A DNA stretch of 64,000 nucleotides from positions 4,792,001 to 4,856,000 of the forward strand of contig NZ_CP011270.1 of NCBI RefSeq assembly GCF_001610835.1, read 5' to 3'. The translations under genes and the position numbers were made by a program. Of this stretch, positions 1 to 64,000 are shown in pieces. Every line of letters begins with the position of its first letter. Position 1 is the stretch's first letter. The stretch is from Planctomyces sp. SH-PL14. GTDB taxonomy: Bacteria; Planctomycetota; Planctomycetia; Planctomycetales; Planctomycetaceae. Under the pieces are notes generated by a model. The model was given only the letters and a program-made list of their open reading frames with translations. It was not told the origin of the DNA and did no database searches.

Positions 1-270
1 CGAAGACTGCCACAGCAGGTTGATCCCGGCGACATGGATGATCGCCCGGAAGGGGAGCGTTCCGGGTCCGGTCTCGACGGCGCCGCCGAGCGGGATCATC
101 GGCATCCGGGCTAGCTCTCGGAACGGCCCGGTCCCGCCCCGCCGCTTGATCGCTCCCGAAACCCCCTGGGGCAGCAGCAGCCACCACGGAAAGATGTTCC
201 GGTTCCACGCGTTGACGATCACCTCGACCTCCTGATCGAGGAGATCCCCGTAGGCCGTCGCAATCTCCAT
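1..270 (-). CDS. Macro-domain (ADP-ribose-binding-like) protein, partial
   Basis: An open minus-strand frame begins at ATG 268-270 and runs off the left edge (90 codons visible). The translation reads GDLLDQEVEVIVNAWNRN, then LPQGVSGAIKRRGG, then IPLGGAVETGPGTLPFRAII and HVAGINLLW. This is the macro-domain layout: a [D/E]-x-IVNA-x-N strand and loop, a G-V-x-G-AI phosphate loop, and an IIHVAG strand. Macro domains bind or hydrolyse ADP-ribose derivatives such as O-acetyl-ADP-ribose or protein ADP-ribose. The usual glycine-rich stretch before GVxGAI is replaced by hydrophobic residues (FPWWLLLPQ), so it belongs to a divergent subgroup and catalysis is uncertain. The C-terminus is missing. The fold is fairly sure, the substrate unknown. 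Confidence 0.72.
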   Translation of the reverse strand, partial: MEIATAYGDLLDQEVEVIVNAWNRNIFPWWLLLPQGVSGAIKRRGGTGPFRELARMPMIPLGGAVETGPGTLPFRAIIHVAGINLLWQSS

Positions 271-413
271 CACGCTCTCACGGCTGAGTTCGAAAACACG
301 CCCGCCCGCTGCGGAGCCTCCGCGCGAGGGGCCGATTGCCCGTGTTTACGACCGGCTTCTCAAGAATGCGAAACGAAAACCCGCACGGGTGATCCGAAGC
401 CGGAACGGCCGCT

Positions 414-1961
414 TCAGCGGGGCGCCTTCAGTTCCAGGATCGTGTCGTCGTTGTACGGCTTGCCGGCGTCGTCCACGCGGTTGGTCCCCAGCGTGGCGAT
501 CACGACATGGTCCTTCGAGAAGACCTTGTACTGGAACGGACCGTCCACGGGAGCGTCGATCGGAATCTCCTTGAGGTACTTGGGAGCGAGTGCTCCCAGC
601 GTCGCCGGAAACTCCTTGTGGTCTCCGCTGTAAGCGATCAGGGCCAGGCCGACCCGCAGGAGATCGCGCCGCGCGTCCGCCCGGTCGTCGGTCGCCCGCC
701 GCTGCCAGTAGAGGGGACGGAGCGACATTGCCATCGTCTCGCCGACCCAGCGGCTTGCCCCGTCGAGGTCCTTGTCGATCGTCTCGGCGATCGCCTTGAG
801 GCGAGTGTCCTGCGTCTCCTCCCAGAGCTTGTAGTTGACGTCCATCTGCTTGAAGAGTTCGTACTGCTCCTGGCGATCGCGGATCCGGAGCGCCTTGACG
901 ATGCCGTCCTGCAGCTCGTCTGCCCGCTTCCGGGCGACATCCCACTTGAGGGACGACAGGTTGGCCTTCTCCAGATGCTTGAGGTCCTTTTCGCCGGGGA
1001 TCTCGAAGAACTCCTTGAGCTGGACATCGTCCGAACGGAGGGTCTCCAGTTCCTGCCGCAGGATCGCCCGCTCGCCGATGTCGGCCGCGACGTCGGAGTG
1101 CGGCAGGCGCGGCATCGCGTCGAGGGCCTGGCCGTATTCGGCCGCCTGCTCGGGGGAGAGCATCCCGCCGCTCAACAGCGTGGAGGCCGCGCGGCAGGCG
1201 AAGGCGTCCATCGTGAGGGCCTTGGCGACCGACACGTCAAAGGGGGATCCGCTCGCCAGCAGGTACGACAGCCGATGTCCCGCCAGGAGGTCGCCGGTTG
1301 CGGCCGGGATGTCCCCCGCGGCCGCCCGCAGGAGGGCCCGGGCGCAGAGGAGCCGCACGAGGAACGGGAGCCGCCGCTCCACCGACAGTGAGGCGGACAT
1401 CAGTTTCTGCGGCGAGTCCTCCGAGAGCATCGGAAAGTAGTAGCCGGGGAGGCGGGAGGCCGCGACGAGCAGGTCCAGGGCCGCGTCGTTCGCCTTCAGA
1501 TACTCGGCGACTCGGGGAAATTCGTCGCTCTTCCAGGGACGCTCCGACGCGACGAAGATCTGGTCCTGCAGCTCGAGCGCCGAGCGGCGGCGGTCGGCCG
1601 GGGCGATGTCCCGCTGGTCTTCCACATAGGGCTCGACCGCCACGAGCTCGGGAAGGGTCGTCGACATCGTCTCGATTCCCAGCATCGCGAGCGACGCGTC
1701 GGCGAGGTCGGGGACGAAGGCGGACTCGCCCAGCAGGTGCACGATCAGGATGGCGGCGTTCTGCTGCGGCTTGACCCGTCCGGCGAGGGTCTCGTTGATC
1801 CGGCGGAGCTCGCCACCGACCTCTTCGGGAATGTCGGGGGCCGTGAGAACGAGGTCCTTGGGAAGAGCGACCTCCTGACCGTCCAGCCGCTGCGCCAGCC
1901 CCGACAGGCACGGCAACAGGACCAGGAGCTGGGCAACTCGCTTCAACGGGAAGTGGGGCAT
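414..1961 (-). CDS. Exported protein of unknown function with prepilin-like C-terminal tail
   Basis: 515 residues. The N-terminus (MPHFPLKRVAQLLVLLPCLSGLAQ) is a signal peptide, so the protein is probably exported. Residues 50-430 are helical, with no motif I recognise. The last 80 residues (DLLRVGLALIAYSGDHKEFP, LGALAPKYLKEIPIDAPVDG, then a TLGTNRVDDAG segment) resemble the C-terminal part of secreted pseudopilin-like proteins common in planctomycetes, where a Dxxx..P..Y core is followed by a GxNxxDDxG turn. A GAGAGA Shine-Dalgarno lies 5 nt before the ATG. No operon partner is evident. The function is unknown. Confidence 0.75.
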   Translation of the reverse strand: MPHFPLKRVAQLLVLLPCLSGLAQRLDGQEVALPKDLVLTAPDIPEEVGGELRRINETLAGRVKPQQNAAILIVHLLGESAFVPDLADASLAMLGIETMSTTLPELVAVEPYVEDQRDIAPADRRRSALELQDQIFVASERPWKSDEFPRVAEYLKANDAALDLLVAASRLPGYYFPMLSEDSPQKLMSASLSVERRLPFLVRLLCARALLRAAAGDIPAATGDLLAGHRLSYLLASGSPFDVSVAKALTMDAFACRAASTLLSGGMLSPEQAAEYGQALDAMPRLPHSDVAADIGERAILRQELETLRSDDVQLKEFFEIPGEKDLKHLEKANLSSLKWDVARKRADELQDGIVKALRIRDRQEQYELFKQMDVNYKLWEETQDTRLKAIAETIDKDLDGASRWVGETMAMSLRPLYWQRRATDDRADARRDLLRVGLALIAYSGDHKEFPATLGALAPKYLKEIPIDAPVDGPFQYKVFSKDHVVIATLGTNRVDDAGKPYNDDTILELKAPR

Positions 1962-2109
1962 CGGGATCTCTCGGGGGCCGCCGACTCCGACCGGGAGCAG
2001 AAACCCGACGGGCCGAGGGCTCCTGGAAGTCTATCCGGCCGTCAGTCAAATTTCGCCGTCCGCCCGCGGCGTCCGACGACAATGCTCAGCTCGACTGTTG
2101 CCCGCTCCG

Positions 2110-2742
2110 TTACTGCATTGCCTGTCGCTCGGCTTCGGTGAAGCTGTTGTCGGGCGGGGCCTGAGCGAGGACCTGCTGCCGCATCCGCGAGACCTTGTTC
2201 GACGTCGCCTTAAGCGAGGCCGCGACCTTGTCCGGCGAGAACTTCACGCTGGCCGTCGGATCGACGCCGAGCAGGCCCGCCTCGGCGAAGGCGTCCTGGT
2301 TCGCACCCAGGAACGTGAACTGCCAGCGGTAGTGCTGCTGCTGGTGCGCAATCATTTCACGCACGCGCTCCCGCGTGAACTCGCGGCTGGCGTTCTCCTG
2401 GCCGTCGGTCATGATCACAAGGATCACGAGTCCCGGCCGTTCCGCTTCCGTCATCAGATTGAGTCGGATGCCGGTCTCGGTGATGGCCCTCCCCAGCGTG
2501 TCGAGCAGGGCGGTCGAACCGCGCGGGACGAGCTTGTACTCCGGGCAGTCGCGGATGGGGACGCCGCGGTGGACGAACTCATACTCGTGGTCGAAGTGGA
2601 TCAGTGTCGCGTAGGCCTCCCCCGGCTCGGAGGCCTGCTGGCGGATAAACGCGTTGACTCCTCCTTCGGCGTCGCTCCGGATGCTTTGCATTGAGCCGCT
2701 GCGGTCCACGACGAGCGTGATATCAGTCAGATCGGATCGCAC
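2110..2742 (-). CDS. von Willebrand factor A domain protein
   Basis: 210 residues from a GTG start at 2742. That start was chosen because GAGGAG precedes it by 6 nt and because the VWA fold starts directly afterwards (LTDITLVVDRSGSM); a longer frame to 2820 adds only non-homologous residues. The MIDAS metal site is visible as DRSGSM (DxSxS), then T after GSTALLD, then D in VIMTDGQEN. A VWA module filling a whole small cytoplasmic protein usually mediates Mg2+-dependent protein-protein binding. The tail (SNKVSRMRQQVLAQAP..) is charged and helical. There is no signal peptide. The partner is unknown; the gene stands alone, divergent from cardiolipin synthase across repeat copy 1. Confidence 0.85.
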   Translation of the reverse strand: MRSDLTDITLVVDRSGSMQSIRSDAEGGVNAFIRQQASEPGEAYATLIHFDHEYEFVHRGVPIRDCPEYKLVPRGSTALLDTLGRAITETGIRLNLMTEAERPGLVILVIMTDGQENASREFTRERVREMIAHQQQHYRWQFTFLGANQDAFAEAGLLGVDPTASVKFSPDKVAASLKATSNKVSRMRQQVLAQAPPDNSFTEAERQAMQ

Positions 2743-2947
2743 GGGATGCTCCTCAGGTGACAAGTGCCCATCACGGCCGCAGAAAGCCCGATGTCTCTCG
2801 CGTGACGGCGGCCAAAGCAATGAGGGAGGGTATCCGCATTCTTCTCGGACTGTTCAGGCAATTCAATAGGTCTCGTGCCTTGCGGTGCCGCGAATCTGAC
2901 AGTTGGTGGACGGGTCGTCCCTGCCGACCGGACGTCTTTCAACTATC

Positions 2948-3288
2948 GGGGTCCAGGGGCTGGCCCCTGGTGGGGGATGCAAGGGGGCAACGCCCTCTTG
3001 CCCGCCGGAGGCCTGACCGTCGAGAGATGTCTGAAGGAACACGTATCCAAGCGCGGACAACGTGCCGTATGCCCCCTCACCAACACGCAGGGATTGCAAA
3101 GCCAGCGGTGTGATGTGAGTGAGTCCTCAACGGCAACTCCACAAAGGGGACGTCCGTTGTGCACCACGGTTCCTCATGGAAACGCCTCCGGCGGCAAGAG
3201 AGGCTGTGTTGTTTCTTTGGCCGCTTGACCCCAGGCTGCCGTGGCACATTGGGCTTGAGCTATGGACGCTGTGCCGGCCAGGACGCGG
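2948..3288 (+). repeat. Dispersed structured repeat, copy 1 (full)
   Basis: Head-to-tail copy on + (head GGGTCCAGGGG.., tail ..GTGCCGGCCAGGACG). The head hairpin GCAAGGGGGCAACGCCCTCTTG carries one mismatch. The tail hairpin has decayed to the poly-T loop form (AGGCTGTGTTGTTTCTTTGGCC). It lies in the divergent gap between the VWA and cls genes, so here it is upstream of both genes, unlike most copies. Confidence 0.9.
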
Positions 3289-3415
3289 TTCGAGCCAGTC
3301 GCCACGAAAGCGAACCTTCCCGGCAGACACAGGCACGACCCGGATGCTCTAATTCGTCCCCCCCCATCAGCATCCTCCCCCGGCCCTCCCTCCTCCCGCG
3401 GAGACAACCCGCCCG

Positions 3416-4852
3416 ATGCCCAGTCCGCTCACACTCGCCAGCCTCGTCGTCGGCTATCTTGTCACCCTCGTGCTGGTGCGGTGGGTCGTTCTGAACAAGA
3501 AGGAACACCCCGTCTCCACCGTCGCCTGGATCCTGGCGATCGTCCTCCTGCCGTACTTCGGCGGGGTCCTGTACCTCTTCTTCGGGATCAACCGCGTCGA
3601 GCGGCGGAAGCGGCAGCGCCGCAAAGCGGTCCGCGAACGCCTCGCGAAAGACCGGCCGCGGATCGCGAAGTACGAGATCCCCGTCCCGGAGGAGTTCTCC
3701 GAGCCCGAACGGCAGATCGTTCACCTGCTGAAGAACTGCGAGTCGCCGGGGCTCACCCGTGGCAATGCCATCGAGATCCTGGACGACACCAACATCATCA
3801 CGCGGCGGATCGAAGAAGCGATCATGTCCGCGCAGAAGAGCATTCATATTCAGTTCTACATCTGGCAGCCGGACGAGACGGGGCAGAGGCTGCGGGACCG
3901 TCTGATCGAGCGGGCCCAGGCGGGGGTGAAGATCCGCTTCCTCTACGACCAGATCGGCTCGATGCGGCTGAACAGGACGTACCTCCAGCCGATGCTCGAC
4001 GCCGGGATCCAGGTCGCGTCGTTCCTCCCGGGGCTCAAGTTCTTCGAGCGGTGGTCGTTCAATCTCCGCAATCACCGCAAGCTCGTCGTCGTCGATGGCC
4101 GGATCGGGCTGACGGGGGGGATGAACATCGGCGATGAGCACCTGGGGCGGGACAAGTCGTTCGGCCGCTGGCGGGACACGCATCTCGAAGTGCGGGGGCC
4201 GGCCGTTCTGCAGATGGAGCAGGTCTTCGCGGAGGACTGGTACTACGCCACCCAGGAAGACCTGACGTCGATGGATTACTTCCCGGAGCCGGACGCGTCG
4301 GGGGACCGGGTCGCGCAGGTCGTGAGCGGCGGTCCGGACAGCGACGATCCGACGTTTCACATGCTGTTCTTTGCGGCGATCAATCTGGCGCAGCGGCGTT
4401 TGCGGTTGATGACGTCTTACTTCGTGCCGACGCCTGCCCTTGTGACCGCGCTTTCGGCGGCGGCCCTTCGCGGGGTCGATGTGCAGATCATCTGTCCTGG
4501 AAAGTCGGCCAGCCTGGTGACGATCTATGCCGGCCGGTCGTATTACGACACGCTTCTGCAGGCAGGCTGCCGGATCTACGAGTACCGGCGGGGGATGATG
4601 CACGCCAAGACGATCACGGTGGATGACGACTGGTCGTTTGTGGGGTCGCCGAACTTCGATGCCCGGAGTTTGCTGTTGAACTTCGAGATGGGGGTGGCGA
4701 TGTATGGCTCGGAGGAGGTTGCGGAGCTGAATCGGCAGTTCGATCGTGATGTGGGCCATTGTCACGAGATCACTTTGCCGGAGCGGTTGCGGCATCCCAA
4801 GCGGAGGGTGTTTCTGGAGAACATTGCGAGGTTGTTCTCGCCGGTCCTGTGA
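3416..4852 (+). CDS. cls: Cardiolipin synthase (phospholipase D family)
   Basis: 478 residues. Two N-terminal membrane segments (about 5-25 and 34-57) are followed by a basic linker and two PLD domains. The HKD motifs are NHRKLVVVDGRIGLTGGMN (His about 220) and MMHAKTITVDDDWSFVGSPN (His about 396), each with the downstream G-G/S-x-N. The enzyme transfers a phosphatidyl group between two phosphatidylglycerols, or from PE, to make cardiolipin at the inner membrane. Length and layout match ClsA-type enzymes (about 480 residues). It ends 23 nt before repeat copy 2 and converges on an LplT-type lysophospholipid transporter, so the two neighbours share a phospholipid theme. Confident. Confidence 0.93.
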   Translation: MPSPLTLASLVVGYLVTLVLVRWVVLNKKEHPVSTVAWILAIVLLPYFGGVLYLFFGINRVERRKRQRRKAVRERLAKDRPRIAKYEIPVPEEFSEPERQIVHLLKNCESPGLTRGNAIEILDDTNIITRRIEEAIMSAQKSIHIQFYIWQPDETGQRLRDRLIERAQAGVKIRFLYDQIGSMRLNRTYLQPMLDAGIQVASFLPGLKFFERWSFNLRNHRKLVVVDGRIGLTGGMNIGDEHLGRDKSFGRWRDTHLEVRGPAVLQMEQVFAEDWYYATQEDLTSMDYFPEPDASGDRVAQVVSGGPDSDDPTFHMLFFAAINLAQRRLRLMTSYFVPTPALVTALSAAALRGVDVQIICPGKSASLVTIYAGRSYYDTLLQAGCRIYEYRRGMMHAKTITVDDDWSFVGSPNFDARSLLLNFEMGVAMYGSEEVAELNRQFDRDVGHCHEITLPERLRHPKRRVFLENIARLFSPVL

Positions 4853-4875
4853 GTTCGATCGCTCCGATAAGAACC

Positions 4876-5154
4876 GGGTCCAGGGGCACCCTGGTGGGGG
4901 ATGCAAGGGGGCAACGCCCCCTTGCCCGCCGGAGGCCCTCTCGTCGAGAGATGTCTGAAGGAGTGAATGTCCAAACGCGGACGACGTGCCGGATGCCCCC
5001 CTCACCAACCCGCTGCCTTCACAAAGCGGGCGTCCGTTGCTCACCACGGTTCCTCATGGAAGTGCCTCCGGCGGCAAGGGGGCGTGGCCCCCTTGACCCC
5101 AGGCTGCCGGGGCACGTTGGGTTTGAGCTTATGGGAGTCGTGCCGGCAAGGACG
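4876..5154 (+). repeat. Dispersed structured repeat, copy 2 (internal deletion)
   Basis: It fills almost the whole convergent gap between cls (stop 4852) and the MFS gene (stop 5167). Both hairpins are perfect: GCAAGGGGGC-AAC-GCCCCCTTGC in the head and CAAGGGGGC-GTG-GCCCCCTTG in the tail. Relative to full copies, about 48 nt are missing in the centre, between CAACCCGC and TTCACAAAGCGG. The tail lies 12 nt from the MFS stop codon. Confidence 0.92.
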
Positions 5155-5166
5155 TGGCCCGCAGCC

Positions 5167-6606
5167 TCACACAGCGCTTTCCGCCCGCGTCTCCTGCAAC
5201 GACTCGTCCTGCGGGTGGTACAGCAGCAACACCGGCAAGATCACGATCGCCGCACCCAGATACAGAAGGTTCAGCGGCGCGCGGAAGATGCCAACAAAGA
5301 TCCACTGAAACAACTGATACAGAAACCCCGCCGAAGCAATCCCGAGCCAGTTGCACAGGTTCATCACGCCAATGACCCGCCCCTTCTGATCGTGCGGAGC
5401 CCGCGCCTGCAGGAACACCTGCAACGGAACCGTAAAGACCCCGGCAAAGAACCCGACCGCCACAAGCGCGATCGCCGTCCCGGCCAGCCCCAGGAACGGC
5501 TGCCGGTGAACGACCGGAAGCGGCGGGTCCGCCAGCTCCGCCGGAGGGACGACGCCAACGGCCGCGGGAGGCTGGACCGGCTCAGCACCGGCCGCCTCTA
5601 CGACAGGCCGGACATCCGACCCGGGAATCGCCAGCAGCGCGAGCGAGACCACGATCCCCCAGCCGCCGATTCGAACGAGCTTCGCATTGAACCGGCTGTG
5701 CGAGAGCCACCCCGCCAGAACGCACCCGACCAGAATCCCCAGCCCCGTGCAGGCGGCCAGGAGCCCGGTCCGCTCGTCGTTGAGACCCATCTGGATCTTG
5801 CCGACGGCGTTCGTCACGTTCGGATAGACGATCCCGCCGGTCATCCAGAAGACCGAGAGGACAATGACCACCGCCAGGAGTCCCCGCTGACGAACCAGCG
5901 CCCGCCAGGTCGTGGGGTGGACGAACAGGCTCGCCGGTTCGAATTGGAGCCCGGGATGAGCCACCGGCGTCCGCCGGACCATCAGCGACGTCACCACCCC
6001 CAGCGAAGCGACGACGAGGCAGGTAGTCGAAGCCATCCAGACCCGCCCTTCGAACATCATCTTCAGCGACCCCGCCAGCGGCAGGGCGAGAATGATCGCC
6101 AGGAAGGTCGTCATCAGGATCACGCCGTTGACCCGCGGCAGGTCGCGGTCGTCAAACAGCTCGGGAAGAATCCCGAACTTCGCTGGACCGAAGACCGTAC
6201 TGTGCGCCCCCATGAGGGCCAGCACGGCGATCGGCAGCCAGATTCCGCTGTCGGGGATCCGCTCCATCCCGGCGAAGGCGGCCATCCCCAGCGCGGCGAT
6301 CATGACTTCGGCGATCTTGCAGCCGACGACGATACTCCGCTTGCTCCACTTGTCGGCGAGGAATCCCGAGAACCCCGATCCGAGGATGAAGGGAAGGGCG
6401 AAGAGGATCGTGGCGATCCCCTGCCGGTCGGTTCTTCCCTGCCGGGCGAGATCGACGCACAGAAGCAGAACGAGCTGCTTGAAGATGTTGTCGTTGAGGG
6501 CCCCCAGGAACTGCGTGACCGTCATCCCCCAGAAGGCCCGGTCTTTCCAGATCGAAAGCCGGGGAGGGGAAGAGGCGGCGTCGGGCGCGGCGGAATCCTG
6601 AGACAT
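5167..6606 (-). CDS. LplT-like MFS transporter (lysophospholipid transporter family)
   Basis: 479 residues with about 12 hydrophobic segments. The start (SIWKDRAFWGMTVTQFLGALNDNIFKQ) is the signature of the LplT/Aas-type MFS branch, which flips lysophospholipids across the inner membrane for re-acylation. The MFS loop GFLADKWSKRS follows TM2, and FGPAKFGILPELF is the conserved TM4-5 loop of this family. A proline/alanine-rich insertion (about 335-375, SDVRPVVEAAGAEPVQPPAA) sits between the two six-helix halves. No acyltransferase domain is fused. The substrate is inferred from family. It lies tail to tail with cls. Confidence 0.82.
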   Translation of the reverse strand: MSQDSAAPDAASSPPRLSIWKDRAFWGMTVTQFLGALNDNIFKQLVLLLCVDLARQGRTDRQGIATILFALPFILGSGFSGFLADKWSKRSIVVGCKIAEVMIAALGMAAFAGMERIPDSGIWLPIAVLALMGAHSTVFGPAKFGILPELFDDRDLPRVNGVILMTTFLAIILALPLAGSLKMMFEGRVWMASTTCLVVASLGVVTSLMVRRTPVAHPGLQFEPASLFVHPTTWRALVRQRGLLAVVIVLSVFWMTGGIVYPNVTNAVGKIQMGLNDERTGLLAACTGLGILVGCVLAGWLSHSRFNAKLVRIGGWGIVVSLALLAIPGSDVRPVVEAAGAEPVQPPAAVGVVPPAELADPPLPVVHRQPFLGLAGTAIALVAVGFFAGVFTVPLQVFLQARAPHDQKGRVIGVMNLCNWLGIASAGFLYQLFQWIFVGIFRAPLNLLYLGAAIVILPVLLLYHPQDESLQETRAESAV

Positions 6607-6774
6607 CGTGCATCCTGCAACGTCGAGAGCGGGCTCCGTTCGTCAGGGAAGCGGAGTCCGGACCATCCATGCGGGCCGATCGGCACCGTTTGGGCGGCTC
6701 ACGGACAATAGCCCGCCCCGGGAGAAGCGCGTAGCCGAACCTGTTCACGAAACGGGAACGTCAACGGGCGGCGT

Positions 6775-7233
6775 TCACGCCTTGCCGGCGTCGCACTCCG
6801 TGCAGTGCCCCTTGATCAGGATCTCGGTGATCCGGCCGATCGACTTCGAGCGCTTCTTGGAGGCAGCCAGGATGTCGATGTCTCCCAGGCACTGCACCGT
6901 CCCGCATTCGACGCACACGAAGTGCGGATGCTGCTCGCCGCCAGGGTGGTTGGGATCGCGAAGCTCGAACCGCCAGACGTGGTCGCCAAGCTCGGTCCGG
7001 GAGACCAGCTCCGCCTCGACGAGATCGGAGAGATTGCGGAACACGGTCGCTTTGTCGAACCCCCAGCCGGCGAGCTTGTCGGTCACCTCGGCGTGGGTCA
7101 TCGGCCGGCGGCTCTGCTTCAGCTCGCGGTAGACGGCGATCCGGGCGGGGGTGCTGCGGAGTCCGGCGTCGCGGAGAAGGGTCCGGACTTCATCGAGCGT
7201 CTTCGTCTCTGCCGCCGAGGGGTGGCCTGCCAT
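6775..7233 (-). CDS. Fur-family metal-responsive repressor
   Basis: 152 residues from ATG 7233, preceded by AAAGAGA; an in-frame upstream ATG at 7284 would add 17 unlikely residues. The N-terminal winged helix (LDEVRTLLRDAGLRSTPAR, then HAEVTDKLAGWGFDKATVFR) is followed by the dimerisation domain with EQHPHFVCVECGTVQCL and a second CxxC (GHCTECD), the structural zinc site. Fur, Zur and PerR share this layout and cannot be separated by eye. The HPHF motif contributes the usual regulatory metal ligands. It is a DNA-binding repressor of metal or peroxide genes. No obvious target gene adjoins it. Confidence 0.88.
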   Translation of the reverse strand: MAGHPSAAETKTLDEVRTLLRDAGLRSTPARIAVYRELKQSRRPMTHAEVTDKLAGWGFDKATVFRNLSDLVEAELVSRTELGDHVWRFELRDPNHPGGEQHPHFVCVECGTVQCLGDIDILAASKKRSKSIGRITEILIKGHCTECDAGKA

Positions 7234-7544
7234 ATCGTCTCTTTCGCGTCCCGTGCCGTTCGACGTCGCTTCCAGACGAATCACAGGATCGAGACGCTCA
7301 CCAGCGTTCCGACGCGAGTCGCGTCTCCTCGATCCGTCGCCAGCGCGTCTGGGCCTGGCTCGTCAACCCCCCATTTCACTCGAACCCATCCGGGGAGTCA
7401 AACTGTTTCGTTCGATCTCGGGGGGCCGGGGCCTGGCGGAATCCGATGTCTCCCGCGTCACGGGAGGCAGGAACGAGTCGTCGAACAGTTGGGGCGGCCG
7501 TACGATTCCCGCGGAGGCTCGGAAGCCTTCGCAGGAGCCAAGCG
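7234..7544. other. Divergent intergenic region
   Basis: 311 nt between the divergent Fur-family gene and a small hypothetical gene. It presumably holds both promoters. I see no repeat copy, strong hairpin or recognisable Fur box. Confidence 0.5.
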
Positions 7545-7808
7545 ATGCAAGATCGAGAGTCCGAACTGCTGGGATGCGCCAAGGCGTGGTCCCAACGTTT
7601 CAACGTCCCGCTGGCGCCGCTGATGGAGCGGCTCCACGATGCGCCCGCGGTCCACGTGCAGCTCCCCGGCCACGGTCAGCCGCAGCGGGCCTATCTGGAA
7701 TCGGACGTCCGGCAGCGCTGCGCGGACCTGATTGCCGCGGCGGACGACGTCGCCACATACGGTGCCGACCGCCGCTGGAGGGGGATGCCGAGTTCGCGGG
7801 CCGGCTGA
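7545..7808 (+). CDS. Small hypothetical protein
   Basis: 87 residues (MQDRESELLGCAKAWSQRF...). The start is supported by AGGAG 7 nt upstream of ATG 7545. It is predicted soluble and mixed helical, with no signal peptide and no motif I recognise. It ends 24 nt before the stop of the convergent isochorismatase-like gene. It could be a real small gene or a chance frame in GC-rich DNA; the good ribosome-binding site favours the former. Confidence 0.5.
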   Translation: MQDRESELLGCAKAWSQRFNVPLAPLMERLHDAPAVHVQLPGHGQPQRAYLESDVRQRCADLIAAADDVATYGADRRWRGMPSSRAG

Positions 7809-7832
7809 GAGCGGTTTCCGGTTGCGGGCGGT

Positions 7833-8441
7833 TCAGCAGTGGGCCGACGGGCGGCTTCGCATCGGGATCTGATCCGACGGGCGTGTGTCGGCCTTGAGAA
7901 TGGTCCGCATCTGGGCGAGGGCGTAGTCGTTGTCTTCCGCCGTGTTCGAGGCGACGCAGTCCGCCGGCACGACGAGCTCGAGATCCCGCATATAGACGTC
8001 ATTCGCCGTGAACAGAACGCAGATGTTTCCCGCGACCCCAGTCAGGAGAATCCGCCGCGTTCCCAGGTAGTCGAGGAGGGTGTCGAGAGCGGTCGAGTAG
8101 AAGCCGGAGTGTTTGGGCTTGAGGATAAAGTAGTCGTCGTCGTCCGGCAGGAGCCGCTCGACGATCTCGCGGCCCCGGCTCTCGGGGCGCCGGCAGTGGG
8201 TCACGAGGGCGCGGAAATCGGAACGCCAGCGGCCGAAGTTGTCGTTCACATAGATGACGGGAACCCCCTCTGCCTGAGCCCGCCGCTTCAGCGCGGCGAT
8301 CCGGTCCGCCATCGGCACCGCGAAGGGGAGCAGCTGGTCCGCCTCCGGAAAGTCGAGGGCGTTGATGACGTCGATCAGCAGGAGAGCGGTGTCGCACTTG
8401 TCCGGCGCGCTGCCGTGAAGATCCGGATTGGTGTGCGGCAT
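7833..8441 (-). CDS. Isochorismatase-family cysteine hydrolase
   Basis: 202 residues from ATG 8441. The family triad is visible: Asp24 in LLLIDVINALDF, Lys about 108 in FILKPKHSGFYST, and Cys141 in LTGVAGNICVLFTANDVYM, preceded by the usual cis-peptide-type VAG. Members hydrolyse isochorismate, nicotinamide, N-carbamoylsarcosine or other amides through a thioenzyme; the sequence does not fix the substrate. The core ends at about 180 and is followed by a polar tail. Cytoplasmic. The start lies 37 nt from the end of the epimerase gene on the same strand, so the two may be co-transcribed (epimerase first). Confidence 0.85.
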   Translation of the reverse strand: MPHTNPDLHGSAPDKCDTALLLIDVINALDFPEADQLLPFAVPMADRIAALKRRAQAEGVPVIYVNDNFGRWRSDFRALVTHCRRPESRGREIVERLLPDDDDYFILKPKHSGFYSTALDTLLDYLGTRRILLTGVAGNICVLFTANDVYMRDLELVVPADCVASNTAEDNDYALAQMRTILKADTRPSDQIPMRSRPSAHC

Positions 8442-8478
8442 GTCCTGATTCTCCCGCGAACCCCGAACGCACGGGGCG

Positions 8479-9423
8479 TCACTCGCGGACTTCAATGGCG
8501 ATCCACGACTCGAACGAAGCCCCCGGGGCCAAGACGCTGAAGCCGGCGTTCACCCCCTGCTGCTCCAGGTTGATGGCGTTCGTCGTGCAGGTGTAGGGCT
8601 CCAGGCAGACGACGTTGGGCCGCTCGGGGGGGGTGAAGACGACCAGTTCCCGGAACTCGATCCCGAAGGTCTGAACCAGTGTCAGGCCGCCGTCGGTGAT
8701 CGAGGTCTCGTGCTGATTCCGCTCCGGGATGAGGTGCGTGTAGACGTCGTCCAGCGCGACGCTCCCGTGACGGAGCCCGTTGCGGAGGTCCGCCTCCGGC
8801 GGGACGTCGACCGGCTGGCCGGAGGGGAGATTCTGTTCGAGCGGCCAGCGGCGGCTCGCCTGAGCCCGGATGACGCACCGTGTGGGATCGCTCGTCGGGG
8901 CGAGGGGCAGCTTGAAATAGGGATGGGTTCCAAAGCCCCAGGGAAGCGGAACTGTCGTCGGGTTCGTCACCCGGAGCGTGCTGTGGAGCTTGGCGCCGAT
9001 CACCTCATAGCTGACATCGAGGATGAAGTCGGCCGGCCAGAGTGGAAGCAGGTCCGGCGCGTGGACGCTGAGCTGGAACCGGCCGGTGGCGGACCGCTCA
9101 TCGTTGTGCTCGACGCGCCATGGGCGGTCGAAGCAGAACCCGTGAATTGCATCGGGCCGGCCCGGCGGCAGCGGGAGCTGGTATTCCTTCCCCTCCCACA
9201 GGAAGTGCCCCTTGGCGATCCGGTTGGGGAACGGAAAGAGGATCGGGATGCCGCTCTTGGTGGGACGGCTTCCGCCGGTCAGGAAGTCCGGCAGCGAGTC
9301 GAGGACGTCGACGGTGTGTTCGCCGACGCGGCTCACGAAGCGGAAGCAGTTGAATCCGATCTCGGGGGCGATCAGGGCCTGGGAGCCGGTCGAGGGATCC
9401 TGGATCGTCAACACGGCGGCCAT
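8479..9423 (-). CDS. Aldose 1-epimerase family protein (GalM-like)
   Basis: 314 residues from ATG 9423. Beta-sandwich mutarotase features: FPFPNRIAKGHFLWEGKEY (substrate Asn67-Arg68), PDAIHGFCFDRPW (His94), LPWGFGTHPYFKLP (catalytic acid His167) and VVCLEPYTCTTNA (catalytic base Glu275). The length is normal for the family. It interconverts alpha and beta anomers of hexoses or hexose phosphates in the cytoplasm. No sugar-pathway genes are adjacent, so the natural sugar is unknown. It lies upstream of the isochorismatase-like gene. Repeat copy 3 sits 173 nt ahead of its start. Confidence 0.87.
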   Translation of the reverse strand: MAAVLTIQDPSTGSQALIAPEIGFNCFRFVSRVGEHTVDVLDSLPDFLTGGSRPTKSGIPILFPFPNRIAKGHFLWEGKEYQLPLPPGRPDAIHGFCFDRPWRVEHNDERSATGRFQLSVHAPDLLPLWPADFILDVSYEVIGAKLHSTLRVTNPTTVPLPWGFGTHPYFKLPLAPTSDPTRCVIRAQASRRWPLEQNLPSGQPVDVPPEADLRNGLRHGSVALDDVYTHLIPERNQHETSITDGGLTLVQTFGIEFRELVVFTPPERPNVVCLEPYTCTTNAINLEQQGVNAGFSVLAPGASFESWIAIEVRE

Positions 9424-9596
9424 GGCAGTTTCCGTTTCAGCAGGGACAGGGTGCGAGCACTCGAAGCCAGTGGAGAATATGAGGTTCCGCCCGGAATCGG
9501 TATGACAGCACATCGCGCGCCGCCGGAAAGGCCGGGGGCTCTGGAGGGCGCGACAGGCGTATCTGCTGAATGGGGCAATGTGGGAAACTAGAACAC

Positions 9597-9916
9597 CGTC
9601 CTTGCCGGCACGACTCCGATAGCTCAAACCCAACGTACGACGGCAGTCGGGGTCAAGGGGGCAACCCCTTGCCGCCGAAGGCACTCCTGTGAGGAACCGT
9701 GGTACACAACGGATGTCCGCTTTGTGGTACCGGCGTTGAGGACTCCTTCACAACACACCGCTGGCTTTGCAATCCCCGCGGGTTGGCGAGGGGGCATACG
9801 GCACGGTGTCCGCGTTTGGACACGGGCTCCTTCAGACATCTCTCGACGGCCAGGCCTCCGGCGGGCAAAGGGGCGTTGCCCCCTTGCATCCCCCACCAGG
9901 GTGCCCCTGGACCCGG
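9597..9916 (-). repeat. Dispersed structured repeat, copy 3 (full)
   Basis: Minus-orientation copy in the divergent gap between the epimerase and a lipoprotein gene. The head hairpin reads (on +) GCAAGGGGGCAACGCCCC with a slightly shortened partner arm. The tail hairpin is shortened (AAGGGGGCAACCCCTT). The central CACAA..TTGTG stem is extended here by a flanking GGTAC/GTACC-like pairing. Confidence 0.9.
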
Positions 9917-10115
9917 TGAGCGACGACCCTTTCGCGAATGCACCCGGGCGCGACCCTCCCACAGGAAGTCGATTGACGCTCATCGAGAATCCCCTGAGAA
10001 TCGCCCATGGCTCTGTTGAACGGGGCGGAGCCTTGCGCAGAGTCGCAAGGAACGCGCCGCGCGGGCCGGACTTGTTTGACGCAGCGCACGACCGAGACCA
10101 GGCGAGACGATTTCC

Positions 10116-11045
10116 ATGACGACTCCGGAGCGCTCCGCTCGACCGAACTCCCGCGCCGGCGGCGTCCTCCCTGCCGAATCTCCCCCGTCGGCCTCGCGTC
10201 GCCCGCCCGCTCGGGCCTATCGCCGTCCGCAGTGGCTGAGTCTCGGACTGCTCGGCCTGTGTGCCGCCCTCTCGGGGTGCGGGCAGGAGATCTACGAGAA
10301 CCGCGTCCGCGCGGCCAACGCCTACTACGCCTACCAGGAAGACCTGAACGCCAACCTCGACCGCAAGTGGACGGGCCCCCACGGCGTCGCGCTGCGGACC
10401 CCGACCGGCTTCCGCGAGATCCCGCGGCCCAAGGGGGAAGATCCCGACGAGCGGGTCAACTCCCGGTTCACCCGCGTCTCGAACCTCCCCGGCCTCCTCG
10501 GGAAGTGGGAGATGCCAGTGCAGCTCGACGACGGCACGCGGCACGTTGCCGAACTGTTCCTCCTCGGAAACCACCAGCGGTTCCTCGAGTATGATCCGAC
10601 CGCGGAAGACAGCCGCAGCCCCGCGCAGTTCTACGCCGACGTCGACGCGGCGCTCCTTGATGGCCTGCAGGTCACGCTCGGCCCGGGGCCGGCCGGCGGA
10701 GTCGCCGACAACGCCTGGCTGATGGCCCGGGTCCCGGTGGCCGGGACCATTCCCTACACGCCGACCAAGACCTACGACTGGGCCCGGCTCGTTCCGCCGG
10801 AGTCGCCGGAGGTCATGCCCCCCCGCGTCGGCTATGCCGCCCGCTACGAAGTCCCGGTCGGGCGGAGCAACAAGGCCCAGGTCGTGATCCTGTGCCTCTA
10901 TCCCGCGCGGATGCGGGATGCCAACAAGTTGATTGAGCGGCTGACCAAAACGATGGAGCAGCTCGTCCTCCCGGCGACCGCCCCGACCAAGCCGAAGGCC
11001 GGACAGCAGCCCGGCGCGCCCGCCAAGCCGTCGGGGAGCTTCTGA
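10116..11045 (+). CDS. Lipoprotein of unknown function
   Basis: 309 residues. A long basic N-region (about 40 residues) precedes the hydrophobic segment WLSLGLLGLCAALSGC, whose LSGC is a lipobox (Cys about 55); the mature protein would be lipid-anchored outside the cytoplasm. The body contains GPHGVALRTPTGFREIP and a regular alpha/beta region up to a Pro/Ala/Lys-rich tail (PTKPKAGQQPGAPAKPSGSF). I recognise no domain. The FAD oxidase gene follows 115 nt downstream on the same strand. Confidence 0.75.
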   Translation: MTTPERSARPNSRAGGVLPAESPPSASRRPPARAYRRPQWLSLGLLGLCAALSGCGQEIYENRVRAANAYYAYQEDLNANLDRKWTGPHGVALRTPTGFREIPRPKGEDPDERVNSRFTRVSNLPGLLGKWEMPVQLDDGTRHVAELFLLGNHQRFLEYDPTAEDSRSPAQFYADVDAALLDGLQVTLGPGPAGGVADNAWLMARVPVAGTIPYTPTKTYDWARLVPPESPEVMPPRVGYAARYEVPVGRSNKAQVVILCLYPARMRDANKLIERLTKTMEQLVLPATAPTKPKAGQQPGAPAKPSGSF

Positions 11046-11160
11046 TCGCGGGACCGACCGGCGCAGCGCGTCGCAAGGGGGAGTCGTTCCCCACCTCGGG
11101 CCGGAAGGTCGTCCGGGGAGGGGAGCCGGCCGACCTGCGGCGGACCTCGAGACCGATGGG

Positions 11161-12645
11161 ATGATCGCAGTGGAAACGTCTCTCACCAGCCAGCTCGAAG
11201 CGATCGTGGGGGCCGACGGCCTGATCGTCGGCCAGGACGAGCTCCTGGTCTATGAGTGCGACGGCTACGTTGTCGAGAAGAAGGCTCCGGATGTCGTCGT
11301 CTTCCCGACTTCGACGGAGCAGGTGGTCCAGGTGGTCCGGGCCTGCAATGCCGCGGGGGTGCCGTTCGTTCCCCGCGGGGCCGGAACGAGCCTCGCCGGT
11401 GGGACGCTGCCGGTCGGCGGCGGGGTCATGATCTGCCTGACCCGGATGAAGAAGATCCTGGAGGTGAACGTCCGGGACCGCTACGCCATCGTCGAGCCGG
11501 GGCTTGTCAACGTTCATCTCACGAACCGGCTCAAGGGGACCGGTTACCACTACGCTCCGGACCCCTCCAGCCAGGGGGCCTGCACGATCGGCGGGAACGT
11601 CGCCACCAACTCCGGCGGACCGCATACGCTCAAGTACGGTGTGACGGTCAACCATATTCTCGGTGTCGAGGTCGTGCTGCCGGATGGCGAAGTGGTCCAG
11701 TTCGGCGGACCGACCGAGGAGGCGCCGGGCTACGACCTGACGGGCCTCTATGTCGGGAGCGAGGGGACTTTCGGCATCTGCACCAAGGCGTGGGTCCGGC
11801 TGACCCGCGATCCGGCTGCCTATCGGACGATGCTCGGCGTGTTTGAGAGTGTCCGGGCCGCGACCGAGGCGATCAGCGCCATCATCGGGGCGGGGATCGT
11901 GCCGGCGGCGCTGGAGATGATGGACCAGGGGATCATCGAGGCGCTCGAGGCGGCGTTTCACTTCGGGTTCCCGCTCGATGCCGGCGCGGTGCTGCTGATC
12001 GAGGTCGACGGCCTGGAGGTCGGCGTTGATGAAGAGGCCCGGAAGATCATTGACCTCTGCAAGACCAGCGGAGCCCGCGAGGTCCGGACCGCCAATACGC
12101 CGCAGGAGCGGCTGCTGTTGTGGAAGTGCCGCAAGCAGGCGTTCGGGGCGATTGGCCGGTTGAGTCCGAGTTACTGCACGCAGGACGGGGTGGTTCCGCG
12201 GACCAAGCTGCCGGAGATTCTGGAGTTCATCACTGCGACCAGTGAGAAGTATGGGTTGCGGATTGTGAACGTGTTTCATGCGGGGGATGGGAACATTCAT
12301 CCGATCCTGCTGTTTGATGAACGGGATGCGGAGCAGACGCGGCGGGTGATTGAGGCGGGGGATGCGATCCTGTCGAAGTGTATTGAGCTGGGCGGGAGCG
12401 TGACGGGCGAGCATGGGATCGGGGTGGAGAAGATCAGCTTCATGTGTCCGCCCGAAGGAGGGTGTGCGGAGACGGAGCACCGGCACTTCCTGTTCTCTCG
12501 GGCCGATATCGCCGTGATGGAGGAGTTGCGGAAGGCGTTTAATCCGGAGGGGCGGTGCAGTCCGCACAAGATGTTGCCGACGGCGGGTGGATGTGGGATG
12601 GAGCATATTGAGCGGGACAGTCCCGCGCGACGGGCCGCAGTCTGA
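11161..12645 (+). CDS. glcD: GlcD-type FAD-linked oxidase
   Basis: 494 residues. The FAD-binding-4 domain contains PFVPRGAGTSLAGGTLPV (FAD pyrophosphate loop), DPSSQGACTIGGNVATNSGG and GSEGTFGICTKAWVRL. The C-terminal FAD-oxidase domain contains NVFHAGDGNIHP and SVTGEHGIGVEK, the hallmark active-site and metal/carboxylate motifs. Family members oxidise 2-hydroxy acids (glycolate or D-lactate) and pass electrons to an Fe-S partner or the respiratory chain. No GlcE or GlcF gene is adjacent, so it may act with an unlinked partner or alone. D-lactate dehydrogenase is an equally possible name. Its stop is 11 nt from the tail of repeat copy 4. Confidence 0.88.
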   Translation: MIAVETSLTSQLEAIVGADGLIVGQDELLVYECDGYVVEKKAPDVVVFPTSTEQVVQVVRACNAAGVPFVPRGAGTSLAGGTLPVGGGVMICLTRMKKILEVNVRDRYAIVEPGLVNVHLTNRLKGTGYHYAPDPSSQGACTIGGNVATNSGGPHTLKYGVTVNHILGVEVVLPDGEVVQFGGPTEEAPGYDLTGLYVGSEGTFGICTKAWVRLTRDPAAYRTMLGVFESVRAATEAISAIIGAGIVPAALEMMDQGIIEALEAAFHFGFPLDAGAVLLIEVDGLEVGVDEEARKIIDLCKTSGAREVRTANTPQERLLLWKCRKQAFGAIGRLSPSYCTQDGVVPRTKLPEILEFITATSEKYGLRIVNVFHAGDGNIHPILLFDERDAEQTRRVIEAGDAILSKCIELGGSVTGEHGIGVEKISFMCPPEGGCAETEHRHFLFSRADIAVMEELRKAFNPEGRCSPHKMLPTAGGCGMEHIERDSPARRAAV

Positions 12646-12656
12646 CAACTCGAAAC

Positions 12657-12984
12657 GCGTCCTGGCCGGACAGGCTCTCATAGCTCAAACCCAACGTGCC
12701 CCGGCAGCCTGGGGTCAAGGGGGCCACGCCCCCTTGCCGCCGGAGGCATTTCCATGAGGAACCGTGGTAAGCGACGGACGTCCCCTTTGTGGAACCGGCG
12801 TTGAGAACTCACCCCTCGCCTTGCAATCCCCGCGGGTTGGTGAGGGGGCATCCGGCACGGTGTCCGCGTTTGGACACACACTCCTTCAGACATCTCTCGA
12901 CGGCCAAGCCTCCGGCGGGCAAAGGGCCAGAAAAACAACACAGGCCCCTCTGCACTCCCCACCAGGGGTAGCCCCCTGGACCCC
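12657..12984 (-). repeat. Dispersed structured repeat, copy 4 (full)
   Basis: Minus-orientation copy between the co-directional glcD and DinB genes. The tail hairpin is perfect (CAAGGGGGC-CAC-GCCCCCTTG as read on +). The head hairpin is the alternative form, with a CTGTGTTGTTTTTCTGG-type loop between GGGGCC and GGCCCTTT arms. The GTGTCC-AAACGC-GGACAC stem is intact. The tail starts 11 nt after the glcD stop. Confidence 0.92.
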
Positions 12985-13083
12985 AATCGGCGCGTCTTCG
13001 AATGACGCCGCCATGACCTCTTGTGTTGGGTGTGTTCGTCTGTACACTTTGGCCGATCCACCTTACTTCTCCGAGGTCCGCCC

Positions 13084-13587
13084 ATGAGCTATGCCGACAC
13101 CATCCTCCCCGAATTCGACCAGGAAATGGCCAGCACCCGCAAAGTCCTGGAACGCGTCCCCGAAGACAAATGGGACTGGAAGTGCCACCCCAAGTCGAAC
13201 ACCATCGGCTGGAACGCCAACCACGTCGCCGAGATCCCCGGCTGGGTCGAAGGCTCGCTCTTTCAGGACACCTGGGACTTCGCCCCCGTCGACGGCCCCA
13301 AATACGAGTTCCCCACCTTCCGCACCCGCCAGGAAGTCCTCGACTTCTTCGACAAGAACGTCGCCACCGCCCGCAAGGCGATCCAGGAAGTGAAGGACGA
13401 AGAGCTCGGCAAGATGTGGTCCCTCCTCCAGGCGGGCGAGGTCATCGTCACCCTGCCCAAGGGAGCGGTCGTCCGCAGCTTCGTGCTGAACCACCTCATC
13501 CACCACCGCGCCCACCTCTGCGTCTACCTCCGGCTCAACGACATCCCGGTCCCGGGCATGTACGGCCCCTCCGGCGACGAAGGCTGA
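13084..13587 (+). CDS. DinB-superfamily protein
   Basis: 167 residues from ATG 13084 (MSYADTILPEFDQEMASTRK); 21 upstream in-frame residues look non-coding. It is a four-helix DinB/YfiT-like fold with conserved histidines in WNANHVAEIPGW and VLNHLIHHRAH, the two metal-binding positions of the family. It is probably a metal-dependent thiol S-transferase or of unknown activity; many members act with bacillithiol or mycothiol. Cytoplasmic. It ends 144 nt before the P450 gene on the same strand. Confidence 0.85.
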   Translation: MSYADTILPEFDQEMASTRKVLERVPEDKWDWKCHPKSNTIGWNANHVAEIPGWVEGSLFQDTWDFAPVDGPKYEFPTFRTRQEVLDFFDKNVATARKAIQEVKDEELGKMWSLLQAGEVIVTLPKGAVVRSFVLNHLIHHRAHLCVYLRLNDIPVPGMYGPSGDEG

Positions 13588-13731
13588 CGGCAACCGCATG
13601 AGGCGACATCGTGTCCTTCGATGTCGCCTCGGCTCCGGCCCGGTTCGGCGGACGAAGGCCGATTGCCTTTGCATCCCGGATGAGTTCCGCGTACGAGAGA
13701 GACTCGTCCCGAGACGCGCCTCCTCGATCCC

Positions 13732-15108
13732 ATGCCCAGCCCCCGCATCGCTCCCGGAGTCTCGCAGTGGCTGCCGCTCCCCTGGGGGGAGTTCGGCGGC
13801 ATGCTCCGCGATCCGCTCGCCTACTTCTCCTCCGCCCGCGACCGGTTCGGCGACCTCATCCGCATCCGGATCGGCCCGACCCTACTGCACGTCGCCGTCC
13901 ATCCGGAGTTCGTCCGCCGGATCCTGATCGACGACGCCAAGCTCTTCGTCCGCGGCTGGCACTACGGTCTCCTCCGCCGGCTCATGGGAGCGAACCTCGT
14001 CGTCACCGACGGCCCCGAGTGGCTGCGGCACCGCCGCCTCTCGCAGCCGGCCTTCGCCCGCGGCCGCCTCGCGAACTACGCCCGTGTCATGGAGACCGCA
14101 ACGCGGGAAATGGAGCGACGCTGGGATGAGGCCTGTGCCGCGGGACAGGCGCTGGACGTCCATCACGAGATGGCGCGGCTCACGCTCTCCATCGCCACCC
14201 GCACGCTGTTCGGCCAGGAGATCGGGAAGGAAGAGCAGGCGATCGCCCCGGCGTTCGAGATCGCCCAGTCCTATCTCGAGTACCGCTTCAACCACATCGC
14301 CACCTCTCCACCGACGTGGGTGCCGACCCGGCGTAACCGCGAGTTCCGGCGAACGCTCGCCGAACTGAACGCCATCGTGGCCGGGATCATCACTCGCCGC
14401 CGCAGTGAACAGCACCGCGGAAGTGGAACGGCCGAGCACGATGATCTCCTCTCGCGCCTGCTCATCGCGCAGGACGCCGAGAGCAAGACATCTCTCTCCG
14501 ACGACGAGGTCCGCAGCACCGTCCTCGCGTTCCTGCTCGCAGGGCACGAGACGACCGCGATGGCGCTGACCTGGATTCTCCTCGTCCTCGCAGACGATCC
14601 GGAGTTGCGTGAGCGTCTGCGGGCCGAGAGTTCATCCGAAGACGACGCATCCGTTTCGGCTCTGGACCTCGACCGGTTCGATCTCGTCCGGCGGGTGATC
14701 GAGGAGAGCCTGCGTCTCTATCCCCCAGTCTGGGGCGTGATCCGCGAAGCGACGCAGGAGGTCGAGCTCGGCGGTTTCACGGTCCCGGCCCGCACACCGA
14801 TCCTCGTTTCCCCTTACCTGACGCAGCGGCACCCGGAAGTCTGGCCCGACCCCGGCCGCTTCGATCCGGAACGGTTCGCCGATGGACGTCGAGATCAGAT
14901 CCCGCGCGGCGCCCTGTTCCCGTTCCTGGCGGGACCGCACGTCTGCATCGGACAGGAGTTCGCGCTCGTGGAGATGCGGACGGTCCTGGCCCGGCTCATC
15001 CGCCGGTTCGACTGGTCCCCCGTCGACGGCCCCCGGCCCGAGCCCAAAGCGACGATTGTGCTCCGGCCCGCGGGCATTCATCGCATCCGCCTGACGCGAG
15101 CCGACTGA
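13732..15108 (+). CDS. Cytochrome P450
   Basis: 458 residues with no membrane anchor, so soluble. The I-helix oxygen-binding motif AGHETT is at about 270, the K-helix ExxR in EESLRLYPP at about 325, the PERF motif in RFDPERFADG, and the haem loop FLAGPHVCIGQEFAL puts the thiolate at Cys405. All invariant P450 elements are present. It is a monooxygenase of unknown lipophilic substrate. No ferredoxin or reductase gene is nearby, so electron donors would be unlinked. It is followed by a hairpin at 15129-15155. Confidence 0.93.
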   Translation: MPSPRIAPGVSQWLPLPWGEFGGMLRDPLAYFSSARDRFGDLIRIRIGPTLLHVAVHPEFVRRILIDDAKLFVRGWHYGLLRRLMGANLVVTDGPEWLRHRRLSQPAFARGRLANYARVMETATREMERRWDEACAAGQALDVHHEMARLTLSIATRTLFGQEIGKEEQAIAPAFEIAQSYLEYRFNHIATSPPTWVPTRRNREFRRTLAELNAIVAGIITRRRSEQHRGSGTAEHDDLLSRLLIAQDAESKTSLSDDEVRSTVLAFLLAGHETTAMALTWILLVLADDPELRERLRAESSSEDDASVSALDLDRFDLVRRVIEESLRLYPPVWGVIREATQEVELGGFTVPARTPILVSPYLTQRHPEVWPDPGRFDPERFADGRRDQIPRGALFPFLAGPHVCIGQEFALVEMRTVLARLIRRFDWSPVDGPRPEPKATIVLRPAGIHRIRLTRAD

Positions 15109-15128
15109 CGCCGCCAGAAAAGACAAAG

Positions 15129-15155
15129 AGCCGAAGCGGATTGACCGCTTCGGCT
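15129..15155. terminator. Intrinsic-terminator-like hairpin after P450
   Basis: Perfect 11-bp stem, AGCCGAAGCGG with loop ATTGA and CCGCTTCGGCT. On the minus strand the following bases are T-rich (CTCTTTGTCTTTT), so it looks best as the terminator of the small minus-strand gene. On + there is no T-run. It probably serves this convergent junction. Confidence 0.7.
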
Positions 15156-15216
15156 CTCAAGATTCAGACGTCACTCTCAACAACAAGCGGACAGCGCGGC
15201 CCTGCGGCCGGACGAG

Positions 15217-15414
15217 TCACCGGATCGCACATCCCACGGCCACGAGCACCGTGGCGAACGCGAGGGCCAGAGCGGTCAATCGGATCCGGAACTGGCTGCG
15301 GCGACGGACGATCGTCTGCACGGCTTCCTGACGGGCGAGGCGTTCGAGGAGATCGTCTTCCAGGCGGCGGTGGGTGGAGACCCAGGCGGGACGGATTTTG
15401 GAAACTTGGGACAT
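15217..15414 (-). CDS. Small tail-anchored membrane protein
   Basis: 65 residues from ATG 15414 (MSQVSKIRPAWVSTHRRLED). A charged amphipathic N-terminal half (LLERLARQEAVQTIVRRRSQ) is followed by one C-terminal hydrophobic helix (LTALALAFATVLVAVGCAI). The upstream extension to 15651 does not look coding. The function is unknown. The gene is short and its ribosome-binding site weak, so existence is likely but not certain. Confidence 0.55.
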   Translation of the reverse strand: MSQVSKIRPAWVSTHRRLEDDLLERLARQEAVQTIVRRRSQFRIRLTALALAFATVLVAVGCAIR

Positions 15415-16034
15415 TACGGACTTCACTGAAAAGGTCGCGGTCGGTGCCAGGCAGGAGGGAGGGCACCATGGGGGGACGCGCCGGGCGGCGCGTGAACCGA
15501 TCGTCAAAAGGATCTGCCTGACCGGATCGGTCTGGTCCACTCGTGCGTCAGCTCGTCTTGCGGAAGCTCGCGTGAGAAGGACCGGCTCATCGACATCGCG
15601 GTCTCGTTGGAGAACACGATGGAAGACCCAAGCGCGTTGGCGAAGGTTCACCGGAGATTATCGCAACATGCCTCGATTTGACTGAGGCGACTTCATTCGT
15701 TTTCCCGAGATTGATAGCTCGATAACGGCTGATATCAGCGGCAGCTCACGCATCCGTCATCTGGAGGACGGAGATTCATTCCGACCTCAGGTTTGACCGC
15801 TGCAATCCAAAGAGTTTGTTAGGTCGAAGCGACCTTCAACAGGACGACTCCTGAACGGCTGTGCCGGTTCTCAAGAGGCCGTGAGGCTGGACAGTTGGCG
15901 AACGGAACTGGGCAAGCTTGCCGGTCTGTCACGATTGGCCGTATTGCGCTCCTCGTGCGGGGCGCGCCAAGAAGTCTTGACACGATCCACCGGCCGCTTG
16001 TGCCGGACAACTTCTCATGAGCTCTTCATGACAA
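15415..16034. other. Gene-poor stretch
   Basis: 620 nt without a convincing gene. It is less GC-rich than its surroundings and contains the 12-bp palindrome GCTGATATCAGC (15728-15739), a possible operator. No repeat copy is present. Confidence 0.45.
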
Positions 16035-17291
16035 TCATTCTTCTTTGTCGGCCCGCTTCACGATCAGGCCGTTCGACTCCGCCGCAATCACGATGACCCG
16101 CGTCCCCTTCGCGAGAGTCTCTCCGTTCGTCTCCGCGCGCCGCCGGACACCGCCGATGCGGATCATCCCCCGCGGCGCCAGAGCCGTGATGCACTTCCCC
16201 TTGCGGCCGATGAACGGCTCTTCGGGATCGTCCGCCGTTTTCGTCGAAGAGGAGGAACTTAGGTCATCGCAGAACGCGCATCCGCATCCCGTCGACGTTC
16301 CGCAGTCACAGCCATGCGAGCGGGAAGGGGCACAGCAGGTCATGCAGTCGGCGAATCCGACGCAGCACTCCAGGCACTCAAACACCGCGCACACATTCAT
16401 GTGGGCATAGACCGACCGCCGATCGCGGCGAAGTTGGCACTGCTCCGCGATCGCACCACGGTTCGAAGTGGAGGGCAGGGAACGACGCAGCAACGTCTCG
16501 ATCCGCCGCTCCAGCAGCGTGGCGATCTCCGAGCGTGAACCGACATGCATCCGCCACGCCGTCCCGGCGTCATGCAGGTCCTCGAGCGCCGCATCGTACG
16601 AGTCTTCCCCCTCCTCGGCTGAACGGAGCGGATTGAACTCACCGCGACGCGCATCCCGTTCCCGATCGACTGCGCAGTCGAAGCGGATGATCGCCGAGCC
16701 GAGTCGCTCACCCAGTCGGCGAAGCGCCGCACGGTCCTCATCGGTGGGCGAGGGACAACATCCCGCGACCCCTTCAAACAGCAGTCCGAAGGCTCGCGAG
16801 GTCGGCGCCACGATGGCATCGAGCGTCACGAGTTCCCGACTCGCTTCCATCGCGATATGCCGCGTGACCTCACCCCGCAGCCGCTCGACCAGCCCCGGCG
16901 AGATCGCGTTGAGTTCCGCCTCCGCCCGTCGGACGGAGCCGCGGAGCATCCGCGCCCGCATCCGCGCTGCCAGGGTCGGATCATCGCGGAGGTCATCCTC
17001 CATCTTGATCCCCGCCAGCAGGACTCCCGCCGCGGAACAGTACCGCACGACCGCCCGATCCGGTGCCGCCGCTCTTCGTGGAATCGAACGGAGTCGACAG
17101 CACGTCGGCCACGCCTCCCCCGGCGGCGGGACCGCTCGCACATCCATCGCGGCCAGGTACAGGGCGACCGCCTCGTAACTGAGCCACGGGACGACCCGCA
17201 ATCCGTAGTCGCGCCGGAGCCCCTGGCAGCATCGGGCATACGCCTGCCGCCAAACCCGATGATCGCGGGACGATCGAAGGAATCCGAACAT
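16035..17291 (-). CDS. DUF5685-like protein with Cys-rich segment and C-terminal NfeD-like OB domain
   Basis: 418 residues from ATG 17291 (MFGFLRSSRDHRVWRQAYAR). The N-terminal 290 residues are helical and resemble DUF5685: a MFG start, YARCCQGLRRDYG, and an SAIIRFDCAVDRERDARRG segment. Next comes a segment with 12 cysteines in 41 residues (about 299-340, in CxxCC, CxxCC, CDC and CGC clusters). The last 50 residues read ALAPRGMIRIGGVRRRAETN, GETLAKGTRVIVI and SNGLIVK, matching the soluble OB-fold of NfeD proteins (PxGxxxxxGxxxxA..G..I..G..V.V), which pairs with SPFH/flotillin partners. There are no transmembrane helices around the OB domain. Cofactor and role are unknown; metal binding by the Cys cluster is inference. 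Confidence 0.7.
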   Translation of the reverse strand: MFGFLRSSRDHRVWRQAYARCCQGLRRDYGLRVVPWLSYEAVALYLAAMDVRAVPPPGEAWPTCCRLRSIPRRAAAPDRAVVRYCSAAGVLLAGIKMEDDLRDDPTLAARMRARMLRGSVRRAEAELNAISPGLVERLRGEVTRHIAMEASRELVTLDAIVAPTSRAFGLLFEGVAGCCPSPTDEDRAALRRLGERLGSAIIRFDCAVDRERDARRGEFNPLRSAEEGEDSYDAALEDLHDAGTAWRMHVGSRSEIATLLERRIETLLRRSLPSTSNRGAIAEQCQLRRDRRSVYAHMNVCAVFECLECCVGFADCMTCCAPSRSHGCDCGTSTGCGCAFCDDLSSSSSTKTADDPEEPFIGRKGKCITALAPRGMIRIGGVRRRAETNGETLAKGTRVIVIAAESNGLIVKRADKEE

Positions 17292-17445
17292 CGTGCTCAG
17301 AGAAAGGGAGTATCGGTCGAGCGCCGAGCTCATGTGCAGCGGACAACGGACGTTCCGGACAAACGGTTCATCGAAGTTCCGTCGAGTCGGATGGATCTCC
17401 CGCGTCAGGGAGCCGAGGGGCGCTTGGACCGTTCCCCAGGGAAGT

Positions 17446-17517
17446 GTCTCCGGCGGGCAGGGCCAAGAAAACAACACTGGCCCCTGCACGCCACCAGGGG
17501 ATCCGCCCGGGACCCGG
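17446..17517 (-). repeat. Dispersed structured repeat, copy 5 (head fragment)
   Basis: Only the head end remains: CTCCGGCGGGCAGGGCC, then a poly-T-loop hairpin (on minus GGGGCCAGTGTTGTTTTCTTGGCCC), ending CCCGGGACCCGG. The centre and tail are absent. Confidence 0.75.
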
Positions 17518-17695
17518 TGGGCCAGCGACGTTGGGTTGCGATGGGGACCCCGTCGGCCCGGCACGCGGTCCGACCGTCGCCACCAACTCTCTGCCTTCCG
17601 CCTTCCCTCAACGCCACCGGTATGGATTGTCACCGATGGGTGCGGTTACACTTCCATTTCGCTCGCGTGACGTCTCCCACCTGGACCGAAGTGTT

Positions 17696-19147
17696 ATGTC
17701 CGTCCCTGCGACTGCTCCCGCCGCTCCCTCCACCGCCCCCGCTCCTGTCTCCGCGCCCGCCCGCAAGCCTGTCGAGCCGATCTCGTTCGCCAATGAGCCG
17801 AAGTCGAATGCGCACCGCTCGGTCCTGACGCACAAGGAGCCGGTCGCCCAGCGGACACTGACCCCCAGCCAGCTCGTCATCGCCCGCTCAGCCGGCACGT
17901 TCCATTGGACGCCGGAAGGACGGCGGCTGTACGACTTCACGTCGGGCGTGCTCGTCTCCAACCTCGGACACAACCCCCGCCGCTGGATGCAGCGGTTTGC
18001 CGCCTACATGGGCTGGAAGCCGGAACACATCTCCGGCCCCACCGCGGCCGAAGGGGAGTATTTCTCTGCCGTCCCGCTGACCGCCTACAACGCGATGACG
18101 GAGGTCGAATCGCAGTCGGTCGAACGGCTCATCCGCAACATGCAGGGTGAGAAGGGCGGAAAGCGGATGGAGACCGTCCTGTGGGCCGCCAGCGGCTCCG
18201 AGGCGGTCCAGAAGGCGCTGTGGGCCTGCCTCCACCGCGACAAGTCCCGCGACCTGATCGTCGCCACCCGCTACGGGTTCCACGGCAAAAAAGGCCTCGC
18301 CGGAGCCGTCACGGGATCGGAGTCGGATACGGACCGCGACCCGCGGGTCAAGTTCGTGGGCTTCCCGCGCGAGGAGATCGACGACGTCAGCCGTTACGGC
18401 CAGCCGGTCGACCTGGCCCCCTATCGCCGGGAACTGGACGCCCTCTGGAAAGAATTCGGAAACCGGCTGAATGTTTTGATCACCGAGCCGTATCTGGGCG
18501 GGGGAGGGAGCTTCCATCCGCCGAAGGAGTATCACCTGATGCTTCAGGAGTGGTGCCGGCAGCACGACATCATCCTGATCTTCGACGAGATCCAGGCCAA
18601 CTTCGGCCGGACCGGCGAGGTGTACGCCTACACGAAGTACGGCATTGAGCCCGATATCGTCTGCCTCGGCAAGGGTCTCGGGAACGGGATGCCGGTCGCC
18701 GCGGCGGTCGGCCGGGCGGACATCATGGCCAGCCTGACCTACGGCGAAGGCTCCGACACCTGGAGCTGTAACCCGGTCGCCTGCGCCTCGGTCCTGGCGA
18801 CGCTCGACGAATTCGAGTCGACCGACGTCATGGCCCATTCCCGCAAGCTGTCGAAGCTGATCCTCGACACCCTGGTCGGCCTGAAGTCGACCGGCGTCGT
18901 GGCGAAGGTCCGCGGCGAGGGGATGGTGTTCGGCATTGAATGTGCCGCCTACAAGGGGATGACGCCCCACCAGACGGCGATGGAAGTGGTCCGCCGCTGT
19001 TACCTCGGCGAGGTGGGGGGCGATGGGATCCATCTCCTTGGCCCTCTGTCCCAGAAGGTCCTGCGGGTCAGCCCGCCGATGACGATGACGGTCGAGGAGG
19101 CTCAGGCCTCGCTCGCCCTTTTGACCAGGATCGTCGGATCGATGTAG
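17696..19147 (+). CDS. Class III PLP-dependent aminotransferase
   Basis: 483 residues from ATG 17696. Fold-type I aminotransferase features: YDFTSGVLVSNLGHNPR near the start, the cofactor-phosphate loop WAASGSEAVQKAL, IFDEIQANFGRTGE (the Asp that binds the pyridine nitrogen), and the Schiff-base lysine in CLGKGLGNGMPVAA (Lys326). The N-terminal 30 residues are Pro/Ala-rich and disordered. Class III members act on omega-amino groups (ornithine, acetylornithine, GABA) or glutamate-1-semialdehyde; the substrate cannot be chosen here. Cytoplasmic. It is followed 65 nt later by the DUF1598 gene across an inverted repeat. Confidence 0.88.
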   Translation: MSVPATAPAAPSTAPAPVSAPARKPVEPISFANEPKSNAHRSVLTHKEPVAQRTLTPSQLVIARSAGTFHWTPEGRRLYDFTSGVLVSNLGHNPRRWMQRFAAYMGWKPEHISGPTAAEGEYFSAVPLTAYNAMTEVESQSVERLIRNMQGEKGGKRMETVLWAASGSEAVQKALWACLHRDKSRDLIVATRYGFHGKKGLAGAVTGSESDTDRDPRVKFVGFPREEIDDVSRYGQPVDLAPYRRELDALWKEFGNRLNVLITEPYLGGGGSFHPPKEYHLMLQEWCRQHDIILIFDEIQANFGRTGEVYAYTKYGIEPDIVCLGKGLGNGMPVAAAVGRADIMASLTYGEGSDTWSCNPVACASVLATLDEFESTDVMAHSRKLSKLILDTLVGLKSTGVVAKVRGEGMVFGIECAAYKGMTPHQTAMEVVRRCYLGEVGGDGIHLLGPLSQKVLRVSPPMTMTVEEAQASLALLTRIVGSM

Positions 19148-19157
19148 CGGCCAGGAA

Positions 19158-19210
19158 AACGAACTCCGGCGCCGACGTCGAATCCGACCGTTTCGAGCCC
19201 GGAGTTCGTT
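19158..19210 (+). promoter_or_regulatory. 12-bp perfect inverted repeat masking the RBS of the DUF1598 gene
   Basis: AACGAACTCCGG (19158-19169) and CCGGAGTTCGTT (19199-19210) are perfectly complementary, with a 29-nt loop. The second arm contains GGAG (19201-19204), the only Shine-Dalgarno for ATG 19213, 8 nt further on. In RNA the stem would bury the ribosome-binding site. There is no T-run, so it is not a classic terminator. It could be a translational switch, or a processing site between the two genes. Confidence 0.6.
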
Positions 19211-19212
19211 CC

Positions 19213-20556
19213 ATGTTCCGCCAGACTGCTTTCGCGGCGCTCGCCCTGTGGGGTTTGAGCGCAGCCGCTTCGTTTGCCTTCGCGCAGCAGAATCCCCCCA
19301 ACAACAATCCCGGGGGGATTCTGATCGATCCGTCGGGAGTGATCCGCCCCGCCGAGGCGAAGCGGGAGTCGGCGACCGTCTCGAAGAAGCGCCGCGAGGC
19401 GTTCGCCAAGGAGCGGATCCCGGCCGGGATCGTCGAGGCGAGCGAGCTGCGGGTCGTATCGCTCGTCGAAGTCGAGGAGAAGATTGCCGCACTCCATGCC
19501 GCCGGCAAGCCGGTGTCGCCGGCCCTCGAGTATCTCTCGGGACTGACACGGATCGACTACGTCTTCGTCGACGAAGAGAACAAGGACGTCTGCCTGGCGG
19601 GGCCGGCCGAAGGGTTCGGGCCTGATGCGTCCGGGACAATGGTGGGACTCGAGTCCGGCCGGCCGGTCATTATGTGGTCGGACCTCGTCGTCGCCTTCCG
19701 GGCCGTGAAGTCGGGAGAGCGGACGATGGGTTGCTCCATCGACCCGGTCCCGGACAACATGGCGAAGCTGCAGGACTTCCTGCGTCAGAACAACACGCCG
19801 GCCCTCGCCAACGAGGCCCATCGGCGGTTCGAAGAGATGGCTCGCCTGCTGGGCATGCAGGATGTCCGCGTTTGGGGCGTGCCACCGGAGACGCACTTCG
19901 GGCAGGTGATGGTGGCGGCGGACTTTCGAATGAAGCGGCTGGCGCTCGGTTTCGAGGCGGCCGGCGTCAAGGGGTTCAAGTCGAACCTCGCCCTGACGGC
20001 GCCAGGGGCCAACGCGATCCAGCGGTGGTGGTTCTCGCCGCTCTACGAGCCGATCGAGATGTCGCCGGACAAGCTGGCATTCCATATCCAGGGGCAGCGG
20101 CTCCAGGTCCTCTCGCAGGACCAGATCTCCGACGTCGAAGGGAACCGCCGCGACGCGCCGTTCAAGCGGAAGTCGACCGAGGCGTTCTCGAAGCAGTTCA
20201 CCGACCTGATCCCCGAACTGGCCCGCGAGCACCTTGTGTTCGCCGAGCTCCAGAACCTGTTCGACCTCGCGGTCGTGGCGACGCTGTGCCAGGAGTACCG
20301 GCTGTCGGCGCGGGCCGGCTGGTCGATGGAGACTCTCCTCGATCCGGCGAAGATGCCGGTGGCGACCGGCCATGCTCCGAAGTCGATGCCCTCGGCCTAC
20401 AGCTCCCGGAAGGCGGGGCGGGCGATCGTGGCGCTCATTGGCGGCGTGACGATGCTCCCGGACGGCGTCGCCCAGAGCGCCCGGCCGGCGGAAGAGATGT
20501 CGGCCAAGCTGACGCAGCTCCGCAGTGAGCGGGCGAAGCGGCCCCGTCCCGAGTAG
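19213..20556 (+). CDS. DUF1598-domain exported protein
   Basis: 447 residues from ATG 19213. The signal peptide (MFRQTAFAALALWGLSAAAS, cleavage near FAFA/QQN) is followed by a Pro/Asn-rich mature start. The body contains YLSGLTRIDYVFVDEENKDV and GCSIDPVPDNMAKLQ, typical of the planctomycete family DUF1598, whose function is unknown. It is secreted or periplasmic. Translation may be controlled by the inverted repeat over its ribosome-binding site. It converges on the FG-GAP lipoprotein gene (61-nt gap, no repeat copy). Confidence 0.82.
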   Translation: MFRQTAFAALALWGLSAAASFAFAQQNPPNNNPGGILIDPSGVIRPAEAKRESATVSKKRREAFAKERIPAGIVEASELRVVSLVEVEEKIAALHAAGKPVSPALEYLSGLTRIDYVFVDEENKDVCLAGPAEGFGPDASGTMVGLESGRPVIMWSDLVVAFRAVKSGERTMGCSIDPVPDNMAKLQDFLRQNNTPALANEAHRRFEEMARLLGMQDVRVWGVPPETHFGQVMVAADFRMKRLALGFEAAGVKGFKSNLALTAPGANAIQRWWFSPLYEPIEMSPDKLAFHIQGQRLQVLSQDQISDVEGNRRDAPFKRKSTEAFSKQFTDLIPELAREHLVFAELQNLFDLAVVATLCQEYRLSARAGWSMETLLDPAKMPVATGHAPKSMPSAYSSRKAGRAIVALIGGVTMLPDGVAQSARPAEEMSAKLTQLRSERAKRPRPE

Positions 20557-20617
20557 TTCCCGTTCGCCGCCGACGGACTTGTGGCGGCGGGGGGCAGGGC
20601 CGGGCGGCGGACGTCCG

Positions 20618-22399
20618 TCAGAGCGCTCCGAGGCCCTGGACGATCGTGATCGAGCGGTCGACCGGATGGACTTCGACCGTTTCCGGCGATCCTCCGGGCC
20701 AGCGGACTTCGAGCCGGCTCGGAGCGGACGTGTCCGCTGTTCCGAGGCCGAAGTGCAGGCAGGGGTCGACGGTCGAGGCGTAGCTCCCCCCTCCTTTCAC
20801 CTGCCGCGTGAGCCGCGTTCCGTCGCTCAGGGTGAGGGAGACCAGGGCTCCGACCGCTTCCCGGTTTGTCTCTCTCCCTACGAGCCGGATCTTCAGCCAA
20901 TGGCGGCCGGCGGAGTCCGAGGTGTTCTCGAGCAGTGCCAGCGGGTCGTTGATGTGGGAGATCGCCAGGTCGACGTCGCCGTCGTCGTCCAGGTCGCCGG
21001 CGGTCACGCCTCGGCCCATGTGGGGGCTGCGGCCGTAGTCACCCGTCTGCTCGGCGACGTTCAGGAACCGTGTTCCCGAGAAATCGAAGATGAGCGGAAG
21101 CTGGTGCGTCGGCGAGTTGACCGGGTAGCGGAGGACGTGGCCGTTCGAGACGAAGACGTCTTCGTCGCCGTCGAGGTCGAAGTCGCTGAAGATCGTTCCC
21201 CATCCGACGTAGAGGCTGGGGACGGCCGCGAGCCCCGTGGAGCGGCTGGCGTGTTCGAAGAAGCAGCCCCCCGTGTTCCGATAGAGGCCGAACGTCTCCC
21301 GCTCGTAGTTGGAGACCCAGAGGTCGGGCTTTCCATCCCGATTGAAGTCGGCGACGTCGATCCCCATGCTGCCGTTGGCAGTCCCTTCGGCGCTGAGGCT
21401 GGTGCCGCTGAGGAGGGAAAGATCTTCGAGCGTTCCGTCGCCCCGGTTGCGGTAGAAGAAGCTCGGGACGGTGTCGTTGGAGACGTAGACGTCCTGGTCG
21501 CCGTCGAGGTCGAAGTCGGCCGTGATGCAGCCGAGCCCCTTGCCGTCTTTCCGCAGCCCCACTTTCTCCGTGACGTTCTCAAAGGTTCCGTCCCCTTTCC
21601 CGAAGAACACGGCGTCCTGCAGGCCGTCGTAGCGCCGCGGGGGGCAGACTTCTCGGGCTCCTTTGGGGCCGGGGCAGAACGGGTCGTTGTCGAATGACCA
21701 GTCCACGTAGTGGGCCACATAGAGATCGAGGATCGCGTCGTTGTTGAGGTCGGTCCAGGCGGCGCTGCTGCTCCAGAACGGATCGTCGAGGCCGCTCTCC
21801 TCCGTGACGTCGAGGAACGTTCCGTCGCCGAGGTTCCGCAGCGCCTGCACTCCTCCGTAGCCCGTGATCAGGACGTCGGTGAATCCGTCCTCGTCGGTGT
21901 CGGCCGCGGCGATGCCGTGCGAGTAGTACCGCGATGTGGGGAGCTGCGCCGCCTCGGTGGCAGGGGTGTAGTGCCAGGCCGAGCGGGCGCGGAAGTAGCC
22001 GAGGGGGCGTCCTTCCAGTTCCCGCGGGCCGGTGTAGCGTCCTCCGCCGGTCGCCAGGAGGTCGAGCTGGCCGTCGCGGTCGAAGTCGCGGAGGGCGAGT
22101 CCGCCGCCGAGCATTTCCAGGATGGCGAACCGGCCCGCTTCCTGGTCGTCGTGGTAGACGAAGGAGACGCCGGCGTCCTGGGTCCTGTCCCGGAAGGCGA
22201 GGCGTGTGGTCGGACTCGAGGTGGCCGCGGGGGACGGGGACGGTCGGGCGGCTTCGGAACCGGGAGGCAGGGAGGTCGAGGGCCCTGGCGGAGGGGCAGG
22301 TGAGGGCGCGGGGGCGGGTTGTTCGCGGCATCCATGGCTTGTGGCGATCGCGGCCAGCAGGAGTGCCAGGGGGATGAGGGGGCGACACAACTTCAGCAT
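20618..22399 (-). CDS. FG-GAP/ASPIC-UnbV lipoprotein
   Basis: 593 residues from ATG 22399. The signal peptide ends in ATSHGC, a lipobox (Cys about 24), followed by a Pro/Ser-rich linker to about 65. Repeated calcium-loop FG-GAP/VCBS units follow: DFDRDGQLDLLATG, DTDEDGFTDVLITG, DLNNDAILDLYVAH, DFDLDGDQDVYVSN, DFNRDGKPDLWVSN, DLDDDGDVDLAISH. These form a beta-propeller. The C-terminal 80 residues (HWLKIRLVGRETNREAVGA to RLEVRWPGGSPETVEV) are the ASPIC/UnbV domain. It is a surface-anchored binding or adhesion-type protein; the ligand is unknown. A larger relative is at 54928-57951. Confidence 0.88.
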   Translation of the reverse strand: MLKLCRPLIPLALLLAAIATSHGCREQPAPAPSPAPPPGPSTSLPPGSEAARPSPSPAATSSPTTRLAFRDRTQDAGVSFVYHDDQEAGRFAILEMLGGGLALRDFDRDGQLDLLATGGGRYTGPRELEGRPLGYFRARSAWHYTPATEAAQLPTSRYYSHGIAAADTDEDGFTDVLITGYGGVQALRNLGDGTFLDVTEESGLDDPFWSSSAAWTDLNNDAILDLYVAHYVDWSFDNDPFCPGPKGAREVCPPRRYDGLQDAVFFGKGDGTFENVTEKVGLRKDGKGLGCITADFDLDGDQDVYVSNDTVPSFFYRNRGDGTLEDLSLLSGTSLSAEGTANGSMGIDVADFNRDGKPDLWVSNYERETFGLYRNTGGCFFEHASRSTGLAAVPSLYVGWGTIFSDFDLDGDEDVFVSNGHVLRYPVNSPTHQLPLIFDFSGTRFLNVAEQTGDYGRSPHMGRGVTAGDLDDDGDVDLAISHINDPLALLENTSDSAGRHWLKIRLVGRETNREAVGALVSLTLSDGTRLTRQVKGGGSYASTVDPCLHFGLGTADTSAPSRLEVRWPGGSPETVEVHPVDRSITIVQGLGAL

Positions 22400-22474
22400 G
22401 GGGGAGCGCCGTTGGTGAAGTTTCGAGGAAGGATCTATCGTCAGTTCCGGCGGGTGAAAACGCCAGCCAGTATC

Positions 22475-22591
22475 GGGGTCCAGGGGCACCCTGGTGGGGG
22501 ATGCAAGGGGGCCTGTGTCATTCTTTTGGCCCCTAGGCCCAGGCTGCCGTCGCACGTTGGGTTTGAACGAGCAAAGCCGTGCCGGCCAGAA
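22475..22591 (+). repeat. Dispersed structured repeat, copy 6 (core deleted)
   Basis: 117-bp mini version. The head (GGGTCCAGGGGCACCCTGG) runs into one hairpin with a CTGTGTCATTCTTTTGG loop, then directly into the tail (CAGGCTGCCGTCGCACGTTG). The whole centre is missing, as expected from recombination or slippage between the head and tail hairpins. It lies in the divergent gap before floA. Confidence 0.88.
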
Positions 22592-22810
22592 CAGTGTTCG
22601 GGACGAGGGCACTTCCCAGATGGAGTGATCCGCGCCCACCCCACTCCCGTTCCTTCCCCATACCTGACCCGTGCCGCCAAGGAGCCTCCTGGTCCCCCGG
22701 AGTTCCCCAAATTGCAATTCAATGGGTCACCCTTACAATCGCAACGTTGAAAAACCGCGAGTCGTCTCGGGGCGGCTGACCCCGCTGTTCCTTCGCAAGG
22801 AGTCAGGGCT

Positions 22811-23818
22811 TTGCTGACCGGCATCCTCCACAACCCGCTCCTCGCACAGGCACCCGGACGCAACATGAGTCCGTGGTACATCTTCGTGTTTGCCGGACTG
22901 GTGTTCCTGGTCCTGCTGCTGATCATCTTCACGATCATCTTCGCGAAGTACTTCAAGCTGTGGCTGCGGGCCTTCGTGACACGAGCCCGGATCAACCCGG
23001 CTTCCCTCGTCTTCATGTCCCTGCGGAAGGTGAATCCGAACACGATCGTTGACGCCAAGATCAGTGCCGTGCAGGCCGGCCTGCAGGACATTTCCACAGG
23101 GGCTCTGGAAGCCCACTATCTGGCCGGCGGCAACGTGCAGCGCGTGGTCCGGGCGTTGATCGCCGCCCACCGGGCCCGGATCGATCTCGACTGGGACACC
23201 GCCTCGGCGATCGACCTCGCGGGACGCGACGTCCTGGACGCCGTGCGGACCAGCGTCGATCCCCGCGTCATCGACTGCCCGGACTCCAAGCAGGGAAAGT
23301 CGACCCTGGACGGAGTGGCCAAGGATGGAATTCAGCTCAAAGCCCGCGCCCGCGTGACGGTCCGGACGAACCTCAGCCAGCTCATCGGCGGGGCGACCGA
23401 AGAGACGGTCATCGCCCGCGTCGGCGAAGGGATCGTCTCGGCGATCGGCTCGTGCGCGTCGCACAAGGACGTTCTCGCCAACCCGATGCTGATTGCCCAG
23501 GCGGTGTTGCGGAAGAGCCTCGACAGCCAGACCGCGTACGAGATCGTCTCGATCGACATTGCGGATATTGACGTTGGCGACAATGTGGGAGCCCGGCTTC
23601 AGGCCGATCAGGCCGAGGCGGACGTCCGGGTCGCGCGGGCGAAGGCGGAGCAGCGGCGGGCAGAAGCCGTTGCCCGGGAACAGGAAATGCAGGCCCTGAC
23701 GCAGGAGAACCGAGCGGCGGTCGTGTTGGCCGAAGCGGACGTTCCCAAGGCGATGGCGGACGCGTTTCTGAAGGGGCAGATGCGAGCCAAGGCGGGAGCC
23801 AACGGTTCGGCGGTCTGA
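22811..23818 (+). CDS. floA: Flotillin-like protein FloA
   Basis: 335 residues from a TTG start at 22811, with AAGGAG 8 nt upstream; ATG 22865 ([11 protein letters not shown]) is an alternative. One N-terminal hydrophobic hairpin (about 22-47) is followed by the FloA/YqfA-type SPFH region: [57 protein letters not shown] and [21 protein letters not shown] coiled coil ([20 protein letters not shown]) and an alanine-rich tail complete it. FloA organises functional membrane microdomains. Its usual NfeD partner is not adjacent; the only NfeD-like OB domain in the window is in the 16035-17291 gene. Confident. Confidence 0.93.
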
Positions 23819-24142
23819 CTCGCTGGTTTTCCGTGAATCCCCTTGATTTTTTCGGAGCGCGGCAAGAATTGCCGGTGGCACCGTCTTGGTGGATCGCAAC
23901 CGGCGTGCGACGCGTCGCAAGGTCTTCAAAGAAAACGGTTCGCGGCATTCGATGAAGTGATGTCGGCCTGTTGTGCGGTCAGATTTTGACCGCAGGTCGG
24001 GCTTGACGAGTTTGAGTTGGACCGCCTCATGAGACGGGGCGGGAGATTGAGAATCCCGATTCGCTGCAGTACGATTGGACGCCGTCAGGGAAGGACGCGA
24101 GGTCGCTGCACTGATCTTCCCTTTCCGATATCGGTGAGTCTG
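23819..24142. other. Intergenic region after floA
   Basis: 324 nt, fairly AT-rich for this window. It probably contains the promoter of the small gene at 24143. I see no repeat copy, RNA gene or strong hairpin. Confidence 0.45.
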
Positions 24143-24346
24143 ATGAGTGAAATGACCCTGGAGATGACGGCCGCGCAGCACGAGATCCTTTTGCGGGGAC
24201 TTCGTTATGTTCGCAGCTCGGTCGCTCTCGATGCGATGGATTGGGATGAAGCGGTCGATGCGGAGCGTAAGCAGCAGTACGCGGCGATTGCGGAAGTCGA
24301 ATCGCTGGTGAAGCAGATCAAGGTTCGTAAGGAAGCGGCCGTTTGA
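24143..24346 (+). CDS. Small conserved-looking hypothetical protein
   Basis: 67 residues from ATG 24143 (MSEMTLEMTAAQHEILLRGL). It is highly helical and charged, with no membrane segment; VESLVKQIKVRKEAAV suggests a short coiled coil. It is followed 27 nt downstream by a strong intrinsic terminator, which supports a real monocistronic gene. The function is unknown. Confidence 0.7.
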   Translation: MSEMTLEMTAAQHEILLRGLRYVRSSVALDAMDWDEAVDAERKQQYAAIAEVESLVKQIKVRKEAAV

Positions 24347-24373
24347 TTGGTTGCGATGATTGATAATGCTCAA

Positions 24374-24398
24374 CGCCCGCCTTACGGCGGGCGTTTTT
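24374..24398 (+). terminator. Rho-independent terminator
   Basis: CGCCCGCC-TTAC-GGCGGGCG forms a perfect 8-bp stem followed by TTTTTGTTTTT. It terminates the small gene ending at 24346. Repeat copy 7 begins 22 nt after it. Confidence 0.92.
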
Positions 24399-24420
24399 GT
24401 TTTTGCGGCGGCTTGAACGG

Positions 24421-24743
24421 CGTCCTTGCAGGCGCGGCTATGCCAGCTCAAACCTAACGCGCGGCGGCTGCTGGGGTCAGGGGGCCAAAAGAATGACACA
24501 GGTCCCCTTGCCGCCGGAGGCGCTTGCGTGAGGAACCGTGGTAAGCAACGGACGTCCGCTTTGGGCAGCCGGCGTCGAGAACTCACCACTCGCTTTGCAA
24601 TCCCCGCGGGTTGGTGAGGGGCATACGGCACGTTGTCCGCGCTTGGACACGATCTCCTTCAGGCATCTCTCGACGGCCAGGCCTCCGGCGGGCAAAGGGG
24701 CGTTGCCCCCTTGCATCCCCCACCAGGGTGCCCCTGGACCCGG
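24421..24743 (-). repeat. Dispersed structured repeat, copy 7 (full)
   Basis: Minus orientation, in the convergent gap between the small gene and the Gfo/Idh gene. The head hairpin is the perfect CAAGGGGGCAACGCCCCTTTG type. The tail hairpin is the poly-T variant (on minus GGGGACCTGTGTCATTCTTTTGGCCCCC). The head ends 19 nt from the Gfo/Idh stop; the tail lies behind the terminator of the small gene. Confidence 0.92.
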
Positions 24744-24762
24744 TTAGCCAACAGCCTCGCCC

Positions 24763-25872
24763 TTACTCCAGCAGCTTGATCGTCTTCTTCTTCTCCGCAC
24801 TCTTCACCGCCGTGTCCACAATCTGCTGACCAACCCGCGAGATCTTCGGACTGAGCGGACCCTCGAACGGCACCTTGTTCCGGACCGCATGCACGAAATA
24901 CTCGATCGGATTCCGGAACGGCGCCTCCAGAACATCGACCGGAACGTCCCGCCCCTCCGGACACTCCGCCGTCTGCACCCGCAACGTCTCGGAATAATCA
25001 AAGCTGCTGATCGTCCCCGCCGTCCCCTTCAGGATGAATCCACACTTCGGCTGCGGCTGGTGCGTCCAGGGATCCGTGAACGTCCCCCACCGGGTCTCCA
25101 GCTTCGAGAGCCCCACCTTGTACCGACAGACAACGATCGAGTGCTCGTCCACCTCCAGCCCGGCCGAGCCATGCGTCACCGCCGTCACCTCCAGCGGCTT
25201 CTTCCCGCCGTGATACCACGTCGCGAACGTCGCCCCGTATCCCAGGTAATCGAGCAGCGAACCGCCCCCCTCGCCCTTTTTGTAGAACCAGCTCTTCCGC
25301 TTCATCGCGTCGGTCGGCGTCAGCTCCACCTTGTCCGCCGAATGCCACAGCGGACCGCGATTGCCACCATAGTGGTGGACCTCTTCGAGCTGGCCGATCA
25401 ACCCCTCGCTCACCAGCCGGTGGGCCGTGACATGACACGGGGACCAGCGGATCGGCCAGTTGATCGCCATCCGGACCTTGTTCGCCTTGGCCGCCGCGAT
25501 CATCCGGTCCGCATGCTTGAGCGACGCTGCGAACGGCTTTTCCACAAGCAGATGAACCTTGTGCGGCGCGACCAGCTCTACGTACTCGGCATGCCGCCCC
25601 GTCGCCGGGCAGAGGATTGCGGCGTCCGGCTTCACCGCCTTGAGACAGGTCTTGACGTCCGTGAACACCCGCTCGGGCGGGATCTGGAAGTTCTCGATGA
25701 CCTTCTGCATCCGGGCCGGGTCGGCATCGCAGATCCCGGCGATCTCCGCCCCGGGATGCTCGTGGACCTTCCGGAGCAGGTCCCCCATGTGCATGTGGTC
25801 GAAGTTGATCCCGACGAATCGGAACGGGGCCGGGGCAGCGGCGGGGGCGGGGGCGGCAGAGTCGGAGGACAT
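24763..25872 (-). CDS. Gfo/Idh/MocA-family oxidoreductase
   Basis: 369 residues from ATG 25872. An Ala/Pro-rich N-terminus (about 18 residues) precedes the Rossmann domain (FRFVGINFDHMHMGDLLRKV, ICDADPARM). The family motif EKP occurs in VHLLVEKPFAASLKHADRMI, and HSIVVCRYKVGLSKLETRWG and GFILKGTAGTISSFDY belong to the C-terminal substrate domain. Members are NAD(P)-dependent sugar or inositol dehydrogenases, a family much expanded in planctomycetes. The first Rossmann turn has IN-FDHMHMG instead of the classic GxGxxG, so cofactor use is not certain. No sugar operon is present. Confidence 0.85.
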   Translation of the reverse strand: MSSDSAAPAPAAAPAPFRFVGINFDHMHMGDLLRKVHEHPGAEIAGICDADPARMQKVIENFQIPPERVFTDVKTCLKAVKPDAAILCPATGRHAEYVELVAPHKVHLLVEKPFAASLKHADRMIAAAKANKVRMAINWPIRWSPCHVTAHRLVSEGLIGQLEEVHHYGGNRGPLWHSADKVELTPTDAMKRKSWFYKKGEGGGSLLDYLGYGATFATWYHGGKKPLEVTAVTHGSAGLEVDEHSIVVCRYKVGLSKLETRWGTFTDPWTHQPQPKCGFILKGTAGTISSFDYSETLRVQTAECPEGRDVPVDVLEAPFRNPIEYFVHAVRNKVPFEGPLSPKISRVGQQIVDTAVKSAEKKKTIKLLE

Positions 25873-26120
25873 GATGAGCGCCTGCGGGCTGGAGGCTGAG
25901 AGCCGGGAAGGGAGCGTCCGACAGGATAGGCCGGCCGGATCGCAAGATCGATCCAGCCTCATTCCGACGAACATCCTAATTTTCGGCCCGATCAGGGGAA
26001 CGGGCGATTGAAGCCCTTTCGGCTTGGGGTAACCTGACAACGTTGGTCCGGGGTCCGGTGTTTCGCCGCGGTGGAGGCGGCGGGGATTGGTTCCCCTCCC
26101 GTTTCCCCGTCCGCGGTCTT

Positions 26121-27341
26121 ATGAAGATCCTGGTCGCCGAAGACAGTCCGGTGATGCGCAAGATCCTCACCGCCTCTCTGCAGAGGTGGGGGTACGACGT
26201 CACCGAAGCGGAGGACGGCACCGCCGCCTGGGAACGGTTTCAGGAGGGGGAGTATCAGCTCGTCCTGACCGACTGGGTCATGCCGGGGCTCGACGGCTAC
26301 GAACTCGTCCGGCGGATCCGCGCGGCGGGCCGGCCGAACTACGTCTACCTGATCCTCCTGACCGCCAAGTCGGAGAAGGAAAACCTCGTCCAGGCCATGG
26401 AGGCGGGGGCGGACGACTTCCTCGCAAAACCGTTCGCCTCGGATGAACTGCGGGTCCGCGTCGCCCAGGGGGAACGGGTCATCCGGCTGCAGACGGCCCT
26501 CACCGAGCAGAACCAGAAGCTGCGGGAGGCGCAGGCGGCCCTCATGCAGAGCGAGAAACTCACCAGCCTGGCCCAGCTCGCCGCCGGGATGGCGCATGAG
26601 ATCAACAATCCCATCGCCTACGTAAGCAACAACCTCACGGTGCTCCGCCGGAACGCGCAGGACCTGGACGAGATCCTGGCGAAATACCAGGAAGGACGGG
26701 AGGAACTGGCCCGCGTCAATCCGGGGCTGGCCGATGAGGCGGCGCATCTGGAGCAGGACCTGGACCTGGCCTGGATCCGCGAGGAGCTGCCCCGGACGTT
26801 CGAGGCCTCCGTCGATGGACTGAAGCGGGTCCGCGACATCGTCAAGAACCTGCGGGACTTCGCCCGGCTGGACGAAGCGGACTTCGAGTCGGTCGATCTC
26901 CGCAAGTCGGTCGAGTGCGCTCTCAACATGGTCCGGCCCGAGCTCGACAAGCGGAAGATCCACGTCCTGGTGGAGTCCGAGGAGGTGCCGCGCGTGTTCT
27001 GCCGGCCGCTGAAAGTCAACCAAGTCTTCTACAATCTTTTGCTCAATGCCGTTCAGGCGAGCGACGACGAGAGTACGATTGAAATTCGGACCTGCACCGA
27101 CGGGGAAGGAGTCCGGGTGGAGATCGAAGACGACGGCACCGGCATCGACCGGAACAACATGCCGCGGATCTTCGAGCCGTTCTTCACCACTCGTCCTGTC
27201 GGGCAGGGAAAGGGATTGGGCCTCGCTCTTTCCTACGGAACGATCCGCGACCACGGTGGCCGGATCGACGTGGAGAGCGAGGTGGGGTACGGCTCGACCT
27301 TCCGGGTCTGGCTCCCCTTCAAGCCCGCGCCGGTTGCATGA
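26121..27341 (+). CDS. Response regulator-histidine kinase hybrid
   Basis: 406 residues from ATG 26121. The N-terminal receiver domain (MKILVAEDSPVMRKIL; phospho-acceptor Asp51 in VLTDWVMPGLDGYE; Lys about 101 in FLAKPF) is followed by a short coiled coil, a HisKA-type helix with His159 in LAAGMAHEINNPIAYVSNN, and an HATPase domain (NQVFYNLLLNAVQA, VEIEDDGTGID, GKGLGLALSYGTI). The receiver comes first and there is no sensor or membrane segment, so it is a soluble kinase controlled by an upstream phosphodonor. The receiver at 27419 follows 77 nt downstream and is a likely output partner. Confidence 0.92.
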   Translation: MKILVAEDSPVMRKILTASLQRWGYDVTEAEDGTAAWERFQEGEYQLVLTDWVMPGLDGYELVRRIRAAGRPNYVYLILLTAKSEKENLVQAMEAGADDFLAKPFASDELRVRVAQGERVIRLQTALTEQNQKLREAQAALMQSEKLTSLAQLAAGMAHEINNPIAYVSNNLTVLRRNAQDLDEILAKYQEGREELARVNPGLADEAAHLEQDLDLAWIREELPRTFEASVDGLKRVRDIVKNLRDFARLDEADFESVDLRKSVECALNMVRPELDKRKIHVLVESEEVPRVFCRPLKVNQVFYNLLLNAVQASDDESTIEIRTCTDGEGVRVEIEDDGTGIDRNNMPRIFEPFFTTRPVGQGKGLGLALSYGTIRDHGGRIDVESEVGYGSTFRVWLPFKPAPVA

Positions 27342-27418
27342 CGTGACCGTTGGCCTCCGTCCTCTCCGCGCTTGGGCGCTCGGAAGGGGGACGGTGACGC
27401 CGCCTCAAGAGAGTTGGA

Positions 27419-27967
27419 ATGAACAAGCCCGATCGTCCGCCGATCCTGCTCATCGATGACGAGCCGGAGATCCTGCAGTCGCTGAAGGGACTGCTCCGCC
27501 GCGAGTTCACCCTGCACACAGCCGACAGCGGCCAGCAGGCGCTCGAGATCCTCGAGCGGGAGCCGGTCCATGTCGTGATGACCGATCAGCGGATGCCGGA
27601 GATGACCGGCACGCAGCTGATGGCGAAGGTCAAGAAGAAGTTCCCCGACGCCGTGCGGATCATCTTCACGGGGTACGCGGACATCAAAGCGGTGGTCGAC
27701 GCGATCAACACCGGCGGCCTGTACCGATATCTGACGAAGCCCTGGGATCCGGATGAGCTGGTCCAGGTGTTGCACCAGGCGGCGAGCGAGTATGTTCGCG
27801 TGATGGAGCAGCGGCGCCTCAACCAGGAGTTGCACGAGTTTGTGTGCGACAGTTGCCGGTTCGCCGACGAGATGAAGAGCAGCGGGGCGTTGCCGCCGGC
27901 CTTCGAGACCTTCGCCTCGCGCGGACAGGCGATGCGGGAGCGGCTCGCGCCGTTCCTGGACTCGTGA
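27419..27967 (+). CDS. Response regulator (receiver with short C-terminal helix)
   Basis: 182 residues. The receiver domain is MNKPDRPPILLIDDEPEILQ with Asp56 in VVMTDQRMPEMTG, Thr in IIFTGYAD, and Lys in YLTKPWDPDEL. The MTDQRMPxMTG and KPWdpdEL signatures match the RpfG/HupR-like receivers often found upstream of kinases or HD-GYP domains. Here the output is only about 50 residues (HEFVCDSCRFADEMKSSG..) with a CDSC motif, not a known DNA-binding or enzymatic domain. It is probably a phospho-relay member acting with the upstream kinase. Confidence 0.88.
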   Translation: MNKPDRPPILLIDDEPEILQSLKGLLRREFTLHTADSGQQALEILEREPVHVVMTDQRMPEMTGTQLMAKVKKKFPDAVRIIFTGYADIKAVVDAINTGGLYRYLTKPWDPDELVQVLHQAASEYVRVMEQRRLNQELHEFVCDSCRFADEMKSSGALPPAFETFASRGQAMRERLAPFLDS

Positions 27968-28090
27968 CCGTTTGCGTTCGATCCGGTGCCTCTCGGCACG
28001 TCGACCGTTTGTCCCCCGACTGTCCCCGATGCCTTTTCGTTTCCGTTCCTCGATCGTCACGAACCATCCTCGGACGAGGGAGATTTGCGA

Positions 28091-28639
28091 GTGAGTTCCA
28101 AACAGCCGGTTCTGCTGTTGGTCCTGATCGAGACGGACACCCTGCGGTGGTTCGTCGCCGGAATCGATCTGGAGGGGGGAAGCTATCCGCTGATCGTCTC
28201 CGAGCCGGGGAACCTTCGGCCGTATCTCGGCGTCCCTGTCGATGAGCAGGTGAGTTTTCTCCGGCATCGGCTGGCCGGTGCCCTGCAGCGCGGTTGCGAC
28301 CGCCTGTGGGGGCGGCAGATGAAGCCGTGCCAGATCGTGCTGCTGACCGATGGTCCGTATCGCGACGCCGATCCTGAACTCGCGCGGCTGGTGGGGCAGC
28401 ACTTCTGCGACTGGATGACGAACCCGCCCGTGGTCTGCGGGATGTCGCGCGGTCTGTTTGAAGGCTCCGCTCCGCTGGAGTGGGAGGTGCTGGCGGGGAG
28501 TCTTGAGCCGGAGCGGCTGAAGGCCCTGGCGGCCGGGGTGGATCATCTGCGGGAGGCTCTGCGGAGCGATGAGGCGTGGGAGCTGATTCCGAACAAGCCT
28601 CATACGGCGGCGAAGGCGAGCGTCGCGGCCGACGCTTAA
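28091..28639 (+). CDS. Unknown protein downstream of two-component genes
   Basis: 182 residues from GTG 28091 (VSSKQPVLLLVLIETDTLRW). The first 30 codons of a longer frame from 27986 lack support. Beta strands (PVLLLVLIETDTLRWFVAGI, CQIVLLTDGPYRDADP) alternate with helices (SFLRHRLAGALQRGCDRLWG), suggesting a soluble alpha/beta domain. No catalytic motif is recognised. It lies 123 nt after the response regulator on the same strand, so it may belong to that signalling unit. A repeat fragment starts 1 nt after the stop. Confidence 0.68.
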   Translation: MSSKQPVLLLVLIETDTLRWFVAGIDLEGGSYPLIVSEPGNLRPYLGVPVDEQVSFLRHRLAGALQRGCDRLWGRQMKPCQIVLLTDGPYRDADPELARLVGQHFCDWMTNPPVVCGMSRGLFEGSAPLEWEVLAGSLEPERLKALAAGVDHLREALRSDEAWELIPNKPHTAAKASVAADA

Positions 28640-28640
28640 C

Positions 28641-28690
28641 GGGGATGCCGGGGCCTGTCTTGTTTTTTGGCCCCTTTGCCCGCCGGAAGC
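28641..28690 (+). repeat. Dispersed structured repeat, copy 8 (hairpin fragment)
   Basis: Only GGGGATGC, a poly-T-loop hairpin (GGGGCC-TGTCTTGTTTTTT-GGCCCC) and TTGCCCGCCGGAAGC survive. It sits immediately after a stop codon and could work as a terminator because of the T-run in the loop. Confidence 0.8.
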
Positions 28691-28723
28691 ACGTCCGTCG
28701 TGAACGGTCCAGGTGAGGCGGCG

Positions 28724-29131
28724 ATGTCGAGTCCCGTTCCACTCCCCGCGACGGCCCGGCTCGGGATGATCACCGACTGGGCGATCGAACCGGACCAGCT
28801 CGCCCTGATTCGTCACCTCTTCACCAGCGGCGTGACCGAAGCGGATCTCGTCTACAGTCCCGAACGCCGCTCGTGCACCTGGCCCTGCCCGGCCTGTTCG
28901 CCGGCCCATGCACACTGGGTCGATTTGGTGATCCACGACTGCGTTCTGTTCCTCTGGCGGCGGAAGGAGATCGTTGAGCGGCTCCGCCAGACCGGCAGCA
29001 ACATCCAGCTCATGATCTCGGTTCCCGAGACATGGCATTCCTTCAGCCTCGGTGGTTCGTCGCTACGGCACCTTCTGGAGATGAATGTCCTGCTGATCCT
29101 GGAGCCGGTTCGTGACGAAGAGAGTTCGTGA
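28724..29131 (+). CDS. Unknown protein
   Basis: 135 residues from ATG 28724, preceded by GGTGAGG. It contains PERRSCTWPCPACSPAHAHW with a CPAC pair and two nearby histidines, which could bind a metal, then VDLVIHDCVLFLWRRKEIVE. There is no signal peptide. Same strand as the preceding unknown gene. No family is recognised. Confidence 0.6.
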   Translation: MSSPVPLPATARLGMITDWAIEPDQLALIRHLFTSGVTEADLVYSPERRSCTWPCPACSPAHAHWVDLVIHDCVLFLWRRKEIVERLRQTGSNIQLMISVPETWHSFSLGGSSLRHLLEMNVLLILEPVRDEESS

Positions 29132-29158
29132 GCGAACCGAGTCGGGGGAGAGAGGGTT

Positions 29159-29217
29159 CACGCGGAGACTCGGAGGCCGCGGAGAAGAGAGGACGTGCTG
29201 GTGTTTCCTCCGCGTGA
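29159..29217. repeat. Inverted repeat at convergent junction
   Basis: TCACGCGGAG (29159-29168) pairs perfectly with CTCCGCGTGA (29208-29217) across 39 nt, between the unknown gene (+) and ada (-). It is a possible bidirectional stop or a relic of another repeat; no T-run follows. Confidence 0.45.
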
Positions 29218-29323
29218 GACTCATCCCGAAAGATCGGCGACGCCCTTTCAGAGTTTTGCCCACGGAGACATGCGGTTCCTGCGGCGTTGAATGAGGCGTG
29301 AATTTCCTCGCTGGCGCTTCGGG

Positions 29324-30370
29324 CTAGTGTTGGCGGCCCTTCTCCAGATCGAGAAGAAACTGCTTTCGCCGCAGGCCGCCGCCGTAGCCTCCCAGTTGCC
29401 CATCCTTGTTCACGACCCGGTGACACGGGATCACGATCGAGATCCGGTTCATCCCGTTCGCCGTTCCGACCGCCCGGACCGCCGTCGGGTGTCCGATCGC
29501 TTTGGCGAGAGCCTCATACGAACAGGTCTCGCCGTGGGGAATCCGCAGGAGCTGGTCCCACACCTTTCGTTGGAACGGCGTTCCGGGATAGACGAGCGGG
29601 ACCGTGAAGGCCTTGAGCTCCCCTTCGAAGTACCGCTCGAGCTCCGCCTGAAGCCGCTTGAGGTGCGCGTTCGTTCCCGGAACGACGGGGGACCGGAACA
29701 GCCGCTGCACGGTGCGGAACTGGGCTTCGAGCATTCGGCGGTCGGAGAACTCGAGAAGGCAGATTCCGTCGCTCGTCGCGCCGGCGACGAGCGGACCGAG
29801 CGGGCTCTGGATCCAGGCCACCTGCACGCACTCCCCCTGCGGGGCCCTGGCGGGGGTGTCGCCGAAGACGCGGGTGAACGCCTCACGGAAGCCGCTGTGC
29901 GACTCGTAGCCGCCGGCGAAGACCGCCTCGTCGATCGTTCCCCCTCCGCGGATGTGCTGGAACGTTCCGGACAGCCGCCGCATGCGGGTGAAGGCCTGGA
30001 AGGTCATGCCGTACTGCCTCTGGAAGTAGCGCCGGACGGTGGCGGGGTCGATCCCCCGCGTTCGAAGGTCGCCGTCGGTGATTCGGGACTGCGGGTCGCG
30101 CTCCACGTCTGCCAGCAGGTCGGCGGCCCAGGGGGGCTGGTCATCGGTCTGCAGCGGCCGGCACCTTTTGCAGGGGCGGAAACCCGCGACCAGGGCCTCC
30201 CGCGGCGTCGCGAAATACTCGACGTTCCTGGGGAGCGGCTTGCGGGCGGGGCAGGTCGGCCGGCAGAAGATCCCCGTCGTCCGGACCCCCAGGACGAAGA
30301 GGCCGTTGTAGGACGCATCCCGTTCGAGATACGCCCGCTCCATTTCCGCGGCGGGTGGCAGCGTGCTCAT
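29324..30370 (-). CDS. ada: Ada: bifunctional O6-methylguanine methyltransferase and regulator
   Basis: 348 residues. The N-terminal Ada zinc domain has Cys36 and Cys40 (TGIFCRPTCPARKP) and Cys67 and Cys70 (FRPCKRCRP), one of which accepts methyl groups from DNA phosphotriesters. An AraC-type helix-turn-helix follows (GIDPATVRRYFQRQYGMTFQ). The C-terminal methyltransferase domain has YPGTPFQRKVWDQLLRIPHG and the suicide Cys316 in IVIPCHRVV. It repairs alkylated DNA and, once methylated, activates the adaptive response. Length and order match E. coli Ada. No alkA or alkB gene is adjacent. Confidence 0.95.
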   Translation of the reverse strand: MSTLPPAAEMERAYLERDASYNGLFVLGVRTTGIFCRPTCPARKPLPRNVEYFATPREALVAGFRPCKRCRPLQTDDQPPWAADLLADVERDPQSRITDGDLRTRGIDPATVRRYFQRQYGMTFQAFTRMRRLSGTFQHIRGGGTIDEAVFAGGYESHSGFREAFTRVFGDTPARAPQGECVQVAWIQSPLGPLVAGATSDGICLLEFSDRRMLEAQFRTVQRLFRSPVVPGTNAHLKRLQAELERYFEGELKAFTVPLVYPGTPFQRKVWDQLLRIPHGETCSYEALAKAIGHPTAVRAVGTANGMNRISIVIPCHRVVNKDGQLGGYGGGLRRKQFLLDLEKGRQH

Positions 30371-30470
30371 GGGGGAAGTCTATCGGTGGCCGAGATCCGG
30401 TCCGCCGGTTTTCAGGCGCGGATGTCGGAATCCAGCCACGGTCGACAGTTGCCCAAAGTGCGCCGCGACT

Positions 30471-30757
30471 TTCATAGTCAGTCCGACCGTCCAGGACTTT
30501 CTCGACATCACCGGCGCCCGCGGGGCGGAACTGCAGCTGGCCGAGGTCCACGTGACGGACGGCAGTTCGCTCGTCGGAGAACTCCTTATCGGAGGCCGAC
30601 CGGCGGGCGATGGGGGGTGATGGTGATCGGGATCCGCCGCGCCAACGGCGAGGATTTCCTTCCGCCCCCCGGGGCCACGCGGATCCTTGCCGGCGACATC
30701 CTGTTCGCCTTCGGCAAGTCCGCCGCGGTCAATGAGGGGATCGGGGAACGGCACTGA
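30471..30757 (+). pseudogene. Decayed C-terminal (TrkA-C/RCK) part of a K+ channel or transporter
   Basis: Three frames must be joined to read a TrkA-C domain: FIVSPTVQDFLDITGARGAE with LAEVHVTDGSSLVGELL, then a short piece EADRRAMG in the next frame, then VMVIGIRRANGEDFLPPPG with ILAGDILFAFGKSAAVNE to the stop at 30757. The shifts fall at about 30590 and in a run of six Gs (30612-30617). The pore and N-terminal RCK parts are missing upstream, so it is a truncated, frameshifted remnant. A sequencing error could explain the G-run shift but not the missing N-terminus. Confidence 0.72.
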
Positions 30758-30801
30758 GTGGGCCGATATCGCGGCGCTCGGGCCCTATCTTCTGATGCGG
30801 C

Positions 30802-31626
30802 TCACTGCTTCTCAGGATCGTCCGCCTCGTCTCTCGGCAGGATTCGGATGGACCGGACGTTGGGGACCGCTCCGGGCTTGATCGGGATGGTCGTCCGCAG
30901 CAGGTAAAGTCCCGGTTCGAGGTGTCTTTTCAAAGGGACCTCAATCTCGTAATTGCACGTCCGCTCGTCGCGGGGAAACGACGCCATGATCCAGGACTCG
31001 CAGATGATTCCATCCAGGTTCTTCTCGGTGGGCTGTCGAAACTCGACCAGGACCGGTGGTCCAAGCGTTCCCTCCGCCTGAGAGTTATGCGGAAAGCTCC
31101 CCTTCAAGAGATAGGTCCGTTCACTGACGAGCGGTGGCAGATCCTCCGTCTGTCCGAGGTCGACGTCACGGTCCGCCTTGAGCAGGGGAACGACAGCGTC
31201 CGGAAAATCTGCCGACTGTGCGGGAGGTCCGACCGCTGTCCATGTCTCCCCATCGGTAACGCGGCGGAGGTTCTGGATGCACACGACGGTCCTGTTCTGT
31301 CCAGGGAGCCAGCCGCCGCGGGGAGGGTCGAAGCCAACGACGAACTGTCCGTCGGCGTCGGCCTGGACGGTGACCTTGAGCTGCTGAAGCGTCTTGCCAT
31401 CTTCGAATTGATGTTCGACCAGCACCTCCACGGGAACTCTCATCGGAGGGACGATCTGGCCGGAGACGCCAAGTCCGGCTGACGGACTGACGACAACTTG
31501 AGCCCCAAGCGGGGGAGGAGCGCGTTTCCTCATCTCGATCGTGGGCCGATCGAAGCCCCTGGCTTCCGAGATCAGGCACGTCAGCAGCAACAGGGGAAGC
31601 AGGCGCACAGAAGAGACGAGTCGCAT
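30802..31626 (-). CDS. Exported protein of unknown function
   Basis: 274 residues from ATG 31626. The signal peptide (MRLVSSVRLLPLLLLTCLIS, cleavage near EARG/F) is followed by an all-beta body: VPVEVLVEHQFEDGKTLQQL, KVTVQADADGQFVVGFDPPR and EIEVPLKRHLEPGLYLLRTT. It may be an immunoglobulin-like or carboxypeptidase-regulatory-like sandwich. A palindrome, CGAGGGCCCTCG, lies just before the start and includes the GAGGG ribosome-binding site. The function is unknown. It may follow the PA14 gene in one transcription unit interrupted by repeat copy 9. Confidence 0.7.
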   Translation of the reverse strand: MRLVSSVRLLPLLLLTCLISEARGFDRPTIEMRKRAPPPLGAQVVVSPSAGLGVSGQIVPPMRVPVEVLVEHQFEDGKTLQQLKVTVQADADGQFVVGFDPPRGGWLPGQNRTVVCIQNLRRVTDGETWTAVGPPAQSADFPDAVVPLLKADRDVDLGQTEDLPPLVSERTYLLKGSFPHNSQAEGTLGPPVLVEFRQPTEKNLDGIICESWIMASFPRDERTCNYEIEVPLKRHLEPGLYLLRTTIPIKPGAVPNVRSIRILPRDEADDPEKQ

Positions 31627-31733
31627 GCGAGGGCCCTCGAGTGGAATGCGATGTTCCAGGACGATTGTGCATCTCTCGTTTCGACATTGCCACAACAATC
31701 CTGAGGTGCCTCAACGGTCCGGGGCTCGAACCG

Positions 31734-32060
31734 CGTCCTCGCCGGCACAGCTCCCATAGCTCCAACCCAACGTGCGACGGCAGCCTGGGGTCAAGGGGGT
31801 CTCACCCCCTTGCCGCCGGTGGCCTCGTCCTCACTGAACCATGGGACACAACGGACGTTCCCTTTGTGGAACCGGCGTCGAGGACTCGATGCTCGCTCTG
31901 CCATCCCCGCGGGTTGATGAAGGGGCATACGGCACGGTGTCCACGCTTGGACACGTGCTCCTTCAGACATCTCTCGACGAGAGGGCCTCCGGCGGGCAAA
32001 GGGACCAAGAAAACAACACAGGCCCCTCTGCACTCCCCACCAGGGTGCCCCTGGACCCGG
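31734..32060 (-). repeat. Dispersed structured repeat, copy 9 (full)
   Basis: Minus orientation, between two minus-strand genes. The tail hairpin is CAAGGGGGT-GAG-ACCCCCTTG, with a T-A closing pair. The head hairpin is the poly-T variant. The GTGTCC-AAGCGT-GGACAC stem is perfect and extended to CACG..CGTG. Confidence 0.92.
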
Positions 32061-32197
32061 GATACGCATTCACGTGAGGTGCGATCTGGAGAGTCGCATT
32101 TTCCTTGTCCTTGGTCGCTAGCGGCGAGTGAGGTCGAGGCGGACCTCCGTCGGACGGTTCCGTCCGCACGATCTCATTGTTCCGCGCCGCAGTCTCG

Positions 32198-33229
32198 TCA
32201 CTCCCCCTTCGCGGCGGACGGTCCCGATGGCGGCCTTCGCTTGGGGACGGCGGACTTCGTCTGAAACAGGCACTCGGGAGGAATGCAGAGTTCCTTGTCT
32301 CCCTTGGGAGGGACCCAGTGCAGCAGATAGCTTCCGCCGTACACGGTATCGACGAATTCGATCCGGAGCGGGTAGGGGACGTTCGCCTCCAGATCCAGGA
32401 AGGCGGTCTCGTGCTTCCGCCGGTCAAAGTCGGCGTCGAGGAGCGGTTTGCCGTCGATCCAGACCCGCATCCGGTTGTCGGCCCAGCCGATGAACTTGTA
32501 GTTCCCGGTCACCGGCGGCACGAGGACCCCCGTGTACCGGGCTCCCGCGTTGGGAGGGAGTCCCCACTCCGGCGCGCCCTCCCCCCAGATCGCTTCCGCT
32601 CGCGGCACCGTTGAGGCCCGGAGCCTGCGGCTGAAGGACTTGTCGAAGTACTCCGCGATCAGCCCCGACTTGGACTCATCCCCGCGGTCGGGCTTCGCGT
32701 TCGCCCGCGCCTCATCCGGAAACAGTGCCGCCGGCGGAACGGGGCAGGGGACGGGGACGCCGACCGGCTGCCAGAGCAGGACGATCCAGGACGCGCCGCC
32801 GACGTCGAAGTGCTCGACCGTGATCGACTGCGGGGTATCGGTCAGTTCGACCGACGTCTCCAGATTGAAGGCTCCTGTTCCCCCCTCGTTCAGCAGCTGC
32901 CGCCCCCCGACCCACAGGCGGACTCCGTCGTCGCAGGAGACGAGCAGCTTGTAGCGTCCGGCTTTCGGAGCCCGGATCCACCCGCTCCACCGGACGGAAA
33001 AGTCGTCGACTGGCGCCTCGTCAGCCGGAGCGCCGTGGTCCCAGAAGCACTCGATACTCGGATCGATCCGCTCGCGAACCAGCCGCTGAAAGTTCCGGCC
33101 GGCATAGATTTGCGCCTTGAGTCCGTTCAGCGGAGCGACCGGATCCTGGCCACGCGACACCTGGCCGCCCGCCTGCAGGATCCCCAGGACCACCCAGATG
33201 GCGACCAGTCTGCGAGCGTGACGGTTCAT
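32198..33229 (-). CDS. Two-domain PA14 protein, exported
   Basis: 343 residues. A signal peptide (ending near GGQVSRG/QDP) precedes two PA14 domains: residues about 33-165 (GLKAQIYAGRNFQRLVRERI, VRWSGWIRAPKAGRYKLLVS, DDGVRLWVGGRQLL) and about 188-325 (SGLIAEYFDKSFSRRLRAST, TGNYKFIGWADNRMRVWIDG). Each ends with the typical ..LLWxP segment (IVLLWQPVGVPV, YLLHWVPPKGDK). PA14 modules bind carbohydrate on extracellular proteins. No enzyme domain is fused, so it is likely a surface carbohydrate-binding protein. The tail is basic and Pro-rich. Confidence 0.88.
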   Translation of the reverse strand: MNRHARRLVAIWVVLGILQAGGQVSRGQDPVAPLNGLKAQIYAGRNFQRLVRERIDPSIECFWDHGAPADEAPVDDFSVRWSGWIRAPKAGRYKLLVSCDDGVRLWVGGRQLLNEGGTGAFNLETSVELTDTPQSITVEHFDVGGASWIVLLWQPVGVPVPCPVPPAALFPDEARANAKPDRGDESKSGLIAEYFDKSFSRRLRASTVPRAEAIWGEGAPEWGLPPNAGARYTGVLVPPVTGNYKFIGWADNRMRVWIDGKPLLDADFDRRKHETAFLDLEANVPYPLRIEFVDTVYGGSYLLHWVPPKGDKELCIPPECLFQTKSAVPKRRPPSGPSAAKGE

Positions 33230-33456
33230 GGATGCCCGTTTGGTGAGAGGAGCCCCGGTTTGCGGCAGAAGAAATCAACATACGCCCCGTTTTCCGCCGA
33301 TTCCAGTGGTGCCGGATCCACGGGCCGCGAAAAGGACCCCGGATGAAGATGCCGAAAGATCCTGTGGAACTGGCCGGCCCCCTTGCGTAACATCAAGGGA
33401 TGCAACGTCATTCTCAACCGCGTCCGTCGGGGAATCGCCGGGCGGGGTTTGGGACG

Positions 33457-33582
33457 ATGGATTACATCCTGGCGGTCGGTGTCGTGTTTCCGATCGTGGC
33501 CGTCGGGATCCCGGCTACGAGGCGGATGTTGCGGCTGATGTACGAGATGACGTGTACGCTGATCGCGTGGCCGTTCATGTAG
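33457..33582 (+). CDS. 41-residue membrane peptide beside Flp pilin
   Basis: MDYILAVGVVFPIVAVGIPATRRMLRLMYEMTCTLIAWPFM: two short hydrophobic stretches with a basic turn. An in-frame start at 33400 would add 19 Arg/Pro-rich residues that look non-coding. It precedes the Flp pilin gene by 72 nt in the same direction. I believe similar tiny proteins sit next to Flp pilins in other planctomycetes, which would make it a pilus accessory component, but this is from memory. Confidence 0.6.
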   Translation: MDYILAVGVVFPIVAVGIPATRRMLRLMYEMTCTLIAWPFM

Positions 33583-33654
33583 ATTTGGTTGGCGGTCGTT
33601 CCGTTCCCTGTTGATTTGTTTCTGGAGGCCGCCGCGGGGCGGCAGGAGTCGATC

Positions 33655-33879
33655 GTGGCTATTCGCAAGTGGATTCGTCGTCTGGCCCGGACCATCCGCC
33701 GCGATGAACAGGGGGCTCTGAGCCTTGAGGCTGTCCTCCTGATCGGCGCGATCGCGATTCCGGTTCTGATCGGCTTCATGAAGTGGGGTTATCCCAAGGT
33801 CAAGACGTACTTCATGGACGGCATCAACGATCTGGAAGTCCAGACGGAGAACGTCCAGAACGACGAGGCGACCCGCTGA
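33655..33879 (+). CDS. flp: Flp-family type IVb pilin
   Basis: 74 residues from GTG 33655, which has AGGAG 6 nt upstream. A basic leader (AIRKWIRRLARTIRRDEQG) ends in Gly, followed by ALSLEAVLLIGAIAIPVLIG. Glu at +5 after the Gly and the hydrophobic run are the prepilin-peptidase recognition motif of type IVb (Flp/Tad) pilins. The acidic mature tail is NDLEVQTENVQNDEATR. It is the major subunit of a Tad-type pilus or a relative. The prepilin peptidase gene is 127 nt downstream. Confidence 0.85.
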   Translation: MAIRKWIRRLARTIRRDEQGALSLEAVLLIGAIAIPVLIGFMKWGYPKVKTYFMDGINDLEVQTENVQNDEATR

Positions 33880-34005
33880 GCGCGGCGGCTCCGTTTCCTC
33901 CTCGGTCTTTCCTCTCTCTCCCCCTCTCCGTTGCCCGAGCAGGCTTCTGTCGGGCGCGGCGCAGTTTCGTCCGGGGCCGGCGGGCGGTTCGGAATTGGAC
34001 TCGGA

Positions 34006-34545
34006 ATGGATGATCCATTCGTCTGGTCGCTGCCCGTCCTCGCGGCGACTGCGGTTGCGGCGTGGACGGACCTTCGCCAGGGACGGATCTCCAACCTCCT
34101 GACTCTGCCGGGGATGCTGGTCGGCTTCCTGTTGAGCGGCGTGCGGAACGGGACCGAGGGATTGGCGGATTCGCTGCTCGGCTGGGTGGTGCTGGGGGGG
34201 ATGATGGCGGTTTCGCTGGCCCTGTGCCCGGGCGTGGGGGGCGGGGACGTCAAGCTGCTGGCGATGATGGGGGCTTTCCTGGGGCTGGAAGGGGGGATGG
34301 AGGTCCTGCTCTGGACGTGCGTTTTGGCGGTCGTGCAGGTGATTGTCCGGCTGTGCTGGAAGGCGGGGCCGCGGAATGCCTTGCGGGCGGTGCGTGCGGC
34401 TCTCTTTGGACGGAGCGCGGCACTCAGCGAGGCGGATCGGGAGGCGGTGGATCGGTTGCTGGTCGACCGGTTGCGGCTGGGGCCGGCTGCATTGGGGGCG
34501 CTGCTGATCCTGCTTGTCGAGCGGCAGGCAGGCTGGCTGGAGTAG
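34006..34545 (+). CDS. Prepilin peptidase (A24 family, CpaA-like)
   Basis: 179 residues from ATG 34006 with about five membrane segments. The two catalytic aspartates of the GxGD family are in AAWTDLRQGRISN (Asp about 22) and VGGGDVKLLAMMGAF (Asp about 81). There is no N-terminal methylase domain, as in CpaA/TadV. It cleaves the Flp leader upstream at the inner membrane. The rest of the Tad machinery (ATPase, secretin) is not in this window. Its stop is 12 nt from repeat copy 10. Confidence 0.88.
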   Translation: MDDPFVWSLPVLAATAVAAWTDLRQGRISNLLTLPGMLVGFLLSGVRNGTEGLADSLLGWVVLGGMMAVSLALCPGVGGGDVKLLAMMGAFLGLEGGMEVLLWTCVLAVVQVIVRLCWKAGPRNALRAVRAALFGRSAALSEADREAVDRLLVDRLRLGPAALGALLILLVERQAGWLE

Positions 34546-34557
34546 CGTCGGAATCGA

Positions 34558-34891
34558 TGTCCTTGCCGGCACGACGTGGTAGCTCAAACCCAACGTGCCA
34601 TGGCAGCCTGGGGTCAAGGGGGCCACGCCCCCTTGCCGCCGGAGGCGCTTCCATGAGGAACCATGGGACACAACGGATGTCCGCTTTGTGGAACCAGCGT
34701 TGAGGACTCCCTTATCCACACCGCTGGCTTTGCAATCTCCGCGGGTTAGGTGAAGGGGCATCCGGCACGGTGTCCGCGATTGGACACTCGCTCCTTCAGA
34801 TTGATCGAGACGAGACGGGCCTCCGGCGGGCAAAGGGCCAATAAAACGACACAGGCCCCTCGGCACTCCCCACCAGGGGCCCCTGGACCCG
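34558..34891 (-). repeat. Dispersed structured repeat, copy 10 (full)
   Basis: Minus orientation, between the co-directional prepilin peptidase and GTPase genes. The tail hairpin is perfect (CAAGGGGGC-CAC-GCCCCCTTG on +) and the head hairpin is the poly-T variant. The tail begins 12 nt after the prepilin peptidase stop. Confidence 0.92.
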
Positions 34892-35146
34892 TGCTGTGGA
34901 GACCCATCGGGGGGGCGATGTCCGGGCCGTTCGTGCGGCAGAAAGACCCCCGGCAGCAGAAACCGGCGATCCGGCACGATTTCCGCACCCGGCAGAACGC
35001 ACCTTGGTCCGCTCTCTTCATCGACGCGTTGTCGTCATGACGTACGATGACGGGCAGCGAGAACGACAGCCCCATCCCCCATCGGTCCGCCCTGGCTGAA
35101 GACTGATATCGAAAGACCGCCTCAACGAGGCTCCCCCGGGATCACC

Positions 35147-36703
35147 ATGAAACTCAAAACCCAATGGGCCCTGCTGGCGGCGTTCTCGATGGTCCCCTAT
35201 CTCTTCCTGGGAATCGCCGGGGCGCTGTGGCTCTATCACTCGGGATGGTGGCTGTGGTGGTTCATCGTCACCGCCCTCGTCACGCTGGCGGGCTGGCCCG
35301 TCATGCGGCGGCTGCAGAAGTCCGGCTCCCGCCCCTCCGCCGGCGCAGTCCCCGCCTCGAACGAATGGTCCCCCCTGGCCCGCTCCGCCTGGGACGACGT
35401 CCAGACGATCGCCGACCGCTACCAGTCGCGGGACATTCCGCTCGATCAACCGGAAGTGCTGACGGGCCTCGCCCGGGAGATCCTGGAGACCGTCGCCCGG
35501 CGGTTTCACACCACATCGAAGCAGCCGGTCTACGAGATCCCCGTTCCCCACCTGCTCCAGATCGTGGAACTCGTCGCCCGCGACCTGCGGGAGACGTTCA
35601 CGGCCAACATCCCCGGCTCCCACATCCTCACGATCCACGACCTGATCCGGCTCCAGCGGCTGGCCAGGATGTTTCCGTCGATGCACCGGCTGTACCGGCT
35701 TGTGAGCCTGATCATCAACCCGGCCACGGGGCTCGCTCGCGAGTTCAATACGATGATGCAGGAGGAGATGCTCAACGCCTCCGCCGAGGAGACGAAGCGG
35801 TGGGCGGTGCAGTACGTCGTCCGGAAGGTCGGCTTCTACGCCATCGAGCTCTACAGCGGGAACCTGGTGCTCCGGGGGGTCGAGTTCAACCCGTACATGA
35901 GCGAGCGGTCGAAGCGTTCGCTCGCCGTCGAAGAGAAGCGGACGAGCGCCCTGGCGAGCGAGCCGCTCCGGATCCTCGTGATCGGCCAGGTCAAGGCGGG
36001 GAAGTCGAGCCTCATCAACTCGCTGTTCGGCGAGGTGCGGGCGGCGGTCGACGTGGTTCCCCGGACGAAGAGCGTCGACCCGTACCTGCTGGAGCGGGAC
36101 GGTCTCCAGCGGGCGATTATCCTCGACACCGCCGGCTATGAAGACCCCTCGAAGGCGAACGCCGCGATCGACCAGGCCCGCGAAGAAGTCCTGCAGTCGG
36201 ACCTGATCCTGCTGGTCTGCACGTCCCTGACGGCGGCCCGGGACGCCGATCGAAAACTGCTCGATCACCTGCGGGCTCTGTTCCAGAAGACGCCGGACCG
36301 GGAGTTCCCGCCGCTCGTGGTGGCCCTCACGCACATTGACCAGCTCCGGCCGATCCGGGAGTGGAGTCCCCCCTACAACCTTGCCGATCCGCAGAGTCCC
36401 AAGGCGCGGCAGATCCGCGAGGCGGTCGAGGTCACGGCGTCGGACCTGGCGGTGGAGGTCGATCAGGTCATTCCGGTGAACCTCGCCCCCGGTCAGATCT
36501 ACAACGTCGACGAGGGGCTTGTTCCGGCGATCTTGAACGTTCTGGGGGCTGCCGACCGGGCGAAGTACCTGCGGTGTCTCAAGGAGTTCCGGGACGAACA
36601 GTACTGGTCGCAGCTCCGGACCCAGGCCAAGAACACGGGCCGGATCCTGCTGCAGGCGGGGATGAGGCTGCTGACGGGAGCGCGAGGCGGCCCGCCGAAC
36701 TGA
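35147..36703 (+). CDS. Membrane-anchored GTPase
   Basis: 518 residues. Two N-terminal membrane helices (about 7-29 and 33-50) are followed by about 220 helical residues and a TRAFAC GTPase domain: G1 LVIGQVKAGKSSLIN (about 275-290), G3 LDTAGYEDP, G4-like ALTHIDQL (THxD instead of NKxD). The C-terminus is basic (RILLQAGMRLLTGARG). It resembles YcjF/Era-like membrane GTPases, not a translational factor. There is no operon partner; repeat copies 10 and 11 flank it on both sides. The function is unknown, perhaps envelope organisation. Confidence 0.85.
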   Translation: MKLKTQWALLAAFSMVPYLFLGIAGALWLYHSGWWLWWFIVTALVTLAGWPVMRRLQKSGSRPSAGAVPASNEWSPLARSAWDDVQTIADRYQSRDIPLDQPEVLTGLAREILETVARRFHTTSKQPVYEIPVPHLLQIVELVARDLRETFTANIPGSHILTIHDLIRLQRLARMFPSMHRLYRLVSLIINPATGLAREFNTMMQEEMLNASAEETKRWAVQYVVRKVGFYAIELYSGNLVLRGVEFNPYMSERSKRSLAVEEKRTSALASEPLRILVIGQVKAGKSSLINSLFGEVRAAVDVVPRTKSVDPYLLERDGLQRAIILDTAGYEDPSKANAAIDQAREEVLQSDLILLVCTSLTAARDADRKLLDHLRALFQKTPDREFPPLVVALTHIDQLRPIREWSPPYNLADPQSPKARQIREAVEVTASDLAVEVDQVIPVNLAPGQIYNVDEGLVPAILNVLGAADRAKYLRCLKEFRDEQYWSQLRTQAKNTGRILLQAGMRLLTGARGGPPN

Positions 36704-36707
36704 TGGA

Positions 36708-37023
36708 CGTCCTTGCCGGCGTAGCGTTGTTCGCTCAAACCCGTCGTGCGACGGCCGCCGGGGTCAAGGGGGTCTCACCCCCTTGCCGCCGGAGGCACTT
36801 CCATGAGGAACCGTGGGACAGTACGGGCATCCCCTTTGTGGAGCCAGAGTTGCGGACTCACCGCTCGCTCCGGGATCCCCGCGGGTTGGTGAGGGGGCAT
36901 ACGACACTGTGTCCGCGCTTGGACACTCGCTCCTTCAGATTGATCGAGACGAGACGGGCCTCCGGCGGGCAAGGGGGCGTGGCCCCCTTGCATCCCTCAC
37001 CAGGGGTACCCCCTGGACCCCGG
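36708..37023 (-). repeat. Dispersed structured repeat, copy 11 (full)
   Basis: Minus orientation, starting 4 nt after the GTPase stop. The tail hairpin is CAAGGGGGT-GAG-ACCCCCTTG and the head hairpin CAAGGGGGC-GTG-GCCCCCTTG, so the two arms of one copy carry different closing pairs. The GTGTCC-AAGCGC-GGACAC stem is perfect. Confidence 0.93.
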
Positions 37024-37308
37024 TTCTTAGGCATGTCTGTAGCCCGTTTCTGCGAAGACATCGTCCCAACACGAATCACCATCCATCCGAGCCAATCTCA
37101 CCCATCGCGACGGTTGTAACAGCAAGGAAAACCCGACCAACGGCTCCGAAGAACCGGCGCAGAGTCGTTGGGATTTTTCCTTCCCGAGCCGGAGCGAGAA
37201 TTCCTCTCGCGGCTGCGGCAGGTTTGGCCGAAGAGATGAAGGGCGGGTAGTCTACCGTCAGCGTTTGATGGCGCGGCGTTCGTCGGGGACGGGCCGGGAA
37301 GGGGCGAT

Positions 37309-38916
37309 ATGCGTTATTCCCATTCTGTCAGGGGCGTGGATCTTGCCCGTTGGGTCGGCGGCCTGGCCATCGGTCTCGCCTGCGCCACGGCGTCCGTTCG
37401 CGCGGAGGAGCTGGCGGTCGCTCCGGAATCCCTCCCGGCTCCGCCGCGGGAAGGACAGACGCTGATCCTCCCGGAGAGCGAAACTCCGCCGCCGGTCGCG
37501 CTGAACCGGTTCCTCGGCTCGCAGTCCTGCGGCGCCTCGAACTGCCACGGCAACCCGAACCGCGAAAACCTCGTCCTCTCCTCCTACCACTTCGTGATGG
37601 ACCGAGACCCGCACCAGAAGGCGGGACTGGTCCTCTACAACGAACGCTCCCGAAACATGGTCGAGCGGCTGAAGCTCGGCGTTCCGGCCTGGAAGGCCAA
37701 GGAATGCCTGGTCTGCCACTCCCCGGGTGCGGTCAACGCGTTTGATCCGTCGCTCGTCTCGGCCCTCGTCCGGGACGGAATCGGCTGCGAGTCGTGCCAC
37801 GGGGGCGCGGAGGGCTGGCTGGCCGCCCACCGCAGCGCCGAGTGGAAGTTCCCGGATATCTGGTCGGAAGAGCGGAAGACCGCGGCCGGCTTCAAGACGA
37901 ACAAGAACCTCGCCACCCGGGCCCACATGTGCGCCGATTGCCACGTCGGCAGCCCGGGGCAGCAGGTGGATCACGACCTGATTGCCGCCGGACACCCGCG
38001 GCTCAACTTCGAATTCGCCGCCTATCAGGCCCTCTACCCCAAGCACTGGCGGGTCTCCGACGACCGGGCCCGCACACCGGTCGCGGGGGGCGAGGCGTCG
38101 GTCCGGGGCTCGACCTTCGAATCGACGAGCTGGCTCGTCGGACAGCTCGTCACGGCCGATCATGAGCTCGCCCTGCTGCTGAACCGCGCGGAACGCTCCG
38201 GCAAGTCCGGACCGGAACTGGCGCAGTTCGACTGCTACGCCTGCCACCACGAGCTCCAGGACCAGAGCTGGCGGCAGGTGCGAACGAATTCCAAACTCAA
38301 GCCGGGCGAGATCGGCTGGGGAACGTGGGGACTGGGGCTCGTCGAATCGCTTCCGCCCGCCTACTCGCTCCTCAATGCCGAGCAGTTCCAGAAGGACGCC
38401 GCCCTCCTTCGCGGCCACCTCCAGACGCTGCAGGCCCGGCCGGACGTGATCCACTCTCCGGCGACCCGGATGCGGGCGGAGCTGCAGGCGGCCCTCGCGA
38501 AGATTCCGCAGCAGCGGTACGACGCGGGTTCGGTCCAGACCGTCCAGGACGGGCTCCTCAAGGACCGGAACGAACTGGTCCAGGGGGGCTGGGACCGGAC
38601 GACGCAGCTCTATCTGGCGACCGCGGCCTTGCAGAATGCCGGCCGAGAGGCCCGGGGCCTGATCGGCGGGACGCCGGGAGCGGAGGACGCCTCCCTCCTC
38701 AAGGTCCGCCAGCTCCTTTCGTTCGATCCGGTGAGCGGGGCGCCGCGGACCTTTGAGATCACGGACAGCCCCCGATATCGTAAGGGGACCCCGGACGAGA
38801 TCCTGCGGGCTTTTGAAGAGTACCTCCAGACCCGGCCACGAGTTGAAGCGGCCGTGCCTGCGGACGCGCTTCCGCCGGTGGCCGACCAGAGTCCTCTCCT
38901 TCTTCCACGGCAGTAA
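37309..38916 (+). CDS. Exported five-haem cytochrome c
   Basis: 535 residues with a signal peptide (..GGLAIGLACATASVRA/EE). Haem-binding motifs: C74 GASNCH (CX4CH), C133 LVCH, C160 ESCH, C208 ADCH and C309 YACHH. The segment between the first four resembles the cytochrome c554-type fold (a haem pair, then GHPRLNFEFAAYQ, whose His may be a distal ligand). The C-terminal 200 residues are helical and haem-free. Periplasmic or outer-surface electron carrier. The next cytochrome gene starts 7 nt after its stop, so the two form an operon and are probably paralogues or partners. Confidence 0.9.
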   Translation: MRYSHSVRGVDLARWVGGLAIGLACATASVRAEELAVAPESLPAPPREGQTLILPESETPPPVALNRFLGSQSCGASNCHGNPNRENLVLSSYHFVMDRDPHQKAGLVLYNERSRNMVERLKLGVPAWKAKECLVCHSPGAVNAFDPSLVSALVRDGIGCESCHGGAEGWLAAHRSAEWKFPDIWSEERKTAAGFKTNKNLATRAHMCADCHVGSPGQQVDHDLIAAGHPRLNFEFAAYQALYPKHWRVSDDRARTPVAGGEASVRGSTFESTSWLVGQLVTADHELALLLNRAERSGKSGPELAQFDCYACHHELQDQSWRQVRTNSKLKPGEIGWGTWGLGLVESLPPAYSLLNAEQFQKDAALLRGHLQTLQARPDVIHSPATRMRAELQAALAKIPQQRYDAGSVQTVQDGLLKDRNELVQGGWDRTTQLYLATAALQNAGREARGLIGGTPGAEDASLLKVRQLLSFDPVSGAPRTFEITDSPRYRKGTPDEILRAFEEYLQTRPRVEAAVPADALPPVADQSPLLLPRQ

Positions 38917-38923
38917 AAGGGAC

Positions 38924-40702
38924 ATGATGCGCGGCCAGATGCAGTTCGCGGCGTTCGCGGCGTGGAGCTGTCTTGCGGTCCTGACGGCGTCCGGAACGGC
39001 GCGCGGTCAGGAGAAGGGACAGTCCGGCGGCAAGATGCCGTGCTACTTCGGCACGCCCGAATCGGGCGCCCGCCGCGTCGACGGCATCCGTTCCTGCACC
39101 CTCTGCCACGGGCGGACCGGGGCGAGCTCCGAGCTGGCGCTGCCCGATTTCCAGTTCGAGGACGACGGCTTCGTCCTCCTCAATGAACTGGTGACGTGGG
39201 CCAAGGACGACAAGCACTACCAGGCCTACGCGGTCCTGCACAACGACCGCTCGAAGGAGATGGCCCGCCGGTTAGGGATCGTCGAAGATCCAAAGGATCC
39301 GAACTCCAAGTCGTTGATCCATCTCGACGCGCGGTGCCTGGGCTGCCACAGCTCGGTCCCGCTGAAGCAGATTCCCCGCCGCGACGGCGCGCCGAACCTG
39401 GCGAGCGTCGATACGCTGGCCGATCCGCGCTACAACCTGGGCGTCTCCTGCGAAGGGTGCCACGGTCCGTCTTCGAAGCTCGAAGGGGACAAGGCGGCCG
39501 GCGGCTGGGCGGCGGCCCACTGGCAGGACCCGAAGTGGCGGACGATGCCCGCCGGCGAGAAGTACAACGACTACGGTTTCTGGGACGTCCGGTCGGCCCG
39601 ATCCCGCGCCAAGATCTGCCTCTCCTGCCACGTCGGCAATGTGGACGAGGGGAAGGTGGTGACGCACGAGATGTATGCCGCGGGGCATCCTCCGCTCCCG
39701 AGCTTTGAGCTGGTCGGGTTTGTCGCTCAGGAGCCGCGGCACTGGCGGAACCTGGAAGACAAGGCCCCGAAGATTCGCGACGCCTTCCTGAAGGCCCGCG
39801 GCGAGAAGATGGAAGCGGACGAGCTCCGCCAGACGCGGGCCCTGATGGTTTCCGCCCTGATGTCCGTCAGCGAGTCGATGCGGCTCAGCGCGGACCTGAT
39901 TGAAGTCCCGGCGGGTGCGAGCGTTTCGGGCTCGACCTGGCCGGAGCTGGCGAACTTCTCCTGCTACGCCTGTCACCACGATCTCAAGCGGGACGGATGG
40001 CGGCAGTCGCGGCCCCGGACGAGCGTTCCTGGCCGGCCGACGCTGCACGAGTGGCCGACCGCGATGGCGATGATTGCCGCGGGCGTGCTGGGTGAGCAGG
40101 ACGAGCTGAAGAAGCAGATGGACGAAGTGCAGACCGCCCTCAATGCGGCTCCTTTCGGCGAGAACAAGCAGCTTCTGGCGGCAACGCGGAAGCTGGCCGA
40201 CACGGCGGACACGATGGCGGTCCAGTTGGAGGCGAAGGTCCTTCGCGAGGCGGATGGGAAGGAGATCCTGAAGAAGATCGCCACCTACGGATCTGAAGAC
40301 CTGTACGACTACGACACTGCCCGGCAGCTGGTCTGGGCGTATGAGCGGGTCTATGCGGAGCTGCTGAAGAAGGCGGACAAGAGTGCCCCGGCCGCCGCGA
40401 CGGAAGGGGAAGTCGATCAGGCCAAGGAGTCGGAGAACACCTCGAAGGCGTTGGCCTGGAAGGGGTGGATGGTTCAGGAGAAGCCGCTGACGGAGTCGCA
40501 GCAGATTTTGAAGTCGCTGGAGTCGTCGCTGGTTCTGGATCTGCGGACCGGTTCGACGACGACGACGAAGTTCCCAGGTGAGCGGCAGGCGCGTCCGCAG
40601 ACGGATGTCGATTTGTCGAAGACGTTGCCGGTCCTCGGTTCTTATGATCCGGCAACGGTTCAGGGGGCGTTCAAGCGGCTGCTGGTTCAGCCCGCGCCGT
40701 AG
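38924..40702 (+). CDS. Exported five-haem cytochrome c (partner of preceding gene)
   Basis: 592 residues from ATG 38924, preceded by AAAGG; a longer open frame from 38753 overlaps the previous gene and is unlikely. Signal peptide to about GTARG/QE. Haem motifs at C58 TLCH, C138 LGCH, C176 EGCH, C232 LSCH and C347 YACHH. It keeps the AAGHPPLPSFELVG and SCYACHHDLKRDGWRQSR blocks seen in the upstream cytochrome, so they are homologous, but the first site here is normal CX2CH. The C-terminal 240 residues are a helical haem-free domain. It faces the decahaem gene across repeat copy 12. Confidence 0.9.
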   Translation: MMRGQMQFAAFAAWSCLAVLTASGTARGQEKGQSGGKMPCYFGTPESGARRVDGIRSCTLCHGRTGASSELALPDFQFEDDGFVLLNELVTWAKDDKHYQAYAVLHNDRSKEMARRLGIVEDPKDPNSKSLIHLDARCLGCHSSVPLKQIPRRDGAPNLASVDTLADPRYNLGVSCEGCHGPSSKLEGDKAAGGWAAAHWQDPKWRTMPAGEKYNDYGFWDVRSARSRAKICLSCHVGNVDEGKVVTHEMYAAGHPPLPSFELVGFVAQEPRHWRNLEDKAPKIRDAFLKARGEKMEADELRQTRALMVSALMSVSESMRLSADLIEVPAGASVSGSTWPELANFSCYACHHDLKRDGWRQSRPRTSVPGRPTLHEWPTAMAMIAAGVLGEQDELKKQMDEVQTALNAAPFGENKQLLAATRKLADTADTMAVQLEAKVLREADGKEILKKIATYGSEDLYDYDTARQLVWAYERVYAELLKKADKSAPAAATEGEVDQAKESENTSKALAWKGWMVQEKPLTESQQILKSLESSLVLDLRTGSTTTTKFPGERQARPQTDVDLSKTLPVLGSYDPATVQGAFKRLLVQPAP

Positions 40703-40714
40703 TCTCGATTCACC

Positions 40715-41134
40715 GGGTCCAGGGGCACCCTGGTCAGGGGGTGCAGGGGGGAGAATCCCCCTTGCCCGCCGGAGGCTTGGCCGTCGAGAGATGTCTGAAG
40801 GAGTGAGTGTCCAGACGTGGACCGCGTGCCGGATGCCCCCTCACCAACCCGCGGGGATTTCAAAGCGAGCGGGGCAGGGTGAGCGCGTTCTCAGCGATAG
40901 CGTCTTCTTGTGGCGCTCAGCTGTCAGGTTGCCCGCTACATGATCTTCGAACCGATCGCGTCCAGCGGGGCACGCTGAAGCGTGGACTCCAACGCCGGCT
41001 CCACAAAGCGCACGCCCGTTACGTCCCACGGTTCCTCGTGGAAGCGCCTCCGGCGGCAAGGGGGTTCCCCCCCTTGACCCCCAGCGGCCATGGCACGTTG
41101 GGTTTGAGCTATCAGCGCCGTGCCGGCCAGGACG
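40715..41134 (+). repeat. Dispersed structured repeat, copy 12 (full, with 96-bp insertion)
   Basis: It fills the gap between two convergent cytochrome genes: the head is 12 nt after the 40702 stop and the tail 2 nt from the stop at 41137. The head hairpin is GGGGGA-GAA-TCCCCC, with an A-T closing pair. The tail hairpin is GGGGG-TTC-CCCCC-like. The centre is interrupted at 40877-40972. Confidence 0.92.
40877..40972. repeat. 96-bp insertion with 9-bp duplication inside repeat copy 12
   Basis: AGCGGGGCA occurs at 40868-40876 and again at 40964-40972. Removing 96 bp restores the sequence seen in other copies (..GCAAAGCGAGCGG.. joined to ..GAGTCC.CAACGCCGG). This is the footprint of an insertion with a 9-bp target duplication. 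The 87-bp insert has no clear terminal inverted repeats and no coding capacity. Confidence 0.65.
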
Positions 41135-41136
41135 GT

Positions 41137-44100
41137 CTACTGCCGCAGGAACGTTGGGTGCAGGCTCTCCCCGTAATACTGCTCCAGCTTCCGGTGCAGA
41201 TCGATCTCGCGGGGACGACGACCGTTGATCCCATAGTCGCGGACCCCATCCAGCACCTTGTACAAAGTGCGGCCGTCCGGTCCGAGATAAAGCCGCCGCT
41301 GCTCTTCCAGATTCAGCGGACGAGCCCCGACACGGCCGAACACCGAGATCTGATTCCCGCACTCGTCGACCGCACGGTCGCGGTCCACACCCTTCGACAC
41401 CGCAAGCGCCTCCCCGCCCTTCGGGATCACATACGTCCCGATCAGCTTGGGAACCGGCCGCGGCAGGAAACCGTCATAACCCGGAGTCTCCGGCGACGTG
41501 AGCTGGATCACCCGCAGACCGTTCTTGCCGTCCGCCACGAAGGCGAACTGGCTGGCGTAGTACACGCCGAGCTTCACGTCGTGAGCATCGTTCAGGCATC
41601 CGCCCGCATTGAACTGCAGGTACGGCTGCGGGTTCTCCGGGTTCGTCACGTCGAGGATCACGAGACCATCACACCCGGCCGCCACGTAGGCATAGTTACG
41701 GGCGACGTAGATGTTCTTCGCTTCCCGCATCGGGACCGCACAGACCGGCTTCGGCTGGGCCAGCTCGGTGACGTCCAGAACCTTCACCCCATCCTCGTCG
41801 CAGACGAAGGCGTAGCGGAACTGGACCTGGACCGCCCGCGGCTTGCGGAGCGTCTCTTCGCCCACGACCGAGACGACACACGGCTTCTTGGGATCGTTGA
41901 TGTCGACGACCACCAGTCCCTTCGGACAGCAGACATACGCGTAGGTCCCGACGATCGTCACCGACTGGGCCCCGTTGAGGAGGCCGTTCGGATTGAACTG
42001 GACATCCGCCTTCACAAAGTTGTTCAGCGGATTGCCGTCGAGCAGCGATCCGGCCCCGATCATCACGAGCCCCAGTTCGAGGTCCGTGCCGTAGATGTAG
42101 GCGTACACCGGGTGGACGTCCTGCTCGCAGTTCTCCGGCTTTTGCTTGCGAGTCGGGTCCGGAGCCACGGTCGTCGGCGCGGTGACCGACGTCGCGAACG
42201 GAGTCCGGACGTAGAACTTCTGCCCGACCGGTGAGACCGGGGCGGTCGTGACGCGTTCGGAGAAGCCTTTGTTCTCGATGAACGAGACGTCGAAGATCCG
42301 GAAGCCGGCGTCGCCGCAGGCGGCATACAGGAACTCGCCGCGGAGCTGGAGGCTCAGGATCTCCGGCGTCAAACGCGGGTGCAGCACGCCGTCGCTGATG
42401 TCCTTGCCGGGATGCTCGTCCGCTTCCAGCTCGTAGTCCTTCTCGACGTGCTCCTCGTACTTCTCCGGATAGACGATCTCGTGCATCGTGCTGCCGATGA
42501 CCGTCTGCGGCTCGTCCCGCTCGCTGACGATGACGGCGTGGAGACCCTCCTCGCCGGCGCCGACCCAGCAGAACCGCCCGATGAAGTTCATGAAGTTGGT
42601 CCCATGCATCATCAGCTGGGCCATCTGGGCGTTGTTGTCGTTCTGGATCGACAGGTGGCAGTCGCTGCAGTTCTTGGTCTCACCCTTGCCGCGGACGGTG
42701 TGCGGGACGTTTGTGCTGAAGGCGATCCCGCTCAGGCCGTCGGCTGAGATCGTCTGCTGCTGCTGGTAGATCGCTTCGCGGTTGGCGTTGTACGACGTCA
42801 CGTGGATGGCGCACGAGGACCGCGAGGGGCCGATCCGGTTGTTGGTGACGTTGCCGTCCTTGGCCAGCATGTAGATGTCTTCCCGCAGCGTCTGGAAGTT
42901 GTACGAGACGTAGTTGCGGGTGACGTCCCCTTCGTTATGCAGGGCGGGCAGCTTCTTGTTGGCCTTCTGCGGCAGGTGGCAGCCGTAGCAGCTCGGGTTC
43001 CACGACGAGTGGCACGCGATGCAGCTCATGTGCTCGTTGCTGTGGGCGCACTGCGTCTCCTGCTCGGGGACGCTGCCCCAGATCGTCTGGCCGTTCTCGT
43101 CGCGGCGGATCGTCTTCGCCAGGGCCGAGAGGGCGTTGTAGTGCCGGTGCTTGGGGTCGACCGTGTCGACAACCTGCTTCACTTCCCAGCTCAGGTCCGC
43201 CTCGACCATCGAGTTCTGGACGATTTTGTCGTCCCGGACTTCGAACCGCCGCTTGCCGAACGGCGTCTTCATGTTCGTCAGGTCGCGGCCGTTCGGATAC
43301 GGGTCGGGACGCTCCTTGGCGGCGGGGCCGGAGGTCAGGAGCTTCGGGATCCCGTTGAAGAACCGGACCGCGTGCTTGTCCGTCGTGCCGTGGCAGTCCT
43401 CGCAGGCGATTTCGATCGCCGCCCGGACTTCGCCGTACAGCTTGCCGTTGCCGTGGACGTCCTGGATGAAGTGGCAGTCGACGCAGTGCATCCCCTTCTC
43501 GAGGTGGATGTCGAGCATGTGGACGGGCGAGCCCTGCTGAAGACGCAGGAGGTCCTCCTCCATCTTCTCCACCTGAGCCATCGTCTTCTCGTCGATGTTC
43601 CGGTGCAGCTTGCGGGCCTGCATCGGGAAGTTGACCGCCCGCTGCCGGTCCTCGGCGGTCGGCTCGGGGATCATGTTCCCCTGGTGGTCGAGGTGGTTGC
43701 CGAAGCGGTCCTTCTTGAAGACCGCCTTGAACGCCCAGCCGTGGCCGTGGAAGTCCGAGAAGTGGGTTTTGCGGGCTTCGGGGTTCAGCGAGACGAGGTT
43801 GTCGAGGAACTCGGGGTTCGTCAGGTTCGTGCGGGCCGCGATCTCGTTCGGGTCCTGCATCTGGGCCTGCGTGAATTCTTCGGAGGTCGGGTCCTTCTCT
43901 TCCTTCGGATAGATCAGGTCGCCGTCGGTCTCCATGTCCCACCACATGTAACCCAGGTAGCTGTTCATGACAGTCGTTCCGGGATGGATGTGGCAGACGA
44001 TGCACTGGCTGGTCGGGACGCCGGTGACGAAGCGGTGGCCGACCGGGTGGCCCGGCTCGTCCTTGGGGATCGTCGGATCGATTGCCTCGATCAGGTCATC

Positions 44101-45264
44101 CGGAGCCGAGGCCGCCTTCCCCTTGTTGCCGTACTTGGCCCACGGGCCGGAGTGCACCGGCGAGCGGTCGTTGGCGTAGATCATGTGGCACGACGTGCAG
44201 CCGCTCGAGCGGTAGTCGCCGGGGTGGTCGTTCGTGCCGAGGAAGTTCAGGGTCGGGTCGAAGAGGCGGGTCTTTTCGAGACCGACGAACACGGGGTCGG
44301 TCCGGTTGAGCGTGCCCAAACCGCGGTTACTGGACCGCTGCCGGGGACGGCCCGGTTCTTCGGTCCGTTCGGGAATCCCGACTTCGGGAGCGAACCGGCC
44401 CCCGCGTTCGAAGATGCGGAGGACGTTGCTGGGCTGCGTGACGTTGAACCGCGGCAGCGGATCGAGGTACGGCAGGACTCCCTTGGTGGCGGTCTCTTCC
44501 GGGGTCGGCGGGGGAACGGTCTGGATCCGCTGCGCGGTCCCGTTCATGCTGTAGCTTTCGCCGTACTTGGGCCACTTGTTCGGCACGGCCCCGTTGTTGT
44601 AGAGGGCCGCTCCCCACAGCATGCAGCCGTGGGTCATCATGCTCTTGTGAACTTCCAGGTTCTCCTTGGCATGGCAGCCCGATGCTCCGCAACTGATGTG
44701 GGCAATGCGGAGGTCGCCCGGGTTCACGAAGCGGATGAACTCCGGATTCTCGTGGTTGAGGGCCGTGTAGGAGCGGACCGGGTTGGCCGACGAGTAGAAG
44801 ACGTTCGGGAAGCGGGGATGGATGTGAGCCAGGTTCTTGTCGACGCAGTCGGCGTTGCCGCCGTGGCAGTCGGTGCAGCCGAGGTGGAACGAGAGCGGCC
44901 GGCCCGGCTGCTTGTGGGGGTCGTGCGAGTTCTGGTGGCACTGGAGGCAGCCGTGGCTCTTGGCCATCGCCTCCGATTCCGACTGCTTCGTGAAGTCGAC
45001 CCCCATCAGCTCCGGCGGGACCGGATACGGGGTCGTCTCGGCCTTCGCGTCGGCCGGCTTCGGATCCGCCGGTGCGGCCGAGGCCTGCCGGGTGTCGGCC
45101 GGGCGCGTCTCCGCCGGGAGCGGGTCTTCCTGAGCCTCGACCCGCGGCGCGAGCGCTTCGGAGTCATGCTCGGGGCCGGTCAGAATCGAGAGGACCACCC
45201 AGGCGGCAAGAAAGCCGGCGCCCGTCAGCCACTTGATAAGAGACTTGGTGTGCATTGGAGGCAT
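41137..45264 (-). CDS. Decahaem cytochrome c fused to an LVIVD beta-propeller
   Basis: 1375 residues. A signal or anchor helix (about 10-30) is followed by an Ala/Pro-rich linker to 85. Haem motifs at C106, C130, C192 (CGASGCH, CX4CH), C356, C421, C594, C621, C748, C759 and C866: ten haems, nine CX2CH and one CX4CH. From about 955 to 1290 there are about five LVIVD-type blades, e.g. YVCCPKGLVVVDINDPKKP, FVCDEDGVKVLDVTELAQP, YVAAGCDGLVILDVTNPENP. Extracytoplasmic, perhaps outer-membrane associated. It lies 217 nt downstream of the barrel gene on the same strand, a likely operon. The electron acceptor or donor is unknown. Confidence 0.92.
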   Translation of the reverse strand: MPPMHTKSLIKWLTGAGFLAAWVVLSILTGPEHDSEALAPRVEAQEDPLPAETRPADTRQASAAPADPKPADAKAETTPYPVPPELMGVDFTKQSESEAMAKSHGCLQCHQNSHDPHKQPGRPLSFHLGCTDCHGGNADCVDKNLAHIHPRFPNVFYSSANPVRSYTALNHENPEFIRFVNPGDLRIAHISCGASGCHAKENLEVHKSMMTHGCMLWGAALYNNGAVPNKWPKYGESYSMNGTAQRIQTVPPPTPEETATKGVLPYLDPLPRFNVTQPSNVLRIFERGGRFAPEVGIPERTEEPGRPRQRSSNRGLGTLNRTDPVFVGLEKTRLFDPTLNFLGTNDHPGDYRSSGCTSCHMIYANDRSPVHSGPWAKYGNKGKAASAPDDLIEAIDPTIPKDEPGHPVGHRFVTGVPTSQCIVCHIHPGTTVMNSYLGYMWWDMETDGDLIYPKEEKDPTSEEFTQAQMQDPNEIAARTNLTNPEFLDNLVSLNPEARKTHFSDFHGHGWAFKAVFKKDRFGNHLDHQGNMIPEPTAEDRQRAVNFPMQARKLHRNIDEKTMAQVEKMEEDLLRLQQGSPVHMLDIHLEKGMHCVDCHFIQDVHGNGKLYGEVRAAIEIACEDCHGTTDKHAVRFFNGIPKLLTSGPAAKERPDPYPNGRDLTNMKTPFGKRRFEVRDDKIVQNSMVEADLSWEVKQVVDTVDPKHRHYNALSALAKTIRRDENGQTIWGSVPEQETQCAHSNEHMSCIACHSSWNPSCYGCHLPQKANKKLPALHNEGDVTRNYVSYNFQTLREDIYMLAKDGNVTNNRIGPSRSSCAIHVTSYNANREAIYQQQQTISADGLSGIAFSTNVPHTVRGKGETKNCSDCHLSIQNDNNAQMAQLMMHGTNFMNFIGRFCWVGAGEEGLHAVIVSERDEPQTVIGSTMHEIVYPEKYEEHVEKDYELEADEHPGKDISDGVLHPRLTPEILSLQLRGEFLYAACGDAGFRIFDVSFIENKGFSERVTTAPVSPVGQKFYVRTPFATSVTAPTTVAPDPTRKQKPENCEQDVHPVYAYIYGTDLELGLVMIGAGSLLDGNPLNNFVKADVQFNPNGLLNGAQSVTIVGTYAYVCCPKGLVVVDINDPKKPCVVSVVGEETLRKPRAVQVQFRYAFVCDEDGVKVLDVTELAQPKPVCAVPMREAKNIYVARNYAYVAAGCDGLVILDVTNPENPQPYLQFNAGGCLNDAHDVKLGVYYASQFAFVADGKNGLRVIQLTSPETPGYDGFLPRPVPKLIGTYVIPKGGEALAVSKGVDRDRAVDECGNQISVFGRVGARPLNLEEQRRLYLGPDGRTLYKVLDGVRDYGINGRRPREIDLHRKLEQYYGESLHPTFLRQ

Positions 45265-45481
45265 CCCTGCCGCTGTCGACCACGATAAGTGGGTGAGCCC
45301 GCACTGTGCCGGACAGAATCCCTGGTCCGCTCAATGAGCCTGATCGCTCGGAACTGCAAGACTTTAGAAGATTTGGCGATTTCGCATCCAGACCAGTCTT
45401 GACCGGAATGCGGGCCCGCTCGCCCTCTGGCCCGCTCCCGCCGCGGACCCCGCCCGCGGGGCGTGGGTGGTCTCGTCTATC

Positions 45482-48220
45482 TCAGTATGTCAGAACGAGT
45501 TGCGCGAACGCCTGGTGGAGCGTGTCGGCGTCGACGTTGGCCGCGTTGGCGGTCGCGATCGGGTCGGTCGTGCCGTACAGCTCCTCGAATCCGCGGCCGG
45601 GAAGGAGGCAGGCGTAGCCGACCTGGAGGATCACGTTGTCGTTGTGGTACGGCCGGTATTCGATCCCCGCGCTGAGGTCGACCCCAATCGTCTTGTCGAG
45701 GTCGTCCTGGAACGTGAACCGCTCCAGCACCGACGTCTCGTCGAACTCCAGGTAGTTGGCGTTCGTGACCAGCCGCAGCTTGGGGGTGATCTCGAAGTCC
45801 ATCCCCAGGTTGAACAGGAGCAGACCGGGGTTCACGAAGTTCGACTGCCCCTGGAACTTGTTCGACACCAGGTCCGGGAACAGGCTGTTGCGGCCCGTCA
45901 GACCGACGTTGAACAGCTGGATCTGCTGCCGCTGCCAGAAGCTGAACTCGCCCCCGGCGAAGTTCGGGTTGTCGAGGATGCCGTCGAAGCCGTTCGCGTT
46001 GCCGTCCTTCGGATCGTCGTCCCCCGAGGCCCACAGAAACGAGGCCCGGAACCGGATCCAGTCCCGGTCGTAGGAGAGCTCGATGGCGGCGAGCTGGGCG
46101 TTGATGTCCTGCTGCTGGCCGGCGATCGGGTTCGAACTGTCCTTGCCGACGACCCAGTAGAAGGAGTTCGAGACGTTGACCCGTCCCATGTGCCCTTCGC
46201 CCGTGAAGCCGAGGTAGGTCGCTTCGACCTTGTGCGGGGCCGCGTTCCCCGCCGCGTCCGGGCGGACGAGGAAGCCGTTCTTGTCGAACCGCTTGCTCGG
46301 CCCGTCGATGTTGTGGTGGATGCTGGCCTGCGCCGTGTAGCCGGGGAAGACGAAGTCCTGCCGGTAGTAGTTGGCAATGAACACGTCCTGGTTGCGGTCG
46401 CTGAACGTGTTGAGCTGGCTGTTGGTGTCCTTCTCCGCCTGATTGAAGTAGACGAGGTTGAACTGGTCGCGGTTGGCGAACCGCGTACCGAACAGCCGCA
46501 CGCCGCGGTTGATGTCCGAGAAGATGAAGCCGCGGAAGTCGCTGGTGAACGGCTGCGACCCGATGCGGGCCGACAGGAAGTCGTAGTCCGGGCTGAGGTC
46601 CGCGAGCTTGGCTTCGAGGAAGTATTCTTCGATGGCCAGGAAGTTGTCCTGGCGGGTCGTGCCGCGGCGGACGTCGGGATTGACGACGCCGAGCTCGTTC
46701 ACGTCGAGGTAGTTGAAGTTGAAGATCGGGGTGACACGGACCGCCCAGTCGATCGGCTTGAACGCGCTGTTGCCGTGGAACAGCTCGACGCTCAGCCTGA
46801 AGAAGTTCGTCGTGAAGTACTGGTTCGGGTCGCCGAAGAACTCCTGCTGGCCCGGGTTGACCGTACTTTCGAACGGCGTCGTGGCGGTCGGGACCTGGCG
46901 GTACTCGTTGATGAGCAGCGCCTGGCCGGTCAGCTTGAGGAAGGTGTGCTGGCCGATGACCGGGAAGTCCCCCTTGAGGACGTTCTCGTTGTACGGGTCC
47001 CACCAGTGCCCTTCCTGGTACGGGTAGTCGTCGACCGGGGGGTGCCCCTTGCCGTACCGGTCCCAGGCGGGGGAGCCGGAGCGCCACCGGTCGGCGAGCG
47101 GGACGAAGTGGCTGTCGAGCTGGTAGTCCTCGGCGGCGACGCTGGAGCGGCCGGTGTAGCCTAGCGGGGCGTCGACGGGATGCGTGAAGAAGCCGGCGTC
47201 CGGATCCTCGAAGGAGGGATCGGTAAAGACGTCGTCGGAGGGGAACAGCGGACGATCGAGGACCTCCGGGCGGACCCGGCCCATGCCGTCGAGGCTGGCG
47301 AGGCCGTCTCCCATCAGGCTCCGCGATTCGCCCGGCGCGTACTCGGCGGGGAAGAAGGGGTCGCCCGGGAAGGGCGTCGTCTCGTCACCGGTGCTCGCGA
47401 GCTGCGCGAAGGGGAGGCCGAGCGTCGCGCTGCCGATGGCGGCGGTGCCGACATCTCCCTCGCTCTCCAGGCCGGACCGGTTCCCGGCCCGCCGCAGTGC
47501 GGGAGGAGCCGAGGGGGCCGGCGATTCCGAGGGTTCCCACCAGTCCGTATTGACGGAGATCCGGACCGCCTCCGGCTCCTCGGTCGCCGGATTGGCGGCG
47601 GGAGGGGACGGGAACTGCGGCTCGGCCGGGCGGAGAGACGTCCGCGGCCGCGAAGGAGACGGGGCGGCGTCGCCGATCGACTTGCGGGCGGGAATCGGGC
47701 TGGTCGTGGCGGGGACGTTGCCGAAGTCGGCGAGCGCCAGGCGGGCCTTGGCCTGGACGATCGCGTTGCGGTCGTCCAGCGTCAGCGCCCGGATCTGCTC
47801 CATGGCGGCTGAGTTGAGTTCGTATCGGCCGGAGACTTCGACCGCCTGACCCCGGACATGACTGTCGGAGTCGGACAGGAGGGCCAGCAGCGCCTCCTCG
47901 GCCGAGATGTCCTGGTCCAGGTCGCGGATCGAGCTCTGGGCCTCCGCGTCGAAGGCCTGCAGGAACTCCTCGAGCGGGACCTCGGAGAGCGGCCGCCGCC
48001 CGCCGGCCGGGGCGATCGCCGCGCGGCTCGAACGGAAGGGGCGGGCCGCTCCCTCCTCCGCCGCGGGGATGTCGTCAGCCCAGACGACGGAGGTGGCCGG
48101 CGCGAGGCCGACCGAGAGCGAGAGGAACAGTCCGGCAAGCGGTCTTCGCAGGCGGCGACGAGGCCAGCTGACGCGAAGACCGTGACTGGTCCGCTTGCAC
48201 GACGCAGGGAGGATTGGCAT
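45482..48220 (-). CDS. Predicted outer-membrane beta-barrel with HEAT-like N-terminus
   Basis: 912 residues from ATG 48220; GTG 48250 is an alternative. Signal peptide to about SVVWA/DD. Residues 75-150 look HEAT-like (LLALLSDSDSHVRGQAVEVS, RNAIVQAKARLALADFG). A long Pro/Ser-rich linker follows to about 340. From about 400 to the end there are repeated alternating strands with aromatic ends (FTTNFFRLSVELFH, AVRVTPIFNFNYLDV, QFNLVYFNQAEKD, VEATYLGFTGEGHMG, RLRLVTNANYLEFDE-type), finishing FAQLVLTY with a terminal aromatic. This is the profile of an outer-membrane porin-like barrel. Its linkage to the decahaem gene suggests an electron conduit (inference). Confidence 0.8.
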   Translation of the reverse strand: MPILPASCKRTSHGLRVSWPRRRLRRPLAGLFLSLSVGLAPATSVVWADDIPAAEEGAARPFRSSRAAIAPAGGRRPLSEVPLEEFLQAFDAEAQSSIRDLDQDISAEEALLALLSDSDSHVRGQAVEVSGRYELNSAAMEQIRALTLDDRNAIVQAKARLALADFGNVPATTSPIPARKSIGDAAPSPSRPRTSLRPAEPQFPSPPAANPATEEPEAVRISVNTDWWEPSESPAPSAPPALRRAGNRSGLESEGDVGTAAIGSATLGLPFAQLASTGDETTPFPGDPFFPAEYAPGESRSLMGDGLASLDGMGRVRPEVLDRPLFPSDDVFTDPSFEDPDAGFFTHPVDAPLGYTGRSSVAAEDYQLDSHFVPLADRWRSGSPAWDRYGKGHPPVDDYPYQEGHWWDPYNENVLKGDFPVIGQHTFLKLTGQALLINEYRQVPTATTPFESTVNPGQQEFFGDPNQYFTTNFFRLSVELFHGNSAFKPIDWAVRVTPIFNFNYLDVNELGVVNPDVRRGTTRQDNFLAIEEYFLEAKLADLSPDYDFLSARIGSQPFTSDFRGFIFSDINRGVRLFGTRFANRDQFNLVYFNQAEKDTNSQLNTFSDRNQDVFIANYYRQDFVFPGYTAQASIHHNIDGPSKRFDKNGFLVRPDAAGNAAPHKVEATYLGFTGEGHMGRVNVSNSFYWVVGKDSSNPIAGQQQDINAQLAAIELSYDRDWIRFRASFLWASGDDDPKDGNANGFDGILDNPNFAGGEFSFWQRQQIQLFNVGLTGRNSLFPDLVSNKFQGQSNFVNPGLLLFNLGMDFEITPKLRLVTNANYLEFDETSVLERFTFQDDLDKTIGVDLSAGIEYRPYHNDNVILQVGYACLLPGRGFEELYGTTDPIATANAANVDADTLHQAFAQLVLTY

Positions 48221-48936
48221 GGCGTTCACATCGATTCTCAAGAGACGCACATGGACATCTGGCCGGACCCTGGTGAGATACAGCCCGCTCGCGCGTCCTG
48301 CCCGACCGTGTGCCTATGGCTCGTGTCCCCGCGGGGGTCGAGTTCGTCTCCCGGGGGGAGGGCGACAAAGTCCCGCGAGGCCATCCACCGCACACTTGAT
48401 GGGGGCAACTCCAACGACGCGACTGGCCGTTTTGGGCGATTGGTTTCGCCTTGACAAGCAGAGTTTTCGAAATCCTCCGAAATCGCATGCCAAGGGGTCT
48501 CAAAACTGGCAGAAGCTGCCGCCGACAAGCAAATTCACAGGGTGCGAATGATTTGAGCGCGAAGGGAACCGGTTGATTCCGCTGGTCCTCGCAGCCCTCT
48601 TCAAGGCCGTCCGAGCTCTCTGCGAGCCGATGCGAATTCAGGAGACGTTGAAGGTCCGGGGAGAGCGCCGGCGACCGCGATCCCGGTCAACGGCAGCGGC
48701 TGCCGGACTGAGAGACTTTTCCGTCTATTCCGATTGTGCCGTCTTTGTCGACTGGATATCTGACCAGCCTCGGTCCGATCGACTGACTGGGGCGCTGCCT
48801 AAGTGCGGCGCCCATTGTGTCGACAGATCCGCCATGCAGTTCACGGAACGATTGCCGGACGGGACTCCTCCTCTTCGAGTTGCCGCTCAATAGATGTCCG
48901 GGCCGGGCGGCCAGTGATTCACAGTCGGAGCAAGCC
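48221..48936. other. Divergent intergenic region between barrel and metalloprotease genes
   Basis: 716 nt with no convincing gene and no repeat copy. It must hold the promoters of the barrel-cytochrome unit (-) and the protease gene (+). A TTGACA hexamer at 48451-48456 (+) lacks a good -10 at the right spacing. It is less GC-rich near 48460-48560. Confidence 0.45.
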
Positions 48937-51900
48937 ATGGATTGGCTCAACAGCGTACGCCGGCACTTGACCAACAGCGATCGCCGGGTCCGGTCGACAG
49001 GACGCGAGATCTCCGTGGCCCAGGTCGAAGTCCTCGAAGAACGGGCGGTCCTCGGCGCACTCGCGCCGCTGCCGACCTCCGAGACCCCGACCACACTCTC
49101 GAGCGGATCGTCGAGCGAGACCGTCGCGTCCTCCTCCACGCCTCCAGCCGCTCCCACGACTCCCCCGACGACCGCAGAGACCACTCCGCCGGCTCCGACG
49201 ACAACGACGACGACCACCGAAACGTCGCTCGTTGACGCTTCGGCCGAAGATCAGCAGATGACCTTCGATGAGCCGGAGGCGAGCCCGCACTCCTCCGCCC
49301 CGGCGACCGAGAGCTCCAGCGGCGAGAGCCTCGATCCCTCCGTGACGATGGCCTCCGAATCGGGCCCCGCCGCGGACTCCGGGACGAACTCGTCGACCAC
49401 CACGGCCGCCGACTCCGCGCCGCCGCAGGAACTGGACGCCACCACCGATCAGCCGCCCGGCAACGTCTTCGTCGACAACGAGACGATGGCGGACTACGAG
49501 TTCTCCAAGACCAATATCCCGTGGTGGGACAGCGAGTCCCAGCCGGTCGTCATCAAGTACGACTTCCGCACGGAAGCGGGCTACGAGAACGAGATCACCG
49601 AGGAACAGATCGCCGCCGCCGAGCAGGCCCTCCAGGCGTGGTCGGACGCGAGCGGCGGACGGATCACCTGGGTCCGCGACACGGAAGCGGCGGCCGAGGA
49701 CATCCTCAACATCGGCGTCGGCGACCTGGGGGCCCTGGGCTACAACAGCTCGGCCGAAGGGACGCTGGGGATCAGCAAGAGCAAGCTCGACAACGCCGAA
49801 GGGGGCGGGCGGACCGTCATCGGGACGATCTGGCTCGACAACGCCGAGACCTGGGACAACACGATCGGAAACGGCAACCCGGCCGGCACCAAGGACTTCT
49901 TCACGGTCTTTGCCCATGAAGCGGGCCACGCGATGGGCCTCGAGGACGACCTCGGGAGCAGCATCGGCGCGGTGATGAACCCGCAGTACCTGATCGAGCG
50001 CGGGGTCGCGGGGATCGCGGAAGCCTACAAGACCGCGATCTTCTTCCCGCGGCCCGAGCCCGGGTCGCCGCTCGACGGCTATGCCGTCCATAACCTCGGC
50101 GCCGGGTTCCCGCAGCTGACGCAGGTGGAAGTCGGCCAGCTCCTCGACCGGGCCTCGGCCGCCTCCGCTTCGCAGGACGCGATCATCGCCATCGTCGACC
50201 GCAACGGGATCATTCTCGGCGTCCGCGTGGAGCAGGACGTCCTCAACACGATCGTCGATCCCGCCGTCCTGGCGTTCGCGATCGACGGCGCGGTGGCCAA
50301 GGCCCGCTCGGCCTGCTTCTTCTCGAGCAACGCCGGTCCGATTACCTCGCGGACCGTCCGCAACCTCAGCCAGACGACGATCACCCAGCGGGAAGTCCAG
50401 GGGAATCCGAACATCACGGATCCGAACTCGACGATCCGCGGTCCGGGGTTCGTCGCCCCGATCGGCCTGGGGGCTCACTTCCCGGCCGACGTCACCTACA
50501 CCCCGCCCGTCGACCTGTTCGCGATCGAGCACACGAACCGCGACAGCTTCTCGAACCCCGGTGCCGACAACATCAAGGGGACGGCGGACGACATCGACTA
50601 CCTGTATCGCCTGAACATCAATCCGGCCTTCGTCCCGGCCGGGCAGACGATCGTCCCGCCGCTGGCCTACGGTGAGCAGCGGTACGGCTCCGCCGATCTG
50701 GCCCAGGCGAACAACAGCTCGTTCCAGGGCCGCGGCATCGCCACGCTCCCCGGCGGTCTGGGAATCTACCGCGACACGGACGGGAACGGGCTCGGCGATA
50801 CGCTGATCGCCGGCATCGGGGTCTTCTTCCCCGGCGCGGACGGTTATGCGACCTTTGAACAGGGCTTCGTCAACGGCGTGGGGCAGACGTCCCTTGAGCG
50901 AACGAATGCTCCGAAAGTGCTTGAAGCCGAGTACATCGCGTTTGCCGCCCTGGGCGGCAGCCGTGGAGCGGCGGTCGCCGGAGCGGCTGGAGCGGTGGTC
51001 GGCGACATCGCGGGGATTCCGCCGGTGGCGGGTCTCGACCTGCTGTTCGGTCATATCGCGCTCGTCGGCATCAACCTGGAGATCTACGGTCCGCGGCCGG
51101 GGGTCAACGGGGTCCGCGACCTGCTGAACCTGGGAATCCAGGAAGGGGTCTCGAGCGGAGCCAACCAGGAAGTCCTGGCGGCCGGCGTCACCGTGCAAGG
51201 GGGTGGCGTGGTCGGAGCCGCGACCCTCCTTGACGGACAGGCGGTCGCGTCGGGAACGCTCGTGACTCCGCACAACTCCGCCGTGCCGGGCGGCCTGACG
51301 GCGGCCGACGTCCAACAGATTATCAACCAGGGGATTGCCGGGGCCGATGTGACCCGCTCGGCGATCCGCCTCGATGCCGACTTTACCCCCGGAGCGCGGA
51401 GCAAGATGGTCATCGCCATCACCGACACGACCGGGGAAGTCCTCGGTTTGTTCCGGATGGACGACTCCCTGGTGGACGCCCTGGAGGTGACGGTGGCCAA
51501 GGCCCGCAACGCGGCCTACTACGCCGACGCCGCCAAGCTGGCGCTCCATCCGGAAGACCAGGTGGCGGGGCTCCCCCCCGGCACGGCGGTCACGGGCCGG
51601 ACATTCCGCTTCCTGGCAGGCCCGCGGTATCCGGACGGCGTGGACCTTTCCCCTCCGGGACCCTGGTCGATCCTTCAGGACGCCGGTCCGGCGGGGATCG
51701 ATCCCCTGACGGGCGAGAACATCGGTGCGGCGGCGCCAGCCTCGCTCTTTGACAGCGTCCTCGGGTTCGACTCGTTCAACCCGCAGACGAACTTCCGGGA
51801 CGACAGCAACCTCGCCAACCGCAGCGGCGTGGCGTTCTTCCCCGGCAGCATCCCGCTCTACAAGAACGGCGTGTTGGTCGGCGGCCTGGGGGTCTCCGGT

Positions 51901-52047
51901 GACGGGGTCGACCAGAACGACGTCGTGACCTTCCTGGCGGCTCAGGGCTTCCTGCCTGACGGCGTCACGACTCAGCGGGCCGACCAGACGGCGGTCAACG
52001 GAGTCCGGTTGCCGTTCCTCAAGTTCAACCGCAACCCGTTCGGCTGA
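48937..52047 (+). CDS. Surface protein: metzincin-like protease plus two HbpS/GlcG-like domains
   Basis: 1036 residues from ATG 48937. The N-terminus has VEVLEERAVLGA, the planctomycete surface-protein signal, then a Thr/Ser/Pro-rich linker to about 165. The matrixin-like domain (about 180-345) has PVVIKYDFRTE, AAAEQALQAWSDASGGRITW and VFAHEAGHAMGLEDD (zinc site HExxHxxGxxD, His327 and His331), with the Met-turn GAVMNP. Two HbpS/GlcG-like units follow: about 390-700 (DAIIAIVDRNGIILGVRVEQ, with a long insertion) and about 785-1030 (KMVIAITDTTGEVLGLFRMD, ALEVTVAKARNAAYYA). HbpS domains bind haem-type ligands. It is divergent from the cytochrome-barrel unit. Confidence 0.8.
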   Translation: MDWLNSVRRHLTNSDRRVRSTGREISVAQVEVLEERAVLGALAPLPTSETPTTLSSGSSSETVASSSTPPAAPTTPPTTAETTPPAPTTTTTTTETSLVDASAEDQQMTFDEPEASPHSSAPATESSSGESLDPSVTMASESGPAADSGTNSSTTTAADSAPPQELDATTDQPPGNVFVDNETMADYEFSKTNIPWWDSESQPVVIKYDFRTEAGYENEITEEQIAAAEQALQAWSDASGGRITWVRDTEAAAEDILNIGVGDLGALGYNSSAEGTLGISKSKLDNAEGGGRTVIGTIWLDNAETWDNTIGNGNPAGTKDFFTVFAHEAGHAMGLEDDLGSSIGAVMNPQYLIERGVAGIAEAYKTAIFFPRPEPGSPLDGYAVHNLGAGFPQLTQVEVGQLLDRASAASASQDAIIAIVDRNGIILGVRVEQDVLNTIVDPAVLAFAIDGAVAKARSACFFSSNAGPITSRTVRNLSQTTITQREVQGNPNITDPNSTIRGPGFVAPIGLGAHFPADVTYTPPVDLFAIEHTNRDSFSNPGADNIKGTADDIDYLYRLNINPAFVPAGQTIVPPLAYGEQRYGSADLAQANNSSFQGRGIATLPGGLGIYRDTDGNGLGDTLIAGIGVFFPGADGYATFEQGFVNGVGQTSLERTNAPKVLEAEYIAFAALGGSRGAAVAGAAGAVVGDIAGIPPVAGLDLLFGHIALVGINLEIYGPRPGVNGVRDLLNLGIQEGVSSGANQEVLAAGVTVQGGGVVGAATLLDGQAVASGTLVTPHNSAVPGGLTAADVQQIINQGIAGADVTRSAIRLDADFTPGARSKMVIAITDTTGEVLGLFRMDDSLVDALEVTVAKARNAAYYADAAKLALHPEDQVAGLPPGTAVTGRTFRFLAGPRYPDGVDLSPPGPWSILQDAGPAGIDPLTGENIGAAAPASLFDSVLGFDSFNPQTNFRDDSNLANRSGVAFFPGSIPLYKNGVLVGGLGVSGDGVDQNDVVTFLAAQGFLPDGVTTQRADQTAVNGVRLPFLKFNRNPFG

Positions 52048-52243
52048 TAGCGCAGGCGGTTCCGGGCGGCCGATCAATCGGCAGCCCGGAATCGGCTTAC
52101 CCAGTTTCACAGACCCGCAAAACCGGCTCTTCGTGACTGTTCCGGGCAACTGCTACCCGGAACCGTTGCTGCAGCGTCCTGTTCCCAGGCCGATAGGCTT
52201 AGGGACGGGGTCACGCAGTCAACAGGTCAGGAGGGCCGGGCAG

Positions 52244-52789
52244 ATGCGGTGCGCGTTCTCATTTCTTGTGCTGGCGGCCGGAGCGCTGTTGTCGATCCAG
52301 GCTGAAGCGGGCGATTGGTTCCATCGGGGCTGCTGTGAAGACCGGATGGCGCGGGCGGGCTACGCCAACGAGTGGTCTCGGTGGGCGAGCTGCACTTACG
52401 ACGACGGGTACCTCGGTTACTACGTCGGTGGTGGAGCGAAGCGGCGGTCCCGGGGTGGCGAGCCGCGTTACTGCCATGAGGGGACGTTCGGGATCGACTA
52501 TTCGCCGATCGTTCCGGGCTTCCGGGAGTCGGTGGCGCTGAACTGGTGGCATGGCAAGCGGTACCAGGGTGGACCGGGCCAGTACGAGTCGGACCTCAAG
52601 AACAAGCCGTTCTACAACTTCCGCCGGACGCGGAAGGGGTCGGAAGAAGAAGAGGAAGTGCTGGAAGAGCCGGAAGAGTTTGGAGAGCACGGCGAGGGAG
52701 CCGGGCATGGTGAAGGGGCTGGTCACGGGGGTGCTGCGGGGCATGGACCGATGGGTCATGGTCCGGCCGCTCCGCCGGCGGGCCACTGA
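52244..52789 (+). CDS. Secreted His/Gly-rich protein
   Basis: 181 residues from ATG 52244, with AGGAGG 9 nt upstream. The signal peptide (MRCAFSFLVLAAGALLSIQA, EAG/DW) is followed by a Cys- and Trp-containing body (GDWFHRGCCEDRMARAGYAN, then YDDGYLGYYVGGGAKRR) and an acidic run. The C-terminus is low-complexity: repeated GHGEGAGHG-type units with about eight histidines, likely metal-binding. It follows the protease gene by 197 nt on the same strand. The function is unknown; metal capture near a haem-rich locus is speculation. Confidence 0.75.
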   Translation: MRCAFSFLVLAAGALLSIQAEAGDWFHRGCCEDRMARAGYANEWSRWASCTYDDGYLGYYVGGGAKRRSRGGEPRYCHEGTFGIDYSPIVPGFRESVALNWWHGKRYQGGPGQYESDLKNKPFYNFRRTRKGSEEEEEVLEEPEEFGEHGEGAGHGEGAGHGGAAGHGPMGHGPAAPPAGH

Positions 52790-52817
52790 CAGATCGTCGC
52801 AACTGAAGAATCCACCG

Positions 52818-52854
52818 ACCGCGGCGTCTCAGGGCGCCGCGGTTTTGTTTTTTG
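52818..52854 (+). terminator. Rho-independent terminator
   Basis: ACCGCGGCG-TCTCAGGG-CGCCGCGGT, a 9-bp perfect stem followed by TTTGTTTTTT. It terminates the His/Gly-rich protein gene. Repeat copy 13 begins 20 nt later. Confidence 0.93.
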
Positions 52855-52873
52855 AGCAGTGCGCCAGACAGCC

Positions 52874-53192
52874 GGGTCCAGGGTCCCCCTGGTGGGGAGT
52901 GCAGAAGGGCAACGCCCCTTTGCCCGCCGGAGGCCTGGCTCGTCGGACACTGTCGGAAGGAGTACGTGCCCAAGCGCGGACAACGTGCCGCGTGCCCCCT
53001 CAACAACCCGCGGGGATTGCAAAGCGAGCGGTGTGCTGTGAGGGAGTCCTCAACGCTGGTACCACAAAGCGTTCGCCCGTTGTTTACAACGGTTCCTCAC
53101 AGGAGTGCCTCCGGCGGCAAGGGGTTCCCCCCTTGACCCCTGTTGCCGTGGCACATCGGGTTTGAGCGAGCAGAGTCGTGCCGGCAAGCGCG
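52874..53192 (+). repeat. Dispersed structured repeat, copy 13 (full)
   Basis: Plus orientation in the convergent gap before lysS, with the tail 3 nt from the lysS stop. The head hairpin is AAGGGGC-AAC-GCCCCTTTG-like (AAGGGCAACGCCCCTTTG). The tail hairpin is shortened to GGCAAGGGGTTCCCCCCTTGA. The central CACAA..TTGTT stem is still present. Confidence 0.9.
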
Positions 53193-53195
53193 CCC

Positions 53196-54734
53196 TCACG
53201 ATGGCGACGGAACCTCGGGCGTCCCACCACTGATCCCCCGCGGCGCTTCAGGCTTCAACAACGGGAAGAAGATCACGTCCCGAATGCTGCGACAGTTCAG
53301 CAGCAGCATGATCAGACGATCGATCCCGATCCCCAACCCACCGGCCGGCGGCATCCCGGTCTTGAGCGCCGTCACAAACTCGGTGTCCATCTTGGCCATC
53401 GAGTCCTCTTCAGACATCCCGGCCAGCTGCGTCCGGAACAACTCCTCCTGCAACAGCGGATCGTTGAGCTCCGTGTAAGCGTTCGCCAGCTCCATCCCAT
53501 GCACGAACAGCTCAAACCGCTCGGCGATATCCGGGTTGCCCCGCTTCCGCTTCGTCAGCGGACAGAGCGACGACGGGTAATCGGTCACGAATACCGGACC
53601 GACAAGACTGTCCTCGACATACGCCTCGAACAGCTCGCTGATAATGACGTCCGGATGAACCCCCTGGGTCTCGATCCCCCGCTTCTTCGCCACTTCCGTC
53701 ACCGCCGCCGAGTCCGCCATGTCGACCCCGACATGCTCGCGGAACAGGTCACCATACGTCCGCCGCTGCCACGGCGGCGTGAAGTCGACTTCCTTGTCCC
53801 CCCAGGGCATGACGAGCCGCTCGGGGGCTTCCGTCCCGGCCAGCTTCGCCCGCTCGGTGACGACGACCCGGGCGGCGTTCGTGATGATCGCCTCCGTGAG
53901 GTCCATCATCGACTCGTAGTTGCCGTAGGCCTGATAGATCTCGATCATCGTGAACTCAGGATTGTGCGTGGCATCAATCCCTTCGTTCCGGAAGACGCGG
54001 CTCATTTCGTAGACCCGCTCGATCCCGCCCACCATCAGCCGCTTGAGATGCAGCTCGAGGGCAATCCGGAGATAGAGAGGAATATCGAGCGTGTTGTGGT
54101 GCGTGATGAACGGCCGAGCCGCCGCCCCGCCGGCAACGGCGTGCAGCACCGGGGTCTCGACCTCCAGGAACCGCCGCTCGTTCAGCGTGTTGCGGACCGA
54201 CTGCAGGATCTTGGTGCGGAGCTGCATCCGCTCCACGACCCCCTCAGTGTAGATCAGGTCGAGGTGGCGGTGCCGCAGGAGAATTTCGATGTCCTCGACG
54301 CCGTGGAACTTCTCCGGCGGCTGGGCCAGCGACTTGCAGAGGATCTGCAGCGCCTTGATGCCGATCGTGATCTCGCCGGTCCGGGTCCGCTTGACCGGGC
54401 CGTCGACGCCGATGATGTCCCCCAGGTCGAGCTCTTCGATGAGCGCCCAGGCGTTCTCGTCGATATCCGCCTTGCTCACCATGAGCTGGATCTGGCCGGA
54501 CATGTCGAGGATGTGGAAGAACTTGAGCTTGCCGCGGTCGTTGCGGCGGAGAATCCGGCCCGCGACGCGGACGGTCTCGCCGTCAATGCCGTTCTCAGCC
54601 GGGGCTTTGGCGCGGACTTCGCGGATCGGCAGATGGTCGTCGAACCGCTGGCCCCACGGGTCGTGGCCAAGGGCTTCGATCTTCTGGAGCTTTTCGATGC
54701 GGACCGCTTCGAGGCGGTCGGGAGCGGTGGACAT
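53196..54734 (-). CDS. lysS: Lysyl-tRNA synthetase (class II)
   Basis: 512 residues from ATG 54734. The N-terminal OB-fold (TVRVAGRILRRNDRGKLKFF, IQLMVSKADI) binds the anticodon. Class II motifs follow: motif 1 around RRFLEVETPVLHAVAGGAAA, motif 2 RVFRNEGIDATHNPEFTMIE, and motif 3 AGGLGIGIDRLIMLLLN. It charges tRNA-Lys in the cytoplasm. Normal length. The C-terminal 20 residues (APRGISGGTPEVPSPS) extend beyond the usual end. Monocistronic, terminated against repeat copy 13. Confidence 0.97.
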   Translation of the reverse strand: MSTAPDRLEAVRIEKLQKIEALGHDPWGQRFDDHLPIREVRAKAPAENGIDGETVRVAGRILRRNDRGKLKFFHILDMSGQIQLMVSKADIDENAWALIEELDLGDIIGVDGPVKRTRTGEITIGIKALQILCKSLAQPPEKFHGVEDIEILLRHRHLDLIYTEGVVERMQLRTKILQSVRNTLNERRFLEVETPVLHAVAGGAAARPFITHHNTLDIPLYLRIALELHLKRLMVGGIERVYEMSRVFRNEGIDATHNPEFTMIEIYQAYGNYESMMDLTEAIITNAARVVVTERAKLAGTEAPERLVMPWGDKEVDFTPPWQRRTYGDLFREHVGVDMADSAAVTEVAKKRGIETQGVHPDVIISELFEAYVEDSLVGPVFVTDYPSSLCPLTKRKRGNPDIAERFELFVHGMELANAYTELNDPLLQEELFRTQLAGMSEEDSMAKMDTEFVTALKTGMPPAGGLGIGIDRLIMLLLNCRSIRDVIFFPLLKPEAPRGISGGTPEVPSPS

Positions 54735-54927
54735 GACGGACTTCGGGAAGGCTGATGAACGGGTCGGACGCCGGCACGTTTTCGCGGCACAACCGCACCG
54801 CGGAACGCACTGGCGGAACCGCGAAGTATGTGGAACCGGCCGCGGCAGGTAAACCGTGCGATTTCCGTGAGGAGAAGACCCGCGGCGTTTCCGCAGGTTC
54901 GACCTCCTCTCCCGACGGGTGTAGGCT

Positions 54928-57900
54928 GTGAGGGCCCCGTTTCCGCGTTCGCTCCGCCGCCTCGCCCGACACGTGCGTAATCCCTTGCTGCTCGCCGATC
55001 GCCGCGTGCTCCTGTGCGGGCTGGTGGGAATCGCCATCTGGGGCTGCTCACCGGCCCCTTCCTCCGGCCCCATGCCCCCTTCCTCGCCGTCGGCATCGGA
55101 CCGACTGCCGGAGGCGCGGGCGGCCATGAAGGGGGGAAAGCTCGAAGACGCGTTTGCGATTGCCGATGCGATGGCGGCCGGAACGGGACCGCAGCGGAAC
55201 GCGGCACTGCTGATTGCCGGCGAAGTTCGTCAGCGGCAGAAGCGGTTCGACGAGGCGGTCGACCTGTTCCTGCGGATCGACGAAGTGGCGGACGAGTTCG
55301 TGATCGCCCGGCAGACGGCGGGCGACCTCCGGCTGCACCAGGGGCGGCTCAGCGACGCGGAATCGATCTGGCGGTCGACCCTGAGCCGCGCACCGACGGA
55401 CGAGTTCACACTCAATCGCCTCGCACTCGTCCTGGGATTGCAGGGGCGGCGGTGGGAGGCTCGTCTTTTTCTGGAGACCGTTGTCCGACAGGGGACCTGC
55501 ACGGCGCAGAACCTCCTGCTGCTAGGGGATCTCGACCGGACCTTGAACGTCGAGACCGAGGCGGAGCAGTATCGAGCCGCGGCGCCCGAGGACGTGGCGG
55601 CCCTCATCGGCTTGGCCAAGGTTCGCCGTGAGCAGGGGCGGTTCGACGATGCGGTGGCACTCCTGGAGAAGGTCGTCGCCACGCGGGAGGATCTGGACGA
55701 GGCGTGGGTCGAACTGGGACTGCTGGCGAGCGACCGCGGTGAGGCCGCCTTTGACGCCTGGGTCCGCCGGATCGCGGCGCGGCCGACGCTTCGGGAGCAT
55801 CCGACGTTCTGGCTCGCCCTGGGACGGCATGAGCAGGCGGCGGGGCGGCGCGAGACGGCGGCCCGCTGCTTCTATCAGGCGGCGCGGCTGAACCCGAACT
55901 CGATCCCCGCGCACTATCAGCTCGGGCAGCTCCTGACCGCGCTCAAGCGGACCGCCGACAGCGAACCGTTTCTCCTCCGGGCCGCGCGGCTGGAGCAACT
56001 GGCGGGCGTGCTGAACCGGCTTCATTCCGACCCGACGGCGGAACTCATGCTGGAGACGGCAGATCACCTCGACGCACTCGGGCGGCCCTGGGAGGCACGG
56101 CTGTGGATCCGCTTCGTCTGGCAGGCGGAACCGGCCCGGCAGCCGCAGATCCGCGAACGGCTCGCCCGCCGCGAGTCGGCTCTGGCGGACGACACCGTGC
56201 CGTTTGTCCTTCCGGAAACGTGCCCCGCTTTCCAGGTCGATCTCTCCGCTCTCCCGCTGCCGAAGCTGGCTCCTGCGGCACCCGGCTCCTCCGTCCCGGA
56301 GTCGACGTCCTCAGGGGCGTTCGCCTTCCGGTTCGAAGACGACGCTCCGGCGGCGGGGATCGAGATGACGTACTTCAACAGCGCCGACCCCGCGACCGAG
56401 GGGATGCGGATGTTCGAGTTCACCGGCGGCGGAGTCGGTGCGGCGGACTTCGATCGTGATGGCTGGCCCGACCTCTATTTGACACAGGGCTGCGTCCTTC
56501 CCCCGAGGCCCCAGACCTCGGCTGATCTGTCCCGGCTGGATCAGCTCTACCGCAACCGCGGCAACGGGACGTTTGCGAACGCGACCGCCGGGAGCACGAT
56601 CATCGAGCCCCGCTTCGGCCAGGGGCTGGCCTGGGGAGACGTCAATCACGACGGGTTCCCGGACCTCTATGTCGGGAACCTCGGGCCGAACGCTCTGTTC
56701 CTGAACAACGGCGACGGGACATTTTCAGAGGTGACCGCCGACCTCTCGGACGGCGGCGGGGACGCCTGGACCACGAGTGTCGGGATGGCGGACCTCGACG
56801 GGGACGGGGCGGTCGACCTGTATGCCGCCAACTACCTCGCTGGTGACGAGATCTATACGAAGATGTGCGTGACCGATGGCCGTCCGCGGGCCTGCCTTCC
56901 GATCGTGTTCCCCGCCGCGCCCGATGCGTTCCACCAGGGGACGGGCGACGGACGATTCGTCGAACGGACGAAGGCGGCCGGGTTCGATGTCCCGCTCGGC
57001 AATGGCCTGGGACTGCTGGTCGCGGACTTCGACGGCAGCCGGACGCTCGACGTGTTCGTCGCCAACGACGCGGTTCCGAACTTCTTCTTCAGCCGCGACT
57101 CCGCTGATCCGGGAGCCCCCTTCACCGATGTCGCCTTTGCGAACGGCACTGCAGTCGATGCGGAGGGGCGGCCACAGGCCTGCATGGGGGTCGCGGCGGA
57201 CGATCTCGATGGCGATGGGGATCTCGATCTGTTCGTGACGAACTTCTATCTGGAGTCGAACACCTTCTACGAGAACCACGGAGAGGGGCTGTTCCGGGAT
57301 GCGACGCGCGACGCGGGGCTGAAGGAGCCGGGCTACAAGCTCCTCGGGTTCGGGACCCAGGCGATCGATGGCGACAACGACGGGCGGCCGGAGCTCGTTA
57401 TTGCCAACGGCCACATTGACGACTTTTCCTTTAAGGACATTCCGTTCCGGATGCCGCCGCTGTTTCTCTCGCGATCCGCACAGGGCCGCTTTGTCGAAGC
57501 GGCTCCGAAGGCGATGGGGCCGTACTTTGAGAAGGAGTGGTTGGGGCGGGGGCTGGCGATGCTCGACTGGAACCGCGATGGGCGTGAGGACTTCGTTGTG
57601 ACACATCTCGAAGACCCCGCGGCTCTGCTGACGAACCGGACGGCGACGGGTGGCCGGTGGCTGAGTGTTGAACTGGTGGGTCGCGAGTCTCCTCGGCACC
57701 CCGTCGGTGCGCAGGTCACTGTCTCATCGGGCGAGACCAGGCGGACGCGGTTCCTCACGGCCGGTTGCGGTTATCAGGCGAGCAACTCGCCGCTGCTGCA
57801 CTTTGGGCTTGGGTCGGCGGGGGAAGTGGCGACGGTCGAGGTTCGCTGGCCGAGTGGTCGGATGCAGCGGTTTGAGGTGGTCCCGCTCGACCGGGAAGTC

Positions 57901-57951
57901 GTGTGTGTGGAAGGGGAGCCAAACATCGTTCCCAAAGTAGTCATCCGATAA
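54928..57951 (+). CDS. TPR plus FG-GAP/ASPIC-UnbV lipoprotein
   Basis: 1007 residues from GTG 54928. The signal peptide ends IAIWGC (lipobox Cys about 40). Residues 60-420 are TPR-like helical repeats (KLEDAFAIADAMAAG, RFDEAVDLFLRIDE, RFDDAVALLEKVVAT, RRETAARCFYQAARL). From about 470 FG-GAP loops follow (DFDRDGWPDLYLTQ, DVNHDGFPDLYVGN, DLDGDGAVDLYAAN, DLDGDGDLDLFVTN, DGDNDGRPELVIAN), then the C-terminal ASPIC/UnbV domain (WLSVELVGRESPRHPVGAQV, VEVRWPSGRMQRFEVV). It shares its C-terminal architecture with the 20618-22399 gene but adds a protein-binding TPR half. Surface lipoprotein, ligand unknown. Stop 10 nt before repeat copy 14. Confidence 0.9.
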   Translation: MRAPFPRSLRRLARHVRNPLLLADRRVLLCGLVGIAIWGCSPAPSSGPMPPSSPSASDRLPEARAAMKGGKLEDAFAIADAMAAGTGPQRNAALLIAGEVRQRQKRFDEAVDLFLRIDEVADEFVIARQTAGDLRLHQGRLSDAESIWRSTLSRAPTDEFTLNRLALVLGLQGRRWEARLFLETVVRQGTCTAQNLLLLGDLDRTLNVETEAEQYRAAAPEDVAALIGLAKVRREQGRFDDAVALLEKVVATREDLDEAWVELGLLASDRGEAAFDAWVRRIAARPTLREHPTFWLALGRHEQAAGRRETAARCFYQAARLNPNSIPAHYQLGQLLTALKRTADSEPFLLRAARLEQLAGVLNRLHSDPTAELMLETADHLDALGRPWEARLWIRFVWQAEPARQPQIRERLARRESALADDTVPFVLPETCPAFQVDLSALPLPKLAPAAPGSSVPESTSSGAFAFRFEDDAPAAGIEMTYFNSADPATEGMRMFEFTGGGVGAADFDRDGWPDLYLTQGCVLPPRPQTSADLSRLDQLYRNRGNGTFANATAGSTIIEPRFGQGLAWGDVNHDGFPDLYVGNLGPNALFLNNGDGTFSEVTADLSDGGGDAWTTSVGMADLDGDGAVDLYAANYLAGDEIYTKMCVTDGRPRACLPIVFPAAPDAFHQGTGDGRFVERTKAAGFDVPLGNGLGLLVADFDGSRTLDVFVANDAVPNFFFSRDSADPGAPFTDVAFANGTAVDAEGRPQACMGVAADDLDGDGDLDLFVTNFYLESNTFYENHGEGLFRDATRDAGLKEPGYKLLGFGTQAIDGDNDGRPELVIANGHIDDFSFKDIPFRMPPLFLSRSAQGRFVEAAPKAMGPYFEKEWLGRGLAMLDWNRDGREDFVVTHLEDPAALLTNRTATGGRWLSVELVGRESPRHPVGAQVTVSSGETRRTRFLTAGCGYQASNSPLLHFGLGSAGEVATVEVRWPSGRMQRFEVVPLDREVVCVEGEPNIVPKVVIR

Positions 57952-57961
57952 AGGCCTCACC

Positions 57962-58272
57962 GGGTCCAGGGGCACCCTGGTCAGGGGATGCAAGGGGGAG
58001 AATCCCCCTTGCCCGCCGGAGGCCTGGCCGTCGAGAGATGTCTGAAGGAGATCGTGTCCAAGCGCGGACACCGTACCGTATGCCCCCTCACCAACCCGCA
58101 GGGATTCCAGGGCGAGCGTGGAGTCCTCAACGCCGGTCCCACAAAGGGGACGTCCGTTGTGTACCACGGTTCCTCACAGGAGTGCCTCCGGCGGCAAGGG
58201 GGTGAGACCCCCTTGACCCCGGCTGCCGTGGAACGTTGGGTTTGAGCTATGGACGCCGCGCCGGCAAGGACG
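57962..58272 (+). repeat. Dispersed structured repeat, copy 14 (full, best-preserved)
   Basis: Elements in order: CCAGGG-GCA-CCCTGG; head hairpin CAAGGGGGA-GAA-TCCCCCTTG; CCGCCGGAGGC; GTGTCC-AAGCGC-GGACAC; CACAA..GGACGTCC..TTGTG; GCCTCCGGCGG (pairs with CCGCCGGAGGC); tail hairpin CAAGGGGGT-GAG-ACCCCCTTG; tail ..GTTTGAGCTATGG..GCCGGCAAGGACG. It lies between two convergent genes, 10 nt from one stop and 8 nt from the other. Confidence 0.94.
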
Positions 58273-58280
58273 CGGGTCAG

Positions 58281-59567
58281 CTACCGAGACAGGCTGTGCG
58301 CCATCTGCTCCAGACCAAGCCGGAGATTGGCCTGCGTCCACAGCAGCGGCGTGATGTCATTGGGAACCCACTTCCCCTTCTCGCAGTAATACGACTCGGG
58401 CAGTTTCCACGGACCGAACTTCGACTCCGCCGGCGTCAACTGCTTCAGCGCCCGCTCGAGGAAGAACCGCTGTCGAGCCAGATCCGCCTCGCTGCGAGAC
58501 GTCTCATACCGCCGCCCATAGATCACGGAGATGATCGAATCGAAGATGCACCACTGCGCCTCCATCCCCTCCCGCAGAAGAGCGTTGCGGGCTTCCAGAT
58601 CGTCGCTGAAATCGGCGGTCCGCAGCTCGGTCGAGAGGAGCGTCTTGTAATCCGCACACCAGTAAGAGTCGCCGATGTACCGGCGGATCCCGATCGGCCC
58701 CATCAGGTGCTTCTCGACGTTGGCGATGATCGCGTCCGCCATCGCGCCGTCCACAACCTCCATCGGATAGATCAGGAACAGGAGCGCGGCGTCGTACTTA
58801 CGGTTCTTCAGCGGATCGGCCTGCACGCACTCGGCCGGCAGGATCCCATCCAGAGCCTTCTTTCCCTGGCTCTCCAGCCGCGACAGCAGCGCCTGCAGCA
58901 CCGGAGCCCGCCCCGCTTCGCCGAGGAACGCGTCGAGTTCCTTGAGCGCAGCGAGAGCGACCCCGACGCTCGAGGCCGCGATCTTCCGGACCTCTTCCCA
59001 GTGACCGCTGTCCTCATCCTCCCAGTACTTCACCTTGTCCCAGAAGCGGACGATGTCGAGCACGACCTCCCGCTGATCGGCGGTCAGGGTCAGGTGCCCC
59101 TGCCGGGCCAGCCGGGCCGTCAGCCACACGAAGTAGCCGAGGGCGTCGTTCTGGGCGTGGGCCCACTTTTCTTCCAGCTCGCTCAGCGTCCGGCCGTCGA
59201 AGCGGATGTGCGGCCGGTTCATCGGGTTCGAGTAGTCGATGTCCTCCGCCTCGATCGTCGTCATCCGGTGACGATGCTTGGTGAAGTAGTCGAGGAGCGT
59301 GTTCACGCACTGCACTGCGACATCGACCTGCCCGATCGCCAGATGGGCGTGGGCGATGTGCATGTTGTCCCGCACCCAGATGTGCTGGTAGCCCGTCGTT
59401 TCGAAGTCCTCCGCCGTCCCCGCCGCCGCGGAGAAGAGCCCGTTCTGGAGCCGGGGGAAGTGGAATGTCCCCTGCTCCTCCAGAAACGCGATCAGCGAGC
59501 GGACATCGGACTCGGTCTTGAGAGCGGGGGCCCAATCGGCCACAGCGGTCGTCTTCCAGTTCGTCAC
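58281..59567 (-). CDS. Glycoside hydrolase family 15-like (alpha/alpha-barrel) protein
   Basis: 428 residues from GTG 59567, chosen because AAGGAGG sits 7 nt upstream; an ATG at 59615 would ignore that site. It is an (alpha/alpha)6 barrel resembling glucoamylase and phosphorylase-kinase-alpha GH15 proteins: [36 protein letters not shown] (the WxRD substrate loop), [13 protein letters not shown] (QNDxxG, a GH15 hallmark) and [15 protein letters not shown]-type segments. There is no signal peptide, so it is cytoplasmic. It probably acts on alpha-glucans, or is a regulatory relative. Confidence 0.82.
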
Positions 59568-59780
59568 TTCGATTCCTCCTTGGGAACCTGCGATGTTAAG
59601 GGGCCGGAAATCCAACGCAACTCGATGCGTCTGAGCGGATTGTGCCGGGCGCTTGCATCCGAAGTGCCGATTCGCTGGTCCGGTGGGCCGGCAGCCGCTG
59701 GACCGGGACTCCGCGGCGCGGATAGGATCGCCGATTCGTCAGAACAGTCCCCCGCGACGTCCTCCTTCGGCCCGGTCTCC

Positions 59781-60251
59781 ATGCCCCGCGTCATCGACAC
59801 CCCGCTCCTGGCTCAGAATTCCGATCGGTTCGCGATCGTCGTGTCGCGGTTCAACGACCTCATCACCGGACGGCTGATGGAAGGGGCGGTCTCGACGCTG
59901 ACCCGTCACGGGGCGGACGAGGGGAAGATCACCGTCGCCTGGGTGCCGGGGTCGTATGAGCTGCCGCTCGCGAGCGAGAAGCTGGCCGCTTCCGGAGAGT
60001 ATGAGGCGGTCATCGCCCTGGGGGCCGTGATCCAGGGGGAGACGACGCACCACGACTACATCAACCACGCCATGGCGCAGGGGCTGATGCAGGCGAGCCA
60101 GCGGACCGGCGTACCGATCCTCTTCGGCGTCCTGACCTGCGAGAACCTCGACCAGGCGCTGAACCGCGCCGGCGGCAAGGTTGGCAACAAGGGGACCGAG
60201 GCGGCGCTGGCGGCGATCGAGATGGTGAACCTGCTCCGCAAGCTCGGCTGA
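59781..60251 (+). CDS. ribH: 6,7-dimethyl-8-ribityllumazine synthase
   Basis: 156 residues from ATG 59781; the upstream open frame is antisense to the GH15-like gene. Lumazine synthase features: [20 protein letters not shown] (Phe and Asn of the substrate pocket), [35 protein letters not shown] (catalytic His90), [19 protein letters not shown] and [14 protein letters not shown]. It condenses 5-amino-6-ribitylaminouracil with dihydroxybutanone phosphate in riboflavin synthesis and forms cytoplasmic oligomers. No other rib genes are near. It ends 26 nt from a convergent gene with no repeat copy between them. Confidence 0.96.
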
Positions 60252-60277
60252 AAGAGCCTTCCACGGCCGACGGAGTG

Positions 60278-60901
60278 CTACGCGACGGTCGGCTTGGAAA
60301 CCTTGGCCGCGATCGGGAGTCCGAACCAGTTCCGTGTCTCCGGGCGGCCGAGGGACCGGAAGGCGGCCGTCAGGATCGCGACGAAGGCGAGCGTGACCGC
60401 CATCACGTAGACCCGGCCATACCATGGGATCGGGATACCGTCGCTCTGAAGCCGGGCGAACGGCACCAGGACCGCGAATCCGACGAACCAGAGGACGCTG
60501 AGCGCCGAGACGAGCCGCCACGTCCACCAGGCCCACCGGCGGCCGGCCACGAGTCCGCCGAAGAGCGCGAGGGTCGGCAGGTGGAGATAGGTCGACCAGT
60601 AGCCGATCCGCCCCTCCTGTCGGACGATCCGATCGCTCAGCTCGAGGGCGAAGAACGCCAGAAAGACGATGTTCGCGGCCAGGGCGATCCGGACTCCTGC
60701 GGGCAAGGGCGGGCTGCTTTGCCGTGATCCTGTCCAGACCAGCGTGACACCGACCGCGAGCAGACTCCCCGCCACCCCCAGCACGGCCCCGCGGGCGAAG
60801 GTCCACAGTCCGTCCTCCAGCCGCCCCATGACGACCGGAACGATGAGCGCCAGGGCCGAGAAGAAGACGGCCCAGCCGATCGGAACGAAAGCCTGCCGCA
60901 T
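60278..60901 (-). CDS. Polytopic membrane protein of unknown function
   Basis: 207 residues, with GGGAGAG 4 nt before the ATG. About six hydrophobic helices: FVPIGWAVFFSALALIVPVV, LGVAGSLLAVGVTLVW, IALAANIVFLAFFALEL, LHLPTLALFGGLVAG, LVSALSVLWFVGFAVLVPFA, VYVMAVTLAFVAILTAAF. There are no catalytic or transporter motifs I recognise. It is probably an inner-membrane protein of unknown role. The gene stands alone downstream of the CehA/McbA gene (141-nt gap, same strand) and may share its transcript. Confidence 0.78.
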   Translation of the reverse strand: MRQAFVPIGWAVFFSALALIVPVVMGRLEDGLWTFARGAVLGVAGSLLAVGVTLVWTGSRQSSPPLPAGVRIALAANIVFLAFFALELSDRIVRQEGRIGYWSTYLHLPTLALFGGLVAGRRWAWWTWRLVSALSVLWFVGFAVLVPFARLQSDGIPIPWYGRVYVMAVTLAFVAILTAAFRSLGRPETRNWFGLPIAAKVSKPTVA

Positions 60902-61042
60902 GTGACTCTCCCGCCAGCGAGGGATGAGAAACTCCCGGCCAACTACGAATCGCCTGCACGTCCCGTGGGCGCCTTCTGGTGAAAACTCCCGCTTCGTCGG
61001 GCGGAACCGCGGCGGCGTCGGACGACGATTCCGACCCGTTGT

Positions 61043-63553
61043 TCAATCGAATGCGCGGGCGACTTCGTCGTAGTAACGGCGGGCCTTGTCGTAGGCGGCC
61101 TGCGCAGCGGGGCGTTCCGGCTCGCGGATCTGGTTCTTCTTCTTCTCCCAGCAGACGTCGACCGCCTTGCGGCACCATTCGGCGCTCTTGCGATGGGCAC
61201 GGATCGGCTGGGCGGCGACTTCCACAAAGATCGGATTCGTGTGGACGCTGGGAAGGATCCGCACCGCCACCCAGCTCGACTTCTCGATCGGCACTTCGAT
61301 CTGGAGCGGGCGCGTCGTCCCGTCCGCTTCGATCTCCTGGCGGGCGGCAACCTCGCCGTTGACGATGACTTCCACCGGGACCTTGCGCGTCCCTTCGATC
61401 CGGCACCGCTCGACATGCCAGTAGGGCTTGGCGTCGAGACGGGTCTGACGGATCCGCTCGGTCTCGCCGGTCGGGGTTTCTGCCAGAAGGGCCGCGACGT
61501 CGAAGGCGACCTCGACCTTGCCGGGCTCCTTCAGGTCGATCTGGCTCAGCTTTCCCTCCGGTCCCGGCTCGCCGAGATGGACCAACTGCTGATTCCCCGG
61601 TGCCGCTGACGGGGCCCGGAGCCGGAAGTCGAGGATGTGGCTCAGGCCGTCGGTGCAGTAGCTGCGGCCGTTCTTGAGCCCTTCGCACCACTGGTCGAAC
61701 GTGAGCGAGCCGGTCTCCGGGCCTGCGGACGATGCCGACTCCCCTTTCGCCGCTTCCTTTGCGGCCGGCATCTTCACATAGATCCGGCCGAGGCCGACCT
61801 TGTCGCCGTAGATGCAGGGGAAGTCGGTCTCGCCGCTGATCCGCGGGCGGAGGCCGCAGTTGAGCGTGTGGTACCAGATGTTGAGCTCCCAGATCGCCGG
61901 CGTGTCGACGGCCGAGAGGAAGTCGCACGCCCCCGTCGCCGCCGTGACGATGTACTCGTTCGCCCCGATCCCGTCGAAGGGGGGCATGGCGTAGTCCGGG
62001 AGCTTGTCCGCGGCGTGCCCCTGCCATCCGGCGGGCGCTCCGCCCCAGGGCTGCTTCGGGAACTGCCGCTGGCCATCGGGCATGTAGTCCGGCAGGGCCA
62101 GTCCCCAGCCGCTGTGGCTGTAGCCGACGACGCCCCCCTGCTGCTGGCCCCACGTCAGGACCGGCTCCGTCCAGCTCGGCCACTGGCCGATCTCGGTCGT
62201 CCCCGGATAGTCGTCCTCCTTGAGCCGCAGGAGGCAGAGGTGTCCGGCGTGCGACGACGGAAAACCGCTCACCTCGACGTCGTACCGCATCAGGTAGTCG
62301 GGGCGCGAGAGGGCGTTCGTCTTTCCTTCGAAGAACTGCTTCTGCGTGTACCAGCACGGTCCCCATGACAGGACGCAGCCGACGTTGAGGTCTTCCCCCA
62401 GGATGTGCCGCATCATGTCGGCGGGCCCGACCCCTTCGGTCGGGCTGTCGTAGTGAGCGCAGCCGGCGGCGTGGACGTGGTGGTCTCCGGAGTACCAACC
62501 CCGCGTGATCGGATGGATCCACCGCGTGAGGCTGAACGCCTGGCGATGGCTGACGACCCCCGCGGGGACAGTGAACTTGTGCGTCTCGACACGGTACTCC
62601 GGGCCGCGGGAGACCGTGGCGGTGTACTGGCCCGGAGGGAGGTGGACCGATTCGCCGTCCGCGCGGTAGATCTGGTCGTGGAAGAAGAAGTCGGGAGCGA
62701 GGCGGCGGGCGGGGTTGGGGTAGACCCGGTTCTGCGTGTCGCGGATCACGAAGGCGGCGGTGGTCGGCTTGCCGTCGTGATCCCGGACGCCGAGGGCGAC
62801 CTCGACCGAGGGGACGCACTCGAACAGGATCGGGATCTCGCTCCGGAAGCCGAGATCCTGCGTCCCCTGTCCGACGTGGAACGAAAGGGTCGCTTCGCGG
62901 CGGCCGAAGTCGCGGCTGTAGAGCTGGACGATGCGGTACTCGCACTCGAGGCCCGAGAGGGCGGGCTTGAGGGGCTGCTTGCCATAGATGTCGATGTCGA
63001 GGAAGCGGTTCGGGACGTCGGCGGGGGAGACGAGCTTGTCGACCGTCAGGGGACGTTCGCGGGACCCTTTGCCGCGCATGTAAAGCGGCGCGGCGTTCGG
63101 GCTCTCGACCTTGAGCTCCGGCGTGATCCGGGCCTCGTTGTGGATCTTGACGAGGAAGGTCCGCCAGCCCTGCTGGATCAGCTCCTTGCGGGCGGGCCCT
63201 TCGGCGGCGGAGACGCGGCTCTCGGGATTGATCCGGACGAATGCGAGGCAGTGGCGGTCGAGCACCTTCTGAATGTCCGCGACCGAGGCCTTGGCGTCGG
63301 CGTTTTGCATCGCCTGGTTGAGCCGCAGCGCATCGTCCCCCGGAAGAGGTGAGCCGATGAAGACGAGCGCCTGCAGGAGACGTTCAGTCGCGGCAACGAA
63401 CGGCTGCCGTTCGACGTCGACCGGGCCGGGAGCCGGTTCGTCAGCGGGGAGTCGTCCCGCTCCCCCGAGCAGGATCAGGACCGCCAGCCCGAGGAGGCTG
63501 GCACCGCGGCGCCGAACGGGAACGGGTCGGACGGGGCAATGGATCGAGCACAT
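61043..63553 (-). CDS. CehA/McbA-family metallohydrolase, exported
   Basis: 836 residues. A signal peptide (SLLGLAVLILLGGAGRLPA/DE) is followed by about 300 residues of beta-sandwich (LECEYRIVQLYSRDFGRREA, GESVHLPPGQYTATVSRGP), then a PHP-like metal-dependent hydrolase domain starting WYSGDHHVHAAGCAHYDSP (metal ligands H-x-H), with WPSWTEPVLTWGQQQGGVVG and GYSHSGWGL as further conserved segments. The C-terminus is a beta domain plus helices. The family includes carbamate and phosphoester hydrolases and is common in planctomycetes with unknown substrates. A TPR gene ends 72 nt before its start, on the same strand. Confidence 0.85.
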   Translation of the reverse strand: MCSIHCPVRPVPVRRRGASLLGLAVLILLGGAGRLPADEPAPGPVDVERQPFVAATERLLQALVFIGSPLPGDDALRLNQAMQNADAKASVADIQKVLDRHCLAFVRINPESRVSAAEGPARKELIQQGWRTFLVKIHNEARITPELKVESPNAAPLYMRGKGSRERPLTVDKLVSPADVPNRFLDIDIYGKQPLKPALSGLECEYRIVQLYSRDFGRREATLSFHVGQGTQDLGFRSEIPILFECVPSVEVALGVRDHDGKPTTAAFVIRDTQNRVYPNPARRLAPDFFFHDQIYRADGESVHLPPGQYTATVSRGPEYRVETHKFTVPAGVVSHRQAFSLTRWIHPITRGWYSGDHHVHAAGCAHYDSPTEGVGPADMMRHILGEDLNVGCVLSWGPCWYTQKQFFEGKTNALSRPDYLMRYDVEVSGFPSSHAGHLCLLRLKEDDYPGTTEIGQWPSWTEPVLTWGQQQGGVVGYSHSGWGLALPDYMPDGQRQFPKQPWGGAPAGWQGHAADKLPDYAMPPFDGIGANEYIVTAATGACDFLSAVDTPAIWELNIWYHTLNCGLRPRISGETDFPCIYGDKVGLGRIYVKMPAAKEAAKGESASSAGPETGSLTFDQWCEGLKNGRSYCTDGLSHILDFRLRAPSAAPGNQQLVHLGEPGPEGKLSQIDLKEPGKVEVAFDVAALLAETPTGETERIRQTRLDAKPYWHVERCRIEGTRKVPVEVIVNGEVAARQEIEADGTTRPLQIEVPIEKSSWVAVRILPSVHTNPIFVEVAAQPIRAHRKSAEWCRKAVDVCWEKKKNQIREPERPAAQAAYDKARRYYDEVARAFD

Positions 63554-63625
63554 CGATAGCCTCGAACTCGGGAACCGAACGGGGAGAGACGCAGGACGGA
63601 AGGAGGCGCGGGGCGCTCCGACCGG

Positions 63626-64000
63626 TCATTTGGCGGGAGCCATCACGGGGTCGCGGCGATACGGCTTCTTCTGCTTGTAGGAATCGAGCCACCGCTCCAG
63701 GCGGGCCTTGTCGGGATACTTTCCTTTGGAGATTGCCGCGGTGATGAGCTTGACCGCCTTGTCGAATTCCCCCGCTTCCGCGTGGGCCGCGGCGAGGACC
63801 ACATCCGAGATCCCGTTCCGGTCCGGGCCGAAGGCGTACGCCAGCCGGACGTGTTCGAGCGCCTTCCGGCCGTCGCGGAACTGGGCATCGGCCGACGCGG
63901 CGCGAACCCAGGCGAGGTTGTTGTGCGCCTGCGGGAAGCGGGGGGCGGTCGTCAGGGCCGCCTCGTAGTCGCGGATCGCCTCCGGCAGCCGGCCGGAAAT
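63626..64000 (-). CDS. TPR-repeat protein, C-terminal part
   Basis: An open minus-strand frame enters from the right edge and stops at 63626 (124 visible residues). TPR-type helices: LPEAIRDYEAALTTAPRFPQ, AHNNLAWVRAASADAQFRDG, RKALEHVRLAYAFGP, DVVLAAAHAEAGEFDKAVKL. The tail (SYKQKKPYRRDPVMAPAK) is basic. It is a protein-interaction repeat protein, probably exported like many planctomycete TPR proteins, though the N-terminus is outside the window. It is directly upstream of the CehA/McbA gene, suggesting an operon. Confidence 0.8.
   Translation of the reverse strand: MSGRLPEAIRDYEAALTTAPRFPQAHNNLAWVRAASADAQFRDGRKALEHVRLAYAFGPDRNGISDVVLAAAHAEAGEFDKAVKLITAAISKGKYPDKARLERWLDSYKQKKPYRRDPVMAPAK

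Follow-up and report, generated by a model that had tools for sequence, protein, structure and literature searches.

Analysis of the 64,000-nt stretch of DNA (the window) revealed a multihaem cytochrome locus that has, in our estimate, an even chance of being the outer half of an Ext-like trans-envelope multihaem chain, in which electrons would pass outward to a decahaem cytochrome. Neighbourhood and genome comparisons showed that the module to which this locus belongs was real, conserved and widely shared. As a system it is apparently undescribed; no earlier description was found among the hits and abstracts of the literature searched. The genes of the locus were as follows:

37309–38916, + strand: CYT5a, a c554-like pentahaem cytochrome of 535 aa (ORF, Pfam, motif count)
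~38927–40702, + strand: CYT5b, a pentahaem cytochrome of 591 aa, paralogue of CYT5a (ORF, Pfam, paralogue match)
41137–45264, − strand: DECA, a decahaem cytochrome with a C-terminal LVIVD propeller, 1375 aa (ORF, Pfam, alignment)
45482–48220, − strand: BARREL, a predicted outer-membrane protein of 912 aa without haem motifs (ORF, structure prediction)
48937–52047, + strand: M10/HbpS, a matrixin-type peptidase domain with two interrupted HbpS-like domains (ORF, domains, neighbourhood)

The first four genes lay side by side on the strands given in the preliminary description, which had reported two five-haem cytochromes (+) next to a ten-haem cytochrome and a 912-residue barrel (−). Their haem motifs were counted as 5 + 5 + 10 = 20 (18 CXXCH and 2 CX4CH), and the 20 haems predicted earlier were thus confirmed, provided that CX4CH is counted. 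The two CX4CH motifs were CGASNCH, the first motif of CYT5a, and CGASGCH in DECA. The DNA pattern coding for CXXCH had 19 matches in the window where 1.79 were expected (maximum of 5 in 100 shuffles), which ruled out a chance origin of the motifs, and 18 of the 19 matches fell inside the genes of the locus. CYT5a and CYT5b were separated by 10 bp. The TTG start of CYT5b at 38753 in the ORF list is probably too early, and M10/HbpS likely starts at ATG 48937 rather than at the listed GTG 48817. Neighbourhood clustering showed that this divergent gene was a conserved neighbour of BARREL, and the locus reached at least to 52047. Promoter- and terminator-like sequences in the region were at chance expectation, and the search for RNA families and tandem repeats gave nothing relevant there. 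Elsewhere in the window were a cytochrome P450 gene (13732–15108, +) and a gene for a protein with TPR, FG-GAP and UnbV_ASPIC domains (54928–57951, +).

Both CYT5a and CYT5b had weak c554-type Pfam matches, and CX4CH was the first motif in 28 of the 48 five-haem sequences of the CYT5 family. In DECA, the ten haem motifs lay between residues 106 and 870, about 770 residues in all, and the propeller occupied residues about 970–1320 (Pfam LVIVD repeats). Alignment of 14 homologues showed that all ten motifs were invariant, CX4CH included, and that many His residues were conserved; the latter could be the distal haem ligands. CYT5a, CYT5b and DECA were all long chains in which the haems were sparse and not densely packed. 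No lipobox was found in the DECA sequence; we place the protein provisionally at the outer membrane. Residues about 585–871 of DECA resembled Geobacter ExtM with 67–86 bits (80–86 bits for the members from Acidobacteria and Rokubacteria), far below the cut-off of 800, and DECA is therefore not an ExtM; part of this score may derive from the haem motifs themselves. Sequence searches revealed no convincing solved homologue of DECA or of BARREL.

AlphaFold2 prediction of BARREL residues 340–912 from 45 sequences (pLDDT 84.9) gave a beta-barrel made of the C-terminal 573 residues, in which 18 long strands were counted. The top fold match was Pseudomonas AlgE (alginate export), with a Foldseek E value of 1.6e-16 and a VIA-align Z of 27.8 (364 residues, rmsd 3.0 Å), followed by the OprD/Occ porins (Z 22–26). 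BARREL thus had the overall barrel of AlgE but differed from it in sequence (13–14% identity), in having no Pfam alginate-export match, and in its partners, as the recurrent neighbours of BARREL in the neighbourhood clustering were cytochromes. No NCBIfam match was found for BARREL, and no match to PF11854 (MtrB_PioB) was found either in BARREL or genome-wide. From standard barrel geometry, as an estimate and not from coordinates, the interior of an 18-strand barrel would be roughly 2 nm, so BARREL appears too narrow for a folded MtrA-type multihaem. The HEAT-like N-terminus that had been described was found as a Pfam match at residues 106–164, but its score was below gathering; a long linker joined this part to the barrel. 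The N-termini of BARREL homologues varied, being a weak HEAT match in the window protein and regulatory-like, by appearance only, in Terriglobia. In two acidobacterial barrels an N-terminal tetrahaem c3-type domain was fused to the barrel, an architecture that recalls Cyc2:

L159:5695–8016: tetrahaem-barrel fusion
L160:7562–9853: tetrahaem-barrel fusion

These fusions would provide a direct haem–barrel link in Acidobacteria, and their architecture suggests that haem work at a BARREL-type barrel is real in some members. In the structure prediction of the L160 fusion, the tetrahaem domain had a pLDDT of about 32–50, which is too low for the domain to be placed, and docking was not seen.

Among the 59 surveyed genomes, DECA was present in 23, the window's own counted, with identities of 58–71% where these were measured over most of the length; G040, which had only a weak propeller match, was left out of this count. 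BARREL was found in 22 of the 59 genomes; all 22 were among the 23 DECA carriers, none of the 36 non-carriers had it, and the sole carrier without it was a draft genome 78% complete. The probability of such an overlap by chance was about 7e-15, uncorrected for kinship. This result supported the earlier suggestion that barrel and cytochromes act as a single functional unit, since BARREL occurred only in DECA carriers (22/22). The two genes were unlinked in several genomes (e.g., G037, G038, G047, G054, G056, and G058), so that their co-occurrence is no by-product of linkage. CYT5 homologues (E<1e-20) were present in 22 of the 59 genomes, all of which had DECA. BARREL lay directly upstream of DECA at 45 of the 55 loci with enough upstream sequence; the conservation survey called for in the preliminary description thus showed a conserved and widespread set.

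In a phylum-wide sample of 195 planctomycete genomes, a strong DECA match was found in about 21 by our own count, while the automatic tally for the same sample was 91, weak domain matches included. A scan of named genomes gave 447 DECA relatives. The best 80 of the 447 came from Planctomycetota, Acidobacteriota, one Rokubacteria contig, and a few records titled only 'bacterium', and no Verrucomicrobia were among these 80. The phylogenetic tree separated the planctomycete group of the window, as one well-supported side, from a side that held the acidobacterial and rokubacterial sequences together with two deep planctomycete ones. Named carriers included Roseiconus, Limnoglobus, and Rubripirellula, which are described as aerobes, and this makes metal respiration less obvious.

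Clustering of neighbouring genes added five families, CYT10, CYTB, FeS-cNMP, a NuoE-NuoF fusion (NuoEF), and a double-HbpS protein, and showed that the window locus was one piece of a module recurring in Planctomycetota, Acidobacteriota, and Rokubacteria. CYT10 had 10 haem motifs and a single N-terminal hydrophobic helix. Its three to four hydrophobic helices, together with their His residues, make CYTB a putative b-type inner-membrane protein; it had no Pfam match, and its distribution nearly matched the set of genomes with DECA and BARREL. Cyclic-nucleotide-binding domains were present in the iron-sulphur protein FeS-cNMP, and many members of this family also had a HoxU/NuoG-like N-terminus. 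This N-terminus scored 167 bits against HoxU, and NuoEF scored 460 bits against NuoF, so NAD(H) entry is plausible where these genes are present. The double-HbpS homologue of Acidobacteria and Rokubacteria was lipoprotein-like and had no peptidase match. The gene order in Rokubacteria L161 was CYT10-CYTB-FeS/cNMP-NuoEF, then BARREL-DECA-CYT5-HbpS, and similar gene sets were found in Acidobacteria L167, L168, L181, L182, and L183.

In the window genome, FeS-cNMP and CYTB were located at 6.286–6.291 Mb, and a further CYT5 with CYT10 at 6.477–6.481 Mb. The FeS-cNMP protein of this genome was without the HoxU-like domain. No module-type NuoEF was found in the genome; its single NuoF-type match, a 459-aa frame, presumably belongs to complex I. 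The earlier remark that no CymA-like quinol oxidase was visible was correct for the region, but other parts of the genome held the module's own inner-membrane components (CYTB, CYT10, and FeS-cNMP, as above) and, at 2.64 Mb, a NapC/NirT-type gene (PF03264; G000:C1:2637242-2637469).

In the proposed chain, electrons would leave the cytoplasm via FeS-cNMP, with NADH feeding in through NuoEF where the gene is present, and would then pass to the b-type CYTB and the membrane-anchored CYT10 at the inner membrane. The pentahaem cytochromes would carry them across the periplasm to DECA, which would act at the outer membrane with the AlgE-type BARREL and the HbpS-like protein as its partners. We infer this order of transfer, its outward direction and the kind of acceptor. 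The most likely role of BARREL is to anchor DECA, or to pass its substrate or partner, and not to form a sheath round the row of haems. A broader proposal is a trans-envelope class common to Planctomycetota, Acidobacteriota, and Rokubacteria, in which a cNMP-controlled iron-sulphur protein (with NuoEF in many) would feed the b-type and decahaem proteins and then DECA at an AlgE-type barrel, the outside being reached without a haem-filled porin; we put this generalization forward tentatively and consider it somewhat improbable.

The layout can be compared with that of the Geobacter extHIJKLMNOPQS cluster, which encodes the ExtI barrel, the ExtKL pentahaem, the ExtM/ExtN multihaems, and the bc-like ExtO/ExtP (PMC5877670, PMC6148476). 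By description, the Ext cluster has an outer-membrane barrel, a periplasmic pentahaem, a large multihaem, and b-type inner-membrane input, and an MtrC-like surface cytochrome is absent from it (PMC5877670, PMC6148476). The layout predicted for the module is the same. The module differed from Ext in its LVIVD fusion, its FeS-cNMP and NuoEF input, and its HbpS-like partner, and the rhodanese-type ExtH was not seen in it. Like Shewanella MtrCAB, it had a barrel and multihaem cytochromes forming one unit. However, the MtrB barrel has 26 strands, whereas BARREL had 18 predicted strands and no MtrB_PioB match, and a dense MtrA-type subunit was not seen; the set differs from the Mtr systems, as had been stated in the preliminary description. 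He et al. 2017 (PMC5615132) proposed a novel electron transfer within the PVC group for porin-multihaem clusters of Verrucomicrobia; by description, the periplasmic partners in these clusters are octahaem, and in this they differ from the module.

The main rival to the trans-envelope chain is a reductase in the periplasm that is supplied by a dedicated substrate porin, in which case no electron would cross the outer membrane. The AlgE-type barrel would then admit a soluble substrate to the periplasm, be it an oxyanion, a sugar polymer, or some organic molecule, and DECA would reduce it there; we regard this reading as possible but rather doubtful. The nearest folds of BARREL are substrate channels (AlgE, Z 27.8; OprD/Occ, Z 22–26), and the partial similarity of DECA is to ExtM, in whose cluster ExtI is a proposed selenite/tellurite channel (PMC5877670). 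However, the lipoprotein-like or secreted HbpS partner and the haem-fused barrels suggest that redox work takes place at the barrel or farther out, and no gene for a substrate-specific enzyme recurred in the surveyed neighbourhoods.

An MtrAB-type conduit, with cytochrome haems inside BARREL wiring the periplasm to the surface, is clearly less probable. It would agree with the tight co-occurrence of barrel and cytochromes and with the natural tetrahaem-barrel fusions of L159 and L160, and a single haem in a small barrel is proposed for Cyc2-type proteins. However, the 18 strands (against 26 in MtrB) and the missing PF11854 match made such a sheath unlikely, no small haem-dense subunit was seen, and the poorly modelled tetrahaem domain of L160 was not docked. 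With an AlgE-type barrel of this width and the DECA haems spread as they are, the haem-filled porin conduit suggested earlier was not supported. An inward chain, in which an extracellular donor would be oxidised at DECA and electrons would be delivered to the quinone pool or, in members with NuoEF, to NAD, is just as improbable: multihaem carriers can work in both directions, HoxEFU-type enzymes are bidirectional and the named carriers are aerobes, but lithotrophy or carbon-fixation genes were not seen beside the module, and NAD reduction from a weak donor needs an energy input that the parts of the module do not provide.

If the outward trans-envelope chain is correct, many planctomycetes and acidobacteria would share a conserved electron route that starts in the cytoplasm or at the inner membrane and ends at the outer membrane; neither group is known for passing electrons to the outside. 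The entry points covered by an inner-membrane survey were CymA, CbcL/MtoC/MtrH, and ImcH, and NADH entry was absent from it (PMC6295460). As the NuoEF and FeS-cNMP inputs are unlike CymA, CbcL, and ImcH, and BARREL is unlike MtrB, the usual marker-gene searches would miss the module. The named cultured carriers of DECA, among them Limnoglobus roseus PX52, make the proposed chain testable.

Homologues of the inner-membrane and cytoplasmic parts were also found in other settings. At L094 (G018), positions 9183–15229, the FeS-cNMP, the b-type protein, and the 10-haem cytochrome adjoined a c554-like cytochrome; a bc-type cytochrome b lay upstream, and DECA-LVIVD and BARREL were absent from the genome. 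Judging from this locus, the inner-membrane unit may also work with other outlets. At L067:3997–6450 and L037:16809–18941, the CYTB and FeS-cNMP homologues carried long low-complexity repeats of the 'GGSPLDAIKAGGAKKP' and 'SPIEQMRARKAA' types, which were alike in style between the two partners.
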